From Ianthella basta (Eukaryota; Porifera; Demospongiae; Verongiida; Ianthellidae): a stretch of DNA of 64,000 nt. Position 1 is the first letter of the stretch. Every line of letters begins with the position of its first letter. The notes under the pieces were generated by a model that was not told the origin of the DNA, searched no databases, and saw only the letters and a list, made by a program, of their open reading frames with translations. Where the stretch lies: positions 2,797,879 through 2,861,878 of the forward strand of contig OZ025877.1 of the NCBI GenBank assembly GCA_964019415.1, read 5' to 3'. A program made the position numbers and the translations under genes. This document shows positions 1 through 64,000 of this stretch, piece by piece.

Positions 1-783
1 GGAACCGAATTAAGGACAATACAGTAAGCTGGGAGCAACCTAGTCCCCCAGCTGATTGTAGATGTATGCATGTGGAATTCATAGGTTGTGGACGCTTCTA
101 TTTTACAAATTACTAAGCCAAATGTGCTTCAGGCTTCAAACTTGAAGATTTTGCTACTTATCACTACCAGTGCTAATAAAATCAGATCAGTAGCACTCTT
201 AGAAGAATTTTGAGTGCATTCTATTTTGAATATAGAAATATTTGTCAGTAAGTAGCCCACCTATGCCAATATGTCTTGTATGGTGGCCCACACTGCCTCT
301 GTGTTGCTGTTTTACAGAATGTGTGCGTGCATACAATCGCTTGTGTGCGTACTGAACATACAATTAATGCAAGGTTGGTTGGGTGAGGTGAGCATGTGTA
401 GTTATTACAGCTGCATACCTACCAACCTCTTCTGCATCTTTAGCTCTACTAGAACATTTCTCAAATGACAAATTACTTCTGGACATTACACATATTAATA
501 ATGAATTAATTCATTTCTGTATATCCACCCAGAATTTTGTGTTCTGTTAAACCTTTGATAGACAGACTTCAGAATATGGTCAAAGTAATTCAGTAAATAC
601 GTAGTAAAAATGTCTGTAAATGCAACTTCTTTACATGTGAAGCTAGGGAGGTGGAATTGGCTTGATGGTAATTCAGATGAGACCACTGTATGCATGTGAG
701 TAGCAGAATGGGGAATTCTGGCCACCAGTCATTGTGGTCTACTTTGAGTAATTCTCCTTGCACAATTCACCTCTTTACTGCAG
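1..783. other. Intergenic or intronic, no gene recognised
   Basis: AT-rich sequence with short ORFs only and no recognisable domain. It could be intron or upstream sequence of the CARD-like exon that starts at about 784. Confidence 0.5.
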
Positions 784-1062
784 TTCAACAAGTTCGTGTC
801 TGGGAGGACCGTTTCATTGTGGCAGTGGATGCCAATGCCATTTTATCTAAACTTGTGGAAACAGATATCATTTCCGATGATTATCAAACAAAAGTCAGCC
901 AGATGACCAATCAAGCAGAGCAAAACCAATTCCTCTGGTCACACTTCATGAAAACATGTGAAACCAGAGACTTGATGGAAGTCTGTGATATAATCAGTGC
1001 CGTGAAAGGCAACCGAAAGATGAAAAGATTGGGTCTAGACATGAAAGACATGCTGGAGAAAG
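784..1062 (+). CDS. CARD/death-fold-like internal exon
   Basis: The exon is bounded by an acceptor (tttactgcag before 784) and a donor (AAAG/gtcagt after 1062). It is 279 nt, entering after one base of a codon and ending after one base. The product reads as a chain of amphipathic helices: an AILSKLVETDIISDDY stretch, then MTNQAEQNQFLWSHFM, then a Leu/Met-rich tail with KGNRKMKRLGLDM. This follows the pattern of CARD domains (IL..L...I....Y followed by a helix bundle), which recruit partners in innate-immune and apoptotic complexes by homotypic contact. No start, stop or neighbouring exon was found within 3 kb, so the gene is partial here. The family call is from pattern only; another death-fold family is possible. 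Confidence 0.5.
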
Positions 1063-3560
1063 GTCAGTATTGCACGTGTTGGTGTGTACAAGTAAAACTG
1101 TGTATGCTGGCCCATGCAAGCTACACCATCATTACTTCAGTCCACGATTACTCTATATGTATTACGTGGATCACCTATTCCAGGTACGGTGTGTATAATT
1201 TTACTTGTAGGAAGTTGCCATGGAACAGGCTTACTGTTTTAAGTCCATATACATACGTAGCAAGGAATTGAACAGCATAAATGTACCTGACCTCAAAATC
1301 TACTATGACAATTTTTATGAACATGTATGAATTTCAGAATGTGATTGATACGATTCATTATAGGCAATGCTCATGATTTGCCATGTGAAGCAGTGCTAGC
1401 ATAATCATGATTGCATACAATGCAACACAGTCATGATCAAAAGTATGCAACGTATGTATGTTTTTATGCAGAGTGAGCCAAAAATATCCCTTTTGCAGGA
1501 GGTAACTATTTTGCATGGGACCTGTAACAATGTTCAAGCAGCTAGCTAATGAGACAAGTTAGGGATGGCTAGGGTGAGCCATCCTTGAGCAACCATTTAG
1601 CTAGTTTGTCAGCTACAATGAAAGAGTAGTTATAGCTAGCTACCTAGCTACCAGGATTTCTAGGGACTTCTCAGAGTCCTCCTATCATCTGCACAGCATG
1701 TTCCTGTTTCTGTTGTTGAATTAGCTAGATGACCGAATTGGTGACTGTGTACTGAAGGGTAGCTGAAGAACTCCTCAAGCTTATAGATAGAAAGTGGCTT
1801 GGACATTTTCACATTGCTGTGAGCTTGAAACGGTAGTTGGAGGAAGCTAGCTACCAACTGTCTTCTTTAGCACATGAAAGCTATATGGGACTGTCAATGG
1901 ACTAGCAGTCTATAGTCTTGAGCGAGACAGTCTGGATAGCTACAGTAGGCATCTAGGTGAACGATTCTGGCGAATCGAGAGACTGGAAAGAGGCATAAGC
2001 TTCCTACAAATGACACAGCAGGTGCATGGGTTCCAATTGAGAGGCATATCCTTTCACCGCACAAAGTGAAATGACGTCAGCTCCAACTTCCTAGAAATCT
2101 CCTATGAGGTAAGAAGGAGGAGGATATGGGTTGAAAAGGTCAGGGAAAAATGTACGGCAAGGTGAAGCCAAGCCATATAATATTCCCTATCCATTTTCAA
2201 CCCATATTCTTCTCCTTACTACCGTATAAGAGATATGCACTTATCTTAGTATTTCAGAAATTGTTTAACAGTTACGTATAATTGTACGTACTAATGATGA
2301 TAGTGTACAATGTACATAGTGTACCTAGTTCACTATTTATGCATGGTGTACAGCGCACATACTCTGCATGGCCACTAGACCTACTTTCTCAGTATCACAT
2401 GTATTTTTGGGGTGAAGAAACTGTCAACTGCACACCTTAGACAGTGAGTGTTTGCTGACAATGCAAATGGCTTTAGGAGTGAAGGTGTAACTCAGACTTT
2501 AGTCATGCAAGGAGCAGCCTGATGGATGGTGCGAAGATTTGATTGAAAGAGATAGTGCATTGTGTCTGGCTGCTGCTGAAGTGCCTGCCTGGCCATGGTA
2601 GAGGTGACGGGTCAGTCGGGTGCTGTGCTTGACCATGACGTTGTGTGGATTGAAACATGGACTAAACGCATATAATGAGGGTGACAGTCAATAAGAGCCC
2701 ACAGAGTGGGAAGCTGACATAATTACTTGGTATGAATTTAGTAGGCAGCAATTTGAAATCATTTGTTGAACTGAGGTTTGATGGTGGCAGTAGAACCAAC
2801 TCCTCTTCTGCCCCTGCTCAATGATATGTTAGTATAGTGGCCAGACTACAGCACAAATGCACCAATAAAATTTACTCCACATTGCACTGCTGTTTCATCC
2901 TGAGTAATACTTACATTGACCATAGGTCTATCAGGAGGTGCTACGCCAAAATGAACTATCCCTGGTGAAGTCTTGTGAAATGTATACATTTGTCATATTG
3001 CATCAATACATACAGTCTTACTGACCTTTTGTACCGTAGAGTGCATGCATTGTAGTTACGTGTGAACACATTATGTTTTGAGCTGGAGATCTACATACGT
3101 ATATACACCTTATACAATAGCTTGTAGGAAGATTGTAGTGACTGCTTATCATTGTGTTTGTATTATTAGTAGATAGATACTATTGTTTATGCTGACTGTG
3201 TACGTACACAATGAATTATATAATTATACGCTTCTTGCATGGCATGAGTGTTCAAAGCTAAATATAATATGTACATCACAGCATGTCATAGGTGTGATGT
3301 ATAATATTATAGAATTTTTTATTTGTAGCTATCTATGTAGCAAGTGTGGATGGAGCCCATTAGTGGTACGTGTGCACTAACATTAAATTATAAAATGTTT
3401 ACATGCATGCATGCAAATATACTTGAATTGACTGACCTAGCTATTATTAGGGCGAGCCTAAGCAAAGCCCCTCGAGGGTGGTGCGAAAACCGGATAAGTG
3501 TATGTGCACAAATGCATATTCTCTCTTTAATTTTCTCCCTTTCTCTACAAGCAACTATAT
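1063..3560. other. Non-coding spacer, no gene recognised
   Basis: About 2.5 kb with no ORF longer than 75 codons that resembles a protein. The only structure seen is the hairpin at 2097-2234. Confidence 0.5.
2097..2234. repeat. Imperfect hairpin, MITE-like
   Basis: Arms 2097-2137 and 2193-2234 are inverted copies of each other (core GGATATGGGTTGAAAA against TTTTCAACCCATATTC) around a 55-bp centre. The size and shape fit a foldback MITE. No clear target duplication was seen. Confidence 0.5.
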
Positions 3561-4303
3561 AAGATACAAGATACAAGGACAGCACAGCCAACTACAAACA
3601 AGGTCAAGTCACTAAACCAACCGGGTTCATGCAGGCATGAACATTGGTGGTTAGCTACTGGTAGGGTCCATCTCTTTATGGCATGTGCACATTCATTACT
3701 CTCATGCAGTGGCTGAGATATGTGAGGGGGTACGGTAGCTACAGTTTTGCTCACCCCTCACTCCACTCCTCCCCCACCCACCCCTCATTCCTTCCCCCCA
3801 CCCACTCCTCACTCCACCCCTCTCCACACCCAGCTCACTCCACCCCCTTACCACCCATGCATCCCTAACTCCACCCCTCTCCTTACCCACCCCTTTGGCT
3901 GGTGAAGGATTCTCAGGCATTAATCATGTGGATGATCTGGAGTTGTCAATAAACAAAATGGTTTCGTCCCAATAAGTGAAATGTCCAAGGGCCTTCTTCA
4001 GCTGCAAAATAATACCAATAATTGCACTAACTATATATCTTCCTGAATGTGGTATTGAATCCCTATAACATGGTATAAAAGTCACATCTTTTAAGCACAT
4101 GTCATTTCAATCACAGCAAAGAATTATTATTGAACATTGGTAACTACAAAGAAAGCACACAGTGTGTATGTAAGGCAAAGATGAGTTCACTACATGTTGA
4201 TTAATTAAAGTTCCAGCACACACTTTCACTGCACTAGTTTGCAAAGGGAGCACACACTGTTAAACTGGCTGCACTTCTTGATGTAACATGTACAGCCTTG
4301 CTC

Positions 4304-5558
4304 TCAGTTGATGAGTATCTCAAGTTGCTCTAATCCTATGTATTCAGTCCCAGAGACATGAGTATGGCACATCCTTATTTCAATGTCAGCACTTCCTTCC
4401 TGGCTCAGTGTGGTAGTGAACCATGGTCCACCACGATTGCAACAAGTACTCCCACTTGCACACCCCTGTGAGTCCCACAGCGGGTCAGCTAGGTACCACT
4501 GGGTTGTTGGACCACCACTACTTTTCCCTGATTCGCAGAAGTAATTATTTCCCACAAATGGAGGTGAAGAGGGACCAGGATAAGTGGCAGCACAGGGACA
4601 GTTGCAGCAGTTACTGCCGTAGTCTTCTGAATACCCTACTGCAAAGGTCCAGATGTGGTTACGAGGACTGCCATATGTCACAGACAGACCTGAAACATAG
4701 GCACTGTCCAGAGTAGTTTGGCCAGCATAATGGTAGTTGTAGAATGCAGGTGGTGCATAGTACCTGGTATCCCCGAGCTCTTCCACAGACTTTAGTGTAG
4801 TGTACCCCGTGTGTTGGGAAGGTGACTGAGGGGGAGCAGGCAATAGAGCCAGAATGTGAACGGGTGCACATACGTGTGGATGAAGTGACAGTGTAGGTCA
4901 GTCCCTGAGGACAGGTATTGCTGGCATTGGTCATGTCAATATAAGCTGCCCTCATCCATCCTCCAGTGACGTTGCCACAGTTATTGGTTTCCATTTCACA
5001 GTATACCTGCAGTGATCCTGTGGTAGTGTTGATCCAGTAGTACCCAGATTGAGAAGTGTGGCTGCATTCATGTATCTCTTTGCAAGAGCTAGCAGGATAT
5101 TTTCTATCACCGGGGCAGGTTAGGTTCAACTCTCTCCTAAGCTGGTCTAGAATTTCTTCCTTTAGTTGCTCAATAACATCATCAGGTACTGTACCAGGTG
5201 GACCAGGACTTCCATCCGACCCATTCCTACCATCCACTCCGTCTCTGCCATCTACTCCTGGTAGACCCATTGGTCCCTGTTCACCGTCAGTTCCATTCAT
5301 CCCCATCATTCCCTGTGGGCCAACTGGTCCAACTGGTCCCTGCAGTCCTGGAGCACCATCTGACCCATTTCTTCCATCTGCTCCTCTCTCACCCTTGAGT
5401 CCAGGTTCACCGGGGGCTCCATTATTGCCAGGTTTGCCAGGCAGTGCTTGAATAGTTGGGATAGAAGACCTCTTGCCACAGATAGCCTGTGTGGCTTACC
5501 CTCTGAGGAAGAGGACTGTGATTGAGCCCAGAACAAGTAGGAGCTTGACAGCAAACAT
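4304..5558 (-). pseudogene. Collagen/fibrinogen-like-related secreted protein, copy 1 (two lesions)
   Basis: This matches the intact 417-residue copy at 18258-19511 in structure: signal peptide, Gly-X-Y repeats, a short coiled coil and a Cys-rich C-terminal domain. Two lesions break it. A GAA codon just after the signal peptide is TAA here (5496-5498). An extra C at 4763/4764 shifts the frame inside the C-terminal domain, at the conserved GRARGYQ segment. The stop lies in AGAGG/GTAAGC, which could also act as a splice donor, so a spliced rescue cannot be excluded. The frameshift would still need correcting. Only the two halves on either side of 4763 keep an open frame. Confidence 0.85.
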
Positions 5559-6412
5559 GACTGGCAGTGCTCCGCTTGATAGTCTTAGATTAAAGCACCT
5601 AACTTGATTCTCCAACACTTATTTCCCAGTCTGTTTCCGGATTAGGCCATTAACTGCTGTGTTGTTCAGGTTGACCATCTGAGTTTTATACATGTATGAT
5701 ACTGATGTTCCTACACTGTACATTCTTGTATAAATTACACAAGTGTCACTATCACTACTGTGCATGCACCCCCCACATTGTTCATATTCAGGTGTAATTG
5801 CTCATGTTACCACTTTGTATTTAACACTACCTATGTCTGCAAGAGATCTGCATACACAAACTCTATCAATCAGCCAGTAGCTGCACTGAGCTATCAAGTG
5901 CATGTGAAACGGCTTGACAACACACTTGGCTGGCAGTGTGTCATAACATATACATTACAGTACCAGCAACAAAACTATACAACTTTAGCATACTGGATTG
6001 CCCAACACTTATTCTACCTCAGCTGTTATCAGGTAATGGGTACACAGTGACCTGTCTAAGACAACCGCCTGTGGGTCAGTTCTAACTGACCTTCATAAGA
6101 GAGGTGGCTGCTCTACAGAGGTAGATTGCAGTGTTAACTTTATTTGGGGCCAGGTAGGCTGGCTGTTTTAGGGGGTGGCTGCCTAACACAGTGACTATCT
6201 TATCTAGACAGGTCCCACTGTACATACCTCTGTTGTAGGCCTATTTAAGTTTATGCAATGACACTGTGGTGTTCCTTCAGTATGCCATCTTCAACTTCAC
6301 TGTAGCTACAGTGACATATAAGCATGTCACCATCATTGTTACGTAATCCACACACGTATACTCCTCCACATTTCATAAAAGGTGTTACATGCCCAAATTA
6401 CCACAGGAAGTT

Positions 6413-6417
<5 letters not shown>

Positions 6418-6492
<75 letters not shown>
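6418..6492. repeat. (CA)n microsatellite
   Basis: About 37 uninterrupted CA repeats upstream of collagen copy 1. The equivalent place in units 2 and 3 has only 5-7 repeats, so the tract expanded after duplication. Confidence 0.95.
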
Positions 6493-6493
<1 letters not shown>

Positions 6494-7032
6494 TACAGGA
6501 TCATACTTGAATGGCTGCAGACCTTTCAGCGGTACTAGAGTCAAATGCATGGCAATGTACACACGTACTTGTAATGTATCCAACTTTAGATCTCCAATTT
6601 GCCATCGTTACACATACATATGCATACAGCAGTTTGTCCCTAGTCTCATTCCCAGATCACTTCAGGCCACCATTTTGACAAAGGCCTGGAAGCCATTTTT
6701 ATGGAAGTTGGGCTGGGTACGAGGCTATCTCATCCCCAGCGCACCTCTGACCACCATTTTGAAACTGCCCTTTCAAAGTGGAGATAATCATACAGTCCTA
6801 AAAGTCATGCACGTGACAAACCCACTCAAATAGTACATCAAAGTGTGCATTACAGTAACAGTACTGTAGTGTGGCGCTGTACAAGATTTGGGATATAAGG
6901 ATTGAGTGGACATGCAGACATTCCTTAAGTGCAATAAAGAAAATTGTAATAAATATATATGTAGAGCTTACATTTTGTTTGCATAAAGGTACCTTGCATG
7001 CATGTGTACAGGAGTGTTGTGTTCAGTGGACA

Positions 7033-9435
7033 TCACAATATGGAGCAACAACTTCCTTTGGACTGCAGAACAAAGAGATACAGGTGTGACTGTGAGGATG
7101 ACTGCACTTCTGGCATACACACAAACTCTCTCTCTTCTCCTACCGCTCTCTTGCCTTCCACTCCCCCTCCCCCACCCTCCTCCTCCCCCTGTTCTTTCCC
7201 TCCCCTCCTTTCCCCTTCTTCCTGCCCTCCTCCTCCTCCTCCCCCTCTCACTCCCCTACCCTCTGCTTCCCTTCTCCTTCGCCATGCCCTCTCCCTCCTC
7301 ACCTCCTTGTAGAATGCCTTGGAGCTGACACTAAGGTGGTCTGTCTTATCAACCAGGTCATCCAACCTCTCTCCTCGTCTGAGAACAGCTTGGATGGTAT
7401 CATGCTACAAGTGAAGGGTGGAACACGTTGGGTCAAGGATGGATGGGTGGGGTGGAGGTAGTGATGGGGAGAGGTGCTGGTGGGGGGAGGTGATGGTGGG
7501 GAGAGGTGATGGTGGGTGAGGTGATGGCAATGGTTGAATTGTAGTGAAGGAGACACACTTAACGAATACATTCTACTCACTATGACAAATTTGGTCTCAT
7601 CGAGGTCATTCTGAACCTTCATTAGAGGGTCGGCCTCTTTGGGGTCCTTTAGCCGTGGGGTAGAAAGGAATAAGAGAAGAAAGGGAGAGAAGGATACAGC
7701 ACGATACAGTGCCAACAGCACAAGTACAATTTCACCATAAACTTGCACATACCATAACTGCATACAACATACAGGACTGTCATAGACACCTCTCAATCAC
7801 CATGGGAGTGGTGCAAGTGTATCCGTTTTGCAACCCAACAGCAAATTGTCCCTCTTCAGAGGTGTATGTATGTAACTGTGCACACAGCTCAAACTACCCG
7901 TGTAATGTACACCACAGGGCAGGGATGGTGGGTATTGTCCCCATCCCATGTTGTTCTGAATAAGGAGGTTCTTACTAAACAAACCACTATTCACACTAAT
8001 AAGGCGTTTGGTGCTACAATAGACACATCATTGTCGTATGGCCACTATTGCTACACACCTTGCTATTAGCAGCACTCACTCACACACAACAGACAATTAG
8101 TGTACCTGGTACTTTGAGAGGAGGTTATCCAAGGCAGGATAGGACAGGTCTCTGGAATAGAGTGAAGTGGAGGAAGAGGAAACAGAGAGCAACTGTCATC
8201 CACACACCCACACATGGGGCACACACAACTCACATTGGTTAAACTACACAACCACTTTCATCTCAGCCTGCACTCTCCCACCCCTTGCTCCACCCCTCAC
8301 TCCACCCCCTCCCCCACCCTCACCTGCTGGCCTCCTTCCATGCTGCCTTGTTGGGGAAGTCCATCTCAAACTGATCCATGATCTTGTTGATGAGTGTGTA
8401 GCAGACCCGAGAGGGGTACTCCTGGTCGGACACCACCACACACGACAGCCCATCAGACCGGACATGCACATGGCAGATGTACTCTGAGGGGTGAGTAATA
8501 AGGAGTACAGCAGTGCCTTGATGGGGCGGGGCAGAACACTAGCGTTGTATACAATGTACTACAGCAATGTGTAGACAACACCACACAGGTGCACATTCAA
8601 GTGTGCTTGTTAATGTACACTGCTTGTGTTGTATGTAAGTGTGTATGTAGTTGTGTACACATTGGGGGGTTATCTCTTGCTAAGCCACACCCACTACTAC
8701 AGACAGGGAAAGGACCACTAAACAGCAATGTGAACACATGCACACACGCACGCGCGCACACACACGCACGCATGCACGCACACACACACATACTTCTTCA
8801 GTTCTCCTTGTCCTGGATGGACGTAGGGCGGGATCTAGGCCCCGTTTCGAAAGCCAGTTAAATGTCGGGGTGAGTTGGCTGGACTCACGCCCCTAACCCT
8901 GGGTAGGGTAGCTGCTGGGCGCCGTGGCCCTTCAAGGCCGTGGATGGTCGCCCATCCGTCGGGGTGCCGTGACCATGAGAGGTCGTTACTGGTCGCCCGT
9001 CCGAGTGACAACTGACCCACACAGGAGCCCAGGGGGTGCGGCGGAAAGTTGGCACTTGCGGTGAGAGGCCACTTTTCGGGTTCGAGAGGCTTCGTTGGTC
9101 CTGAGCTTGACAGCACCAGGAAATGGGCACAAGTGCGGACGAGGAACAGCGACGCTAGCCCTGGGGGTGCCTTGTGCGCAGAAAGTTCCATCCGCCAGCC
9201 GTAACCGCGCCAACATGGTACAGATTGCTCGATTCTGGTGTCCCTCTACTGACCGCGTGGCCCCCCTACCGCCATCTTGATGACGACACACACACACGCA
9301 CATCACACTCGCACGCACGCACACACACACACACACATACACACACAACTACCCTCCCCACTCACCCTGTTCCTTTACAGACTGCCTCCGGCCCACATCT
9401 GTCCTCTCCACAAGCAGGTCACTTGTAAAGGTCAT
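7033..9435 (-). CDS. YKT6: YKT6-like R-SNARE, 5'-truncated but open
   Basis: YKT6 is a lipid-anchored R-SNARE used in ER-Golgi, endosomal and autophagosome fusion. Minus-strand exons in transcript order are 9366-9435, 8324-8483, 8106-8151, 7581-7646, 7303-7404 and 7033-7062. All joins are in phase and give 157 residues from the ATG at 9435. Visible landmarks are the longin-domain part (MTFTSDLLVER, then YICHVHVRSD and EYPSRVCYTL), the linker YPALDNLLSKYQ, the SNARE motif starting KEADPLMKVQNDLDETK with its zero-layer Arg in VLRRGERLDDL, and the C-terminal prenylation/palmitoylation box CCSIL. Known YKT6 proteins are about 198 residues; the first 40 or so (start of the longin fold) are absent. 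In frame just upstream of the ATG is a TAA, and no acceptor or N-terminal exon is visible. It may be a truncated duplicate, with the parent gene elsewhere. Confidence 0.85.
8822..9285. other. CpG-rich island inside the YKT6 intron, copy A
   Basis: About 460 bp of GC- and CpG-rich DNA sits inside an otherwise CpG-poor intron, between the exons at 8483 and 9366. It contains a YY1-like CGCCATCTTG at its right end. Several overlapping minus-strand frames stay open (one of 118 codons, 8835-9191). Copy B at 15304-15770 is near-identical, and the first 180 bp differ at about one position. It could be a promoter, a nested exon or an inserted element. It does not read as rRNA, and no protein was recognised. 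Confidence 0.6.
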
Positions 9436-10070
9436 ATATTAGCTACACAATTCATATATAGTATATAGTATTATATATATCACCTTCTGTTGCCAGCTAA
9501 ACAAACTGGCTTAGTACTATGTCTGTGAGAGTAGCTAGCTACTATGGCATAAGCAAATTCTATATACTATTGAGCCAAGATTATATATACTCACAGTTGA
9601 ATGGTGCAGATATCAGGCATTTTTATGCATATCAGAATTATGGAAAGTGGTGCATTGGTTAGTCTAGTTATAGTGTACTAAACCCACTCTGCTTCTGAGT
9701 GCTTGTGGGGGTGGAGTGGGTCTAGTGTGCTAGACTATGCATTGGTATGCCTTTATGAAGTGTGGAAGATGCAATTAATGATTAAATTTTCTTGAAATTG
9801 CATTTCAACTGCTACCATAATTGCTCATGGCATATAACACTGGACGCATGGTATTGTATTGTGAGCCATGCACTGAACAACTTCATTCAGCACAATGGTA
9901 CAGCTGCAAATCAGAAGAGTCCAAAACCCTACACTCCTGCTATAATTAGCAGTACATCAGCAAGTGACGTGATTATAGCTCAAAGAAGAGTTCACAGTTC
10001 CCAACAGAAGATCGATGCACCATAAGTCATAACAAGTGAAACAGCAATCAAACAACTATAATACAAGATA
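9436..10070. other. Spacer between units 1 and 2
   Basis: AT-rich. From about 9700 it resembles 16320-16640, the matching spacer before unit 3. No gene was seen. Confidence 0.6.
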
Positions 10071-10773
10071 AGGGTTAGGACAGCACAAGCAACTACAAAC
10101 AGGATCAGGTCAAGTCACTAAACCACATATGGTACAATTATAATGATAAACAGTGGCAGTAAACCAACCGGGCTCATGCAGGTATGAACATTGGTGGACA
10201 TGGTTACTGTAGCTATATAGGTAGGGTCCATCTTATTATTGTTAGTTACTCACAGTGGCTGAGATATGTGAGGGGGTAGCTACAGTACTAGTTTAGCCCA
10301 CCTCTCACTCCACCTCTCCCCCCCCACTCCTCACTCCACCCCTATCCAACCCACCCCTAACTCCACTCCTCTCCCAGCCACTCCTCACTTCAGCCCCTTT
10401 CATTGGTGAAGGATTCCCAAGCATTAATCATGTAGCAGATCTAGAGTTTCAGTAAGCACATGCAATGGTTCAGTCCCAAAAAGGACATTCTTCAGCTGCA
10501 AAATAATACCAATTGCACTTCCTGGATGTGGTAATGAATCCAAATTCCAACACAGTCTTAGCATGTGCACGTCATTCATATCACAGCAAAGAATTATTAT
10601 TGAACTTTGGTAACTACAAAGAAAGCACACAGTGTGTATGTAAAGCAAAGATGAGTTCACTACATGTTGATTACTTAAAGTTCCAGCACATACTTTCACT
10701 ACACTAGTTTACAAAGGGAGCACACACTGTTAAACTGGCTGCACTTCTTGATGTTACATGTACAGACTTGCTC

Positions 10774-12024
10774 TCAGTTGATGAGTATCTCAAATTGCTC
10801 TAATCCTATGTATTCAATGCTAGAGTCATGAGTATGGCACATCCTTAATTCAATGTCAGCATTTGCTTCCTGGCTCAGTGCGGTAGTGAACCATGGTCCA
10901 CCACGATTACAACAAGTACTCCCACTTGCACACCCCTGTGAGTCCCACAGTTGGTCGTCTAAGTACCACTGGGTTGTTACATAACCATTACTATTCCCTG
11001 ATTTGCAGAAGTAATTATTTCCTACAAATGGAGGTGCAGAGAGACCAGGATAGGGGGCAGCACAGGGACAGTTGCAGCAGGGTTGGTTAGTATTTTGTGA
11101 ATATCCTGCTACAAAGGTCCAGATGTGGTTACGAGGACTGCCATATGTCACAGACAGACCTGAAACATAGACACTGTCCAGAGTAGTTTGGCCAGCAGAA
11201 TGGTAGTTGTAGAATGCAGGTGTAGCATAGTGCTGGTACCCCCGAGCTCTTCCACAGACTTTAGTGTAGGGTACCCCGTGTATTGGGAAGGTGACTGAGG
11301 AGCAGGTATAAGAGCCAGACTGTGAACGGGTGCACATACGTGTGGATGAAGCGACAGTGTAGGTCAGCCCCTGAGGACAGGTATTGCTCGCATTAGTCAT
11401 GTCAATATAAGCTGCCCTCATCCATCCTCCAGTGATGTTACCACAGTTATCGGTTTCCATCACACAATAGACCTGCACTGGTCCAGCTCCACCATTGACC
11501 CAATAGTATGCAGATGGAGCCATTTGGTTGCATTCATGTATCTCCTTGCAGGAGCTAGCTGGGTTCTCTTCTCTAGTACCGGGGCATAGGTTCAACTCTC
11601 TCCTAAGTTGGTCTAGAATTTCTTCCTTTAGTTGCTCAATAACAGCATCAGGTACTGTACCAGGTGGACCAGGACTTCCATCTGACCCATTCCTACCATC
11701 CACTCCGTCTCTGCCATCTACTCCTGGTAGACCCATTGGTCCCTATTCACCGTCAGTTCCATTCATCCCCATCAATCCCTGTGGGCCGACAGGTCCAACT
11801 GGTCCCTGCAGTCCTGGAGCACCATCTGGCCCATTTCTTCCATCTGCTCCTCTTTCACCCTTGAGTCCAGGTTTACCGGGGGCTCCATTATTACCAGGTT
11901 TACCAGGCAGTGCTTGAATAGTTGGGATAGAAGCTTTCTTGCCACAGACAGCCTGTGTGGCTTCCCCTCTGAGGAAGAGGACTGTGATTGAGCCCAGAAC
12001 AAGAAGGAGCTTGACAGCAAACAT
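10774..12024 (-). pseudogene. Collagen/fibrinogen-like-related protein, copy 2 (single nonsense codon)
   Basis: Open from ATG 12024 to stop 10774 except for one TAG at 11743-11745, where the intact copy has CAG in GEQGP. The frame on both sides is the same, so this one base change is the only lesion. The signal peptide ([20 protein letters not shown]), the Gly-X-Y region, the VIEQLKEEILDQLRREL coiled coil and all C-terminal cysteines are kept. The stop falls in the collagen region, so the product would be a short collagen peptide. It could be a very young pseudogene, a polymorphism or a sequencing error. Confidence 0.85.
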
Positions 12025-13515
12025 GACTGGCAGCTACTCTTGCTGGCGTGTGATAATCAAAGATTACAGTACTCAACGTGATTCTCCAGCACTTATGTCT
12101 GTTACTGTGTGTTGTTCAGGTCGACTGTCTGAGAATGTTGACCGTCTGAGTTTCATACATGTATGACACTGATGTTCCTATACTATACATTCTTGTATAA
12201 ATTATACAAACGTCACTATCACTACAGTGTATACACGCCAACACATTGCTTGTATTCAGGTGTAATTGCTCATGTTACCACTTTGTATTTAACACTACCT
12301 ATGTCTGCAAGAGTTCGGCATACACAAACTCTACCAATCAGCCAGTAGCTGCACTGAGCTATCAAGTGCATGTGAAACGGCTTGACAACACACTTGGCTG
12401 ACAGTGTGTCATAACATATACATTACAGTACCAGCAACAAAACTATACAACTTTAGCATACTGGATTGCCCAACACTTATTCTACCTCAGCTGTTATCAG
12501 GTAATGGGTACACAGTGACCTGTCTGAGACAGCCACCAGTGGGTCAGTTCTAACTGACCTTTATAGAGAGGTGGCCGCTCTACAGAGGTAGATTGCAGTG
12601 TTAACTTTATTTGTGGCCAGGTAGGCTGGTTGTTTTAGGGAGGTGGCTGCCTAACACAGTGACCATCTTATGTAGACAGGTTCCACTGTACATACCTCTG
12701 TTATTTATGTTTATGCAATGACACTGTGGTGTTCCTTCAGTATGCCATCTTCAACTTCACTGTAGCTACAGTGACATATAAGCATGTTACCATCATTGTT
12801 ACGTAATCCACACACGTATACTCCTCCACATTTCTTAAAGGTGTTGCATGCTCAAATTACCACAGGAAGTTTCTACACACACACACACATGTACGTAAGT
12901 CTTTGTAGTTCTGAGTGGTCATGACACATGAGTTGTGAACATGCATCTCATCAAACTACATCTACTGCCAATCACTGTACAGGATCATACTTGAATGGCT
13001 GCAGACCTTTCAGCGGTACTAGAGTCAAATGCATGGCAATATACACACGTACTTGTAATGTAACCAACTTTAGATCTCCAATTTGCCATCTGTACACATA
13101 CATATGCATACAGCAGTTTGTCCCTAGTCTCATTCCTAGATCACTTCAGGCCACCATTTTGACAAAGGCCGGAAGCCATTTTTGTGGAAGTTGGAATGGG
13201 TACGAGGCTATCTAGTCCCCAGTGCACCTCTAACCACCATTTTGAAACTGCCCTTTCAAAGTGGAGATAATCATACAGTCCTAAAAGTCATGCACGTGAC
13301 AAACCCACTCAAATAGTAGATCAAAGTGCGCATTACAGTAACAGTACTGTAGTGTGGCGCTGTACAAGATTTGGGATATAAGGATTGAGTGGACATGCAG
13401 ACATTCCTTAAGTGCAATAAAGAAAACTGTAATAAATACATATGTAGAGCTTACATTTTGTTTGCATAAAGGTACCTTGCATGCATGTGTACAGGAGTGT
13501 TGTGCTCAATGGACA

Positions 13516-15883
13516 TCACAATATGGAGCAACAACTTCCTTTGGACTGCAGAACAAAGAGATACAGGTGTGACTGTGAGGATGACTGCACTTCTGGCATA
13601 CACACAAACTCTCTCTCTTCTCTACCGCTCTCTTGCCTTCCGCTCCCCCTCCCCCACCCTCCTACTCCCCTTGTTCTTTCCCTCTCCTCCTTTCCACTTC
13701 TTCCTGCCCTCCTCCTCCTCCTCCCCCTCTCACTCCCCTACCCTCTGCTTCCCTTCTCCTTCCCCATGCCCTCTCCCTCCTCACCTCCTTGTAGAATGCC
13801 TTGGAGCTGACACTAAGGTGGTCTGTCTTATCAACCAGGTCATCCAACCTCTCTCCTCGTCTGAGAACAGCTTGGATGGTATCATGCTACAAGTGAAGGG
13901 TGGAACACATTGGGTCAAGGTTGAGTGGGTGGGTGGGGTGGAGGTAGTGCTGAGGAGAGGTGATGGTGGGGAGAGGTGATGGTGGGGAGAGGTGATGGCA
14001 ATGGTTTAATTGTAGTGAAGGAGACACACTTAACGAATACATTCCACTCACTATGACAACTTTGGTCTCGTCGAGGTCATTCTGAAACTTTATTAGAGGG
14101 CTGCCTCTTTGGGGTCCTTTAGCCATGGGGTAGAAAGGAATAAGAGAAGAAAGGGAGGGCAGGATACAGCACATGATACAGTGCCAACAGCACAAGTACA
14201 ATTTCACCATAAACTTGCACATACCATAACTGCATACAACATACAGGACTGTCATAGACACCTCTCCATTACCATGGGAGTGGCGCAAGTGTATCCCTCT
14301 GCAACCCAACAGCAAATTGTCCCTCTTCAGAGGTGTATGTATGTAACTGTGCACACAGCTCAAACTACCCGTGTAATGTACACCACAGGGCAGGGATGGT
14401 GGGTATTGTCCACATCACATGTTGTTCTGAATAAAGAGGTTCTTACTGAACAAAGCCCTATATTCACACTAACATGACATTTGGTGCTACAGTAGACACA
14501 ACATTGTCGTATGGCCACTATTGCTACACACCATGCTATTAGCAGCACTCACTCACACACAACAGACAATTAGTGTACCTGGTACTTTGAGAGTAGGTTA
14601 TCCAAGGCAGGATAGGATAGGTCTCTGGAATGGAGTGAAGTGGAGGAATAGGAAACAGAGAGCGACTGTCATCCACACCCACACATGGGGCACACACAAG
14701 TCACATCAGTTAAACTACACAACCTCTTTCATCTCTGCTGGTACTCTCCCACCCCTCACTCCACCCCTCCCATCTACCCCCCACCCCCTCCCCCACCCTC
14801 ACCTGCTGGCCTCCTTCCATGCTGCCTTGTTGGGGAAGTCCATTTCAAACTGATCCATGATCTTGTTGATGAGTGTGTAGCAGACCCGAGAGGGGTACTC
14901 CTGGTCGGACACCACCACACACGACAGCCCATCAGACCGGACATGCACATGGCAGATGCACTCTGAGGGGTGAGTAATAAGGAGTACAGCAGTGCCTTGA
15001 TGGGGTGGGGCAGAACACTAGCGTTGTATACAATGTACTACAGCAATGTGTAGACAACACCACACAGGTGCACATTCAAGTGTGCTTGTTAATGTACACT
15101 GCTTGTGTTGTATGTAAGTGTATGTAGTTGTGTACACATTGGGGGGTTATCTCTTGCTAAGCCACACCCACTACTACAGACAGGGAAAGGACCACTAAAC
15201 AGCAATGTGAATACATGCACACACGCACGCGCGCACACACACGCACGCATGCACGCACACACACACACACACATACTTCTTCAGTTCTCCTTGTCCTGGA
15301 TGGACGTAGGGCGGGATCTAGGCCCCGTTTCGAAAGCCAGTTAAATGTCGGGGTGAGTTGGCTGGACTCACGCCCCTAACCCTGGGTAGGGTAGCTGCTG
15401 GGCGCCGTGGCCCTTCAAGGCCGTGGCTGGTCGCCCATCCGTCGGGGTGCCGTGACCATGAGAGGTCGTTACTGGTCGCCCGTCCGAGTGACAACTGACC
15501 CACACAGGAGCCCAGGGGGTGCGGCGGAAACTTGGTACTGGCGGTGAGAGGCCACTTTTCGGGTTCGAGTATCTTCGTTGGTCCTGAGCTTGACAGCACC
15601 ACGAAATGGGCACAAGTGCGGACGAGGAACAGCGACGCTGGCCCTGGGGGTGCCTTGTGCGCAGGAAGTTCCATCCGTCAGCCGTAACCGCGCCAACATG
15701 GTGCAGATTGCTCGATTCTGGTGTCCCTCTACAGACCGCGTGGCCCCCTACCGCCATCTTGATGACGACACACGCGCACCACACACACACACACAACTAC
15801 TCTCCCCACTCACCCTGTTCCTTTACAGACTGCCTCCCGCCCACATCTGTCCTCTCCACAAGCAGGTCACTTGTGAAGGTCAT
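13516..15883 (-). pseudogene. YKT6: YKT6-like R-SNARE, copy B (frameshifted)
   Basis: Same exon layout as copy A: 15814-15883, 14803-14962, 14579-14624, 14052-14116, 13785-13886 and 13516-13545. The exon at 14052-14116 is 65 nt, against 66 in copy A. One base is missing near 14100, turning the ADPL codons into a frame that reaches TAA at once, upstream of the SNARE motif. A Tyr-to-Cys change is also visible at the start of the 160-nt exon. Without the SNARE motif and CCSIL tail the product cannot act as a SNARE. The N-terminal longin exon is missing here as in copy A, so the truncation predates the duplication. Confidence 0.85.
15304..15770. other. CpG-rich island, copy B
   Basis: Counterpart of 8822-9285 with about a dozen substitutions and one single-base indel. 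One minus-strand frame of 142 codons spans it. It has accumulated few changes although the YKT6 copy around it is already broken. Confidence 0.6.
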
Positions 15884-17384
15884 ATATTACACAATTCATG
15901 TATTATAGTTCATACAGTATTGTATTAAGTTTAGGAGTGACAGTCACACTGGAACCTGGTGTGCTCCCTGTAGCCATCAATTCACTTCAATTAGTAGTGT
16001 GACCATCACTCCAAGTTTCTAACAGTGCACTGTACAGTTATAGTCCAGCGAGCCAGAATGGTGAAAGCATGGGAGCTAGCTGTTGTACTCATCCATAGGC
16101 AGGGCTAGGAAGAGAAGATCAAAGACTGTCAGGAAGAATTGTTTAGCTGATGAATTAAAGTCAATAGCAACTATAGTGGGGTTAATGCAATGAGATGTCC
16201 ACTGCGTCCCGGTTAAGTAATTCCTGCACTTCACTTTCTGCTGCCAGCTAAACAAACTGTCTTAGTACTATGTCTGTGAGAGTAGCTAGCTATGACATAA
16301 GCACATTCTACTATTGTGGGTGGAGTGGGTCTAGCATGCTAGACTATGCATTGGTATGCCTATATGAAGTGTGGAAGATGCAATTAATATTTTCTTGAAA
16401 TTGCATTCAAACTGCTACCATAATTGCTCATGGCATATAACACTGGATGCATGGTATAGTATTGTGAACCATGCACTGAACAACTTCATTCAGCACAATG
16501 GTACAGCTGCAAATCAGAAGAGTCCAAACCCTACACTCCAGCTATAATTGCAGTACGTCAGCAAGTGACGTGATTATAGTTCAAAGAAGAGTTCACGTTC
16601 CCAACAGAAGATCGCTGCACCATAAGTCATAACAAGTGAAACAGCAATCAAACAACTATAATACAAGATAAGGGTTAGGGCAGCACAAGCAACTACAAAC
16701 AAGATTAGGTCACGTCATTAAACCACATGTACATTTGGTACAATTATGTTGATAAACAGTGGTAGTAAACCAACTGAGCTCATGCAGGCATGAACATTGG
16801 TGGTCATGGTTACCGTAGCTATATAGGTACGGTCCATCTTATTATTGTTAGTTACTCACAGTGGCTGAGATATGTGAGAGGGTAGCTACAGTACTAGTTT
16901 TGCCCACCTCTCATTTCACCTCTCTCTCACCCACTCCTTACTCCTCCCCTCTCCCACCCATCCCTCACTTCATCCCCTCCCCACCCTTTCCTCATGCACT
17001 CCAGCCTTCCCCAACCAACCCCTAACTCCACCTCTCTCCCAGCCCCTTTCATTGATGAAGGGTTCTCAAGCATTAATCATGTAGCAGATCTAGAGTTTTC
17101 AGTAAGCACATGCAATGGTTCAGTCCCAAAAGGACCTTCTTCAGCTGCAAAATAATACCAATTGCACTTCCTGGATGTGGTAATGAATCCAAATTCCAAC
17201 ACAGCAAAGAATTATTATTGAACATTGGTAACTACAAAGAAAGCACACAATTGTATGTAAAGCAAAGATGAGTTCATTACATGTTGATTATTTAAAGCAC
17301 TTTCACTGCACTAGTTTACAAAGGGAGCACACACTGTTAAACTGGCTGCACTTCTTGATGTTACATGCATGTACAGCCTTGCTC

Positions 17385-17712
17385 TCAGTTGATGAATATC
17401 TCAAGTTGCTCTAATCCTAAATTTTCAGAGGCAGAGGCATGATGATGGCACATTCTTAATTCAATGTCTTCACTCACATCCTGGCTCAGTGTGGTAGTGA
17501 ACCATGGTCCACCACGATTACAACAAGTACTCCCACTTGGACACCCCTGTGAGTCCCACAGTGGGTCGTCAAGGTACCACTGGCGTAGTGGATGACCAAT
17601 GCTATTCCCTGTTTCACAGAAGTAATTATTTCCCACAAATGGAGGTGAAGAGGATAAGTGGCAGTACAGGGACAGTTGCAGCAGTTACTGCTATAATCTT
17701 CTGAAAACCTAC
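17385..17712 (-). pseudogene. Collagen/fibrinogen-like-related gene, 3' fragment (copy 4)
   Basis: Matches only the last 105 or so codons of the intact copy (GNNYFC..., CNRGGPWF, DIELRMC). A 7-bp deletion near 17652 shifts the frame. The similarity stops at about 17712 and runs straight into a C-rich tract that normally lies far downstream of the gene, so this is a recombination joint. Confidence 0.85.
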
Positions 17713-17895
17713 CTCTACCCACCCACTCCTCACTCCACCCCCTTCCCTGCTATTCATCCCTCCATCCCCTCCCCCACTCTGTAATCATGCACTCCACCCA
17801 CCCCTAACTCCTCCCTTTACCCACCCACTCCTCACTCTGTTCACCCCTCTCTCCTACCCACCCCTAACTCCACTCCTCTCCCAGCCCCTTTCTTT
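17713..17895. repeat. C-rich (CCACCCACTCCTCACT)-like tract
   Basis: Degenerate CCACCC/CTCACTCC repeats like those at 3745-3900, 10290-10400 and 16900-17045. Its position at the broken end of copy 4 suggests that it mediated unequal exchange. Confidence 0.7.
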
Positions 17896-18257
17896 GGTGA
17901 AGGATTCTCAAGCATTAATCATGTAGCAGATCTAGAGTTTTCAGTAAGCACATGCAATGGTTCAGTCCCCAAAAGGACCTTCTTCAGCTGCAAAATAATA
18001 CCAATTGCACTTCCTGGATGTGGCAATGAATCCAAATTCCAACACGGTCTTAGCATGTGCATGTCATTCCTTTCACAGCAAAGAATTATTACTGGTAACT
18101 ACAAAGAAAGCACACAGTTGTATGTAAAGCAAAGATGAGTTCACTACATGTTGATTACTTAAAGTTCCAGCACACACTTTCACTGCACTAGTTTACAAAG
18201 GGAACACACACTGTTAAACTGACTGCACTTCTTGATGTTACATGTACAGCCTTGCTC

Positions 18258-19511
18258 TCAGTTGATGAGTATCTCAAGTTGCTCTAGTCCTACATCTTCA
18301 CCGCCAGAGCCATGATGATGGCACATTCTTAATTCAATGTCAGCATTTGCTTCCTGGCTCAGTGAGGTAGCGAACCATGGTCCACCGCGATTACAACAAG
18401 TACTCCCACTTGCACACCCCTGTGAGTCCCACAGCGGGTCGTCTAGGTACCACTGGGTTGTTGGATGACCACTACTTACCCCTGTTTCGCAGAAGTAATT
18501 ATTTCCCACAAATGGAGGTGCAGAGGGACCAGGATAAGTGGCAGTACAGGGACAGTGGCAGCAGTTATTGCCATAGTCTTCTGATAAACCTACTGCAAAT
18601 GTCCAGATGTGGTTACGAGGACTGCCATATGTCACAGACAGACCTGAAACATAGGCACTGTCCAGAGTAGTCTGGCCACCACCCTGGTAGTTGTGGAATG
18701 CATATGGTGCATAGTACTGGTATCCCCGAGCTCTTCCACAGACTTTAGTGTAGGGTACCCCGTGTGTTGGGAAGGTGACTGAGGAGCAGTCATAAGTGCC
18801 AGAATGTGAACGGGTGCACATACGTGTGGATGAAGCAACAGTGTAGGTCAGCCCCTGAGGACAGGTATTGCTCGCATTAGTCATGTCAATATGAGCTGCC
18901 CTCATCCATCCTCTAGTGATGTCACCACAGTTATCAGTTTCCATCACACAATAGACCTGCACTGGTCCAGTTTCATCATTGACCCAATAGTATGCAGATG
19001 GAGCCATTTGGTTGCATTCATGTATCTCCTTGCAAGAGCTAGCTGGGTACTGTTCTGTATCACCGGGGCAGGTTAGGTTCAACTCTCTCCTAAGTTGGTC
19101 TAGAATTTCTTCCTTTAGTTGCTCAATAACATCATCAGGTACTGTACCAGGTGGACCAGGACTTCCATCTGACCCATTCCTACCATCCACTCCGTCTCTG
19201 CCATCTACTCCTGGTAGACCCATTGGTCCCTGTTCACCGTCAGTTCCATTCATCCCCATCATTCCCTGTCGGCCGTCTGGTCCAACTGGTCCCTGCAGCC
19301 CTGGAGCACCATCTGACCCATTTCTTCCATCTGCTCCTCTCTCACCCTTGAGTCCAGGTTCACCGGGGGCTCCATTATTGCCAGGTTTGCCAGGCAGTGC
19401 TTGAATAGTTGGGATAGAAGACCTTTTACCACAGACAGCCTGTGCAGCTTCCCCTCTGAGGAAGAGGACTGTGATTGAGCCCAGAACAAGTAGGAGCTTG
19501 ACAGCAAACAT
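18258..19511 (-). CDS. Secreted collagen-like protein with fibrinogen-related C-terminal domain (intact copy)
   Basis: Single exon of 417 codons, ATG at 19511. Residues 1-22 form a signal peptide ([20 protein letters not shown]). Residues about 40-125 are Gly-X-Y collagen repeats rich in NGSDG/GERGADG. About 128-148 is a short coiled coil (VIEQLKEEILDQLRREL) fit for trimer nucleation. Residues about 155-417 are a Cys-rich domain that opens like a fibrinogen-related domain (SSCKEIHEC, VYCVMETDNCG, GWMRAAHIDM) and then follows a sponge/cnidarian family pattern: VCGRARGYQ, YGSPRNHIWTF, CNCPC, PPFVGNNYFC, DDPLWDSQGC, DIELRMC. The layout resembles ficolins, so an extracellular matrix or lectin-like pattern-recognition role is plausible. 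That is inference. It is the only uninterrupted member of four copies here. Confidence 0.9.
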   Translation of the reverse strand: MFAVKLLLVLGSITVLFLRGEAAQAVCGKRSSIPTIQALPGKPGNNGAPGEPGLKGERGADGRNGSDGAPGLQGPVGPDGRQGMMGMNGTDGEQGPMGLPGVDGRDGVDGRNGSDGSPGPPGTVPDDVIEQLKEEILDQLRRELNLTCPGDTEQYPASSCKEIHECNQMAPSAYYWVNDETGPVQVYCVMETDNCGDITRGWMRAAHIDMTNASNTCPQGLTYTVASSTRMCTRSHSGTYDCSSVTFPTHGVPYTKVCGRARGYQYYAPYAFHNYQGGGQTTLDSAYVSGLSVTYGSPRNHIWTFAVGLSEDYGNNCCHCPCTATYPGPSAPPFVGNNYFCETGVSSGHPTTQWYLDDPLWDSQGCASGSTCCNRGGPWFATSLSQEANADIELRMCHHHGSGGEDVGLEQLEILIN

Positions 19512-20409
19512 GACTGGCAGTGTGTTTGATAATCTATGACTACAGTACGTAACCTGATTCTCCTCCTATGTCTCATTCTATTATCAGGAATATAGGCCGC
19601 TGGCTGCTGTGTTGTTCAGGTCGACTGTCTGAGAATGTATGAAGCTGATGTTCCTACAATGCACATTCTTGTATATACAAGTGTCACTATCACTACTGTG
19701 TATGCATCCCCACATTGTTCGTATTCAGGCGTAATTGCTCATGTTACTACTTTGTGTTGAACCCTACCTATGGCTATGTCTGCAAACATTCGGCATACAC
19801 AAACTCTACCAATCAGCCAGTAGCTGCACTGAGCTATCAAGTGCATGTGAAACGGCTTGACTACACACTTGGCTGGCAGTGTGTCATAACATATACATTA
19901 CAGTACCAGCAACAAAACTATACAACTTTAGTATACTGGATTGTCCAACACTTATTCTTCCTCAGCTGTTATCAGGTAATGGGTACACAGTGACCTGTCT
20001 AAGACAACCGCCTGTGGGTCAGTTCTAACTGACCTTCATAGAGAGGTGGCTGCTCTACAGAGGTAGATTGCAGTGTTAACTTTATTTGTGGCCAGGTAGG
20101 CTGGTTGTTTTAAGGGGGTGGCTGCCTAACACAGTGACCATCTTGTCTAGACAGGTCCCACTGTACATACCTCTGTTGTAGGCCTATTTAGGTTTATGCA
20201 ATGACACTGTGTTCTTATAGCATACAAAGCATACATTCGTTATTTTTAGTATGCAATCTTCAATTTCGCTGTAGCTACACTACACATTATTATAAGTATG
20301 TCACCATCATTGTTACATAATCAACACACGTATACTCCACTGCATTTCTTAAAAGGTGTTGCATGCCCAAATTACCACAGGAAGTTTCTACACACACACA
20401 CATGTTCGT

Positions 20410-21250
20410 AAGACTTTGTAGTTTTGAGTGATCATGACACATGGAAGTTAATTTATTATTCTGGTCCTTTTAATATGATTTTAATTCATTTCATTTCTCT
20501 TTTTGCTTCTAAAGGTTTTGTAAGGCAGTGATCAGTTATGTATTCTTTGAGTCAGCCATTTTTAATTTAGAGGTGTGAAAAACTAACATTTGTTCACTTG
20601 GTACTTTAGAATTTGCTCCTGTTATAAATTCACAATGCTATTCATGTCAATCACATCTTCCACCACCAATGAATGGTCCTTCCCATCTGCCGTTCAAACA
20701 TAATGCTATGTCCAGGGAGGGCTGTGTGCCTGAATGGTTACTTGTATGTATGTACCACTCCATTTGCTTATAATCCTATACCCATATATGCCAAATATGT
20801 ACATGTGCATGCATTTGACGGTGATCTTTGTCACCACAGCAATTTTATATACTAAGCATTCTAGTACATGATATCCTCAATAATAAAGTGTCAACTGTTA
20901 TGCAATCCTTTGTCGGACCTCAGTTCCCAAAGTATTGCTGTGTAAGTTTCTAGGAGGTCAGGTGGAGGGGATTGCAATAGTCTTCAAAATGGCAGTCTAG
21001 CTACATGGGACTACAGGGCTATGGTCTGTATGCAGCTACAATGGAGTAGCTAACAGACTTAACAGCTAGCCATTGAGTTGTCGATTGCAGAGTTGGAGCT
21101 GTAGGTTTGGCTGTGGGGTGAAGTGCTCATCTGAAGCATTCATAGACTTGGTCTTTAGACCAAGGGCTAAACGGTCTAGCTAGCAAGACTAAATGATGCA
21201 AGAGGCTAACTGTTCACGTGATTATCACGTGATTAGTATCCTGCTCCACA
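20410..21250. other. Spacer, no gene recognised
   Basis: AT-rich DNA lying beyond the duplicated units. No ORF over 61 codons and no repeat recognised. Confidence 0.5.
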
Positions 21251-21253
21251 GTG

Positions 21254-21906
21254 ATGAAGACGTATGCTTTCCAAGTTTTCATTGTTGGCGGCCAGCGTGT
21301 AGGGAAGAGCGCTCTCCTGAAGCAGATGTTTCTGGGAGAGCCTCTATCCGAAGCAGAGATGTTGTCCGAATTTGATGACCAGCAGGGCGCGGATGGGAGC
21401 AGCAAAGACAGAAGGAATACAAGATCGACAACGACTCGACGGTTATTCTAGAGGTATGGGACGCAGTGGGGTATGGTGGGGATTCAATAACGTCTCAGTT
21501 CTACAAAGAGTCAGTTGGTGTGATCCTTGTGTACGACAGCACTGCGTGCGATTCGCTGGAAGAGCTGCGACCTATTGAAGACAAGTGCAGAGACGTTCTC
21601 AAGGAGTTTGAGTGTGTGACATGCTTTCTCGTAGCCAACAAGATTGATGACGCGGACAGTGATCATCAGAACATCACATATGGAGAGCAGTATAAGAATC
21701 GACACAGGGACATGTATTCCGAGTTCTTCCAAGTTAGTGCAAATTGTGGGACTAATGTCGACAAGATGTTCCAGCGGATGGCAGAAGTACATCTGGATCG
21801 CCACAAAAGGGGAGCCATACAACCTGTCCGTCACAGTGACTCTGTGGTTGTGTTGCGTTCTACAGGGTCATCTCCGGCTTCTCAGAAGTCAAATTGTGAC
21901 TGTTGA
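21254..21906 (+). CDS. Rab-like small GTPase, intronless, one frameshift
   Basis: Starts at ATG 21254 (MKTYAFQVFIVGG). Motifs in order: P-loop GGQRVGKS, then after the frame break the G3 region LEVWDAVGYGGD, YKESVGVILVYDST, G4 NKID, G5-like VSANCG, and a C-terminal CDC that fits Rab-type CXC geranylgeranylation. Rab proteins are membrane-traffic switches. The frame must change near 21390, where GATGGGAGCAG reads in the first frame; one more G in that run would join both halves (GEQQRQKEYKIDND). So it is either a young pseudogene or a homopolymer sequencing error. The catalytic Gln of WDTAGQ is absent (AVGYGG), so hydrolysis may be atypical. No introns: possibly a retrocopy. Confidence 0.75.
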
Positions 21907-22148
21907 CCCTAGAAATGAATTGTTGAAAGGATCAGTTTAATCCTGCTGAATTTGACCAATTTTGTATAATAGTTGCTTTCATTTTGTAACTTTGCTTCAA
22001 GCACATCTTTACATCTTTGTCAGTTATCTGAACCAATTACATTCTGCTGTACATCTGTCAACCAGGCAAAGAGAATATTGATGTTTCGCATTACTTCTTA
22101 TTGGAATCATGTATTTGGAGTTTAAAATTCATGCGTGTAAATGAAATT

Positions 22149-22216
22149 CGTTTGTCTACCACCAGCATGGCGGTAGACAAACAAACTCGAACCCTAGCCT
22201 TAACCCTAACCCTAAC
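22149..22216. repeat. Interstitial telomere-type repeat beside an 11-bp hairpin
   Basis: 22190-22216 holds four variant CCCTAA units (one is CCCTAG), the C-rich strand of the animal TTAGGG telomere repeat. Just before it, GTTTGTCTACC (from 22149) and GGTAGACAAAC form perfect inverted arms around ACCAGCATGGC. Too short to be a chromosome end. Confidence 0.7.
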
Positions 22217-22597
22217 ACTGTAGCTATTATGTTTAATTTTGCTTTAAATTTACTATCTTAGCATTTCTAGGATTTTATGCAGTTTATCTACATGCATAGA
22301 ATTTGCATTGGGTGCAGTTTTGGTTGTTCCTCACATGAGTATATGCAGATCTGGAAATGGAGTCACACGTTGCAAGTTCAAGACACATATCTAGCTAGGG
22401 CTAAGTTAGGTCTACACAAACACAAAACTGATGCACGCATTGCTAGCTAAACCATAGCTTGTACTAGCTACACACAGCAGGAACACACAAGGCTGCATGC
22501 ACAGTGCTGTGTAGCTGCATGCCAGTTGTCATGGTCGGTGTAAGTGAAAAGCTAGCTCACGTGCCGACGTACTCGTGGGGTGGCAAGTGGTCAGGGA

Positions 22598-22799
22598 GGG
22601 CGGGGCTATCTATAAAATGGCGGTATAACGAGGCGCAATGTTTCTTGTGTATTCCAAAGTACTTTATAAGTGAAAGCCGTAAGTTGTATTATAGATTTAA
22701 TTGTTGGTGATGGCTGTGTTTCCAATAATCCCGTCTCTTCATAAAACGAACTTGTTCCTCATGCAGCTGCATTCCTCAAAGTGTTTGGTGTGACCAAGA
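22598..22799 (+). promoter_or_regulatory. Core promoter and 5' UTR of the CCCH-GTPase-AlbA_2 gene
   Basis: A GC box (GGGCGGGGC, 22598-22606) is followed by a TATA box (TATAAAA, 22611-22617) and a YY1-like ATGGCGG. Transcription would start near 22640. A good donor (GCC/GTAAGT at 22679) and an acceptor (CATGCAG, ending at 22766) suggest a short 5'-UTR intron. The coding ATG is at 22800. Confidence 0.6.
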
Positions 22800-25700
22800 A
22801 TGGATTCAAAGGCGGTCCCTCGCGCTCAAGCTGGCAAAGGGATTCCTATCATTCGGCGGAGACCGCCCATACCACGGTACACCAAGTATGAACGATGCCC
22901 AAATAGAGTACCTTGTCTACGTGGATCAAACTGCACCTTTGCACATTCTGAGGAAGAGTTACATCACTGGTTCAGAAACAGGTTGGAGGAAGAGCCTAGA
23001 TTACAACCATCCAAAGGAGCAAGGCCGCCGTATCAGATGTGCAAGAATGTCCAGGACACTGGGTACTGTTCTTTTGATGTCCGCTGTAACTTCCCACACT
23101 CGAGGAAGGAGCTGGAAGCCTGGTCGCAGGGAAGGTATTTATTGCAGCACCACCACAATCAAATGCTATATTGTGATAGCTGTGCACTTGGTGCTAGACA
23201 CTGAAAGCACTACTATTTGCCATGAATGTTTCATGGCTCTGGGGGACTGAGCTATGTGGTTACCACATACCCCACTAGGCTGCTAGCTAGCTTACTGCGC
23301 GAGGGTGAAAAAATGTCAATTAAAATGTGAAATGTTACACTGAGGATTAAGGTTACCTGTTCAGTGCATAGCTCAGTGTTGTGGCTCTGGTAACCAGGTT
23401 TGACTTACCATTCAGCGCAAAACTTTTGCAGGACAATTTTTTCCGAATCGTAAAATTTTGGCTCAAACTGTAATTTTTGCAGGAAACGTTTTGTGTTTTG
23501 TGAGATGCAGGTAAGCCTCGCCCCATATATGATGGTGGCATAAAGCAAACAATCACCTCAAAGCTCTTGGAGCCATTGCAGTGTTGATGACACCATCATT
23601 TGTACGAAGTGTGGTTAGGTACGCCTGTACCTGCTTATCCAGCTCACTTCCGAACAACAATGGACGACCTCTTTTCTTGTCTACTAGTTCCTTCACAGCC
23701 ATATCTTTAGCTACCTGCTTTCTTATTCTTCGCCAATTCTACCTCGTACTTCTTCCAAGTTCGCACACTGCTGTCCTTGAGAGGACGGCCAGGGAACGCT
23801 TTGGAAAGGAATTGTACGGCCGCTGTTACACCGTGCTCTGCTGCCCTTTTCCAAATACAAGCCTTTTCTGAGTAAAGTACTTGTACGCTCCGCATTGTGA
23901 ACTGCAGGCAGTATTCTCTTTGTTCGCATCGGTGCTGATGACCTTCTTCACCTCTTTATTGGCAGCTATGATGGTGGATGCCGGTACTACTGTTGACAGC
24001 AAACTGTCTGGCATCGGTAGCACTGAACCAGGGTGCATGAAGTAGTCGTACAGACAGATTACCCGTAACGGCTGTAAACTTTAGGGTGGCAGGTGTAGCA
24101 GTAAACACTCAACGATGAGATCACGAGCATGAGGCACTGTGCCTTCTGAGCATGCACAGCTAGGCTAGATCGGCTGCGGTATATACATAGTAAATTAGTT
24201 ACAGGCAACTATGCCATCATCTGTCTTAGATCACCACCCAATGTATAAGCATAGAGTTATACAAAATATTCACGGGGAATATTTTTGTGAATTGTAATCT
24301 ATCCGTAAAATTCGCAAAAATTGTGCTCCTCGAAAATTTTGTGCCATGCGGTACTTCATAATTAAGAGTCATTATTTAGCACCTGACTGTTTGGTATGCA
24401 GTTGTGGTTATCCATTACTTAAGTGTGCTTTGTCTATTTTCAGTATTATCCAGGAAAGCACGGAGGTGTCTATTCGACCAAGACCTATAATCAGCCCCCT
24501 TGTTCGCTATGAGCTCTGCACGAACAAGCCACCTTGTCCACATGGCACGGGCTGCACTTTTGCTCACTCTAAAGAAGAGTTACGTCACTGGTTTCAGAGC
24601 AGGGTAAAGGAAGAACCGAGACAAGAACATCCAGCAGGGGTGGCACCAGAATACAAAATGTGTACGAATGTTGAGAAAAGTGGCTACTGTCAACACGATG
24701 TACACTGTCACTTCCCGCACTCCAAAGAAGAGCTGGATGCCTGGCAGAAAGTTGAGCACAGACCCCGTACCACTTTAGACAAGTATATGCCACAATTGGC
24801 CAATGAAGATTACACACCAGTGAAGTAAGTACTACCATGTCATCTCATCTATAATAGTGTAATGACCTTCTCCTTTGACAAGCAAATGAATGAATGGCTT
24901 GTACACATCTATCTTGTAGTATTGCCGAGCACAGAACACAATCACAACATGCTGAGGGGGTACTGCTCAGCCAACTGTCCAGAGAATGGCCAAGGCTAAA
25001 GTGAGTTTTCGATGTGCGGTTTAGCTCCTTTTGATTCCAAGCTGAATCCTATGAATATTTTTATTTTTATTTATTTAGATCCAGCCAATCACAGCCTCAG
25101 AGTACAGGAGCGTCCTCAGAAGCCTCAGGTGAGATTTTATACACGAGTGGTCAGTTGTCTGTTGGGTGATATACCATATTTGTCTCCAGTCGCCATGCAG
25201 ACTCAGATGGAGTCTGAGTCTTGTTTGAGGCTGAAGTTCACTGAGTTGTTCATTGCACTAGAGTTCCTGTGTCAACCTTTCACAGGCTCCCTCAATCTAT
25301 GCATGCAGACACTGATATTGCCTCATACTCAGGCTGTCCATGATATTGTTGTAATGTACACATGATTGCTGTTAGACTATGATGCAACAAAATTACTGCA
25401 GTATGAATGGTCACGTTTGCCACCTCTGATTCGACTTATACCATCTCTGGTAGCTACTAGTTAGTTATGGTTAACTTTCAGCAACGTAGCTGCGACAAGC
25501 TTGGAGTGAAAGAAACTTGCGTACTGTTCTGAGGTATGTCTTGGGAGCTGGGCCTTGCAAGGTCGTTGCCATGCAGTTTACACTGCTGTTTGCTACTTGG
25601 CTATCATTCTGTCGTCATTTCTAGGTAGAACTCACCAGCGCAGTCCTTCCCCGTATTGACAATGGTTGCTATCATAGTCTGAACACCTTAGACTGAGAAC

Positions 25701-28700
25701 CGTTGGCGTCTATGGGATTTACATCACTTTGGAAACTGATAGAGCCCCTTGCACATCGCATGCAGGCCTCAAAAAGTTGGTTTCTCATACACGGTGTTCT
25801 AAATCCTGTAGACACCTTGGATCTCAGTCTAACCCACGTATATGCATGCATGAGTATAATATAACTAGGCATATGCTAAGTGCATAATTTAGGAATTGCC
25901 TCGCAGCATGAACAGTACGTGGCCAGTACATGTACAAGTGTAATGTGATGTTACAGACTGGAGCTGTCTTAGTAGCCAAGCGCCTTGTTTATAACTGCCA
26001 AAGCTCCTCAAGCCTGGACTGCCACTGCTTGTCCGTCGCCGAGGCCAGTAGCCTTGCACCATTCTGTCGCATTCGCTTCTAGTCTGGCCTCTCTTTGCCC
26101 CGCTGTCTCCCTGTCAAGTTGCGCCCACCGTCTTGCAGCATGGCCCCTCGGCATGCTGGACACAGCTATGTCGTTGCCATTCCCATCTGCTCTCCTTCTG
26201 TGCTCCTCTTCCGCGGAAGCATGCCGGCAAAGTTGAGCAGCCGAACAGGAGCAGAAGACAAGCCATCATGTGATTGAGTCACATGCGCTGTCACGTGTTG
26301 TGCGATACATAATTCGGATATATATACGTATATCACCGAGGCTCGAATAGACAGCGATCAATGGCCTCACTTCGCTCGCTTACGCTCGCCACTCAGCAAT
26401 TATGGCACAATTACAATCCTTGAACGTTGTTTTCCAGTTTTGAAATTCCCTGAGCTTACCATTATGAAATTTGTGGCAAGGTAGTTGTAAGATGAAGGAT
26501 GAATATAATGGAGTAAAATGCAACTAATAATTATAATAATGGACTGAAGGCATAATTCTACCCACATGTACTCCACGTCTTCTCCCATGCACAGAGTGGC
26601 AGTTAGCGTACAAAGAATCCCTTGACAGGCATGGCTCCGTGGACGTGGATGTGAAACGATGCATCTTTGTTGGCACCCCGTCGGTAGGAAAGTCCTCCCT
26701 GAAGCACCTGCTCGTGCACAATGCGCCCAAGGCCGTCAAGAAGAGCACCGCTGTAATGGAAGCACCAGAGGTAGTCACAGAACGTTACGCTGTGGGGGAG
26801 TTCACCTCTGAGTGGCAGCCAGTCACAGATGACGTAATGGAGAAGTCTCTTCACAAGTGCATTGCAAAGAAGGAGTATAATGATGAACATACGTATCCAG
26901 AACTGCAGCAACCTGTGGAAGAAGAAGCTGTAGACGGACGCACTTCTGAAATGTCAGTAGCTTCGGCAGACTCCCAGGCACTTGAGCGTATGTCCACAAA
27001 AAATGAAGTTGTTGCTCTGCTTGAGAAGCATCGTCCCATCTTACCAGAAAGACTGGGAAAGAGCATCAAGCTGCAGCGCGCATCATTCATCCACCTGCTT
27101 GACACAGGTGGTCAGCCGTCTTTTCAGGATGCCCTCCCCCTCCTTTTGAATGCCCCGTGTACGTACATTCAGGTATTCAACGCATCCCGTGATCTGGACC
27201 AGCCTGTCCCCATCACCTATCGCCCCAGTGATGAAGAAGAGACAGAGGAAGATCAGCAGCTCAGTTCAGAGACAGCATGGGACACGATGCTGCGCTCCTT
27301 CTCCAGCATGCAGACCATGGCCCACAAGTGCTCCAAAAAGATGCCAATCTTTCAGCAGAAAGGAAGTCACCCACCAACGCTTCGCATTTTCGTTGTGGGC
27401 AACTTCAGAGATCAGCTCGTCAAGGAGGGAAGAGAAATGAAGGCGGTAGAGGATATTTGCAAGCGCTTGAAGAAGTTAGAGGTAAAGCCGTATTATCACT
27501 CTATCCAGGTTAATTCCGCAGGCCAGCCATTTTACCTCATCAACAGCATGGCTGAAAATGAGGATGACAGAGCCTATGTCAAATGTCTCCGTAAAGACAT
27601 TTCCAAAGCTGAGTATAGTCTACAGTTGAAGGTGCCTGTGATGTGGTTTCTCTGCATGCAAACCACACGACGTTGCCCACAGAAATTCCTCAGATTCCCG
27701 GATCTACAAGAATTCTGCTCGAAATGTGGTTTTGTAGATGGAGAAAATGCAGAAAAGCAATTTTCTGCCCTCCTACATCTGTTTTCCCTCCTTGGCTTTT
27801 ACTCTTTCTTCAACCTCCGAGGTGTTCCCAATGAAAGCAATTTTGTTTGCACTGACACCGGTGTCTTCCTCAAGGAGGTGTCCAAGCTGCTCGCCATACA
27901 GCACCACAAGCAACCAAGGTGCTCTGGTGTTAGGAAGTTCCAACAGTATGGCATCATCTCCAGTGAAGATGATGAACTCTTTGAGGAATTGGGCATTAGG
28001 AAGGAGGTGGACCGAAAGTGGTTCCTTGGAGCTCTGGAGCACCTTGGATTGTTGGCGCGCTATTCGGATTCTGGGTATTCTGCTCCATCTTACTTCATGC
28101 CTATTGCCCTGCCGCAAGAGAAGATGAAGATGGAAGATCAGGGCACTGTGGCCTCCCTTTGTGTCACCTTTGAATTCCCGGCTGCCACACCCCCTTTGGT
28201 CGACACAGACCTCCCACGAGGCATTTTCTGCCAACTGGCAGTGAAGCTCAGTAAAGTTGGTTCCTGGAAACCTTTTCCGAAAGCAAGCAATCGCAACACA
28301 GTCAAGTTCAGGTCGGGGAAGTTTGATGTGTACTTGAGGGAAGCACCAGGATTCATCAGCCTCACTCCCTTCCTGATGGAGGAGTTGGATGGGAAGGATC
28401 CAATAGCAGAACTCCATGAGCTTTGCAGAGAGATGCGCCACCTATTCTCCAAGGGCCTGGAATCTGCGGCTGATGATGTGTTAGGAGTCCAAGGCAGGCA
28501 AGCAGCCGATCTCGTGTTTGGGTTTGAGTGCTGCTGTGACTGCACTCAGACACCTCATCTAGCAACCCTCAGACAGGCAGCGTCAAAGGGAGACTCCCTG
28601 ATTTGCCAAGCCACAGAAGAGGGACGGGACAGCAAACAGGAAGAACAGATTTGGTTCAGTCTAGTAGACTCTAAGGTGAGGAGAAATGGTGGTGATGGAG

Positions 28701-28976
28701 GTTCAACAGCTGGAGCACAAGCTATATACTCATGCCAGTATACTGTCCTCGTTCCTTTTCCTGCTACATGATCTTGTGATTCTGTTCTGTGCCCACTACA
28801 GCTTGTGAAGCTAGACAGCATGTGGATCATGGAAAAGCCTTTTGACTCTACCAGATTTGGTGAGTGTGTCAGTGTCTGTCTCATGCACATATGTTATCAG
28901 ATATCAGTAGCTTGTAGAGTAGTCTTCTACTTTAGAGTACTTTCGTTCAGTGTTGATAAATGTACATAGTTGTTGT

Positions 28977-29038
<62 letters not shown>

Positions 29039-30486
29039 GTTTGGTACATGCCAGCTAGTGTGGATCATGTAGTATGACCCAATTGGGAAGAGCATAGTTT
29101 CCAGATCAGTTTTAATAGAAGCATGCACGACTACACTTGTACATAAATCCCACTTCTTTATAGCGTATAGCGGGAAATATTGGCGGGCATAAAATTTGGC
29201 AGATTTGCCATGAAAGGCATTTGGCAGTTTTTAAATTTGGCAGATTTCGTTCCCCAAGACTGATGATGTCACAAAATGGCTATTGACGGCCAAGGAGAAG
29301 AGGCTTCGTGGGCAGTGACTGTCACCACAACAGTCGTGTTCTCAGCATGCTGCATTGCCTTCAACTTCTCTGCAGGTATCGTACTTCAGCCTTCTCGTGG
29401 TTGTTTCAGGCATTGCGAAGTGTCTAGTTGCTCTAGCGGGACCGTTTTTAGCTGCGATTCTTCCTATCTTCGCTCTCTCTTCAGGCGTGTGGCCCGTGTA
29501 AGAGCCACGAGTCACACTGTGCTTCATGTCGACCTTCGCTTGCTCACCAGGCACGAGAGCTTGCCTCACGCTTTTGTTCACGTGTTTTGTCTCCTTCCTT
29601 GAGAGAGCGTCACACTTGAGCACAGGTCCTTCTCTCTGTACATACTTCAACAGCGTCATCTGGCAATCAACTCCAGTGCACATGCGTAATGAACTGCAAG
29701 TTACTCATACGTATACTTATTGTACTGTATTGCATGTGTTTATAATAGCCGGAAATATTGGCGGGGTTTTAATTTGATGGATTTTCTGAAAACCGCCAAA
29801 ATTATTGCCCGCCAATATTTCCCGCTATATGGTATACTGTGACTCCTTCAGTCTCAGCAGCTAGTTTGGCATGGTCGACACAAGCTGGTTTGCACTTTTG
29901 ATGTTTACCTGTTCATGTCTATACTTACACAGCAACTGTTGGTGCTCCTGTTGGCCCAGAAACGGATGAACACGAGTACAAGAAACTTATTGTTCCAATT
30001 TTCAGGACCAAGCCTCCTCGGCCCTGTATAGAGACAAGAGATGTCCTTGACATGGTGGCGCGTCACCAGAAGGAGATCAACGCCATGCTGAACCACCCCG
30101 CCGGAGGAACGGTGCACTTTGGCATCCAAGATGAAGGCAACATTGTGGAGGAGGGACTTGATATTGACCAGGATGAAGCCATGGATGCAATTCTAGCACT
30201 AGTTGGACAGATAGTGCAGAATTTCTTCCCTGCAGTGGGTGCATCGTTCTGGAGTGTTAAACCAGTGAACCTCCTTGACAGCAATGGGAGACAAACTGGA
30301 CGATGGAGATTTGACATCTGTGTGAAACCACACACCCACACGATTGTTTGGCTCGGACGAAACGACACTAAGGCTTACTACCGCCAAGGAGCCTGCAGCC
30401 ATCCAATGCCAGCGGATATGCTGGAGGAAAGGATAAAAGGTTCGTTAACTCTCCCTTCTTCCATTAAGCCCCACCCATATGCCTAG
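22800..30486 (+). CDS. Multidomain protein: 2 double-CCCH cassettes, P-loop GTPase/COR, AlbA_2 (Schlafen-like)
   Basis: Seven exons join in phase: 22800-23134, 24444-24824, 24920-25000, 25079-25128, 26595-28675, 28802-28859 and 29933-30486, giving 3540 nt and 1179 codons before TAG. Exons 1 and 2 each encode one C-x5-C-x5-C-x3-H and one C-x8-C-x5-C-x3-H finger with a FAHSxEEL..W signature, as in HELZ/ZC3H7-type RNA-binding fingers. Exons 3-4 encode a Gln/Ser-rich linker. Exon 5 is a GTPase with a COR-like domain. Exon 7 is an AlbA_2 domain. The first ATG lies just after a TATA promoter and 5'-UTR intron. A longer 3' end is possible because AAAAG/GTTCGT at 30438 is a weak donor. Each domain is recognisable, but I know of no described protein with this order. 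A role in RNA sensing or antiviral defence is inference from the modules. Confidence 0.8.
23407..24347 (-). mobile_element. DNA transposon remnant in intron 1, HTH-coding
   Basis: Imperfect terminal inverted repeats of about 40 bp (left ...GCGCAAAACTTTTGC...CAATTTTTTCCGAAT; right, reversed, ...GCACAAAATTTTCGAG...CAATTTTTGCGAAT). The minus strand encodes a helix-turn-helix piece, GKRAAEHGVTAAVQFLSKAF followed by DSSVRTWKKY, with a frameshift near 23850. The matching intron of the second gene (around 40740) lacks the block and reads straight across, giving an empty site inside the window. Confidence 0.7.
26595..28675 (+). CDS. GTPase-COR exon of gene 1
   Basis: One 2081-nt exon entered through a split Glu codon (G/AG, EWQLAYKESL). 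G1 is FVGTPSVGKSSL, G3 is LLDTGGQPSFQDALPLLL and a G4-like motif is VVGNFRD (NxxD). Between G1 and G3 lies a variable acidic stretch of about 90 residues. After the GTPase come a COR-A-like helical part (TRRCPQKFLRFPDLQEFC...ALLHLFSLLGFYSFFN) and a COR-B-like part (YFMPIALPQ, DLPRGIFCQLAVKL, then a CCCDC motif near the end). Roc-COR proteins are GTP-driven switches that usually dimerise through COR. Long antisense frames here are shadows. The exon ends in phase 0 at TCTAAG/GTGAGG. Confidence 0.85.
28979..29034. repeat. (GT)n microsatellite
   Basis: About 28 GT repeats in the intron between the 58-nt exon and the AlbA_2 exon. Confidence 0.95.
29168..29827 (-). mobile_element. 660-bp TIR element with TA target duplication, Tc1/mariner-like size class
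   Basis: Perfect 22-bp terminal inverted repeats starting TAGCGGGAAATATTGGCG on each side, bordered by TA (29166-29167 and 29828-29829). The minus strand inside encodes a helix-turn-helix-like TPEERAKIGRIAAKNGPAR followed by ATRHFAM, related in pattern to the HTH in the 23.4-kb element. The 113-codon ORF (29342-29683) is too short for a full transposase, so the element is non-autonomous. Confidence 0.8.
29933..30486 (+). CDS. Terminal exon of gene 1: AlbA_2 / Schlafen-type domain
   Basis: Enters from the 58-nt exon through a split Ala codon (G/CA). The core AlbA_2 signature is INAMLNHPAGGTVHFGIQD followed by EGNIVEEGLDI, and the C-terminal part AYYRQGACSHPM fits the usual RxG.SS.PM strand. 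AlbA_2 is the N-terminal fold of Schlafen proteins, which bind and in some cases cut tRNA, and of many bacterial transcription factors. Catalytic acidic residues cannot be assigned by eye. It ends at TAG 30484-30486, 12 codons after the conserved ERIKG. Confidence 0.75.
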
Positions 30487-31050
30487 ACGGCCCCTGCTAG
30501 CCATCTGCCCCAGAGGTTACCTCCGTGTGGAGGTTAGTTTGGTATTGGTAACAGGACTGGGTAGGCTTACCATTAATGTACTGTTACCCGCCTCCTTTCA
30601 CATGATATCCTCATGTGCATGGCTGCAGGCCCTGCCTGTTTCGGTAATTAGCTCTCTGAACTGCCCACTTCCGTTTGGTGCCCCTCCCGGCACTGCCTTA
30701 CTCCTTCCCACTTCCGTCTATCCTAATTAGATGGTTTCACATTACCTGCTAGGTCTATTAATTTAGCTTGGGCCCAGTAATTGGCCGTGTCTAAGGGAGC
30801 CATTTTGGAAACTCACTATCCCTAGACTCGGTCATGTACCAATCACAGTGTCACACTGTCTAGGATCAGGTTTTTTTATTTATGAGAATTCCTTTTAAAT
30901 CAAAGTATAAGACTGTAAAATCACAAATACCGATTAACATGAATTAAACACAACCAATAGATGTAAATGTGAAGCCAAATGACACAAGGTGAACTCGTGG
31001 CAAGCATGCAAAGCTATGAACTATGAATACTGGTGGAAAAATCCACCTGT
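30487..31050. other. 3' flank of gene 1, no further gene seen
   Basis: C/T-rich at first, then AT-rich. No coding frame was recognised. It probably contains the 3' UTR. Confidence 0.5.
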
Positions 31051-32203
31051 CTCAGTACGTTACCTTCTGTAGCCACTGTGACCAGACGCTCGAGTGTCAA
31101 TGCAAGCCCCATATAACCTCAAGGATGTACAGTATAGGGTTCCTGAAGATTGTGTACCATTGTGTGTATAGCAGGCTATGCTATATGACTTTGGACGCAT
31201 ATGTTTTACGTACAATTGTAAATGTTCCATTCGACTTCTCTTTATGTATAACTAGCAGGGTGCCCGCCTTCGGCAGGCTTCTGCTATGGTGAGTCGCACA
31301 ACAGCGAGTCAGCCCTAGCCAGTTTTGACGTATGTGAGCTGGTAGCAACGGAAGGTAGCTGCTATATTAATAATAACGACGGCCGAGTTTAAAGTTGATC
31401 GTTGAACAACAGCGAATCAAACCGTCCAAAAACTGGAAGTCAAGGGAGCGATAATTAATAAAATGGCCGTCAGCCGTGAATGAAAAACCGGAAATAGAAA
31501 GATATCTCTTCAAGAACTGCAAGACGGGCGATTTCAACCCGTGGAGGACACTCGCGGAGCCCCACTTTATAATCCCTGAGAGTTTAGTGGCGATCTGTGC
31601 AGTAGTTTTTGCCCGAAACGCGAACGAACAGACAAACAAACAAACAAACAAACAAACTGAATTATATATATTGACAATTGTAGATATAATGCATGAGAGT
31701 TAATTGAGTTTGGTGAATCAGATTTTCAATTGGCCAGCTGTAGACTCTACAAATACTGTAGGCACTCTGCATGCATGTATGCAGGAGCCGGCCAGCTGCA
31801 GGTGGGCTGAGGTGGGCTGAGGTGGGCTGAAATTCATAGACAGAGAATGTAGACATTGGTATAATTATGCAAAATACACAATTATACCCTGAGCTTCTTG
31901 GTACACAACAGGTCATGAATTTTATTAGTATACTTCATCAAGTCCCATGCAGACCCCCACCCCCCAACCACTATAGCTGGCTCATGGTTTACAAAGAAAG
32001 ACAAAACTACATTCATTTTTCACTGCAGCACTTGTCACTTAAGCAGCTGAAGGGCTTGGCAGTACCAAATGACATTACTGAGCTTAGCAGTTTCTATTAT
32101 TTATCACCATTAATTTAGCATCAAACCAATAATACTGTCTAAAATGTTACCATAGCTACCACTGCATCACTTAGGCTACCACAATCTACACTACCTAAAC
32201 ATT

Positions 32204-32271
<68 letters not shown>

Positions 32272-32400
32272 CACACACACGCACACACACACGCACGCAC
32301 CATTAAAAGGATAAGTGATCTCATAGCAATGTGTGCACACATACATGATGGCTATGTTCCCTATAGCTAGGTGTCCACCTAGCAAATTACAAAATTGAAA
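31050..32400 (+). repeat. Local repeat family, copy 1 (direct)
   Basis: 31065-31250 and 31700-32400 match 37035-37230 and 37255-37985 in the same orientation at about 90 percent. Includes a (CA)n tract (32207-32300). No protein is encoded. Confidence 0.8.
31252..31662 (+). mobile_element. Insertion with ACAAAC-repeat tail in repeat copy 1
   Basis: Begins ACTAGCAGGGTGCCCGCC and ends in five GACAAACAAAC-type repeats before AATTATATATA. The direct paralogue at about 37222 lacks this block, so it is an insertion after duplication. A microsatellite-like tail fits a SINE or non-LTR-driven short element. The family is not identified. Confidence 0.6.
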
Positions 32401-32985
32401 AATTCTACATAATGTTATATTGGTGTATTATTTTTGCTTCATTCTTCAATTTAGAGGTAAAATTCAGAGGTAAATTTGTATTAGCTGATAGCGGGACCAG
32501 AGCTAAAGCTCGAAAAAGCAAAAATTTGTCAAAAGCGGATTCGAATTAGGTGGACTACACTGTATATATTTGATTTCCTGAGTGCATGGAGGGAGGGTGG
32601 GAGAATGAACACTGTCTCCAACAGGGTAGCTACACACTTTACTGGCCAGCTTGGCTGCATGTGTCTATATCTAAAGCCACTGGCAAGTGGTTGCTTTGCC
32701 TCCACAGCCTTTGTGCGCCAGTCTATTAGCACTTCTAGTTGAGGGTGCCCCGTGTGGTGCCCGCTAGCTCAGCCTGCACGCACACCAAGCCCATCTTCTT
32801 CCCCCACCTTGAATTATCGTCGTTGGTCAACACCTGGATTGACGTACTGTGGGATTCTCCCCTTTCTGCCCAGTCTGCCTAAGCCTCCCTGGTCGAGTTA
32901 ACCTTATTTATGGAGAAGATGCTACCAGCTCATACATGTACATACACGAGATACCACACTTATCCTTTTAATGGCATGTGTACGC

Positions 32986-33039
<54 letters not shown>

Positions 33040-33260
33040 ATGTTTTGGTAGTGTAGATTGTGGTAGCTATGGTTACTTTTGGACAGTATTATTGGTTTGA
33101 TGCTAAATTAAGGGTGATAAATAATAGAACCTGCTAAGCTCAGTAATGCCATTCCGTACTGCCGAGCCCTTCAGCCACTCAAGTGACAAGTGCTGCAGTG
33201 AAAAAATTGAATGTGCAGGGGGAAGTTAACGAGCTTCGAGCGCAGTACTGACTTCAGTGG

Positions 33261-33300
33261 GATACAAGACGTTTCGATCCGTAGATCTTCATCAGTTGTA
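33261..33300 (-). ncRNA. Hammerhead ribozyme motif, left end of Penelope composite
   Basis: On the minus strand: stem I TACAA, core CTGATGA, stem II GATC-TACG-GATC, core GAAAC, cleavage GTC, stem I TTGTA. Stem III is only C-G, as in the minimal hammerheads known from Penelope-like elements, which tend to work as dimers. Confidence 0.75.
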
Positions 33301-33471
33301 ATACAAAACTTAGGGAAGCGCGACATTAAATAAGGGTGTGTGTGTCATTGAGTGTCAAAAGTTTGGCGGGGGGTGATGTAATGGGTGCATCTGATTAGGA
33401 GTAAAGGGGGTGATAGGCAATAGAATGAATAGGGGTGGGAGGTGAGGTAGGGTGAGGTGGCCTGGGGTCAG

Positions 33472-34608
33472 TCAAGGGGGAGAGTGAGAAGGAGGCTTGT
33501 TCAACAAGGGGAGCCAGGAGGGATTAATGTTAAGTCCACAGTCCAAGTTAGAGGTTTGGGGTTGCTGGTGGATGTGCAGGGCCTCTAGGACCCTTCTCTT
33601 CCAATAGCTACCTTCCTCTTGTTTGACTGTAGCGGCTTCCCAGTTGACCTGGTGCTGGTTGGTCCAGGAGTGCACAGCAATACCATTCTTGGGGTCATTC
33701 TTCTTTACTGCAGTCTTGTGCTCACTAATCCGCTTCTCCAAGGTTCTTCCTGTCTCCCCAATGTATACACTTGGGCAATCCTTGCATGGTACCTCATAGA
33801 CTACTCCCTTCTTCTTCCTGTCCGATCTTGGCTGCTTCACCTTCACTAATGAGGATCTGAGAGTGCTTCGGGATGACGTCACTGTTTTCACTCCCAGTGG
33901 TCTGCACATCCTCTCAATTCGCTCACTGACTCCTTTGACATATGGAATGTGTAGGAGTTTGGGAGGTGACTCAGTTTCTACAATTGTGGTGGTTGGTGTT
34001 GTTCTGCCTCTCAAGTTGTTCTTCACTACTGCTCCAGGATAGCCATTGGCCATGAACACTCGCCTGAGGTGCTGGATCTCTTGCCATCGCTTTCCTCCCC
34101 CGCATACCTTCTCTGCTCTGACTCTCAAGCACTGTACGACTCCTCTGAACACCTTGGCTGGGTGGTGAGAGTTGAAGTTCAGGTATCTGTCAGTATGTGT
34201 CTTCTTGCGGAAGACAGATGTCAGGGCTGAGTTTCCACACCTTTCCAGTTGCACGTCAAGGAAAGCGATCTTGCCTTCTGCTTCTCTTTCCATTGTGAAT
34301 TGGATAGAGCGGTTCTGTCCATTGATGTGCTGGTAGAAGGTCTTCAAGCGGTCATCATCATGTGGCCAGATGGCAAAGATATCGTCCACGTATCTCAGCC
34401 ACATCTTGGGCTTGTATGGCGATGTCTCTAGAGCTCGTGTCTCCAGGGCTTCCATGAAGATGTTAGCTACAATGGGTGAGAGCGGAGAGCCCATGGCTGC
34501 CCCTTTCACTTGTTCAAAGAAAGATCCGCCAAACTGGAAGTAAGTCGACTCAGCCCTGACATCTGTCTTCCGCAAGAAGACACATACTGACAGATACCTG
34601 AACTTCAA
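33472..34608 (-). CDS. Penelope-like reverse transcriptase/GIY-YIG protein (5'-truncated)
   Basis: The element-derived frame starts with TYFQFGGSFFEQVKGAAMGS at about 34550. It keeps RT motif B (AAMGSPLSPIVANIFM), motif C (YVDDIFAIW) and a following FLDVQLER. After a linker (PYVKGVSERIERMCRPLG) comes the GIY-YIG endonuclease, with CKDCPSVYIGETGRTLEKRI and SEHKTAV. RT motif A and everything upstream is missing, so it cannot be autonomous. The codons upstream of 34550 belong to the opposite copy. Confidence 0.85.
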   Translation of the reverse strand: MKFRYLSVCVFLRKTDVRAESTYFQFGGSFFEQVKGAAMGSPLSPIVANIFMEALETRALETSPYKPKMWLRYVDDIFAIWPHDDDRLKTFYQHINGQNRSIQFTMEREAEGKIAFLDVQLERCGNSALTSVFRKKTHTDRYLNFNSHHPAKVFRGVVQCLRVRAEKVCGGGKRWQEIQHLRRVFMANGYPGAVVKNNLRGRTTPTTTIVETESPPKLLHIPYVKGVSERIERMCRPLGVKTVTSSRSTLRSSLVKVKQPRSDRKKKGVVYEVPCKDCPSVYIGETGRTLEKRISEHKTAVKKNDPKNGIAVHSWTNQHQVNWEAATVKQEEGSYWKRRVLEALHIHQQPQTSNLDCGLNINPSWLPLLNKPPSHSPP

Positions 34609-34627
34609 CTCTCACCACCCAGCCAAG

Positions 34628-35308
34628 GTGTTCAGAGGAGTCGTACAGTGCTTGAGAGTCAGAGCAGAGAAGGTATGCGGGGGAGGAAAGCGATGGCAAG
34701 AGATCCAGCACCTCAGGCGAGTGTTCATGGCCAATGGCTATCCTGGAGCAGTAGTGAAGAACAACTTGAGAGGCAGAACAACACCAACCACCACAATTGT
34801 AGAAACTGAGTCACCTCCCAAACTCCTACACATTCCATATGTCAAAGGAGTCAGTGAGCGAATTGAGAGGATGTGCAGACCACTGGGAGTGAAAACAGTG
34901 ACGTCATCCCGAAGCACTCTCAGATCCTCATTAGTGAAGGTGAAGCAGCCAAGATCGGACAGGAAGAAGAAGGGAGTAGTCTATGAGGTACCATGCAAGG
35001 ATTGCCCAAGTGTATACATTGGGGAGACAGGAAGAACCTTGGAGAAGCGGATCAGTGAGCACAAGACTGCAGTAAAGAAGAATGACCCCAAGAATGGTAT
35101 TGCTGTGCACTCCTGGACCAACCAGCACCAGGTCAACTGGGAAGCCGCTACAGTCAAACAAGAGGAAGGTAGCTATTGGAAGAGAAGGGTCCTAGAGGCC
35201 CTGCACATCCACCAGCAACCCCAAACCTCTAACTTGGACTGTGGACTTAACATTAATCCCTCCTGGCTCCCCTTGTTGAACAAGCCTCCTTCTCACTCTC
35301 CCCCTTGA
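34628..35308 (+). CDS. Penelope-like GIY-YIG fragment (right copy)
   Basis: Residue-for-residue copy of the C-terminal 226 codons of the left ORF. The element sequence begins earlier, at about 34553, with the TSVFRKKTHTDRYLNF segment. It contains only the post-RT linker and the GIY-YIG domain. Confidence 0.85.
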   Translation: MFRGVVQCLRVRAEKVCGGGKRWQEIQHLRRVFMANGYPGAVVKNNLRGRTTPTTTIVETESPPKLLHIPYVKGVSERIERMCRPLGVKTVTSSRSTLRSSLVKVKQPRSDRKKKGVVYEVPCKDCPSVYIGETGRTLEKRISEHKTAVKKNDPKNGIAVHSWTNQHQVNWEAATVKQEEGSYWKRRVLEALHIHQQPQTSNLDCGLNINPSWLPLLNKPPSHSPP

Positions 35309-35479
35309 CTGACCCCAGGCCACCTCACCCTACCTCACCTCCCACCCCTATTCATTCTATTGCCTATCACCCCCTTTACTCCTAATCAGATGCACCCATT
35401 ACATCACCCCCCGCCAAACTTTTGACACTCAATGACACACACACCCTTATTTAATGTCGCGCTTCCCTAAGTTTTGTAT

Positions 35480-35519
35480 TACAACTGATGAAGATCTACG
35501 GATCGAAACGTCTTGTATC
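35480..35519 (+). ncRNA. Hammerhead ribozyme motif, right end of Penelope composite
   Basis: Exact reverse complement of the left motif: TACAA / CTGATGA / GATC-TACG-GATC / GAAAC / GTC / TTGTA. Same structure and expectations. Confidence 0.75.
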
Positions 35520-35875
35520 CCACTGAAGTCAGTACTGCGCTCGAAGCTCGTTAACTTCCCCCTGCATCGTGAACACGTAGTAATGAACCTCTACAGTATC
35601 ATTGAATGTAGTTTTGTCTTTCTTTGTAAACCATGAGCCAGCTATAGTGGTTGGGGGGTGGGGGTCTGCATGGGACTTGATGAAGTATACTAATAAAATT
35701 CATGACCTGTTGTGTACCAAGAAGTACAGGCTATAATAGATAGGCACTAATTGTATATTTTGCATATACCAATGTTTACATTCTCTGTCTATGAATTTCT
35801 GTGGACCTGGGCCCACCTCATGATCAGCACACCTGCAGCGGCCGGCTCCTGTATACATGCTTACAGAGTGTCTAC

Positions 35876-35947
<72 letters not shown>

Positions 35948-36729
35948 CGCGCACACACACACAGCACACACATGCACACACACACATGCACACACACGTA
36001 CACATGCCATTAAAAGGATAAGTGTGGTATCTCGTTGCTGCGTGCACGAACTGGTTCACTTGCACAAGTCCAACAGTAACTCAATGAACAATAACCAATG
36101 ACCTGTACAAGCACATTGCAAGACTGACTACACCTGGTCCTATATCAGTACATATAAGCCAGCAGAAAGTTCTAGATCCTGATAAATCACTCAAGGTAAC
36201 TATGAGATAACCATGCACCAAGACCAAAACATGAAGTAAGACATGAAATAAGGCTACAATCAAGTGCAAGGCCTAGGTAAGACTAAACAACAACAGGTTA
36301 AACAGGATACTACAATAAGTGATCTCACAGAAATGTGTGCACATATACATGATGGCTATGTTTCCTAGGTGTCCACCTAGCAAATTATATAATGGAATAA
36401 AAGTGCTGAAAAGACATTGGCTCAAAAGCAGGACAATTTTTGTCCACTCTCTGCACTTGTGATGCTCACTTGCACATAAATATCAAATGTCAGCATCATT
36501 TTGCATGTGTCATTTTATAGCATATGAAATTATACAAGTGTACAGCTATGATGTGTACGTATGCATACATATGTATCTCATGCTACAAAGTGTATATTTA
36601 CAAAGACATGGCTTACACATAGTCACCAATATACATCCACGTAACTGCACTATGTGCAAATATACTACAAAACCTACATGCTGGACTGAAACAGTGAATA
36701 GCCCAGTAGCATAAGATCGTTGTAACTAT

Positions 36730-38000
<1,271 letters not shown>

Positions 38001-38333
38001 TATTGGCTCAAAAGCAGGACAATTTTTGTCCACTCTCTGCACTGGTGATTCTCAATTGCACATGAATATTAAATGTCAGCATCATTTTGCACGTGTCATT
38101 TTATAGTATATGAAATTATACAAGTGTGCATACATATAATTATAATATAATATTAGCTATGTCATGCTACGAAGTGTATAATATATAAAGACATGGTGTG
38201 CACATAGTCACCAATATACATCCATGTGACTGCACTATGCGCAGACATACTACAAAGCCTGCAGGACTGAAATAGTGAATAAGCCAGTAGCATAACATTA
38301 TTGTACAATAAAAAATAGCGACCACAGATGCGC

Positions 38334-38528
38334 CTAAACCATGAATATCCCACCGAGAAGTGCAAAACGGTTGTTCGCGAAGTCCTCCCGCGAGTGGCCA
38401 TCAATCAAGACCAAACTTTCCCAGATTCCGGACGCCACATCCGGCCTCAATCTAAGAGGGTCGATGTACGTGAAGAAGCTTCCGTCGAGGAGCGTGTGGG
38501 GAAAAACCTCAAACCGATCGTCCGCCAT
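38334..38528 (-). CDS. Possible divergent small ORF or first exon (MADDRFEVFP...)
   Basis: A 64-codon minus-strand frame whose ATG lies in CAAGATGGCGGACG, a YY1-type context common at animal start codons. It sits in a CpG-rich patch facing away from the CCCH array. The product is acidic with LLDGSFFTYIDPL and GIWESLVLIDGHSRED. No family was recognised. It could be exon 1 of a gene to the left or a chance ORF in a promoter island. Confidence 0.35.
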   Translation of the reverse strand: MADDRFEVFPHTLLDGSFFTYIDPLRLRPDVASGIWESLVLIDGHSREDFANNRFALLGGIFMV

Positions 38529-38649
38529 CTTGGATCTACGGAGGAAGTATACGGTTCTTCGCAGCCAGTAATATTATAATATTACACAGTATTAATTTTA
38601 TAAAACGTCTGCGGCTTGGATTTGGTGTAAATACGATCCTTACTCGCAC

Positions 38650-38896
38650 TATAAATAGCCCCTTGTGCTCAAGGAAGCTTAAGTTTGGTTGCTCTGCTTC
38701 AAACGTTGTTCACCATTAGCCTTAGTTATGTAGCTATGGCTAAGTCGAAGGAGAAGAAGGTACGTTCTAATATGAGATGGTTCTGCTGTCATGGCCTATA
38801 CATCTAAAGAGTTGTATTCTAGCCCTATAATATTTATATGGCTAAAAATGCTACTCCCCGCGCCACATGCAGATCCAGTAAAGTGCGTGACAAAGT
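38650..38896 (+). promoter_or_regulatory. TATA promoter and uORF-bearing leader of the second CCCH gene
   Basis: TATAAATA at 38650-38657. The leader has ATGTAG (start-stop), then ATG 38736 opening MAKSKEKK up to a donor (AAG/GTACGT at 38760). If spliced to the acceptor CATGCAG/ATCCAG (38873), the uORF ends at TAA 38879 before the main ATG at 38897. This suggests translational control. Confidence 0.5.
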
Positions 38897-41409
38897 ATGG
38901 ATCCACAGTTAACTACCCAAGCTGGTGAAGCAATTCGGCGGAGACCGTCAATATCACCAGATAAGAAGTATGAGCGCTGCATGAATATAGTACCTTGTGA
39001 AGATGGGTCGAGCTGCACCTTTGCTCACTCGAAAGAAGAGTTGCACCACTGGTTTCAAAGCAGGGCAGAAGAAGAACCCAGGTTGCATCCTACCAAGGGG
39101 GCAAGACCGCCATATCAGATGTGCAAAGTTGCTGAGAGTAGTGGATACTGTCCTCATGATGTCCACTGTAACTTCCCGCACTCAAAGGAGGAGATAGAAG
39201 CCTGGAAAAGGTACACTGTATTGTAAATAGCACATTGTGCAATTAGCCCAAACTTGAGATTTCTTTATTGATAACTGGACTATGTTGGCACCTCCTTGGT
39301 TGTTCTGTGCAACTCCTCTAGATCCAGACGCAATGTATCTGCATAGTGCTATATATTTTATCTCTATGTATGTGCCATTTCGTAATGCATCCGCTTCTTC
39401 AGTAATTAGAGTCACCTCTTGGCAACTGGGTGCTTAAATCAACTAATCCAGTTTCAGCCCTAAACTGCTGATAGTTTTTACTAACAGTAAAACTGCAAGA
39501 AAAACTCAAAGCCATGCACGAATCATTGTTATTGCTAGGCAATTAATGTCAACTAATCTGATAGTTTCAATTAGGCGAAGTGCAGTTGTGGGCTGCATGG
39601 ACGCAGACGGTTATTACTGTCATGCTGGCCTAACTGTTCTTTACGCTCGATTAGAACTTTCTAGTTCTATAGTGTTAGATGAAAATTTGTAACGCATGCA
39701 TGCAAACATGAGTGGTACCACACACTAACCATTGCCTTTCTTTGTATGCACATTTCAGTACTATCCAAGAACGTGAAGAGGTATCTATACGACCAAGGCC
39801 TGAAATTCACCCCTTTGCTCATTATGACATCTGCAAGAATGCAGCACCTTGCCCAAATGGTTTGAAATGCACCTTCGCTCATTCTGAGAAGGAATTACAT
39901 GTCTGGTTTCAAACCAGGGTGAGAGAAGAGCCCAGGAAACAACCTCCCAAAGGGGCACGGCCACCGTTTCAGAAATGCAAGAATGTTGAAGACACTGGAT
40001 ATTGTCAATTTGATGTGCACTGCAAATTCTGGCACTCAGAGGAAGAGTTGAAAGCCTGGGAAAGGTGATGTAACATGAATGTATTTATGCACGCTAAGGT
40101 ATAGTAGCTCAATCTAAACGCTTTAGGGTACATTACCTTTGGCTAAGTAACTCGAAACTGTACAGCCAACTATCATAATTCTTGCAAAAGTGATTGTCAA
40201 GGACCGATAGTTTGGCACAAACCATTAATTGATTGGCACTTTCTTACTGTAAATAAATTGAAATTCAGAAACACTCACAGGAGTAATCAAACAGATTCGT
40301 GATTATATGTAATTAGCTGTGCATGCAAAGTTCGCCTTCAGCAAGCCCTAAATTTGCCCCCGAACACCAAATCCCTGTCCCTTGTGACGCTCTATGCCAT
40401 ATTGTAATTGTCACTGAACTGATCTCATACGCTGGAAGTTGGCAGGTGAAATTTGCACAAAAACTGTTGTGCCATTCTCTCCTCGGCTGTAGGCTATTGG
40501 AGAATGCCGACACTTTTGGTGCACCCTACAGCATGGCATCGTATCGCGGGGAACATTTGGTGGCAATCTGTTTGCAGCTGCTTGAGAAATGTTGGGACCA
40601 AATCTGCCTGATTTCTCTATGTGAAAAAAAGTGAAAGTGAAGTGAAGTGAAAGTGAAAGTGAAAGTGAAAAAGTGAAATATTATACCGAGGATTAATTTT
40701 CTCTGCTCCATACATGGAAAGCTCAATGTTGTGGCTCTGGTTCGACCTACGTCATGATTCAGAGTCATTATTTAGCACCTGAGTGTTTTGGTGTACAGTT
40801 GTGGTTATTCATTACTTAAGTGTGCTGTGTCTATTTTCAGTATTATCCAGGAAAGCACAGAGGTGTCCATTCGACCAAGACCTATAATTCCCCCCCTTGT
40901 CCGCTATGAGCTCTGCATGAACAAGCCACCTTGTCCACATGGCACGGGCTGCACTTTTGCTCACTCTAAAGAAGAGTTATGTTACTGGTTTCAGAGCAGG
41001 GTAATGGAAGAACCAAGACAAGAACATCCAGCAGGGGTGGCACCAGAATACAAAATGTGTGCGAATGTTGAGAAAAGTGGCTACTGTCAACACGATGTGC
41101 ACTGTCACTTCCCGCACTCCAAAGAAGAGCTGGATGCCTGGCAGAAAGTTGAGCACAGACCACGTACCACTTTAGACAAGTATATGCCACAATTGGCCAA
41201 TGAAGATTACACACCAGTGAAGTAAGTACTACCGTGTCATCTCATCCATACATGTGTAGTGACCTTCTCCTTTGACAAGCAAAGGAATGAATGAACTAGT
41301 GGCTTGTTACATATCCATCTTGTTGTAGTATTGCCGAGCACAGAACACAATCACAACATGCTGAGGGGGTACTGCTCAGCCAGCTGTCAAGAGAATGGCC
41401 CAGGCTAAA
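38897..41409 (+). CDS. CCCH cassettes 1-3 and linker exon of gene 2
   Basis: Cassette 1 (38897-39210) starts MDPQLTTQAGEAIRRRPS, matching the start of gene 1. Its fingers are C-x5-C-x5-C-x3-H and C-x8-C-x5-C-x3-H. Cassette 2 is 39759-40064. Cassette 3 (40841-41221) with the linker exon 41329-41409 is nearly identical, introns included, to 24345-25080 of gene 1. The first copy of the following linker exon (41489) diverges from gene 1 after seven bases. Confidence 0.8.
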
Positions 41410-44026
41410 GTGAGTTTTCATTGTGCAATTCAGCTTTCTTTTGGTTCCTAGCTGAATTCTATGAATATTGTTATTTTTATTTATTTAGATCCAGCTTAGG
41501 GTCAGTGAAATTGTCTTCTGCAGTTGAAATTACCTTCCTAGTTGTATTTCTGATGAAGATCACTGCCACAGTTGCTTAAGTAGCAGCTGACTTTGATTTA
41601 GCTACTGTAGTCAGACGATGATGTCCATGTAGAAGACAATTCCATGCATTTGACCCAGACCATGTGCACATTGACCAGCGCACTACATATGATGCCATGA
41701 TGATCATATACACTAGGAAAGCGGCCTGGGCTGGCCAGTTGGATGGTAGAAGTTGTATATACCCCTGTATTCGCTGTTCAAAAAATTAACTCCCTGACCG
41801 TGCCTACATCATCTTCAAAATGCAATCATTTGTGTGTGAACTTCTCACTCCTACCCCCTCCCTGTTTGGGGTGCTGAAGCCCCTGTATGGTTTTCACTTT
41901 TAGGTATTTGTATGCTTCATGTTTGCATGAACATACAGTGCAAGTTACAATATACAGCACTAATCTAAAGTACATAATTTAATATAATATAATATAAAGA
42001 AATAATTCCCAGGAATTTTTACAGCCCTCATGAACATGTGTTAGGTATGGCTTTCAAGTATGAAAGATTTTAAGACTTTTAAATGAGACTTAATTTTTAA
42101 TTAGGTCTTTGTTCTATAAGCAGCCTGCCAAATGCTAATATAAATGTGCCTAGGAGAACACTTATTGTATGGTGCATTGATATTGATGCATAGTGGTATC
42201 TTGTATATTAATGTAACTGAGCTCAGTGAGACGTGAAACTTGGTGGAGACGTTCAAGTGGTCCACCTTCCTGTGTTATTAGCGGAATTTCTTAATTAGTC
42301 TCAAAATGGCCGACATATGTGAGGCGTATGATTTATTCAACCAGCCAGTCCCGCTCAGTCATGACTCTTGGTGGACCTAGCCAGATAATCCAACTGTTCA
42401 GGTCATTAGCAGGATTTCTTAATTAGTTGCAAAATGGCCGAGAAAAGTGAGGTTCATTGCATATCCCACCAACCCAGCCCCACTAAGTGGAAATAGTTAG
42501 ATGGCCAATTTGCTCATGTCATTAGCAGGATTGCTTAATTAGTCACAAAATGGAGGCGATGTTTTGAACAATCACTTTTTGACACCAATTTGTAGGCATT
42601 TGCCGCTTTGTTGGAGCAGAGCAGCACCCACATGTATATTTGCTCACAACTATCCAGCCACAATATCCAGCTACTATACCACCACATAGACAAATACAAC
42701 CGCCATCACCACCACCACAGTGGAAGTTGCAGTGAGCACACCAGTATATTGTGTGCTAGAGCTGCAAGAAACAGACAACCACATCAGGTGCTGCTACCAC
42801 ATACTACTACTACCTCCTCACAGTGCAAGTTACGATGCATGCATTCAGTATATGCGCCATTGCTCTAGAAAAACACCACCACCACCACACAGTGCAAGTT
42901 ACAATATCGCATCCACCACCATCTGTGCCAGCAGAGTATCTGTGCTAGTTGGTCATAGAAAAAGACTAGTGCAGATACTCTACTGGCACATGTGGTGGTG
43001 GCTACTGTAATTTGCACTGGTGGTGGTCTTTTTCTATGACCAACTGGCGCAGATACTCTGCTGGCACAGGTGGTGGTGGCTGCAATATTGTAACTTGCAC
43101 TGTGTAGTTGTGTAATCTAATATATAAAGCCAAAAGTGTCTGTCTGTGCGTCTGTGAAACGCACGTGCGTTTCTGCTCCATCGTTGTCAAACTCGCTGTG
43201 GTTGTTGAGGGCACTGGGGGTCAGGTTATAGTGGGGTTGACATCATCCGTCTTGCGATTCGAAGAGAGTTATCCTTCCATTTCCACTTTTTAGCAACCCC
43301 TATATTGTTTTCGTTTTGACATTTTGTTTTATGGCTTCTTGTTACGCTTCCGGTGGTATGTCAGTATGTATGTATGTTAATATAATATGTAAACTGCAGC
43401 AGTATAGGTGTGCTTGCATTTATATAATAATGTATCAACGGAAGTATTGAAGATAGGGAATATGTATTGTCAGCCAGTTTGTTTGCCTCTCTCATACTGG
43501 AAAAACCAAGGGAAAGACTCTGAAACCGGCTTCCAAATGTCCCTCCATGCAGAGCATAGGCGTCTTCTGCTTTCAAATGTTGTAGAACAGGCGACCACAC
43601 TACCTCTGGTCTGAAGGCGTGCAAGAGGCAGCGGGATAACACCCAGCAGTTCGGCGACTTGGTTCACATGCCACTTTCAATCACGGCCACCCCGTTTAAG
43701 TACTTCAGTTCCCTGTCTGAGTCTCAGAGAAGTGATAGAAGTGACGTAGAACTTGATGAGCCACGCAAATTCTGTTCAAAACCATTTGGCAACGGTCTCT
43801 AGCTTTTAAAGTCTAAGCAGTTACCCTTCAATCTTTCCTGGTGCGCTTAGTGCAGTCGAGCAAACTGCCTTCAGCTACAACAGAACCCTAACCGCTGCAA
43901 TGACTGCAGGTGTGCTGTAAAGCACTTGCAGCTACCTGTGTGCTCTCCATTCATGTCCCTCTCCTCTCATCCATGTCTTTTAGAGAGCATGTACGTATGC
44001 TTACACGTGTGTGTTTAGCGTAGCTA

Positions 44027-44084
<58 letters not shown>

Positions 44085-47000
44085 TGCGTGCGTGTGTGTG
44101 TTTCTGTGTGTGTGTGTGTGTACTTGATTGTGATTTTGGCTACTCCGAGAATGTGCAATCTTTGTATAAGGTATGTAGCTAACTTAATGACTCTATTCAT
44201 GTCCGCTTCAATCATTTGTGTTCATTCTTGCCTATGAAGTGTGTTCACAAGTGTGTTGATGAATTACACAAAATTAAGTGCAATAGCTACTATTACATTG
44301 ATAACACAGCAGCGACTGGAGGAAGCAAGTATTTCGAGTTGGGGTGGAGTCTCACCAGTTTTTAACTCGAAATACCTGTTTCTCAGCAGACTGGACTTGA
44401 TTGGCTGTCATTCCACAGTCAAATTTTAACTGATAATCATCCATTTTTAGCTGTACTAGCAATAACATGGTTGCTGAGGGCACCGGGGGACAGGCATTGG
44501 ACACCGTAGCTCGCCAAATTCTCTGCTAGTATGCATATTTCTGTCATTGCAGATGGTGGCGCTCATGTCGTTCTTTACAAAGTTTTAAATTGTCTCTAAT
44601 GGCATTTTGCCGTAATTAAATCAAACAAGATGTAGTCATAAGCATGTGATAATAGATTGATACTGAAAAAGCCTAAGGAACATCTCTTCTACTCTTGGCA
44701 AGATACAGCTCCAATTATCACGGACAGACGGACATTGTAAAATGTCCACGCACTCGACGCTCTCTGTTTGCTAGGCTCAAAATCATCTTTCTTTATATTT
44801 CACCATGTATCCAAGGAAGGAAAGTGTTTCTAGAACATGTTTTTAAGTAATAGTATTCTAGTAGGAAGCTTACCTAACTGTTCTCCTGCGAGGTACAATG
44901 GCCCATTGGCCAATAATGGCAGACAAGTGAATCACGGCATTACGTACCTCATAGGGTAGCCTTGTAGCCAGCATGCTTTTCATCCAGGCACAAAGTAACA
45001 AGTACATCCTCATTCAGAATGTTATATAGATCAAAAAGCAGTCAGCAAACATTTTGGTAGGGGTGCTTTCCCTGGATGACTGGCTGCTCTGCAGACTTGA
45101 AACTCTTGCAAACCCAACAGTCTATTGTATTGTGATGTATCTTTCAGGCCATCAGCAATGCTGCATTTCCAACTATTTGAACTACACAGGGAAGTTGCTT
45201 GCAAGTAGTTTGAGTTCAGGGGTGCCCCAGCGCCCGAGTTTTTTTAACTTGAATAACTGTTTGTCATTATGCCTTTCTGGTTGCATAGATTTATGTGAAT
45301 GGGCATTTGTGAAGTCACATCAGTAGATGTACAATACCATACAATAGCTTCAAGTCACACCATTGTAAAACTGATAGCAATTAAGTGGCTAGCTACCTTG
45401 GATTTCTTCCTGTTCAGTATGCCTACAAACAAGAGTGTCAAGATGACAGAGTGACACCAATTTTACACCATTTTCTATGTTTTGCATGGACACAGAGGAT
45501 TATGTCATTACCTTCAAACCTGTACTGCTGTAGCTGCACGAATCTTCAACTTTTGGCAGCAGTTTGACAAAGATTATGTCAACACCACACAGGATTGCCA
45601 ATGAAGAGTCTGCATGCAAGACCTAACTTGAGCTACTATAGCTATTGAGTGAGCATTTCCATTCTTTGTGTTCAACTCTGTATTAGTCTGGCCAACATAT
45701 ATACCTGTTTATAGTCTGGAGCCACACAGAGCATGTATAGTACTATGGTATTCCTATAGATCTGAAGTGAGGGCTTCTCAGCTGGCTCAGGCATCAGAAA
45801 GGGGTTGGTTCTCTAATACCAGCTTCACAACAGGGTTGAAAACCTTGCCGACGTTTCGACCAGATGCTCTGGTTTTCGCCCTGAAGAAGACCAGAGCATC
45901 TGGTCGAAACGTCGGCAAGGTTTTCAATCCTGTTGTGAAGCTGGTATTAGAGAACCAACCCCTTTCCTATAGATCTGTCCTGAAATTCTATTATCCTAAT
46001 TATATATGTTATATATAAGCCTTGCAATTGTATAATGTATACAAACAGATTTTATAGTAACATAATCATTGGTGTGCTTTGTATGTTTTCAGAAATATGC
46101 CGGAAGGTGAAAAGGTACCTATTCGATCAAGGCCTGAAATAGAGCCCTCTGCTTGTTATGACATCTGCAAGAACAGGGCACCTTGTCCAAATGGGATGGA
46201 ATGCACCTTCGCTCATTCTGAAGAGGAGTTACATCGCTGGTTTCAAAGCAGGGTAGAAGAAGAACCCAGGTTGCATCCTACAAAGGGGGCAAGACCGCCA
46301 TATCAGATGTGCAAAGTTGCTGAGAGTAATGGATACTGTCCTCATGATGTCCACTGTAACTTCGCGCACTCAAAGGAGGAGATAGAAGCCTGGAAAAGGT
46401 ACACTGTATTGTAAATAGCACATTGTGCAATTAGCCTAAAATTGAGCTTTCTTTATTGATAACTGGACTATGTTGGCACCTCCTTGGTTGTTCTGTGCAA
46501 CTCCTCTAGATCCAGATGCAATGTATCTGCATAGTGCTATATATTTTATCTCTATGTATGTGCCATTTTGTAATGCATCCGCCTCTTCAGTAATTTGAGT
46601 CACCTCTTGGCAACTGGGTGCTAAAATCAACTAATCCAGTTTCATCCCTAAACTGCTGATAGTTTTTACTAACAGTAAAACTGCAAGAAAAACTCAAAGC
46701 CATGCACGAATCATTGTTATTGCTAGGCAATTAATGTCAACTAATCTGATAGTTTCAATTAGGCGAAGTGCAGTTGTGGGCTGCATGGACGCAGACGGTT
46801 ATTACTGTCATGCCGGCCTAACTGTTCTTTACGCTCGATTAGAACTTTCTTGTTCTGTAGTGTTAGATGAAAATTTGTAACACATGCAAACATGAGTGGT
46901 ACCACACACTAACCATTGCCTATCTTTGTATGCACATTTCAGTACTATCCAAGAACGTGAAGAGGTATCTATACGACCAAGGCCTGAAATTCCCCCCCTT

Positions 47001-50000
47001 GCTCATTATGACATCTGCAAGAATGCAGCACCTTGCCCAAAAGGTTTGAAATGCACCTTCGCTCATTCTGAGGAGGAATTACATGTCTGGTTTCAAACCA
47101 GGGTGAGAGAAGAGCCCAGGAAACAACCTCCCAAAGGGGCATGGCCACCATTTCAGAAATGCAAGAATGTTGAAGACACTGGATATTGTCAATTTGATGT
47201 GCACTGCAAATTCTGGCACTCAGAGGAAGAGTTGAAAGCCTGGGAAAGGTGATGTAACATAAATATATTTATGCACGCTAAGGTAGTAGCACAATCTAAA
47301 AGCTTTAGGGTACATTACCTTTGGCTAAGTAACTCTAAATTATTATATTATCAAGTATGCAGTATAATATGGTAATGTATATTAAAGTAAATGAAAAAGG
47401 GCAGTCAGTTAAATTGGGAGCATTTTGTGCCCCCCAAAAAGAAAGACAGTCAAGGAAAGAAATCAAGAGGGGAGCTTGTGCCTCTTATTTCTAGTATACT
47501 AGCCAAATACCCGCCCTTCATTTGGGTTCCGAGCCTGTTGTTTGTAATTTGAGTGTTGAACCAATCAAAACTGTCCATTTAATTGGGAGCATTCCGTAGA
47601 CTTGCTCCATACAACTTCATACCTACAGAATTTACTTAATTAAGTTAATCCATTTTGTCTAAAGGAATCCAGCAGTACCAGAGTGAGGGTACAAGATTAT
47701 GAGTGATCTTCATCGTAGAAAACCACTTGCTGCGCAATAGCTAGCTTAAATTTCACGCGTTGCCTTGAGAGGCAAATTGACATGGCAATCTGCATGCAAG
47801 GAAAATGAACCTCCAATATGCCCCTGCCTTGCTATTGCCATTAGCTGTTCAATGGCAATAGCAAGGCAGGAGCAACTACAACTTCCTTTCTGAGTAACAT
47901 CTGGTATTACCCCACTTGCATGGGCTAAATTACTGTAAGTCTTCTAAAAATTCAACAGCTTATTTTTGCAAACTTTCCACAGTCATGCTTTGAAATATTC
48001 TAGAACTTTGAATTCATGGGCAACTCTAAAGTTTGTGTAGACCTCTAATTTTTGGCAGTGGTTACTACGGTAGTGCATAACACACCTTGTGGAATAGTGC
48101 CTAACAACAGTAAACATACCTAATGAAGTAGTGTTGCCTTCGAAATATCCAATGCATTGAGATTAGCTACTAACTAGTTGCTATGAGTAGCGCAGGTGAC
48201 AGCTACGGCTTCCTGCCCTGGTCTTTCTTTTCCTTGGCAACTCATATGAAATCCTCTGCAATATTGGGGCTCCAAACCTCCAAACCTCCAAACCTCCAAA
48301 CCTCCAAACCTGTAGACATGATTTCAGTGAATAATGAATGACACTATGATGAGGAAGGAACCAGTGGTAACCATTTAACTCATAGAGGTTTCCAGAAAAT
48401 GGCAGCAGACAGCACCTCTAATTTTAGAAGAGGCTCTAATTTTCACAACACATGAATGAAGAAGAACATATTTCCTCCTAAATTTGAAAAGTCAGAGTTG
48501 AAAGTCGTAAAAGCAAGGGCGGATCCAGGGGTGTTTCAAAGGTTTCCAGAAACTGGTCAGATCACCTCTGGCTAGTATTTACATGTATCAGTCTTATAAT
48601 GTCTATGCTTCCTTATAGATATACCTTCATGTGTTGGAAACCAGTCATAAAAGTTTCTCGGATCTGCCCTAGATGTGCGCATGATTTGTGACAATCTTAT
48701 GAAAGAAATCATCCTAGAACGTCATATCTGACGGCTAGGTATGTACCTAAGGACGAAAACAAGCCGTACCACGCGTCTTGATTGAATCGTTTGAGCGAAA
48801 ATGCCTACTAGCACGATGTGCCATAATGTCGTCAGCCAATTTTTAGAGATATATTACGAGGATGTCATGGCCTCTGAGGGTGGGTTGCTACGATTGCTCA
48901 CAAAACGAACATTCTGGCTATCGGTGTTGGCAGGAAGAGGCACGTTGATGGCTCATTTCATATGCAAAAGAAACTATCCAGCCTTTCCATGCATGCATTG
49001 TTCGTCCTGGCTTCCTGTGAGGAGTTACACTGCACAAAAGTTGGTCAGAAAGAAATGAAAGTTAGTTTTCTTGCTGTAACTTTGCATAGGATTATAGTTT
49101 AACAACAATGCATGCATGCAAAAGTTAGGTCGTACGTGTATGAACAGATTAATGTTCTCTTTTTCCTTTTAAATGTTCCACCAATAACCAGAATGACATT
49201 TCCTGTGAATTGGGTGGCTTCGTTAGCGGTGAGAATTTTCAATGTATCAAGTTGCCATAATAAGATATCATATGTAGAATTGGAGAGCTGAGTTTGCTCT
49301 TTCTTCTGGTACTTGTCTGACTTTGATTACCAAATTTTGCAGGAGATATAAGCAATTATACGAAGGTAAAAAGTCGGCCGCCATTGTTGAGCGATTGTTA
49401 CATAAGATATGTCCCACATGCGTTGACTTTGGTTAATACAGACCAAAGGGACCTTCCGGATTTGGAAATCGCTCTCAGACCATACTTGTCACAGACCCAC
49501 CTGATGTCCTCACTGGTTCCTGCGACATAGGGGAGCATCAGCATTAAGGGTCACTGAGTGCCATTGTCTCCTGGTTCTACTTCATGGTCAACCGGCTCCT
49601 GGGTGGGATGTGGCTGGAAGGAGGAACAATTGAAGGCATCAGGGTAACCATTTAGCTTTAGGGCAGTGGCGATGTGACACTCTTCTTGAGCAAGGTTGTC
49701 ACGTGAAGCGGTGATGTTCCTGGCTCTGTCATGTAGTCACCTGACTAGGCCTCTCCTGATGTGGAGGGGGTGGTAGGATTGAAAGTCCAGGTAGCGGCTG
49801 GTGTGCGTGGGCTTCCTGTACCCCAAGAAAGCACGCCTGACATAACTGAGCCAGCTAAGAAGCTCCCATAGAAGTGGCAGCAGGTGGACAACAGGCGACC
49901 ACTTACTTTTCCAATCTTCCTTGACCGTACCCACTTATGAAGAGTGTCGAGTCGGGTTAAGATCATGTCACAGCCTTCTTTGGAAACAAAATATTCAATT

Positions 50001-53000
50001 CCAATGCTCATCTTGGCCTTTTTGGTGTGCATAATCAATTGATCGTCATTTCCCTTATTGAGATATTCTGATGAAAAGTGAAAATTTTTTATATTTTTCC
50101 GGGTCATGTAGTTTCAGGGCAACTCTATCTAGTTGTGCCCTGAATAGCTGAGAAGAACTAAACTTGACATACACAATCTACATGCTTGTGTGCACAAATC
50201 TATGGCAGGACACTTCCATTTTCATTTTTTGTTGCAGAGTTATTCTCTTTTCATTTAAAGTTGCAAATTTTGCAATAACTTGCTTGTGAGTGCGATTTTT
50301 CAGGTGGGCCTGCCATAGATTTTGATACATGCCTTTGTACATTACAGTGACCCCAATCAAATTTGAAGCATTAACAACGCTATACACTAGATAGCTCAGC
50401 AACGTATGCCTATGGCCCATACACTGCTATAGTAGTGAGTGCAATGAAAAATATGAAAGTAAGGAGGAACGTGTATTCTTCTACTCTGCTGCTTCAGAGA
50501 GACCACCAGAAGACTTTATCGGTGCTTGAAACCCTGGCATTGCAATTAGAACAAGTGATTTAAATCTTTCCACTGACCCAAATGGCTAATAGATTAATTT
50601 TCACACCTAGATTTCAGAGCATCTCTCTTGCCAAGATGGCCGCAGTTTGGTCCACGGGTAGGTAGCTATTGGATGCCTTACGAGTTCAGTAGCACTGAAA
50701 TGAAGGATCCACCGTCCAAAGGAGCTCCACTATAGCTGAGCAATGCGACAATCGGATCATTCTTTGCAAAATCAGTGAAGCGTGGCAATAGCGTAATCCT
50801 ACACCAGATCAATTGGCTTATATTTGCTCACTGAAAGTGGGCCATCACATTAGGCACTCCTGTCAGCAGACTACAGCTGTTTTAGATGTTTTTACATTGA
50901 ATTGGCTTAGTGTCAGCGCCCGCAACAGTTGATTTCAGGGACAATCAATCGCTTGATACACTTTTACCACAAAACGACCTGAAGAACTAGTTAGAAGGCA
51001 CCTCTGGTGCCAGAGACGAGTAGATCAACTTAAACAGATTCCTGATCCAGCATGGAGTACAGAATGTAGACGAGAAGGGTTGGAAATACCAGTTTTGTAC
51101 TATCAATAAATACTTGTCTCATCAAATAATTACATGTCACATTGACACTTGCAGACTTGTGCATGAAGCGGAAAAATGGCGGTCGGTTGTTAGACCCGTG
51201 ATCCCTGGAGATTCCTCTGTGGCAGTCTCATAGCGCTTCAGTGCTTTTCCTCCTGCCGGGCACCTAAGAAGACTGAAAGATGCCGACATGCTGCTCGTGT
51301 ATGAGCATTGGTCGTTGTGTTAGGTGTGCCTGTGTTAAGGCGGGAAGAACATGCACTGACTGTCATCCTTCAAGAACGAACCCGCAGAGATGTGAAAATC
51401 TAGCGACTGCAAATGACAGTGGCCCAAGCATTGACCGCGACACGAATGCTTCAGTATCACTGCAATATGAACCCTATCGATCACAAGACAGCAATCCCCC
51501 ACCCCCTGTGATCAACGTTGCCCTCGGTCACCTGCCCGCCTTCAAACCAATGTCAGCAGCAAATTTTCAATGGGGAGCCTCCGATGGTGTAGCTGTAACT
51601 TTGACCATTGATCGCTCCTATGCTGAGATTGTACACTGGCGGCGTAACATCTTTCTACTCCCGTCTAGTAAGGTCGGCAGAGACTTCGTCAGGGAACTAA
51701 GCCGCCTTTTTACAGCCTACGCAGAGCGCAAACCGATCGAGCGGATTGCAATGAAGACTGCCATGACCATGCCTGCGCTTCTGCTCCAGAAGCCAAACAC
51801 CAAATCCAAAGCCAAAGACTATGTGAAGTGCCTAGAGAGACGCCTGCAACAATGGTTCTCTGGTGACATCGATGACCTCCCGAGAGAGGGCAGAACCATT
51901 CAGCAGCACCTTCCTTAGTCAGGCCTCAATGATCATACCTGGGAGGAGAGGAAATCCAGAGCCTTTGCCAAACTCATGTTCGAGGGCAAAGTGCATGCAG
52001 CTCTTTGTCTGTTGTCAGACCAGTCATTGTCTGGCATTCTAAGTCTTGACCAAGAGTTTGAAGGTACATCTGTCCGTGACATCCTCAAGGACAAGCACAC
52101 CCCAGCACTCTCCTGCCACCATCAGCATGCAACACTGAATATCATCCAGTAATGTTTGAGACAGTCAATGGTGACCTAATTCGATTAGTTGCCCTCCGAG
52201 TTCATGGCTCAGCCGGGCCTTCGGGTGTTGATGCTGCAGGGTGGCGCCGCATGTGTACAGCATTCCAAAGTGCTTCTAGGAACCTATGTGACGCTTTTGC
52301 TGCTGTGACAAAGCGCATCAGCACAGAACATGTTGACCCATCTGGTCTCACAGCCTTTATTGCCAGCCGACTGATTCCACTCGACAAGCAGCCTGGGGTG
52401 AGACCCATCGGCATCAGTGAGATCGCACGTCGAATTATCAGCAAGGCAATTCTGAGTGTGACAAAGTCTGACATCCAGTCAGCTGTAGGCCCCCTTCAGC
52501 TTTGTGCTGGCCAGGACGCAGGAGTTGAAGCTGCAGTACATGCAATGCGAATGATTTGTGAAAGCGAAAGCACTGAAAGAGTTCTACTGGTGGACGCGAG
52601 TAATGCTTTCAACAGTTTGAATCGTGCAGCAACCCTACACAATGTCCAGGTCCTTTGCCCTTGCCCTGCACCTGCCTTGACTAATATCTACCGAATGAAT
52701 GCAGAACTCTTTGTTGCTGGTGAGACAATTTTCTCGCAGGAAGGGACCACTCAGGGTGATCCGCTAGCAATGGCGATGTATGTCCTGGGTGTCACACCAC
52801 TGATTCAAGCAGTAAGCATCCCTGTCATCAAGCAGCTCTGGTTCGCAGATGATGCCTATGCCGGTGGACGCCTACACCTGCTGCGGGCATGGTGGGACAG
52901 GTTAGCTGACTCGGGTCCAGCCTATGGGTACCATGTGAATAGCAGCAAGACATGGTTGGTGGTGAAGGCAGATTATCTATCTGAAGCAGAGAGAATTGAT

Positions 53001-56000
53001 GGAAGTGGAGTTCGTGTCACATGTACAGGCAAACGTCACCTTGGAGCAGCCCTTGGAACAGGATCCTTCATCAAGGAGTATGTTCAGGAGAAGGTCGCAA
53101 CGTGGACTGCTGAACTCGACAAGCTTGCATCCATTGCCAAGTCAGAGCCCCACGCAGCCTTTGCAGCATTCACCCATGGCCTCATTGGCCACTGGGTGTG
53201 CTTCCTGCGAACCATTGAGGGGGTCGCACCACAGCCACTTGAGGACTCCATTCGCCAGCACTTCCTTCCAGCCCTGACTGGACAGAATGGAGTTTCTGAT
53301 CTGGAACGTGAGCTCTTGGCTCTTCCCGCTCGCCATGGCGGTCTGGGACTGGTGAACCCAACAACCATGTCTGAGGAGCACACACTCTCACTGCGCCTGA
53401 CGGCACCCCTCACTGCAATCATCACCTTGCAGAGCGATGACATTGGAGACTCCAGACAAGAGCAACAATCCATTAAGTCCTCACTGCGTACAGAAAGACG
53501 CAAACGTCAAGAGGAGGCCGCTGCTGAACTGAAGACTTGTTTGCCCCAGCACCTACAGAGAGCTGCTGAACTGGCTAGCGAGAAGGGTGCCTACAGCTGG
53601 GTGACTGCCCTCCCAGTTGCTGCCCATGGCTTTGCACTTCACAAAAGTGCATTTCGTGATACACTCTGCCTTCGCTACAACTGGACACCAGCCGATCTGC
53701 CAAGAGTGTGTGTTTGCGGTGCAGCTTACACCACAGGCCATGCTCTCTCATGTCAAACCGGAGGAGTCACAATCATTCGGCACAATGAAGTACGCGACCT
53801 CACTGCCAGTCTCCTCACCGAAGTATGCCATGATGTGTGCATTGAGCCACGCCTGCAAGCACTGTCGGGTGAGACACTGTCTACTCGCAGGGCTACGACT
53901 GAGGACAATGCCAGACTAGACGTTGCAGCAAGTGGCTTCTGGGGAGGGAGGTTCGAGAGGGCATTTTTTGATGTGAGAGTTTTTAACCCCTACGCCCCCT
54001 CGAACAGAACCCTGCAGACAGCAGCATGCTATCGGCGGCACGAGTGTGAGAAGAGGCGCAAGTACGAAGAACGGGTACGTGAAGTAGAGCATGCCTCCTT
54101 TGTGCCCCTAGTGCTGTCCTGCACCGGTGGAGCAGGTCCCTGTGCAACTAACGTTCTCCACTCCACCTACAGCATGGTGATGGAATTGCTTCGTTGCCGC
54201 CTCAGCTTTGCCCTCTTGTGATCAGCTATCGCATGCCTCAGGAGTGAACGGTCAACCTATCACCACCCTGGCCGAATTGACATGAGTGCTGTGGACCTTG
54301 CAATGTCCGAGGGTCGGGTGGAGCGCAATTAACTAGCGATATTCTGACAATACATCATCCTGACACTTACCATTTTTCACTATGTACTCTGACATAATGA
54401 TTGTTTCATGACAAATTATACTTATCATTTATATGTACATATCAGTGTGCTCTTGTAATATATTATCACAGGCAGTGTGCATGTGTGCCTGTATTCTTCA
54501 TTAATAAACACCTGTTCAAAAATTAATTACATGTCACCTTAATGGAACACTTTTCAGTCTCCAATAACTCGAGCAGGGAAGGAGTGATCTGCTTCAAAAT
54601 TCGGATGTGCGTATTAGATGTCTAAATCAATATCTGTACACCAAAAGCTGTGCAGGTTTGATTTTGGTACTTTGGCCTTCCCTACTACCTTAAAGAAGTT
54701 ATGATTATTGTCATAGTACTGCTCTGTGTTGCCAGGCCTACAGAGTTGTGTATGCAGAATAAAGGTCCACTCTATTAAGCTATGACAATCTCTACTCAGC
54801 CTTGATAGATTCAAATACGCTGCAGATATACCATCCAGTATATGGCTGTGTCATAATTCTATTCTGAACAAGGTGTGCATATACACAGCAATTGGAAGCA
54901 GATACCAAAAGTATACAAAGTGATAGCAATTCTGAATAAGGTAGTAGCACTGGTTAAATAGCACTGGTGGCGAAATTAATTTCACACAATTTTTAGTACA
55001 ATTGTTAATGGGGGTGCTTATAATGCACACCTGAAGTGTGATGTTGATGGTTTCTCTCCTGCATGTGTGCACATATAGCAGACAGATACGTAGCCAAAAG
55101 GTGTTGCACTATAGAAGTGTAGCACAGTATAACCTTAGAATAAGGACCATAGAACAGCTACTGTGGGTTGTGTTGTGTTATATACGTATATATGTCCTTA
55201 AATAACTAGATAGGTTTAGATCCATCTTACCACTATATCTCACACATATAAATCGTGATCGTGGAGAGGTGGAGGACCAGATTCACTTTTTAATTATTTG
55301 CTCCACTTTCAACCATTGGCAATTCAGATTGCAGCTTTTTAATCAATGTAACTCACTATCATGCACATTCTTTCAACAGCCGATCACAAGCAAATTTCAT
55401 TTTATTTTAAGCTCCTATGACCATTCCACTGCAAACATATACCAAGATGTACACCCATAGGCAATCTCTTTTATTTAGCAACTAAAATCCACACTCCATG
55501 TATGTGTGACTTACCCACCCCCCACTGTCACTTTAATAATAAGAACGTATAAAACGGTTTAGTCCAGTCCTTGTTCCACATGTTGACCTTTTTGAGTATA
55601 AGCTGGACAGCTGTGCTGTGAGTTCACTGTAGTGCCTATTGTACCCCACTGCTATGGCAACGAACAGCATTTTGGTGGGTACTTCTAAAAAATTCATGAC
55701 CTTTTCTAGGGCGGATCGAGAAACTCTTATGACTGGTTTCCAACACAGGAAGGTATAGCTATAAGGAAGCATAGACATTATAGGACTGATACATGCAAAT
55801 ACTAGCCAGAGGTGATCTGACCAGTTTCTGGAAACCTTGGAAATACCCCTGGATCTGCCCTTGCACATCACGTGACATTAATTGTGCGCGTTGCCGCAGA
55901 AATAGAGGAATTCACACCTTTATGTTATGATTTCCCTTATGTAAGCGTAACTGGACATGTCCCACATGTGAAGGACACATTGCCAGCTGAGCAGAAGTCC

Positions 56001-59000
56001 AAGGTTGTTTACCAGATCCCCTGCAGCTGTTGAATGGCCTACATTGGAGAGACGACCAGGAGGCTTGAAACGAGGAAAAAGGAACACCAGGATGCTTGCT
56101 GCAGGGGAATGCCAGAGACTTCCGCTGTGTCAGAGCATGCCTGGGAACACCACCCCATCGACTGGGGAGGCACCAAGGTGATTGACTGAGCCAGCAGGTC
56201 CAAGGAGCTACAGCTCAAGGAAGCCCTTCGTATCCAGATGTTAACTGAGGAGCTCCACAACCGAGACATTGGACTGGAGGACCGAGCGCTGGCTGGCCAC
56301 CCTGAAGCGACAAGACATTAAAGGCCGTGGGCAAACCCGAACTCGTGACAGCTAGTGGCACTGCAAATAGTATAGCACTTGATTGTGCGTAGCATGCACA
56401 TGCAGGAGAGACAAAATGCTGGCTGAAAAATAGCCACAGGACTGCCAAAATTGATGTAAACAACTCAAAGTTGTTGACCCTTCATAACAGGTGAAATAAC
56501 TGTGTATATGTGTGCGCCTTTGTTTTGGACATAAATGGGACATATAGTGAGTTAAGTTTTTTTTATCTTACTTATCATTTTTGGTGTGCTTTGTATGTTT
56601 TCAGATATGTGCAGGAATATGAAGAGGTGCCTATTCGACCAAGGCCTGAAATTAACCCCCTTGTTCCATACGAGATGTGCAAGAACAAAGAGGATTGTCT
56701 GTATGGGCTGGATTGCACCTCAGCTCATTCTGAAGAGGAGTTATGTCATTGGATTCAAAGCAGAGTGAAAGACAAGCCTAGACAAGATCCTCCAGCATGG
56801 GTGAAACCAGATTACAGAATGTGCGGAAATGTGGAGGAAAGAGGATACTGCCCTAGTGATGTGCACTGTCACTGCCCACACTCCAAGAATGAGCTAGATG
56901 CCTGGCTTGCACACAGGCCACCTGCTAGTGTTCATGACAATGTGCTGGAAGCTGCAGGTGAGAAACATAGTGGACTACATTTGCTTAGTCTTGTGCATGG
57001 TATTTCACAGTACGTATCTATAGCTGTACATGTGACTAAATTTCTTCTCAGTATGGGATTTAACTATCACTATGTATAGTTATAATTATTATATCTGAAA
57101 TGAACATTTATTGAGTGATCACATGATACATATGAAGTGATTGGTTCTCCGATGGTGGGAACATGATGCTGCAACATGGGTTCTCTGTAACTGGTGTAGG
57201 TCAGGTAATCTAACGTTTCAACTAGATGCTCTAGCCTTCTTCAGGTTCATAACTGGCTGGTGTGAAAATGATACATCCTTACTAGACTGCAAGAGCATTA
57301 GAAGGCATGCAGAGAGGGCTCCACTGGGATCAGCTGCTGCTGCAGAACATTCACATCGACACCTACACCCAATTCAATGGGAGGAAATCTCAATTCTGGA
57401 CCAGGTCAGGTACACAGAGAGCTATACTCTTGAAGGAATCCATCCACATCTGCTCAACTCAAGCCCTGGAATGCTTTAATGGAGGACCTGATCTGCTGTC
57501 ATGCTGGCTCATGATGCTGAAAGCGTGTGAGTGAAAACCCCTGGCAGAATCAGATCTGGCCCTTCCAGTCATGAGTATGGATGGTAATCGTGTACTTAAA
57601 TACGTATCATTTTCACACCAGTCAGGTATACCTCTGAAGAAGGCTAGAGCATCTAGACAAATGTCAGATAACTCAAACCTACACTGGTTACAGAGAAGTC
57701 TCATTGCAGCATCAGATCACATGATATTCAACTAATTTCCTGGGTCCTTCCAAAACAATTTTAAATGACTACGATACAAATTACTTAATAATGATATGGT
57801 AAGAGTCTTGTATTAATGGAATGAAGGCATAATTCAACTCCACATGTACTCTGCTTCTTTTCCCACAGAGTGGCAATTAGCATACAAAGAATCTCTCGAC
57901 AAGCATGGCTCTGTAGAGGTGGACGTGAAACGCTGCATGTTTGTTGGCACACCATCAGTTGGGAAGTCCACCCTCAAGCACCTCCTTGTGCACAACAAGC
58001 CGAAGGACATCAAGAGGAGCACTGCTGTAATGGAAACGCCAGAGGTAGTCACAGAGCATTATGCTGTGGGCGAGTTCACTTCTGAGTGGCAGCTAGCCAC
58101 TGATGACATCATGGAGAGTTCTATCCGCGAGTCCATTGAAACGAAGCAATATAATAGTGAAAATGCATTACCAGAAGTACACCAACCAGAAGAAGAAGAA
58201 ACTGCACACATGCATACTTCTAACATGACAAGAGCTTTGGAGGATACCCAAGCAGTTGAGCGTACATCCATGAGAAAAGTAGCTTCAGCAGACTGCCAGA
58301 CACTTGAGCGTATGTCCACAAAAAATGAAGCCGTTGCTTTACTTGAGAAGCATCTCCCCAATTTAGCTGGACAACAGGGAGAGAGTATCAAGCTGCAGGA
58401 TGCATCATTCATCCACCTGCTTGACACCGGTGGTCAGCCATCTTTCCAAGATGCCCTCCCCCTTCTTTTGAATGCCCCCTGTACGTACATCCAGGTATTC
58501 AATGCAGCCCGTGATCTGGACCAGCCTTTCCCCATCACCTATCGCCCCAGTGATGAAGAGGATGAACAGGTGCAGGAAGCTCAGCAGCTCAGCTCCGAGA
58601 CAGCATGGGACATGATGCTTCGCTCCTTTTCCAGCATGCAGACCATGGCCCACAAGTGCTCCAAAAAGATGCCAATCTTTCAGCAGAAAGGAAGCCACCT
58701 GCCAAAGCTTCGTATTTTTGTTGTGGGCAACTTCAGAGATTATCTTGTCAAAGAGGGAAGGGAAATGAAGGTGGTAGAGGATATTTGCAAGCGCTTGAAG
58801 AAGTTAGAAGGAAAGCCGTATTATCACTCTATCCAGGTTAATTCTGAAGGCCAGCCATTTTACCTCATCAACAGCATGGCTGAAAATGAGGATGACAGAG
58901 CCTATGTCCAAAGTCTCCGTAAAGACATTTCCAAAGCTGAGTTTAGTCTACAGCTGAAGGTGCCTGTGACGTGGTTTCTCTGCATGCAAACCACACGACG

Positions 59001-60184
59001 CTGCCCGCAGAAATTCCTCAGATTCCAGGATCTACATAAATTCTGCTTGAATAATGGTTTTGTAGACACAGAAAAGCAATTTTCTGCCCTCCTACATCTG
59101 TTTTTCTTCCTTGGCTTTTACTCCTTCTTCAACCTCCGAGGTGTTCCCAATGAAAGCAATTTTGTTTGCACTGACACCGGTGTCTTTCTCAAGGAGGTGT
59201 CCAAGCTGCTTGCCATACAGCACCACAAGCAACCAAGGTGCTCTGGTGTTAGGAAGTTCCAACAGTATGGCATCATCTCCAGTGAAGATGATGAACTCTT
59301 TGAGGAATTGGGCATTAGGAAGGAGGTGGACCGAAAGTGGTTCCTTGGAGCTCTGGAGCACCTTGGATTGTTGGCACGCTATTCGGACTCGGGGTATTCT
59401 GCTCCATCTTACTTCATGCCTATTGCCCTGCCGCAAGAGAAGATGAAGATGGAAGATCAGGGCACCGTGGCCTCCCTCTGTGTCACTTTTGAATTTCCGG
59501 CTGCCACACCCCCTTTGGTCGACACAGACCTCCCACGAGGCATCTTCTGCCAACTGGCAGTGAAGCTCAGTAAAGTTGGTTCCTGGAAACCTTTTCCGAA
59601 AGCAAGCAATCGCAACACAGTCAAGTTCCGGTCGGGGAAGTTTGATGTGTACTTGAGGGAGGCACCAGGATTCATCAGCCTCACTCCCTTCCTGATGGAG
59701 GAGTTGGATGGGAAGGATCCAATAGCAGAACTCCATGAGCTTTGTAGAGAGATGCGCCACCTATTCTCCAAGGGCCTGGAATCTGCAGCTGAGGATGTGC
59801 TAGGTGTCCAAGGCAGGCAAGCGCCCAATCTTGTGTTTGGGTTTAAGTGCTGCTGTGACTGCACTCAGACACCTCATCTAGCAACCCCCAGACAGGCAGC
59901 TTCGAAGGGGAAATCCCTGATTTGCCAAATCACAGAGGAGGGGCGAGACAGCATACAAGAGGAACAGATTTGGTTCAGTCAAGTAGATGCAATGGTGAGA
60001 AGTAAACATTGGTGGTAGTGATGGTGGAGCCACAAGAGCTAGTGCATGAGGTACTCGTGCCTGTATTCTACTCAGGTTATGCCCTCTGGTACATGATCTA
60101 ACAACTCTCTTCTGTGCCCACTACAGCTTGTGAAACTACACAACATCTGGATCATGGAAAGGCCTTTTGACTCCACCAGATTTG
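38897..60184 (+). CDS. Expanded paralogue: 6 double-CCCH cassettes plus GTPase-COR (3' end not found)
   Basis: Nine exons fit one frame: 38897-39210, 39759-40064, 40841-41221, 41329-41409, 46093-46398, 46943-47248, 56605-56957, 57869-59994 and 60127-60184 (4231 nt, over 1400 codons). Six exons encode paired CCCH fingers, so 12 fingers. All cassette exons split an Arg/Ser/Lys codon the same way, making them interchangeable. The last exon ends TTTG/GTAAGT in the phase that gene 1 uses to enter AlbA_2, but no such exon follows before 64000. The array may instead be two genes. After 41409 an alternative exon from 41489 reads to a stop, and 46097 offers an ATG, so a CCCH-only protein and a separate CCCH-GTPase protein are also possible. 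Confidence 0.65.
40621..40680 (+). repeat. GTGAAA tandem tract, ISRE-like
   Basis: About eight copies of GTGAAA/GTGAA in the intron before cassette 3, giving several overlapping GAAANNGAAA sites. That is the consensus of interferon-regulatory-factor elements. The tract is almost absent from the matching intron of gene 1 (around 23310). It may be only a simple repeat. Confidence 0.5.
41490..42276. other. Intronic or intergenic, no gene recognised
   Basis: If the exon from 41489 is used, it reads SSLGSVKLSS and on to a stop near 41580. Otherwise AT-rich, with a TAATA run at 41980-41998. Confidence 0.5.
42277..42560. repeat. Degenerate tandem repeat, about 120-bp units
   Basis: The block ATTAGCGGAATTTCTTAATT followed by AG and CAAAATGG recurs at about 42277, 42403 and 42521. 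Confidence 0.7.
42891..43100. repeat. Inverted repeat with 75-bp arms
   Basis: AGTGCAAGTTACAATAT...GGTCATAGAAAAAGA (42891-42966) is the inverse of TCTTTTTCTATGACC...ATTGTAACTTGCACT (43027-43100). The centre holds a further partial copy of the same motifs, so it would fold into a branched hairpin. Confidence 0.75.
43116..44529 (+). mobile_element. Possible Helitron-like element
   Basis: Starts A/TCTAATATATAAAGCC and ends CTGCTAG/T, which fits the Helitron rule (5' TC, 3' CTRR, insertion between A and T). It contains a (TG)n tract (44032-44120). No Rep/helicase frame and only a weak 3' hairpin, so at best non-autonomous. Confidence 0.3.
45765..45963. mobile_element. 199-bp palindromic hammerhead element with 14-bp target duplication
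   Basis: Flanked by TTCCTATAGATCTG at 45751-45764 and 45964-45977. Inside, arms 45799-45873 and 45889-45966 are inverted copies, with one or two mismatches. The plus strand at 45875-45920 reads CTGAAGA, a perfect 7-bp stem II (GACCAGA-GCA-TCTGGTC), GAAAC and GTC: a hammerhead core of the Penelope type. No coding sequence. It resembles a retrozyme or a minimal Penelope terminal repeat pair. Confidence 0.75.
46093..47248 (+). CDS. CCCH cassettes 4-5 of gene 2
   Basis: Exons 46093-46398 and 46943-47248. The pair with its intron is a near-identical copy of 38.98-40.06 kb (offset about 7185 bp), showing a recent two-cassette duplication. The first finger pair begins NMPEGEKVPIRSRPEIEP. An in-frame ATG at 46097 could start a separate transcript. 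Confidence 0.8.
47823..47870. repeat. Perfect 20-bp hairpin
   Basis: CCTGCCTTGCTATTGCCATT and its exact inverse around an 8-nt loop (AGCTGTTC). No flanking extension, so shorter than a typical miRNA precursor. Confidence 0.8.
48272..48311. repeat. (CCAAACCT)n octamer array
   Basis: Five tandem CCAAACCT units without interruption. Confidence 0.9.
48516..48670 (+). mobile_element. hAT-like MITE, copy 1
   Basis: 155 bp with terminal repeats AGGGCGGATCC and GGATCTGCCCT. About 85 percent identical to 55708-55861 in inverted orientation. The terminal motif resembles widespread hAT MITEs. No 8-bp duplication remains. Confidence 0.7.
49421..49860 (-). pseudogene. Penelope-like RT fragment A
   Basis: Minus-strand frames encode FLGYRKPTHTSRYLDFQSYH, then after broken frames PYVAGTSEDIR and RSLWSVLTKVN, the region just after the RT domain of Penelope-like elements. 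It stops abruptly at 49421, beside ATGTCCCACATG, without reaching GIY-YIG. Confidence 0.75.
50110..51126. other. Intron sequence, no gene recognised
   Basis: AT-rich and without domain-like ORFs, up to the target site of the R2-like element. Confidence 0.5.
51141..54523 (+). mobile_element. Full-length R2-like non-LTR retrotransposon
   Basis: A 3383-bp insertion flanked by TAATTACATGTCAC at 51127-51140 and 54524-54537 (14-bp target duplication). It has a 5' leader of about 140 bp, one long broken ORF, a 3' UTR of about 300 bp and AATAAA at 54504, about 15 bp before the 3' end. There is no poly(A) tail. Inserted in the large intron before the last CCCH cassette, in sense with the gene. Confidence 0.9.
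51280..54221 (+). pseudogene. R2-like ORF: Cys-rich N-terminus, RT, CCHC, restriction-like endonuclease (two lesions)
   Basis: N-terminus has a dense CxxC region (PTCCSCMSIGRCVRCACVKA, then CTDC) and a conserved EIVHWRRNIFLLPSSKVGR block. RT motifs are A (LLVDASNAFNSL), B (EGTTQGDPLAMAMY), C (WFADDAYAGG) and D-like (NSSKTWLVV). The end carries CVCGAAYTTGHALSC (C-x-C-x7-H-x3-C), RHNEVRD, then ARLDVAA and FFDVRVFNP, which fits the CCHC plus PD-(D/E)XK nuclease of R2-group elements. Lesions: an in-frame TAG at 51916-51918 and a frameshift near 52115, where the frame ending at 52152 must pass to the one carrying HPVMFETVNG. The RT-endonuclease part (52152-54221) is fully open. Confidence 0.85.
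54540..55705. other. Intron sequence, no gene recognised
   Basis: AT-rich. No repeat or domain recognised. Confidence 0.5.
55708..55861 (-). mobile_element. hAT-like MITE, copy 2
   Basis: 154 bp, inverted relative to the copy at 48516. Terminal repeats AGGGCGGATCG and GGATCTGCCCT. Confidence 0.7.
55957..56310 (+). pseudogene. Penelope-like GIY-YIG fragment B
   Basis: Reads KDTLPAEQKSKVVYQIPCSC, a stop, MAYIGETTRRLETRKKEHQD, SAVSEHAWEHHPIDWGGTK, another stop and KELQLKEALRI: the GIY-YIG domain and the C-terminal end of a Penelope-like protein. It begins where fragment A (49421) ends in the protein. ATGTCCCACATG stands at both breaks (49409-49420 and 55957-55968). Confidence 0.8.
56605..56957 (+). 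CDS. CCCH cassette 6 of gene 2, joined to the GTPase exon
   Basis: 353-nt exon with both fingers intact (C-x5-C-x5-C-x3-H, C-x8-C-x5-C-x3-H). It ends GCTGCAG/GTGAGA after one base of a codon, exactly the phase needed for the G/AG Glu codon of the GTPase exon. It therefore replaces the two linker exons of gene 1. Confidence 0.8.
57129..57714. mobile_element. Penelope-like remnant with inverted ends and 12-bp target duplication
   Basis: Flanked by GATCACATGATA at 57117-57128 and 57715-57726. Arms near 57160-57240 and 57630-57712 are inverted copies carrying decayed hammerhead cores (CTGAAGA, GCTAGAGCATCTAG). The middle keeps a decayed C-terminal PLE segment (WEEISILDQVRYTE, EGIHPHLLNSSPGML). 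Lies in the intron between cassette 6 and the GTPase exon. Confidence 0.75.
57869..59994 (+). CDS. GTPase-COR exon of gene 2
   Basis: 2126 nt, same limits and phases as 26595-28675. G1 FVGTPSVGKSTL, G3 LLDTGGQPSFQDAL, G4-like VVGNFRD. The acidic linker after the GTPase start is longer than in gene 1, with an internal repeat (VERTSMRKVASAD / LERMSTK). From the FNLRGVPNESNF segment onward, about 250 residues are identical to gene 1 with only scattered silent changes, whereas the N-terminal third differs at many positions. Confidence 0.85.
60127..60184 (+). CDS. 58-nt exon after GTPase-COR, gene 2
   Basis: LVKLHNIWIMERPFDSTRF, matching LVKLDSMWIMEKPFDSTRF of gene 1 (28802-28859). Donor TTTG/GTAAGT. 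Confidence 0.8.
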
Positions 60185-62678
<2,494 letters not shown>

Positions 62679-63478
62679 CAGCACGAGGACACCACATTTG
62701 CATTCCGGACAAGCTTGGTTCATACACTGGTTTCCACTCCTACCTTCTGAAACAGCTGGTTCACTGGGGGCTTGCTGCGGAATTAGCCAGCAAGGATTCT
62801 GTAGGCAATGCAGCAGGTGGCACCATGTGTGAGTACTTTACTCCTTCAGTCTTGCCTGCTTGTGACCTAGATCAGTGCTATTTCTCTGACAAGTGCCTCA
62901 TTCCTGATCTAGCTTTCACATTTCTCATTGATCACCAAGATGGGAAATTTTGCTATATTCCTCGGGGGATTTTCCCTCACCTGGTTGTGAACCTTCTTAC
63001 TGCAAACAGAGGTTACAATATTCAGCCCAATACTGAGAAGTACAAGTGCCTGTCTTGCAATGTGGCCATATTTGAGATAAAGTCTTCTCCTGATTCTACA
63101 ATGGAGCACTCCTATAACGTGAGGCTGACTGACAATAAGGACCACATCTCAATTTCGATTCGACCATCGCATGCTAAGAGGAGATTGTCTTACTATGACT
63201 GCCATCAAGTGGTCATCAAGGACTGTCAATCAGCCATGAACAATCCATATAAACGAATCTACTACAAACCTCACCCCCTAACACTTGCGTTTCTGTGCCC
63301 ATGTGGTCAAATCGGCAAAGACCACTTGGCAGCCATCTTGCCCTGTGACAGCACGCCTGCCAAGCACAAAGTGGAGTGTTTGTCAACAGAGTGTCCTCTA
63401 TGGGAGGATGACTGGCCAGAGCTCATTGCCTATATCGTGGATCAAGGTTGGCATATTTATGCACATATTGTCACATAA
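62679..63478 (+). CDS. COR-like C-terminal exon of a third GTPase-COR gene
   Basis: After an acceptor (ACTGACAG, ending at 62678) the frame stays open for 265 codons to TAA. It matches the COR-B pattern of the two complete genes: a helical YTGFHSYLLKQLVHWGLAAE, then YFTPSVLP, then PRGIFPHLVVNLL, and a CPCGQIG segment where gene 1 has CCCDC. Overall identity is low, so this is an old paralogue. It could also be a diverged 3' part of gene 2. Upstream GTPase coding was not found. Confidence 0.6.
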
Positions 63479-64000
63479 CTGAATATGTGCCAGTTGAGAA
63501 TAAAAACCAAATATTATGCACACTTGTCAAAATGGAGATTTTTACATAAATCATGAAATCGACATCTCTAGTATCATTTTATAAAGTTTGGTAGCAATAC
63601 AATCTTCCGCTGCAAAGATGTAGCTGGCTAAGTAGCTCCATGCGGAGAACATTCTTCTTCACCGGTATTAAATGACAGAATTAATGAAAATTTTCTACAA
63701 AAATAGGAAGGATGTAGGGATGGCTCAAGAAGTACCGAAACAAGTAAAGGTTGTTACACAGTGGAGCATTAACCATGGTCCCTGCATGCAAGAATATCGC
63801 ACCTTGTGTGAAATGTGCATGACCACGGATGTCCTTTGAAACGATGCACAAGCTAACTTCGACCGAAGCTTCTCTCATATGTGTCTCCCAACGGACGTCT
63901 AACGGTCTTGTGAGGCTATTGAACAGACATTGAAGGAACAGTGGGCACAAAACTGTCGGTCGGTAATGTCATTGTAAAATGGTGTCTTGCACGTAACAAC
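63479..64000. other. 3' flank, no gene recognised
   Basis: Contains AATAAA at 63499, about 20 bp after the stop at 63478, a plausible poly(A) signal. The rest is AT-rich. Confidence 0.5.

Follow-up and report, generated by a model that had tools for sequence, protein, structure and literature searches.

The locus at 22800..30486 of the window, by which we mean the whole 64,000-nucleotide stretch of Ianthella basta contig OZ025877.1 that was analysed, raises the question of whether CCCH fingers, a GTPase/COR part and an AlbA_2 domain are carried by one protein and, if so, what that protein might do. We propose that the locus is one gene for a ROCO-like switch protein that would combine RNA binding by CCCH fingers, GTP-driven assembly and an RNA-cutting AlbA_2 domain. 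This reading as a whole is tentative, and we place it at not quite an even chance; the architecture is well supported, whereas the activity is inferred.

Gene model and N-terminal fingers

The window gene has seven exons and six GT-AG introns, which together give one frame of 1179 codons plus a stop from an ATG at 22800.

22800..23134, + strand: exon 1, with the start codon and the first two CCCH fingers
about 22896-22946 and 23040-23102, + strand: CCCH fingers of exon 1 (CX5CX5CX3H and CX8CX5CX3H; spacing and positions by eye)
24444..24824, + strand: exon 2, second CCCH pair; conserved in the C11 paralogue
about 24517-24567 and 24661-24720, + strand: CCCH fingers of exon 2 (by eye)
24920..25000, + strand: exon 3, linker; found in four C10 copies, and its end matched C11 over 44 nt
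25079..25128, + strand: exon 4, linker; present in C10 copies
26595..28675, + strand: exon 5, GTPase-like domain and COR-like region
28802..28859, + strand: exon 6, 58 nt; length and splice sites identical in C11
29159..29836, no strand assigned: element within intron 6, an inverted repeat whose 48-nt arms are 85% complementary
29933..30486, + strand: exon 7, AlbA_2 domain; terminates at TAG

The open gene model and the domain order are directly established. A sequence-only reading of this DNA had claimed a single frame, and the recomputed exons agree with it in the gene ends, in the junctions 25128 and 29933 and in the phases, which match across exons 1-7 to give 1179 aa; splicing of these exons in vivo is what we infer from them. 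The stop-to-stop frame of exon 5 is 743 aa long, while the longest among 200 dinucleotide shuffles was 255, and one of 500 shuffles reached the 194 aa of the exon 7 frame. An extra intron after 30440 (AAAG/GT) was considered and dropped. The stop was kept at 30484-30486 because the C11 frame, which also diverges directly after the shared RIKG, ends 10 codons past it, and because the stretch downstream (in C11, 76% identical to window 31065-31195) looks untranslated by eye.

The N-terminal 283 aa matched Pfam zf-CCCH over three stretches (E 5.2e-8, 33.1 bits, cut-off 20.5), which bears out the CCCH fingers of the earlier reading, and four fingers were counted by eye. As to the HELZ/ZC3H7 type named in the earlier reading, this part matched in the PDB Roquin-1 (0.0011), butyrate response factor 2 (0.0013) and ZC3H7A (0.0062). 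The four fingers would be expected to bind RNA.

The AlbA_2 domain and its proposed triad

A Schlafen-type AlbA_2 domain had been read in exon 7, and exon 7 alone does match Pfam SLFN_AlbA_2 (E 1.2e-5, 26.3 bits, cut-off 25.3). That reading would have fallen had exon 7 scored nothing against AlbA_2, and it was not refuted on this point. The whole 1179-aa protein scored 21.5 bits, under the cut-off, and the window's exon 7 was absent from the whole-genome AlbA_2 list (E up to 0.001), whose 12 places, all above the cut-off, take in the copy on C11 and two of those on C10. The type is better given as SAMD9/Schlafen: a profile made from 11 relatives, drawn from 18 distinct AlbA_2 rows free of stops, matched rSAMD9 (9o0d, E 2.1e-4) and hSAMD9 (7ksp, E 5e-4) in the PDB, with no Schlafen structure among its matches; of the solved structures, those of SAMD9 are closest to exon 7. 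A PDB search with exon 7 alone returned only nucleoside diphosphate kinase-like matches, which were judged to be chance, and an AlphaFold model of exon 7 alone was unusable (mean pLDDT 38.3). A pattern search from the AlbA_2 alignment gave 80 matches in bacterial or archaeal contigs and 33 in viral ones, none of them confirmed. Elsewhere in the same genome, an AlbA_2 domain lies at the end of an ankyrin protein with a single 1132-aa frame.

29959..29976, + strand: E1005 and E1010 in ETDEHEYK, proposed triad residues 1 and 2 (positions counted by hand)
30130..30132, + strand: D1062, proposed triad residue 3 (D in 12 of 14 rows)

An acid triad has been published for this fold, and SLFN13 mutants of the first two acids, the glutamates E205 and E210, are reported as fully inactive (PMC5862951). 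The window copy has a complete E, E, D triad (E1005, E1010, D1062), and its two glutamates are five apart, like E205/E210; the correspondence with SLFN/SAMD9 was drawn from motif and spacing rather than from structure. HEYK of the window resembles HEFK of SAMD9, which by our own numbering of 7ksp contains E196 and K198, residues named in PMC12331169; in the HMMER alignment to 7ksp the two motifs were not paired.

One alternative is that the gene is single but its AlbA_2 domain binds nucleic acid without cutting it, the protein serving under GTP control as an RNA-binding scaffold or as a repressor of translation. There is a precedent in SLFN5, which is described as binding tRNA and not cleaving it (PMC11221667). 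The third triad position is N in the C11 paralogue and missing in C1:14617k, and the second is Q in an orphan exon at C10:2525k, losses that would fit such a protein; N is, however, also reported in place of D241 in the SAMD9L proteins of horses and many carnivores (PMC12331169). The R found, by our own count from the NAMLN motif, at the counterpart of SAMD9 E218 would fit as well, E218 being called essential in PMC12331169. However, the first two acids, those that inactivate SLFN13 when mutated, are kept in 14/14 and 13/14 rows respectively (14 of the 18 distinct stop-free rows, those covering the first motif), and the triad of the window copy itself is complete. We regard a binding-only domain as unlikely, if a serious contender.

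The GTPase-COR core and its neighbours

26672..26695, + strand: GTPSVGKS, residues 309-316, G1/P-loop
27101..27115, + strand: DTGGQ, residues 452-456, G3 motif
27401..27412, + strand: NFRD, residues 552-555, candidate G4 in place of NKxD; both the second window copy and C11 share it
27635..28675, + strand: COR-like region, approximate bounds; weak COR-A on sister copies, COR-B on the homologue L084

The GTPase/COR claim survived in part: GTPase motifs are visible, whereas Roc and COR both stay under the Pfam cut-offs, so the COR assignment rests on homology. Roc scored 19.8 bits on the window GTPase part (cut-off 27). Neither COR profile matched the window gene itself. COR-A reached 13.8 bits in the second copy of the window and 13.4 in the C11 copy (cut-off 35.3), and COR-B reached 19.3 bits (cut-off 27) on the relative L084, whose homology to exon 5 extends across about 300 aa. 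A COR-like region in the window gene, although sub-threshold, is likely. Exon 5 of the window was absent from the whole-genome lists for COR-A (24 places, E up to 0.001) and COR-B (14 places, E up to 0.1). PDB searches gave no match with the COR profile at E up to 10 and no sensible match with exon 5, LRRK-like ROCO genes of this genome showed no profile-profile match to exon 5 (probability 0.6%, exon 5 profile with Neff 1.1), and an AlphaFold model of exon 5, with the two window copies as alignment, was unusable (mean pLDDT 29.2). Exon 5 also had a weak profile-profile match (probability 17%) to the window ORF 62651-63478.

The exon 5 family comprises at least 64 loci in the genome, a lower bound obtained by merging 80 rows, with 64 of 305 candidates scored. 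AlbA_2 lies downstream in 5 of the 64, and these same five have CCCH exons upstream in identical orientation; the three-part architecture is not a one-off in this genome. In at least six C6 paralogues the flanks differ: a kinase precedes the GTPase-COR part and a Death-like stretch follows it, as in DAPK. The name Death-like was given by eye, because the stretch matched nothing in Pfam at E up to 10 and its best PDB match, the CRADD death domain, had an E of only 0.42. The neighbour counts took in 10 of 31 AlbA_2 rows, 14 of 47 CCCH rows, and 11 kinase and 18 Death-like rows out of 150 each; with those two lists limited to 150 rows, the kinase and Death-like counts are lower bounds. The rows left out were, by eye, far from all GTPase loci or second exons of a gene already counted. 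With kinase and Death-like ends in some paralogues and CCCH and AlbA_2 ends in others, a ROCO-like switch appears to have been kept while both of its ends were exchanged. Among the best-ranked matches in the open-access literature, we found no architecture of CCCH, GTPase-COR and AlbA_2.

This bears on the proposal, made from the sequence alone, of a sensor-switch-effector protein for foreign or damaged RNA, in which sensing of foreign RNA and nuclease activity are hypothetical. The three-part order stands, but the role of sensor is weakened, as an output module, the kinase, occupies the N-terminal position in the C6 paralogues; the CCCH part may thus select RNA for AlbA_2 rather than sense it. 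Another possibility is that AlbA_2 is itself the sensor, of double-stranded nucleic acid, with GTPase-COR signalling to partners and CCCH targeting the complex to RNA. Some paralogues do have signalling modules (kinase, Death-like stretch), and SAMD9 AlbA_2 is reported to bind double-stranded nucleic acid (PMC11221667). However, no kinase or Death-like match adjoins the C10/C11 members among the matches listed, which leaves this arrangement with no known output, and we consider it improbable.

Copies, the C11 paralogue and selection

38918..41410, + strand: partial copies, CCCH exons, the last one then exon 3
46067..47249, + strand: further CCCH exons, no GTPase exon behind
56609..60186, + strand: second window copy, with a CCCH exon, a GTPase-COR exon that is in frame over 57817-60018, and exon 6

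The copies are directly established. Three other C10 copies have all seven exons in order, one of them intact, and two of the four C10 seven-exon copies are broken (C10:2718k and 2649k). Downstream of the second window copy, no AlbA_2 was among the matches of the exon-based genome search. A processed copy at C10:2520k was rejected because its exon 7 retains intron flank. In the diverged C11 paralogue, exon 5 is 80% and exon 7 74% identical to the window and exon 6 is kept; neither its start nor its exon 4 was located. Between exons 5 and 7 lie 1257 bases in the window gene, where the inverted repeat is found, and about 720 in C11. Between C11 and the window, dN/dS was 0.17 (NG86) or 0.24 (YN00) for exon 5, 0.28 or 0.39 for exon 7 and 0.25 or 0.42 for exon 2; for exon 1 it was 0.12 (NG86), with dS saturated and no YN00 value. 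Exons 1, 2, 5 and 7 are under purifying selection in this comparison.

It is conceivable that two neighbouring genes are involved, a CCCH gene ending after exon 4 and a GTPase-COR-AlbA_2 gene beginning at exon 5 or an unseen exon. CCCH exons do occur with no GTPase exon behind them, at window 38.9-41.4 and 46.1-47.2 kb and at C10:2503k (in the 4.3 kb examined), intron 4 is 1466 bp long, the CCCH and GTPase halves of C11 are about 12.8 kb apart, and in the second window copy an in-frame Met precedes the GTPase exon. Against this, the open frame of exon 5 has no ATG ahead of the P-loop in the window gene or in C11, the phases are compatible throughout, and every AlbA_2-bearing GTPase locus (5/5) has CCCH upstream in the same orientation. 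Two genes are accordingly quite improbable, and the single-gene reading and its three-part order are backed by the copies with identical exon order, including C11. That the chimera is a functionless by-product of a tandem array recently expanding and decaying is very improbable, for despite the two broken copies and the orphan exon 7 there are two intact copies and dN/dS is below 1 in all four exons tested.

Relation to known systems and meaning

RNase L and IRE1 (sensor, kinase, KEN nuclease) are likewise regulated RNases with exchangeable ends, and the same genome has Ank-AlbA_2 and CCCH-AlbA_2 proteins; KEN fusions with ankyrin and, in some, CCCH are described in PMC3710099. The KEN/HEPN nuclease is, however, unrelated to AlbA_2. 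SAMD9 and SAMD9L resemble the window protein in joining AlbA_2 to an NTP-binding part, with comparable triad residues, but their order is AlbA_2, SIR2-like, STAND-like NTPase, TPR and OB, whereas the window protein has AlbA_2 last and CCCH and GTPase-COR instead; no SIR2, STAND, TPR or OB match was found in the 1179 aa at E up to 1. The Schlafen family (SLFN11/13/14) shares the Pfam domain and the spacing of the glutamates. The N-terminal core of that family has two lobes, whereas the window protein has one AlbA_2 match and no match to a second lobe or helicase, although a diverged first lobe could escape. ROCO and AP-GTPase proteins (DAPK, LRRK) also have a GTPase followed by a COR-like region; in the window gene Roc and COR are sub-threshold, a long insert separates G1 from G3, and Pfam gave no kinase or LRR match.

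Returning to the switch protein proposed at the outset, the central GTPase-COR part would bind GTP and so change its assembly state, probably by dimerising, and the C-terminal AlbA_2, related to the SAMD9 tRNase and the Schlafen core, would cut RNA once copies come together, most likely tRNA or ribosome-associated RNA. A more specific version is possible but doubtful: a GTP-gated, RNA-directed tRNA/rRNA nuclease of innate immunity, in which a ROCO-like GTPase, and not a STAND ATPase, controls a Schlafen/SAMD9-fold RNase while CCCH chooses the substrate, and which would have arisen in an early-branching animal by swapping both ends of a switch of at least 64 loci.

Schlafen-fold RNases are central to human SAMD9/SLFN antiviral responses, and the fold cuts tRNA. 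If our reading is true, such RNases can be coupled to different NTP switches, and if AlbA_2 activity is shown, this would be a new wiring of a tRNA cutter to a GTP-driven switch. The kinase/Death-like and CCCH/AlbA_2 ends on one GTPase-COR core would then provide a natural series in which the outputs of a ROCO-like switch can be tested.

The window gene and its predicted protein

The gene at 22800-30486 (forward strand) and the order of its domains, CCCH fingers, GTPase-COR-like core and AlbA_2, appear sound and, at the level of sequence, are well supported. A new exon map of the window (C10:2797879-2861878, in a genome of 209 Mb and 96 contigs) gave seven exons, GT-AG introns, 1179 codons and a stop at 30484-30486, and agreed with the sequence-only reading in codon count, gene ends and both junctions quoted there. 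The surroundings hold the following features:

21233-21906 (approximate), forward: Ras-family GTPase gene just upstream of the window gene (Pfam Ras, E 7.8e-15 on 21379-21906)
4304-5495, 10774-11742 and 18258-19565, reverse: by eye, a run of three short collagen-like genes
33472-34611, reverse, and 34544-35308, forward: frames in opposite orientations sharing a reverse-transcriptase/GIY-YIG-like protein, by eye; probably a Penelope-like element
52080-54221, forward: reverse-transcriptase-like retroelement frame, by eye

The N-terminal 283 residues matched Pfam zf-CCCH (E 5.2e-8), the fingers forming by eye two pairs, each with CX5CX5CX3H followed by CX8CX5CX3H. The AlbA_2 domain claimed for exon 7 passed the SLFN_AlbA_2 cut-off of 25.3 bits when that exon was scored alone (26.3 bits) but not on the whole protein (21.5 bits). 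A whole-genome search with the family (E up to 0.001) returned 12 places, including the copy on contig C11 and two other C10 copies; the window's exon 7 was absent from these 12. Exon 5 has the G1- and G3-type motifs GTPSVGKS and DTGGQ and a candidate G4 (NFRD), but Roc scored 19.8 bits on the GTPase part (cut-off 27). COR-A was seen on sister copies only (13.8 and 13.4 bits against 35.3), and COR-B reached 19.3 of 27 bits on L084 (C10:2516301-2518300), a relative with about 300 residues alignable to exon 5 copies (phmmer, three sequences searched, E 1.8e-10 to 1.4e-14); the window copy was missing from both whole-genome COR lists. As these weak matches fall in the right order, a COR region is likely, though not proven, in the exon 5 protein. 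L084 represents a second COR-like family on C10, with a partial, nearly identical copy at 62651-63478 of the window. No ATG was found before the P-loop in the exon 5 open frame of the window gene, nor in the C11 frame; in the second window copy, an in-frame Met lies ahead of the GTPase exon.

Paralogues of the whole arrangement

On the reverse strand of C11, within 4.769-4.790 Mb, CCCH exons, exon 5 and exon 7 occur in the same order as in the window gene, with identities of 65-66% (CCCH exons), 79% (exon 5 by tblastn; 80% in a second genome search) and 74% (exon 7), together with a 58-nt exon 6 with splice sites as in the window gene. Between the two genes dN/dS (NG86/YN00) was 0.17/0.24 for exon 5, 0.28/0.39 for exon 7 and 0.25/0.42 for exon 2; exon 1 gave 0.12 by NG86 with dS saturated, and no YN00 value. 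On C11 neither the start nor exon 4 could be located; exon 3 was represented by one 44-nt match only. About 12.8 kb separate the CCCH half from exon 5, and by eye this gap holds a reverse-transcriptase-like frame, a fragment related to that at 52080-54221.

Three further copies on C10 (near 2487, 2718 and 2649 kb) are complete in exon number and order, and their inner exon borders show AG/GT. The first is intact; in the second, exon 2 is interrupted by a stop and exon 5 by a frameshift; the third has a frameshift in exon 5, an exon 6 two bases shorter and a stop in exon 7. The intact copy (C10:2487k-2495k), 333 kb from the window gene, is 100% identical to it in exon 7 protein and 99.6% in exon 5 DNA, which could reflect either recent duplication or an assembly artefact.

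AlbA_2 as a candidate nuclease

The window exon 7 protein matched 31 places in the genome. On C1, AlbA_2 forms the end of ankyrin proteins; at C1:15513k a single uninterrupted frame of 1132 amino acids has ankyrin repeats (Ank_2, E 2.5e-131) and SLFN_AlbA_2 over its cut-off (27.9 bits). The C1 clusters (15513550-15514062, 15537k and neighbours) are of this ankyrin-AlbA_2 type, some as single long frames, and several of the frames seen have a basic tail. A 14-row AlbA_2 tree grouped C10 with C11 (100/99) and placed them with the ankyrin-type copy at C1:15537k, whose domain sequence is that of C1:15513k, and with C1:14617k (100/100), although the long branch of the latter is unsure.

A profile of 11 AlbA_2 relatives matched rabbit SAMD9 (9o0d, E 2.1e-4), human SAMD9 (7ksp, 5e-4) and longer SAMD9 chains (0.025) in PDB, and no Schlafen. 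Cleavage by SLFN13 requires E205, E210 and D248 (PMC5862951), and E198/D243 of SAMD9L are required for its antiviral and translational effects (PMC11221667). The candidate triad here is E1005, E1010 and D1062, its glutamates five apart as in SLFN13, conserved in 14, 13 and 12 of the 14 aligned rows respectively. The C11 paralogue has N at the third position; SAMD9L of horses and many carnivores has N at D241 (PMC12331169). HEYK, around the second triad acid, was equated by motif with HEFK of SAMD9; the two were not paired in the HMMER alignment to 7ksp. The main rival is that AlbA_2 binds without cutting. From the SAMD9 matches and the kept triad acids we favour an RNase; both nuclease and defence roles of the protein are inferred.

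The GTPase-COR family and a proposed switch

The exon 5 protein matched 80 places, which merged to at least 64 loci on ten contigs (C10, C6, C5, C16, C2, C3, C1, C11, C52 and C75), a very large expansion that extends well past the members with CCCH and AlbA_2. AlbA_2 lies within 6 kb downstream in five of the 64, and in each of these, CCCH exons lie upstream as well, at 12.8 kb in C11 and within 6 kb in the other four; CCCH also precedes a sixth locus, the second window copy at 56.6-60.2 kb, near which no AlbA_2 was found among the exon 7 matches in the genome. On C6 (7.50-7.58 Mb) at least six loci have a related kinase 0.2-5.0 kb upstream (E 4.2e-26 at C6:7575351) and a helical-looking stretch of about 95 residues downstream, which follows at least 10 of the 64 loci overall. 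This Death-like stretch gave no Pfam match in the one member tested, its best PDB match being the CRADD death domain (E 0.42). It belongs to a large unnamed family, with at least 150 matches on C1, C2, C3, C5, C6, C10, C16 and others. Read from adjoining pieces, kinase / GTPase-COR / Death-like is a likely sister arrangement, in the same module order as DAPK. Separately, C20:3.93-4.36 Mb holds an LRRK-like gene cluster, with COR-A over cut-off and, by eye, a kinase-like stretch in the same open frame.

Related designs are described elsewhere: AlbA_2 paired with a STAND-like NTPase in SAMD9 (PMC5445408), DAP kinase homologues in which AP-GTPase-COR is joined to leucine-rich repeats, and a TRADD-N family greatly expanded in the sponge Amphimedon (both PMC8195603), exon-shuffled ROCO genes as candidate immune receptors in brown algae (PMC11378527), and fusions of KEN nucleases with ankyrin and, in some cases, with CCCH (PMC3710099). 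CCCH together with GTPase-COR and AlbA_2 was not found among the best matches of open-access literature searches.

The sequence-only reading had proposed a sensor-switch-effector protein; a 'sensor first' order is not required, because at least six paralogues have a kinase in the N-terminal position. ROCO proteins dimerise through COR and are gated by GTP, and both properties are presumed for the window protein by analogy. We propose that the GTPase-COR core most likely acts as a GTP-dependent assembly switch and that both ends provide an RNA-directed output, in which the CCCH fingers would hold an RNA and AlbA_2 units, brought together, would cut it.
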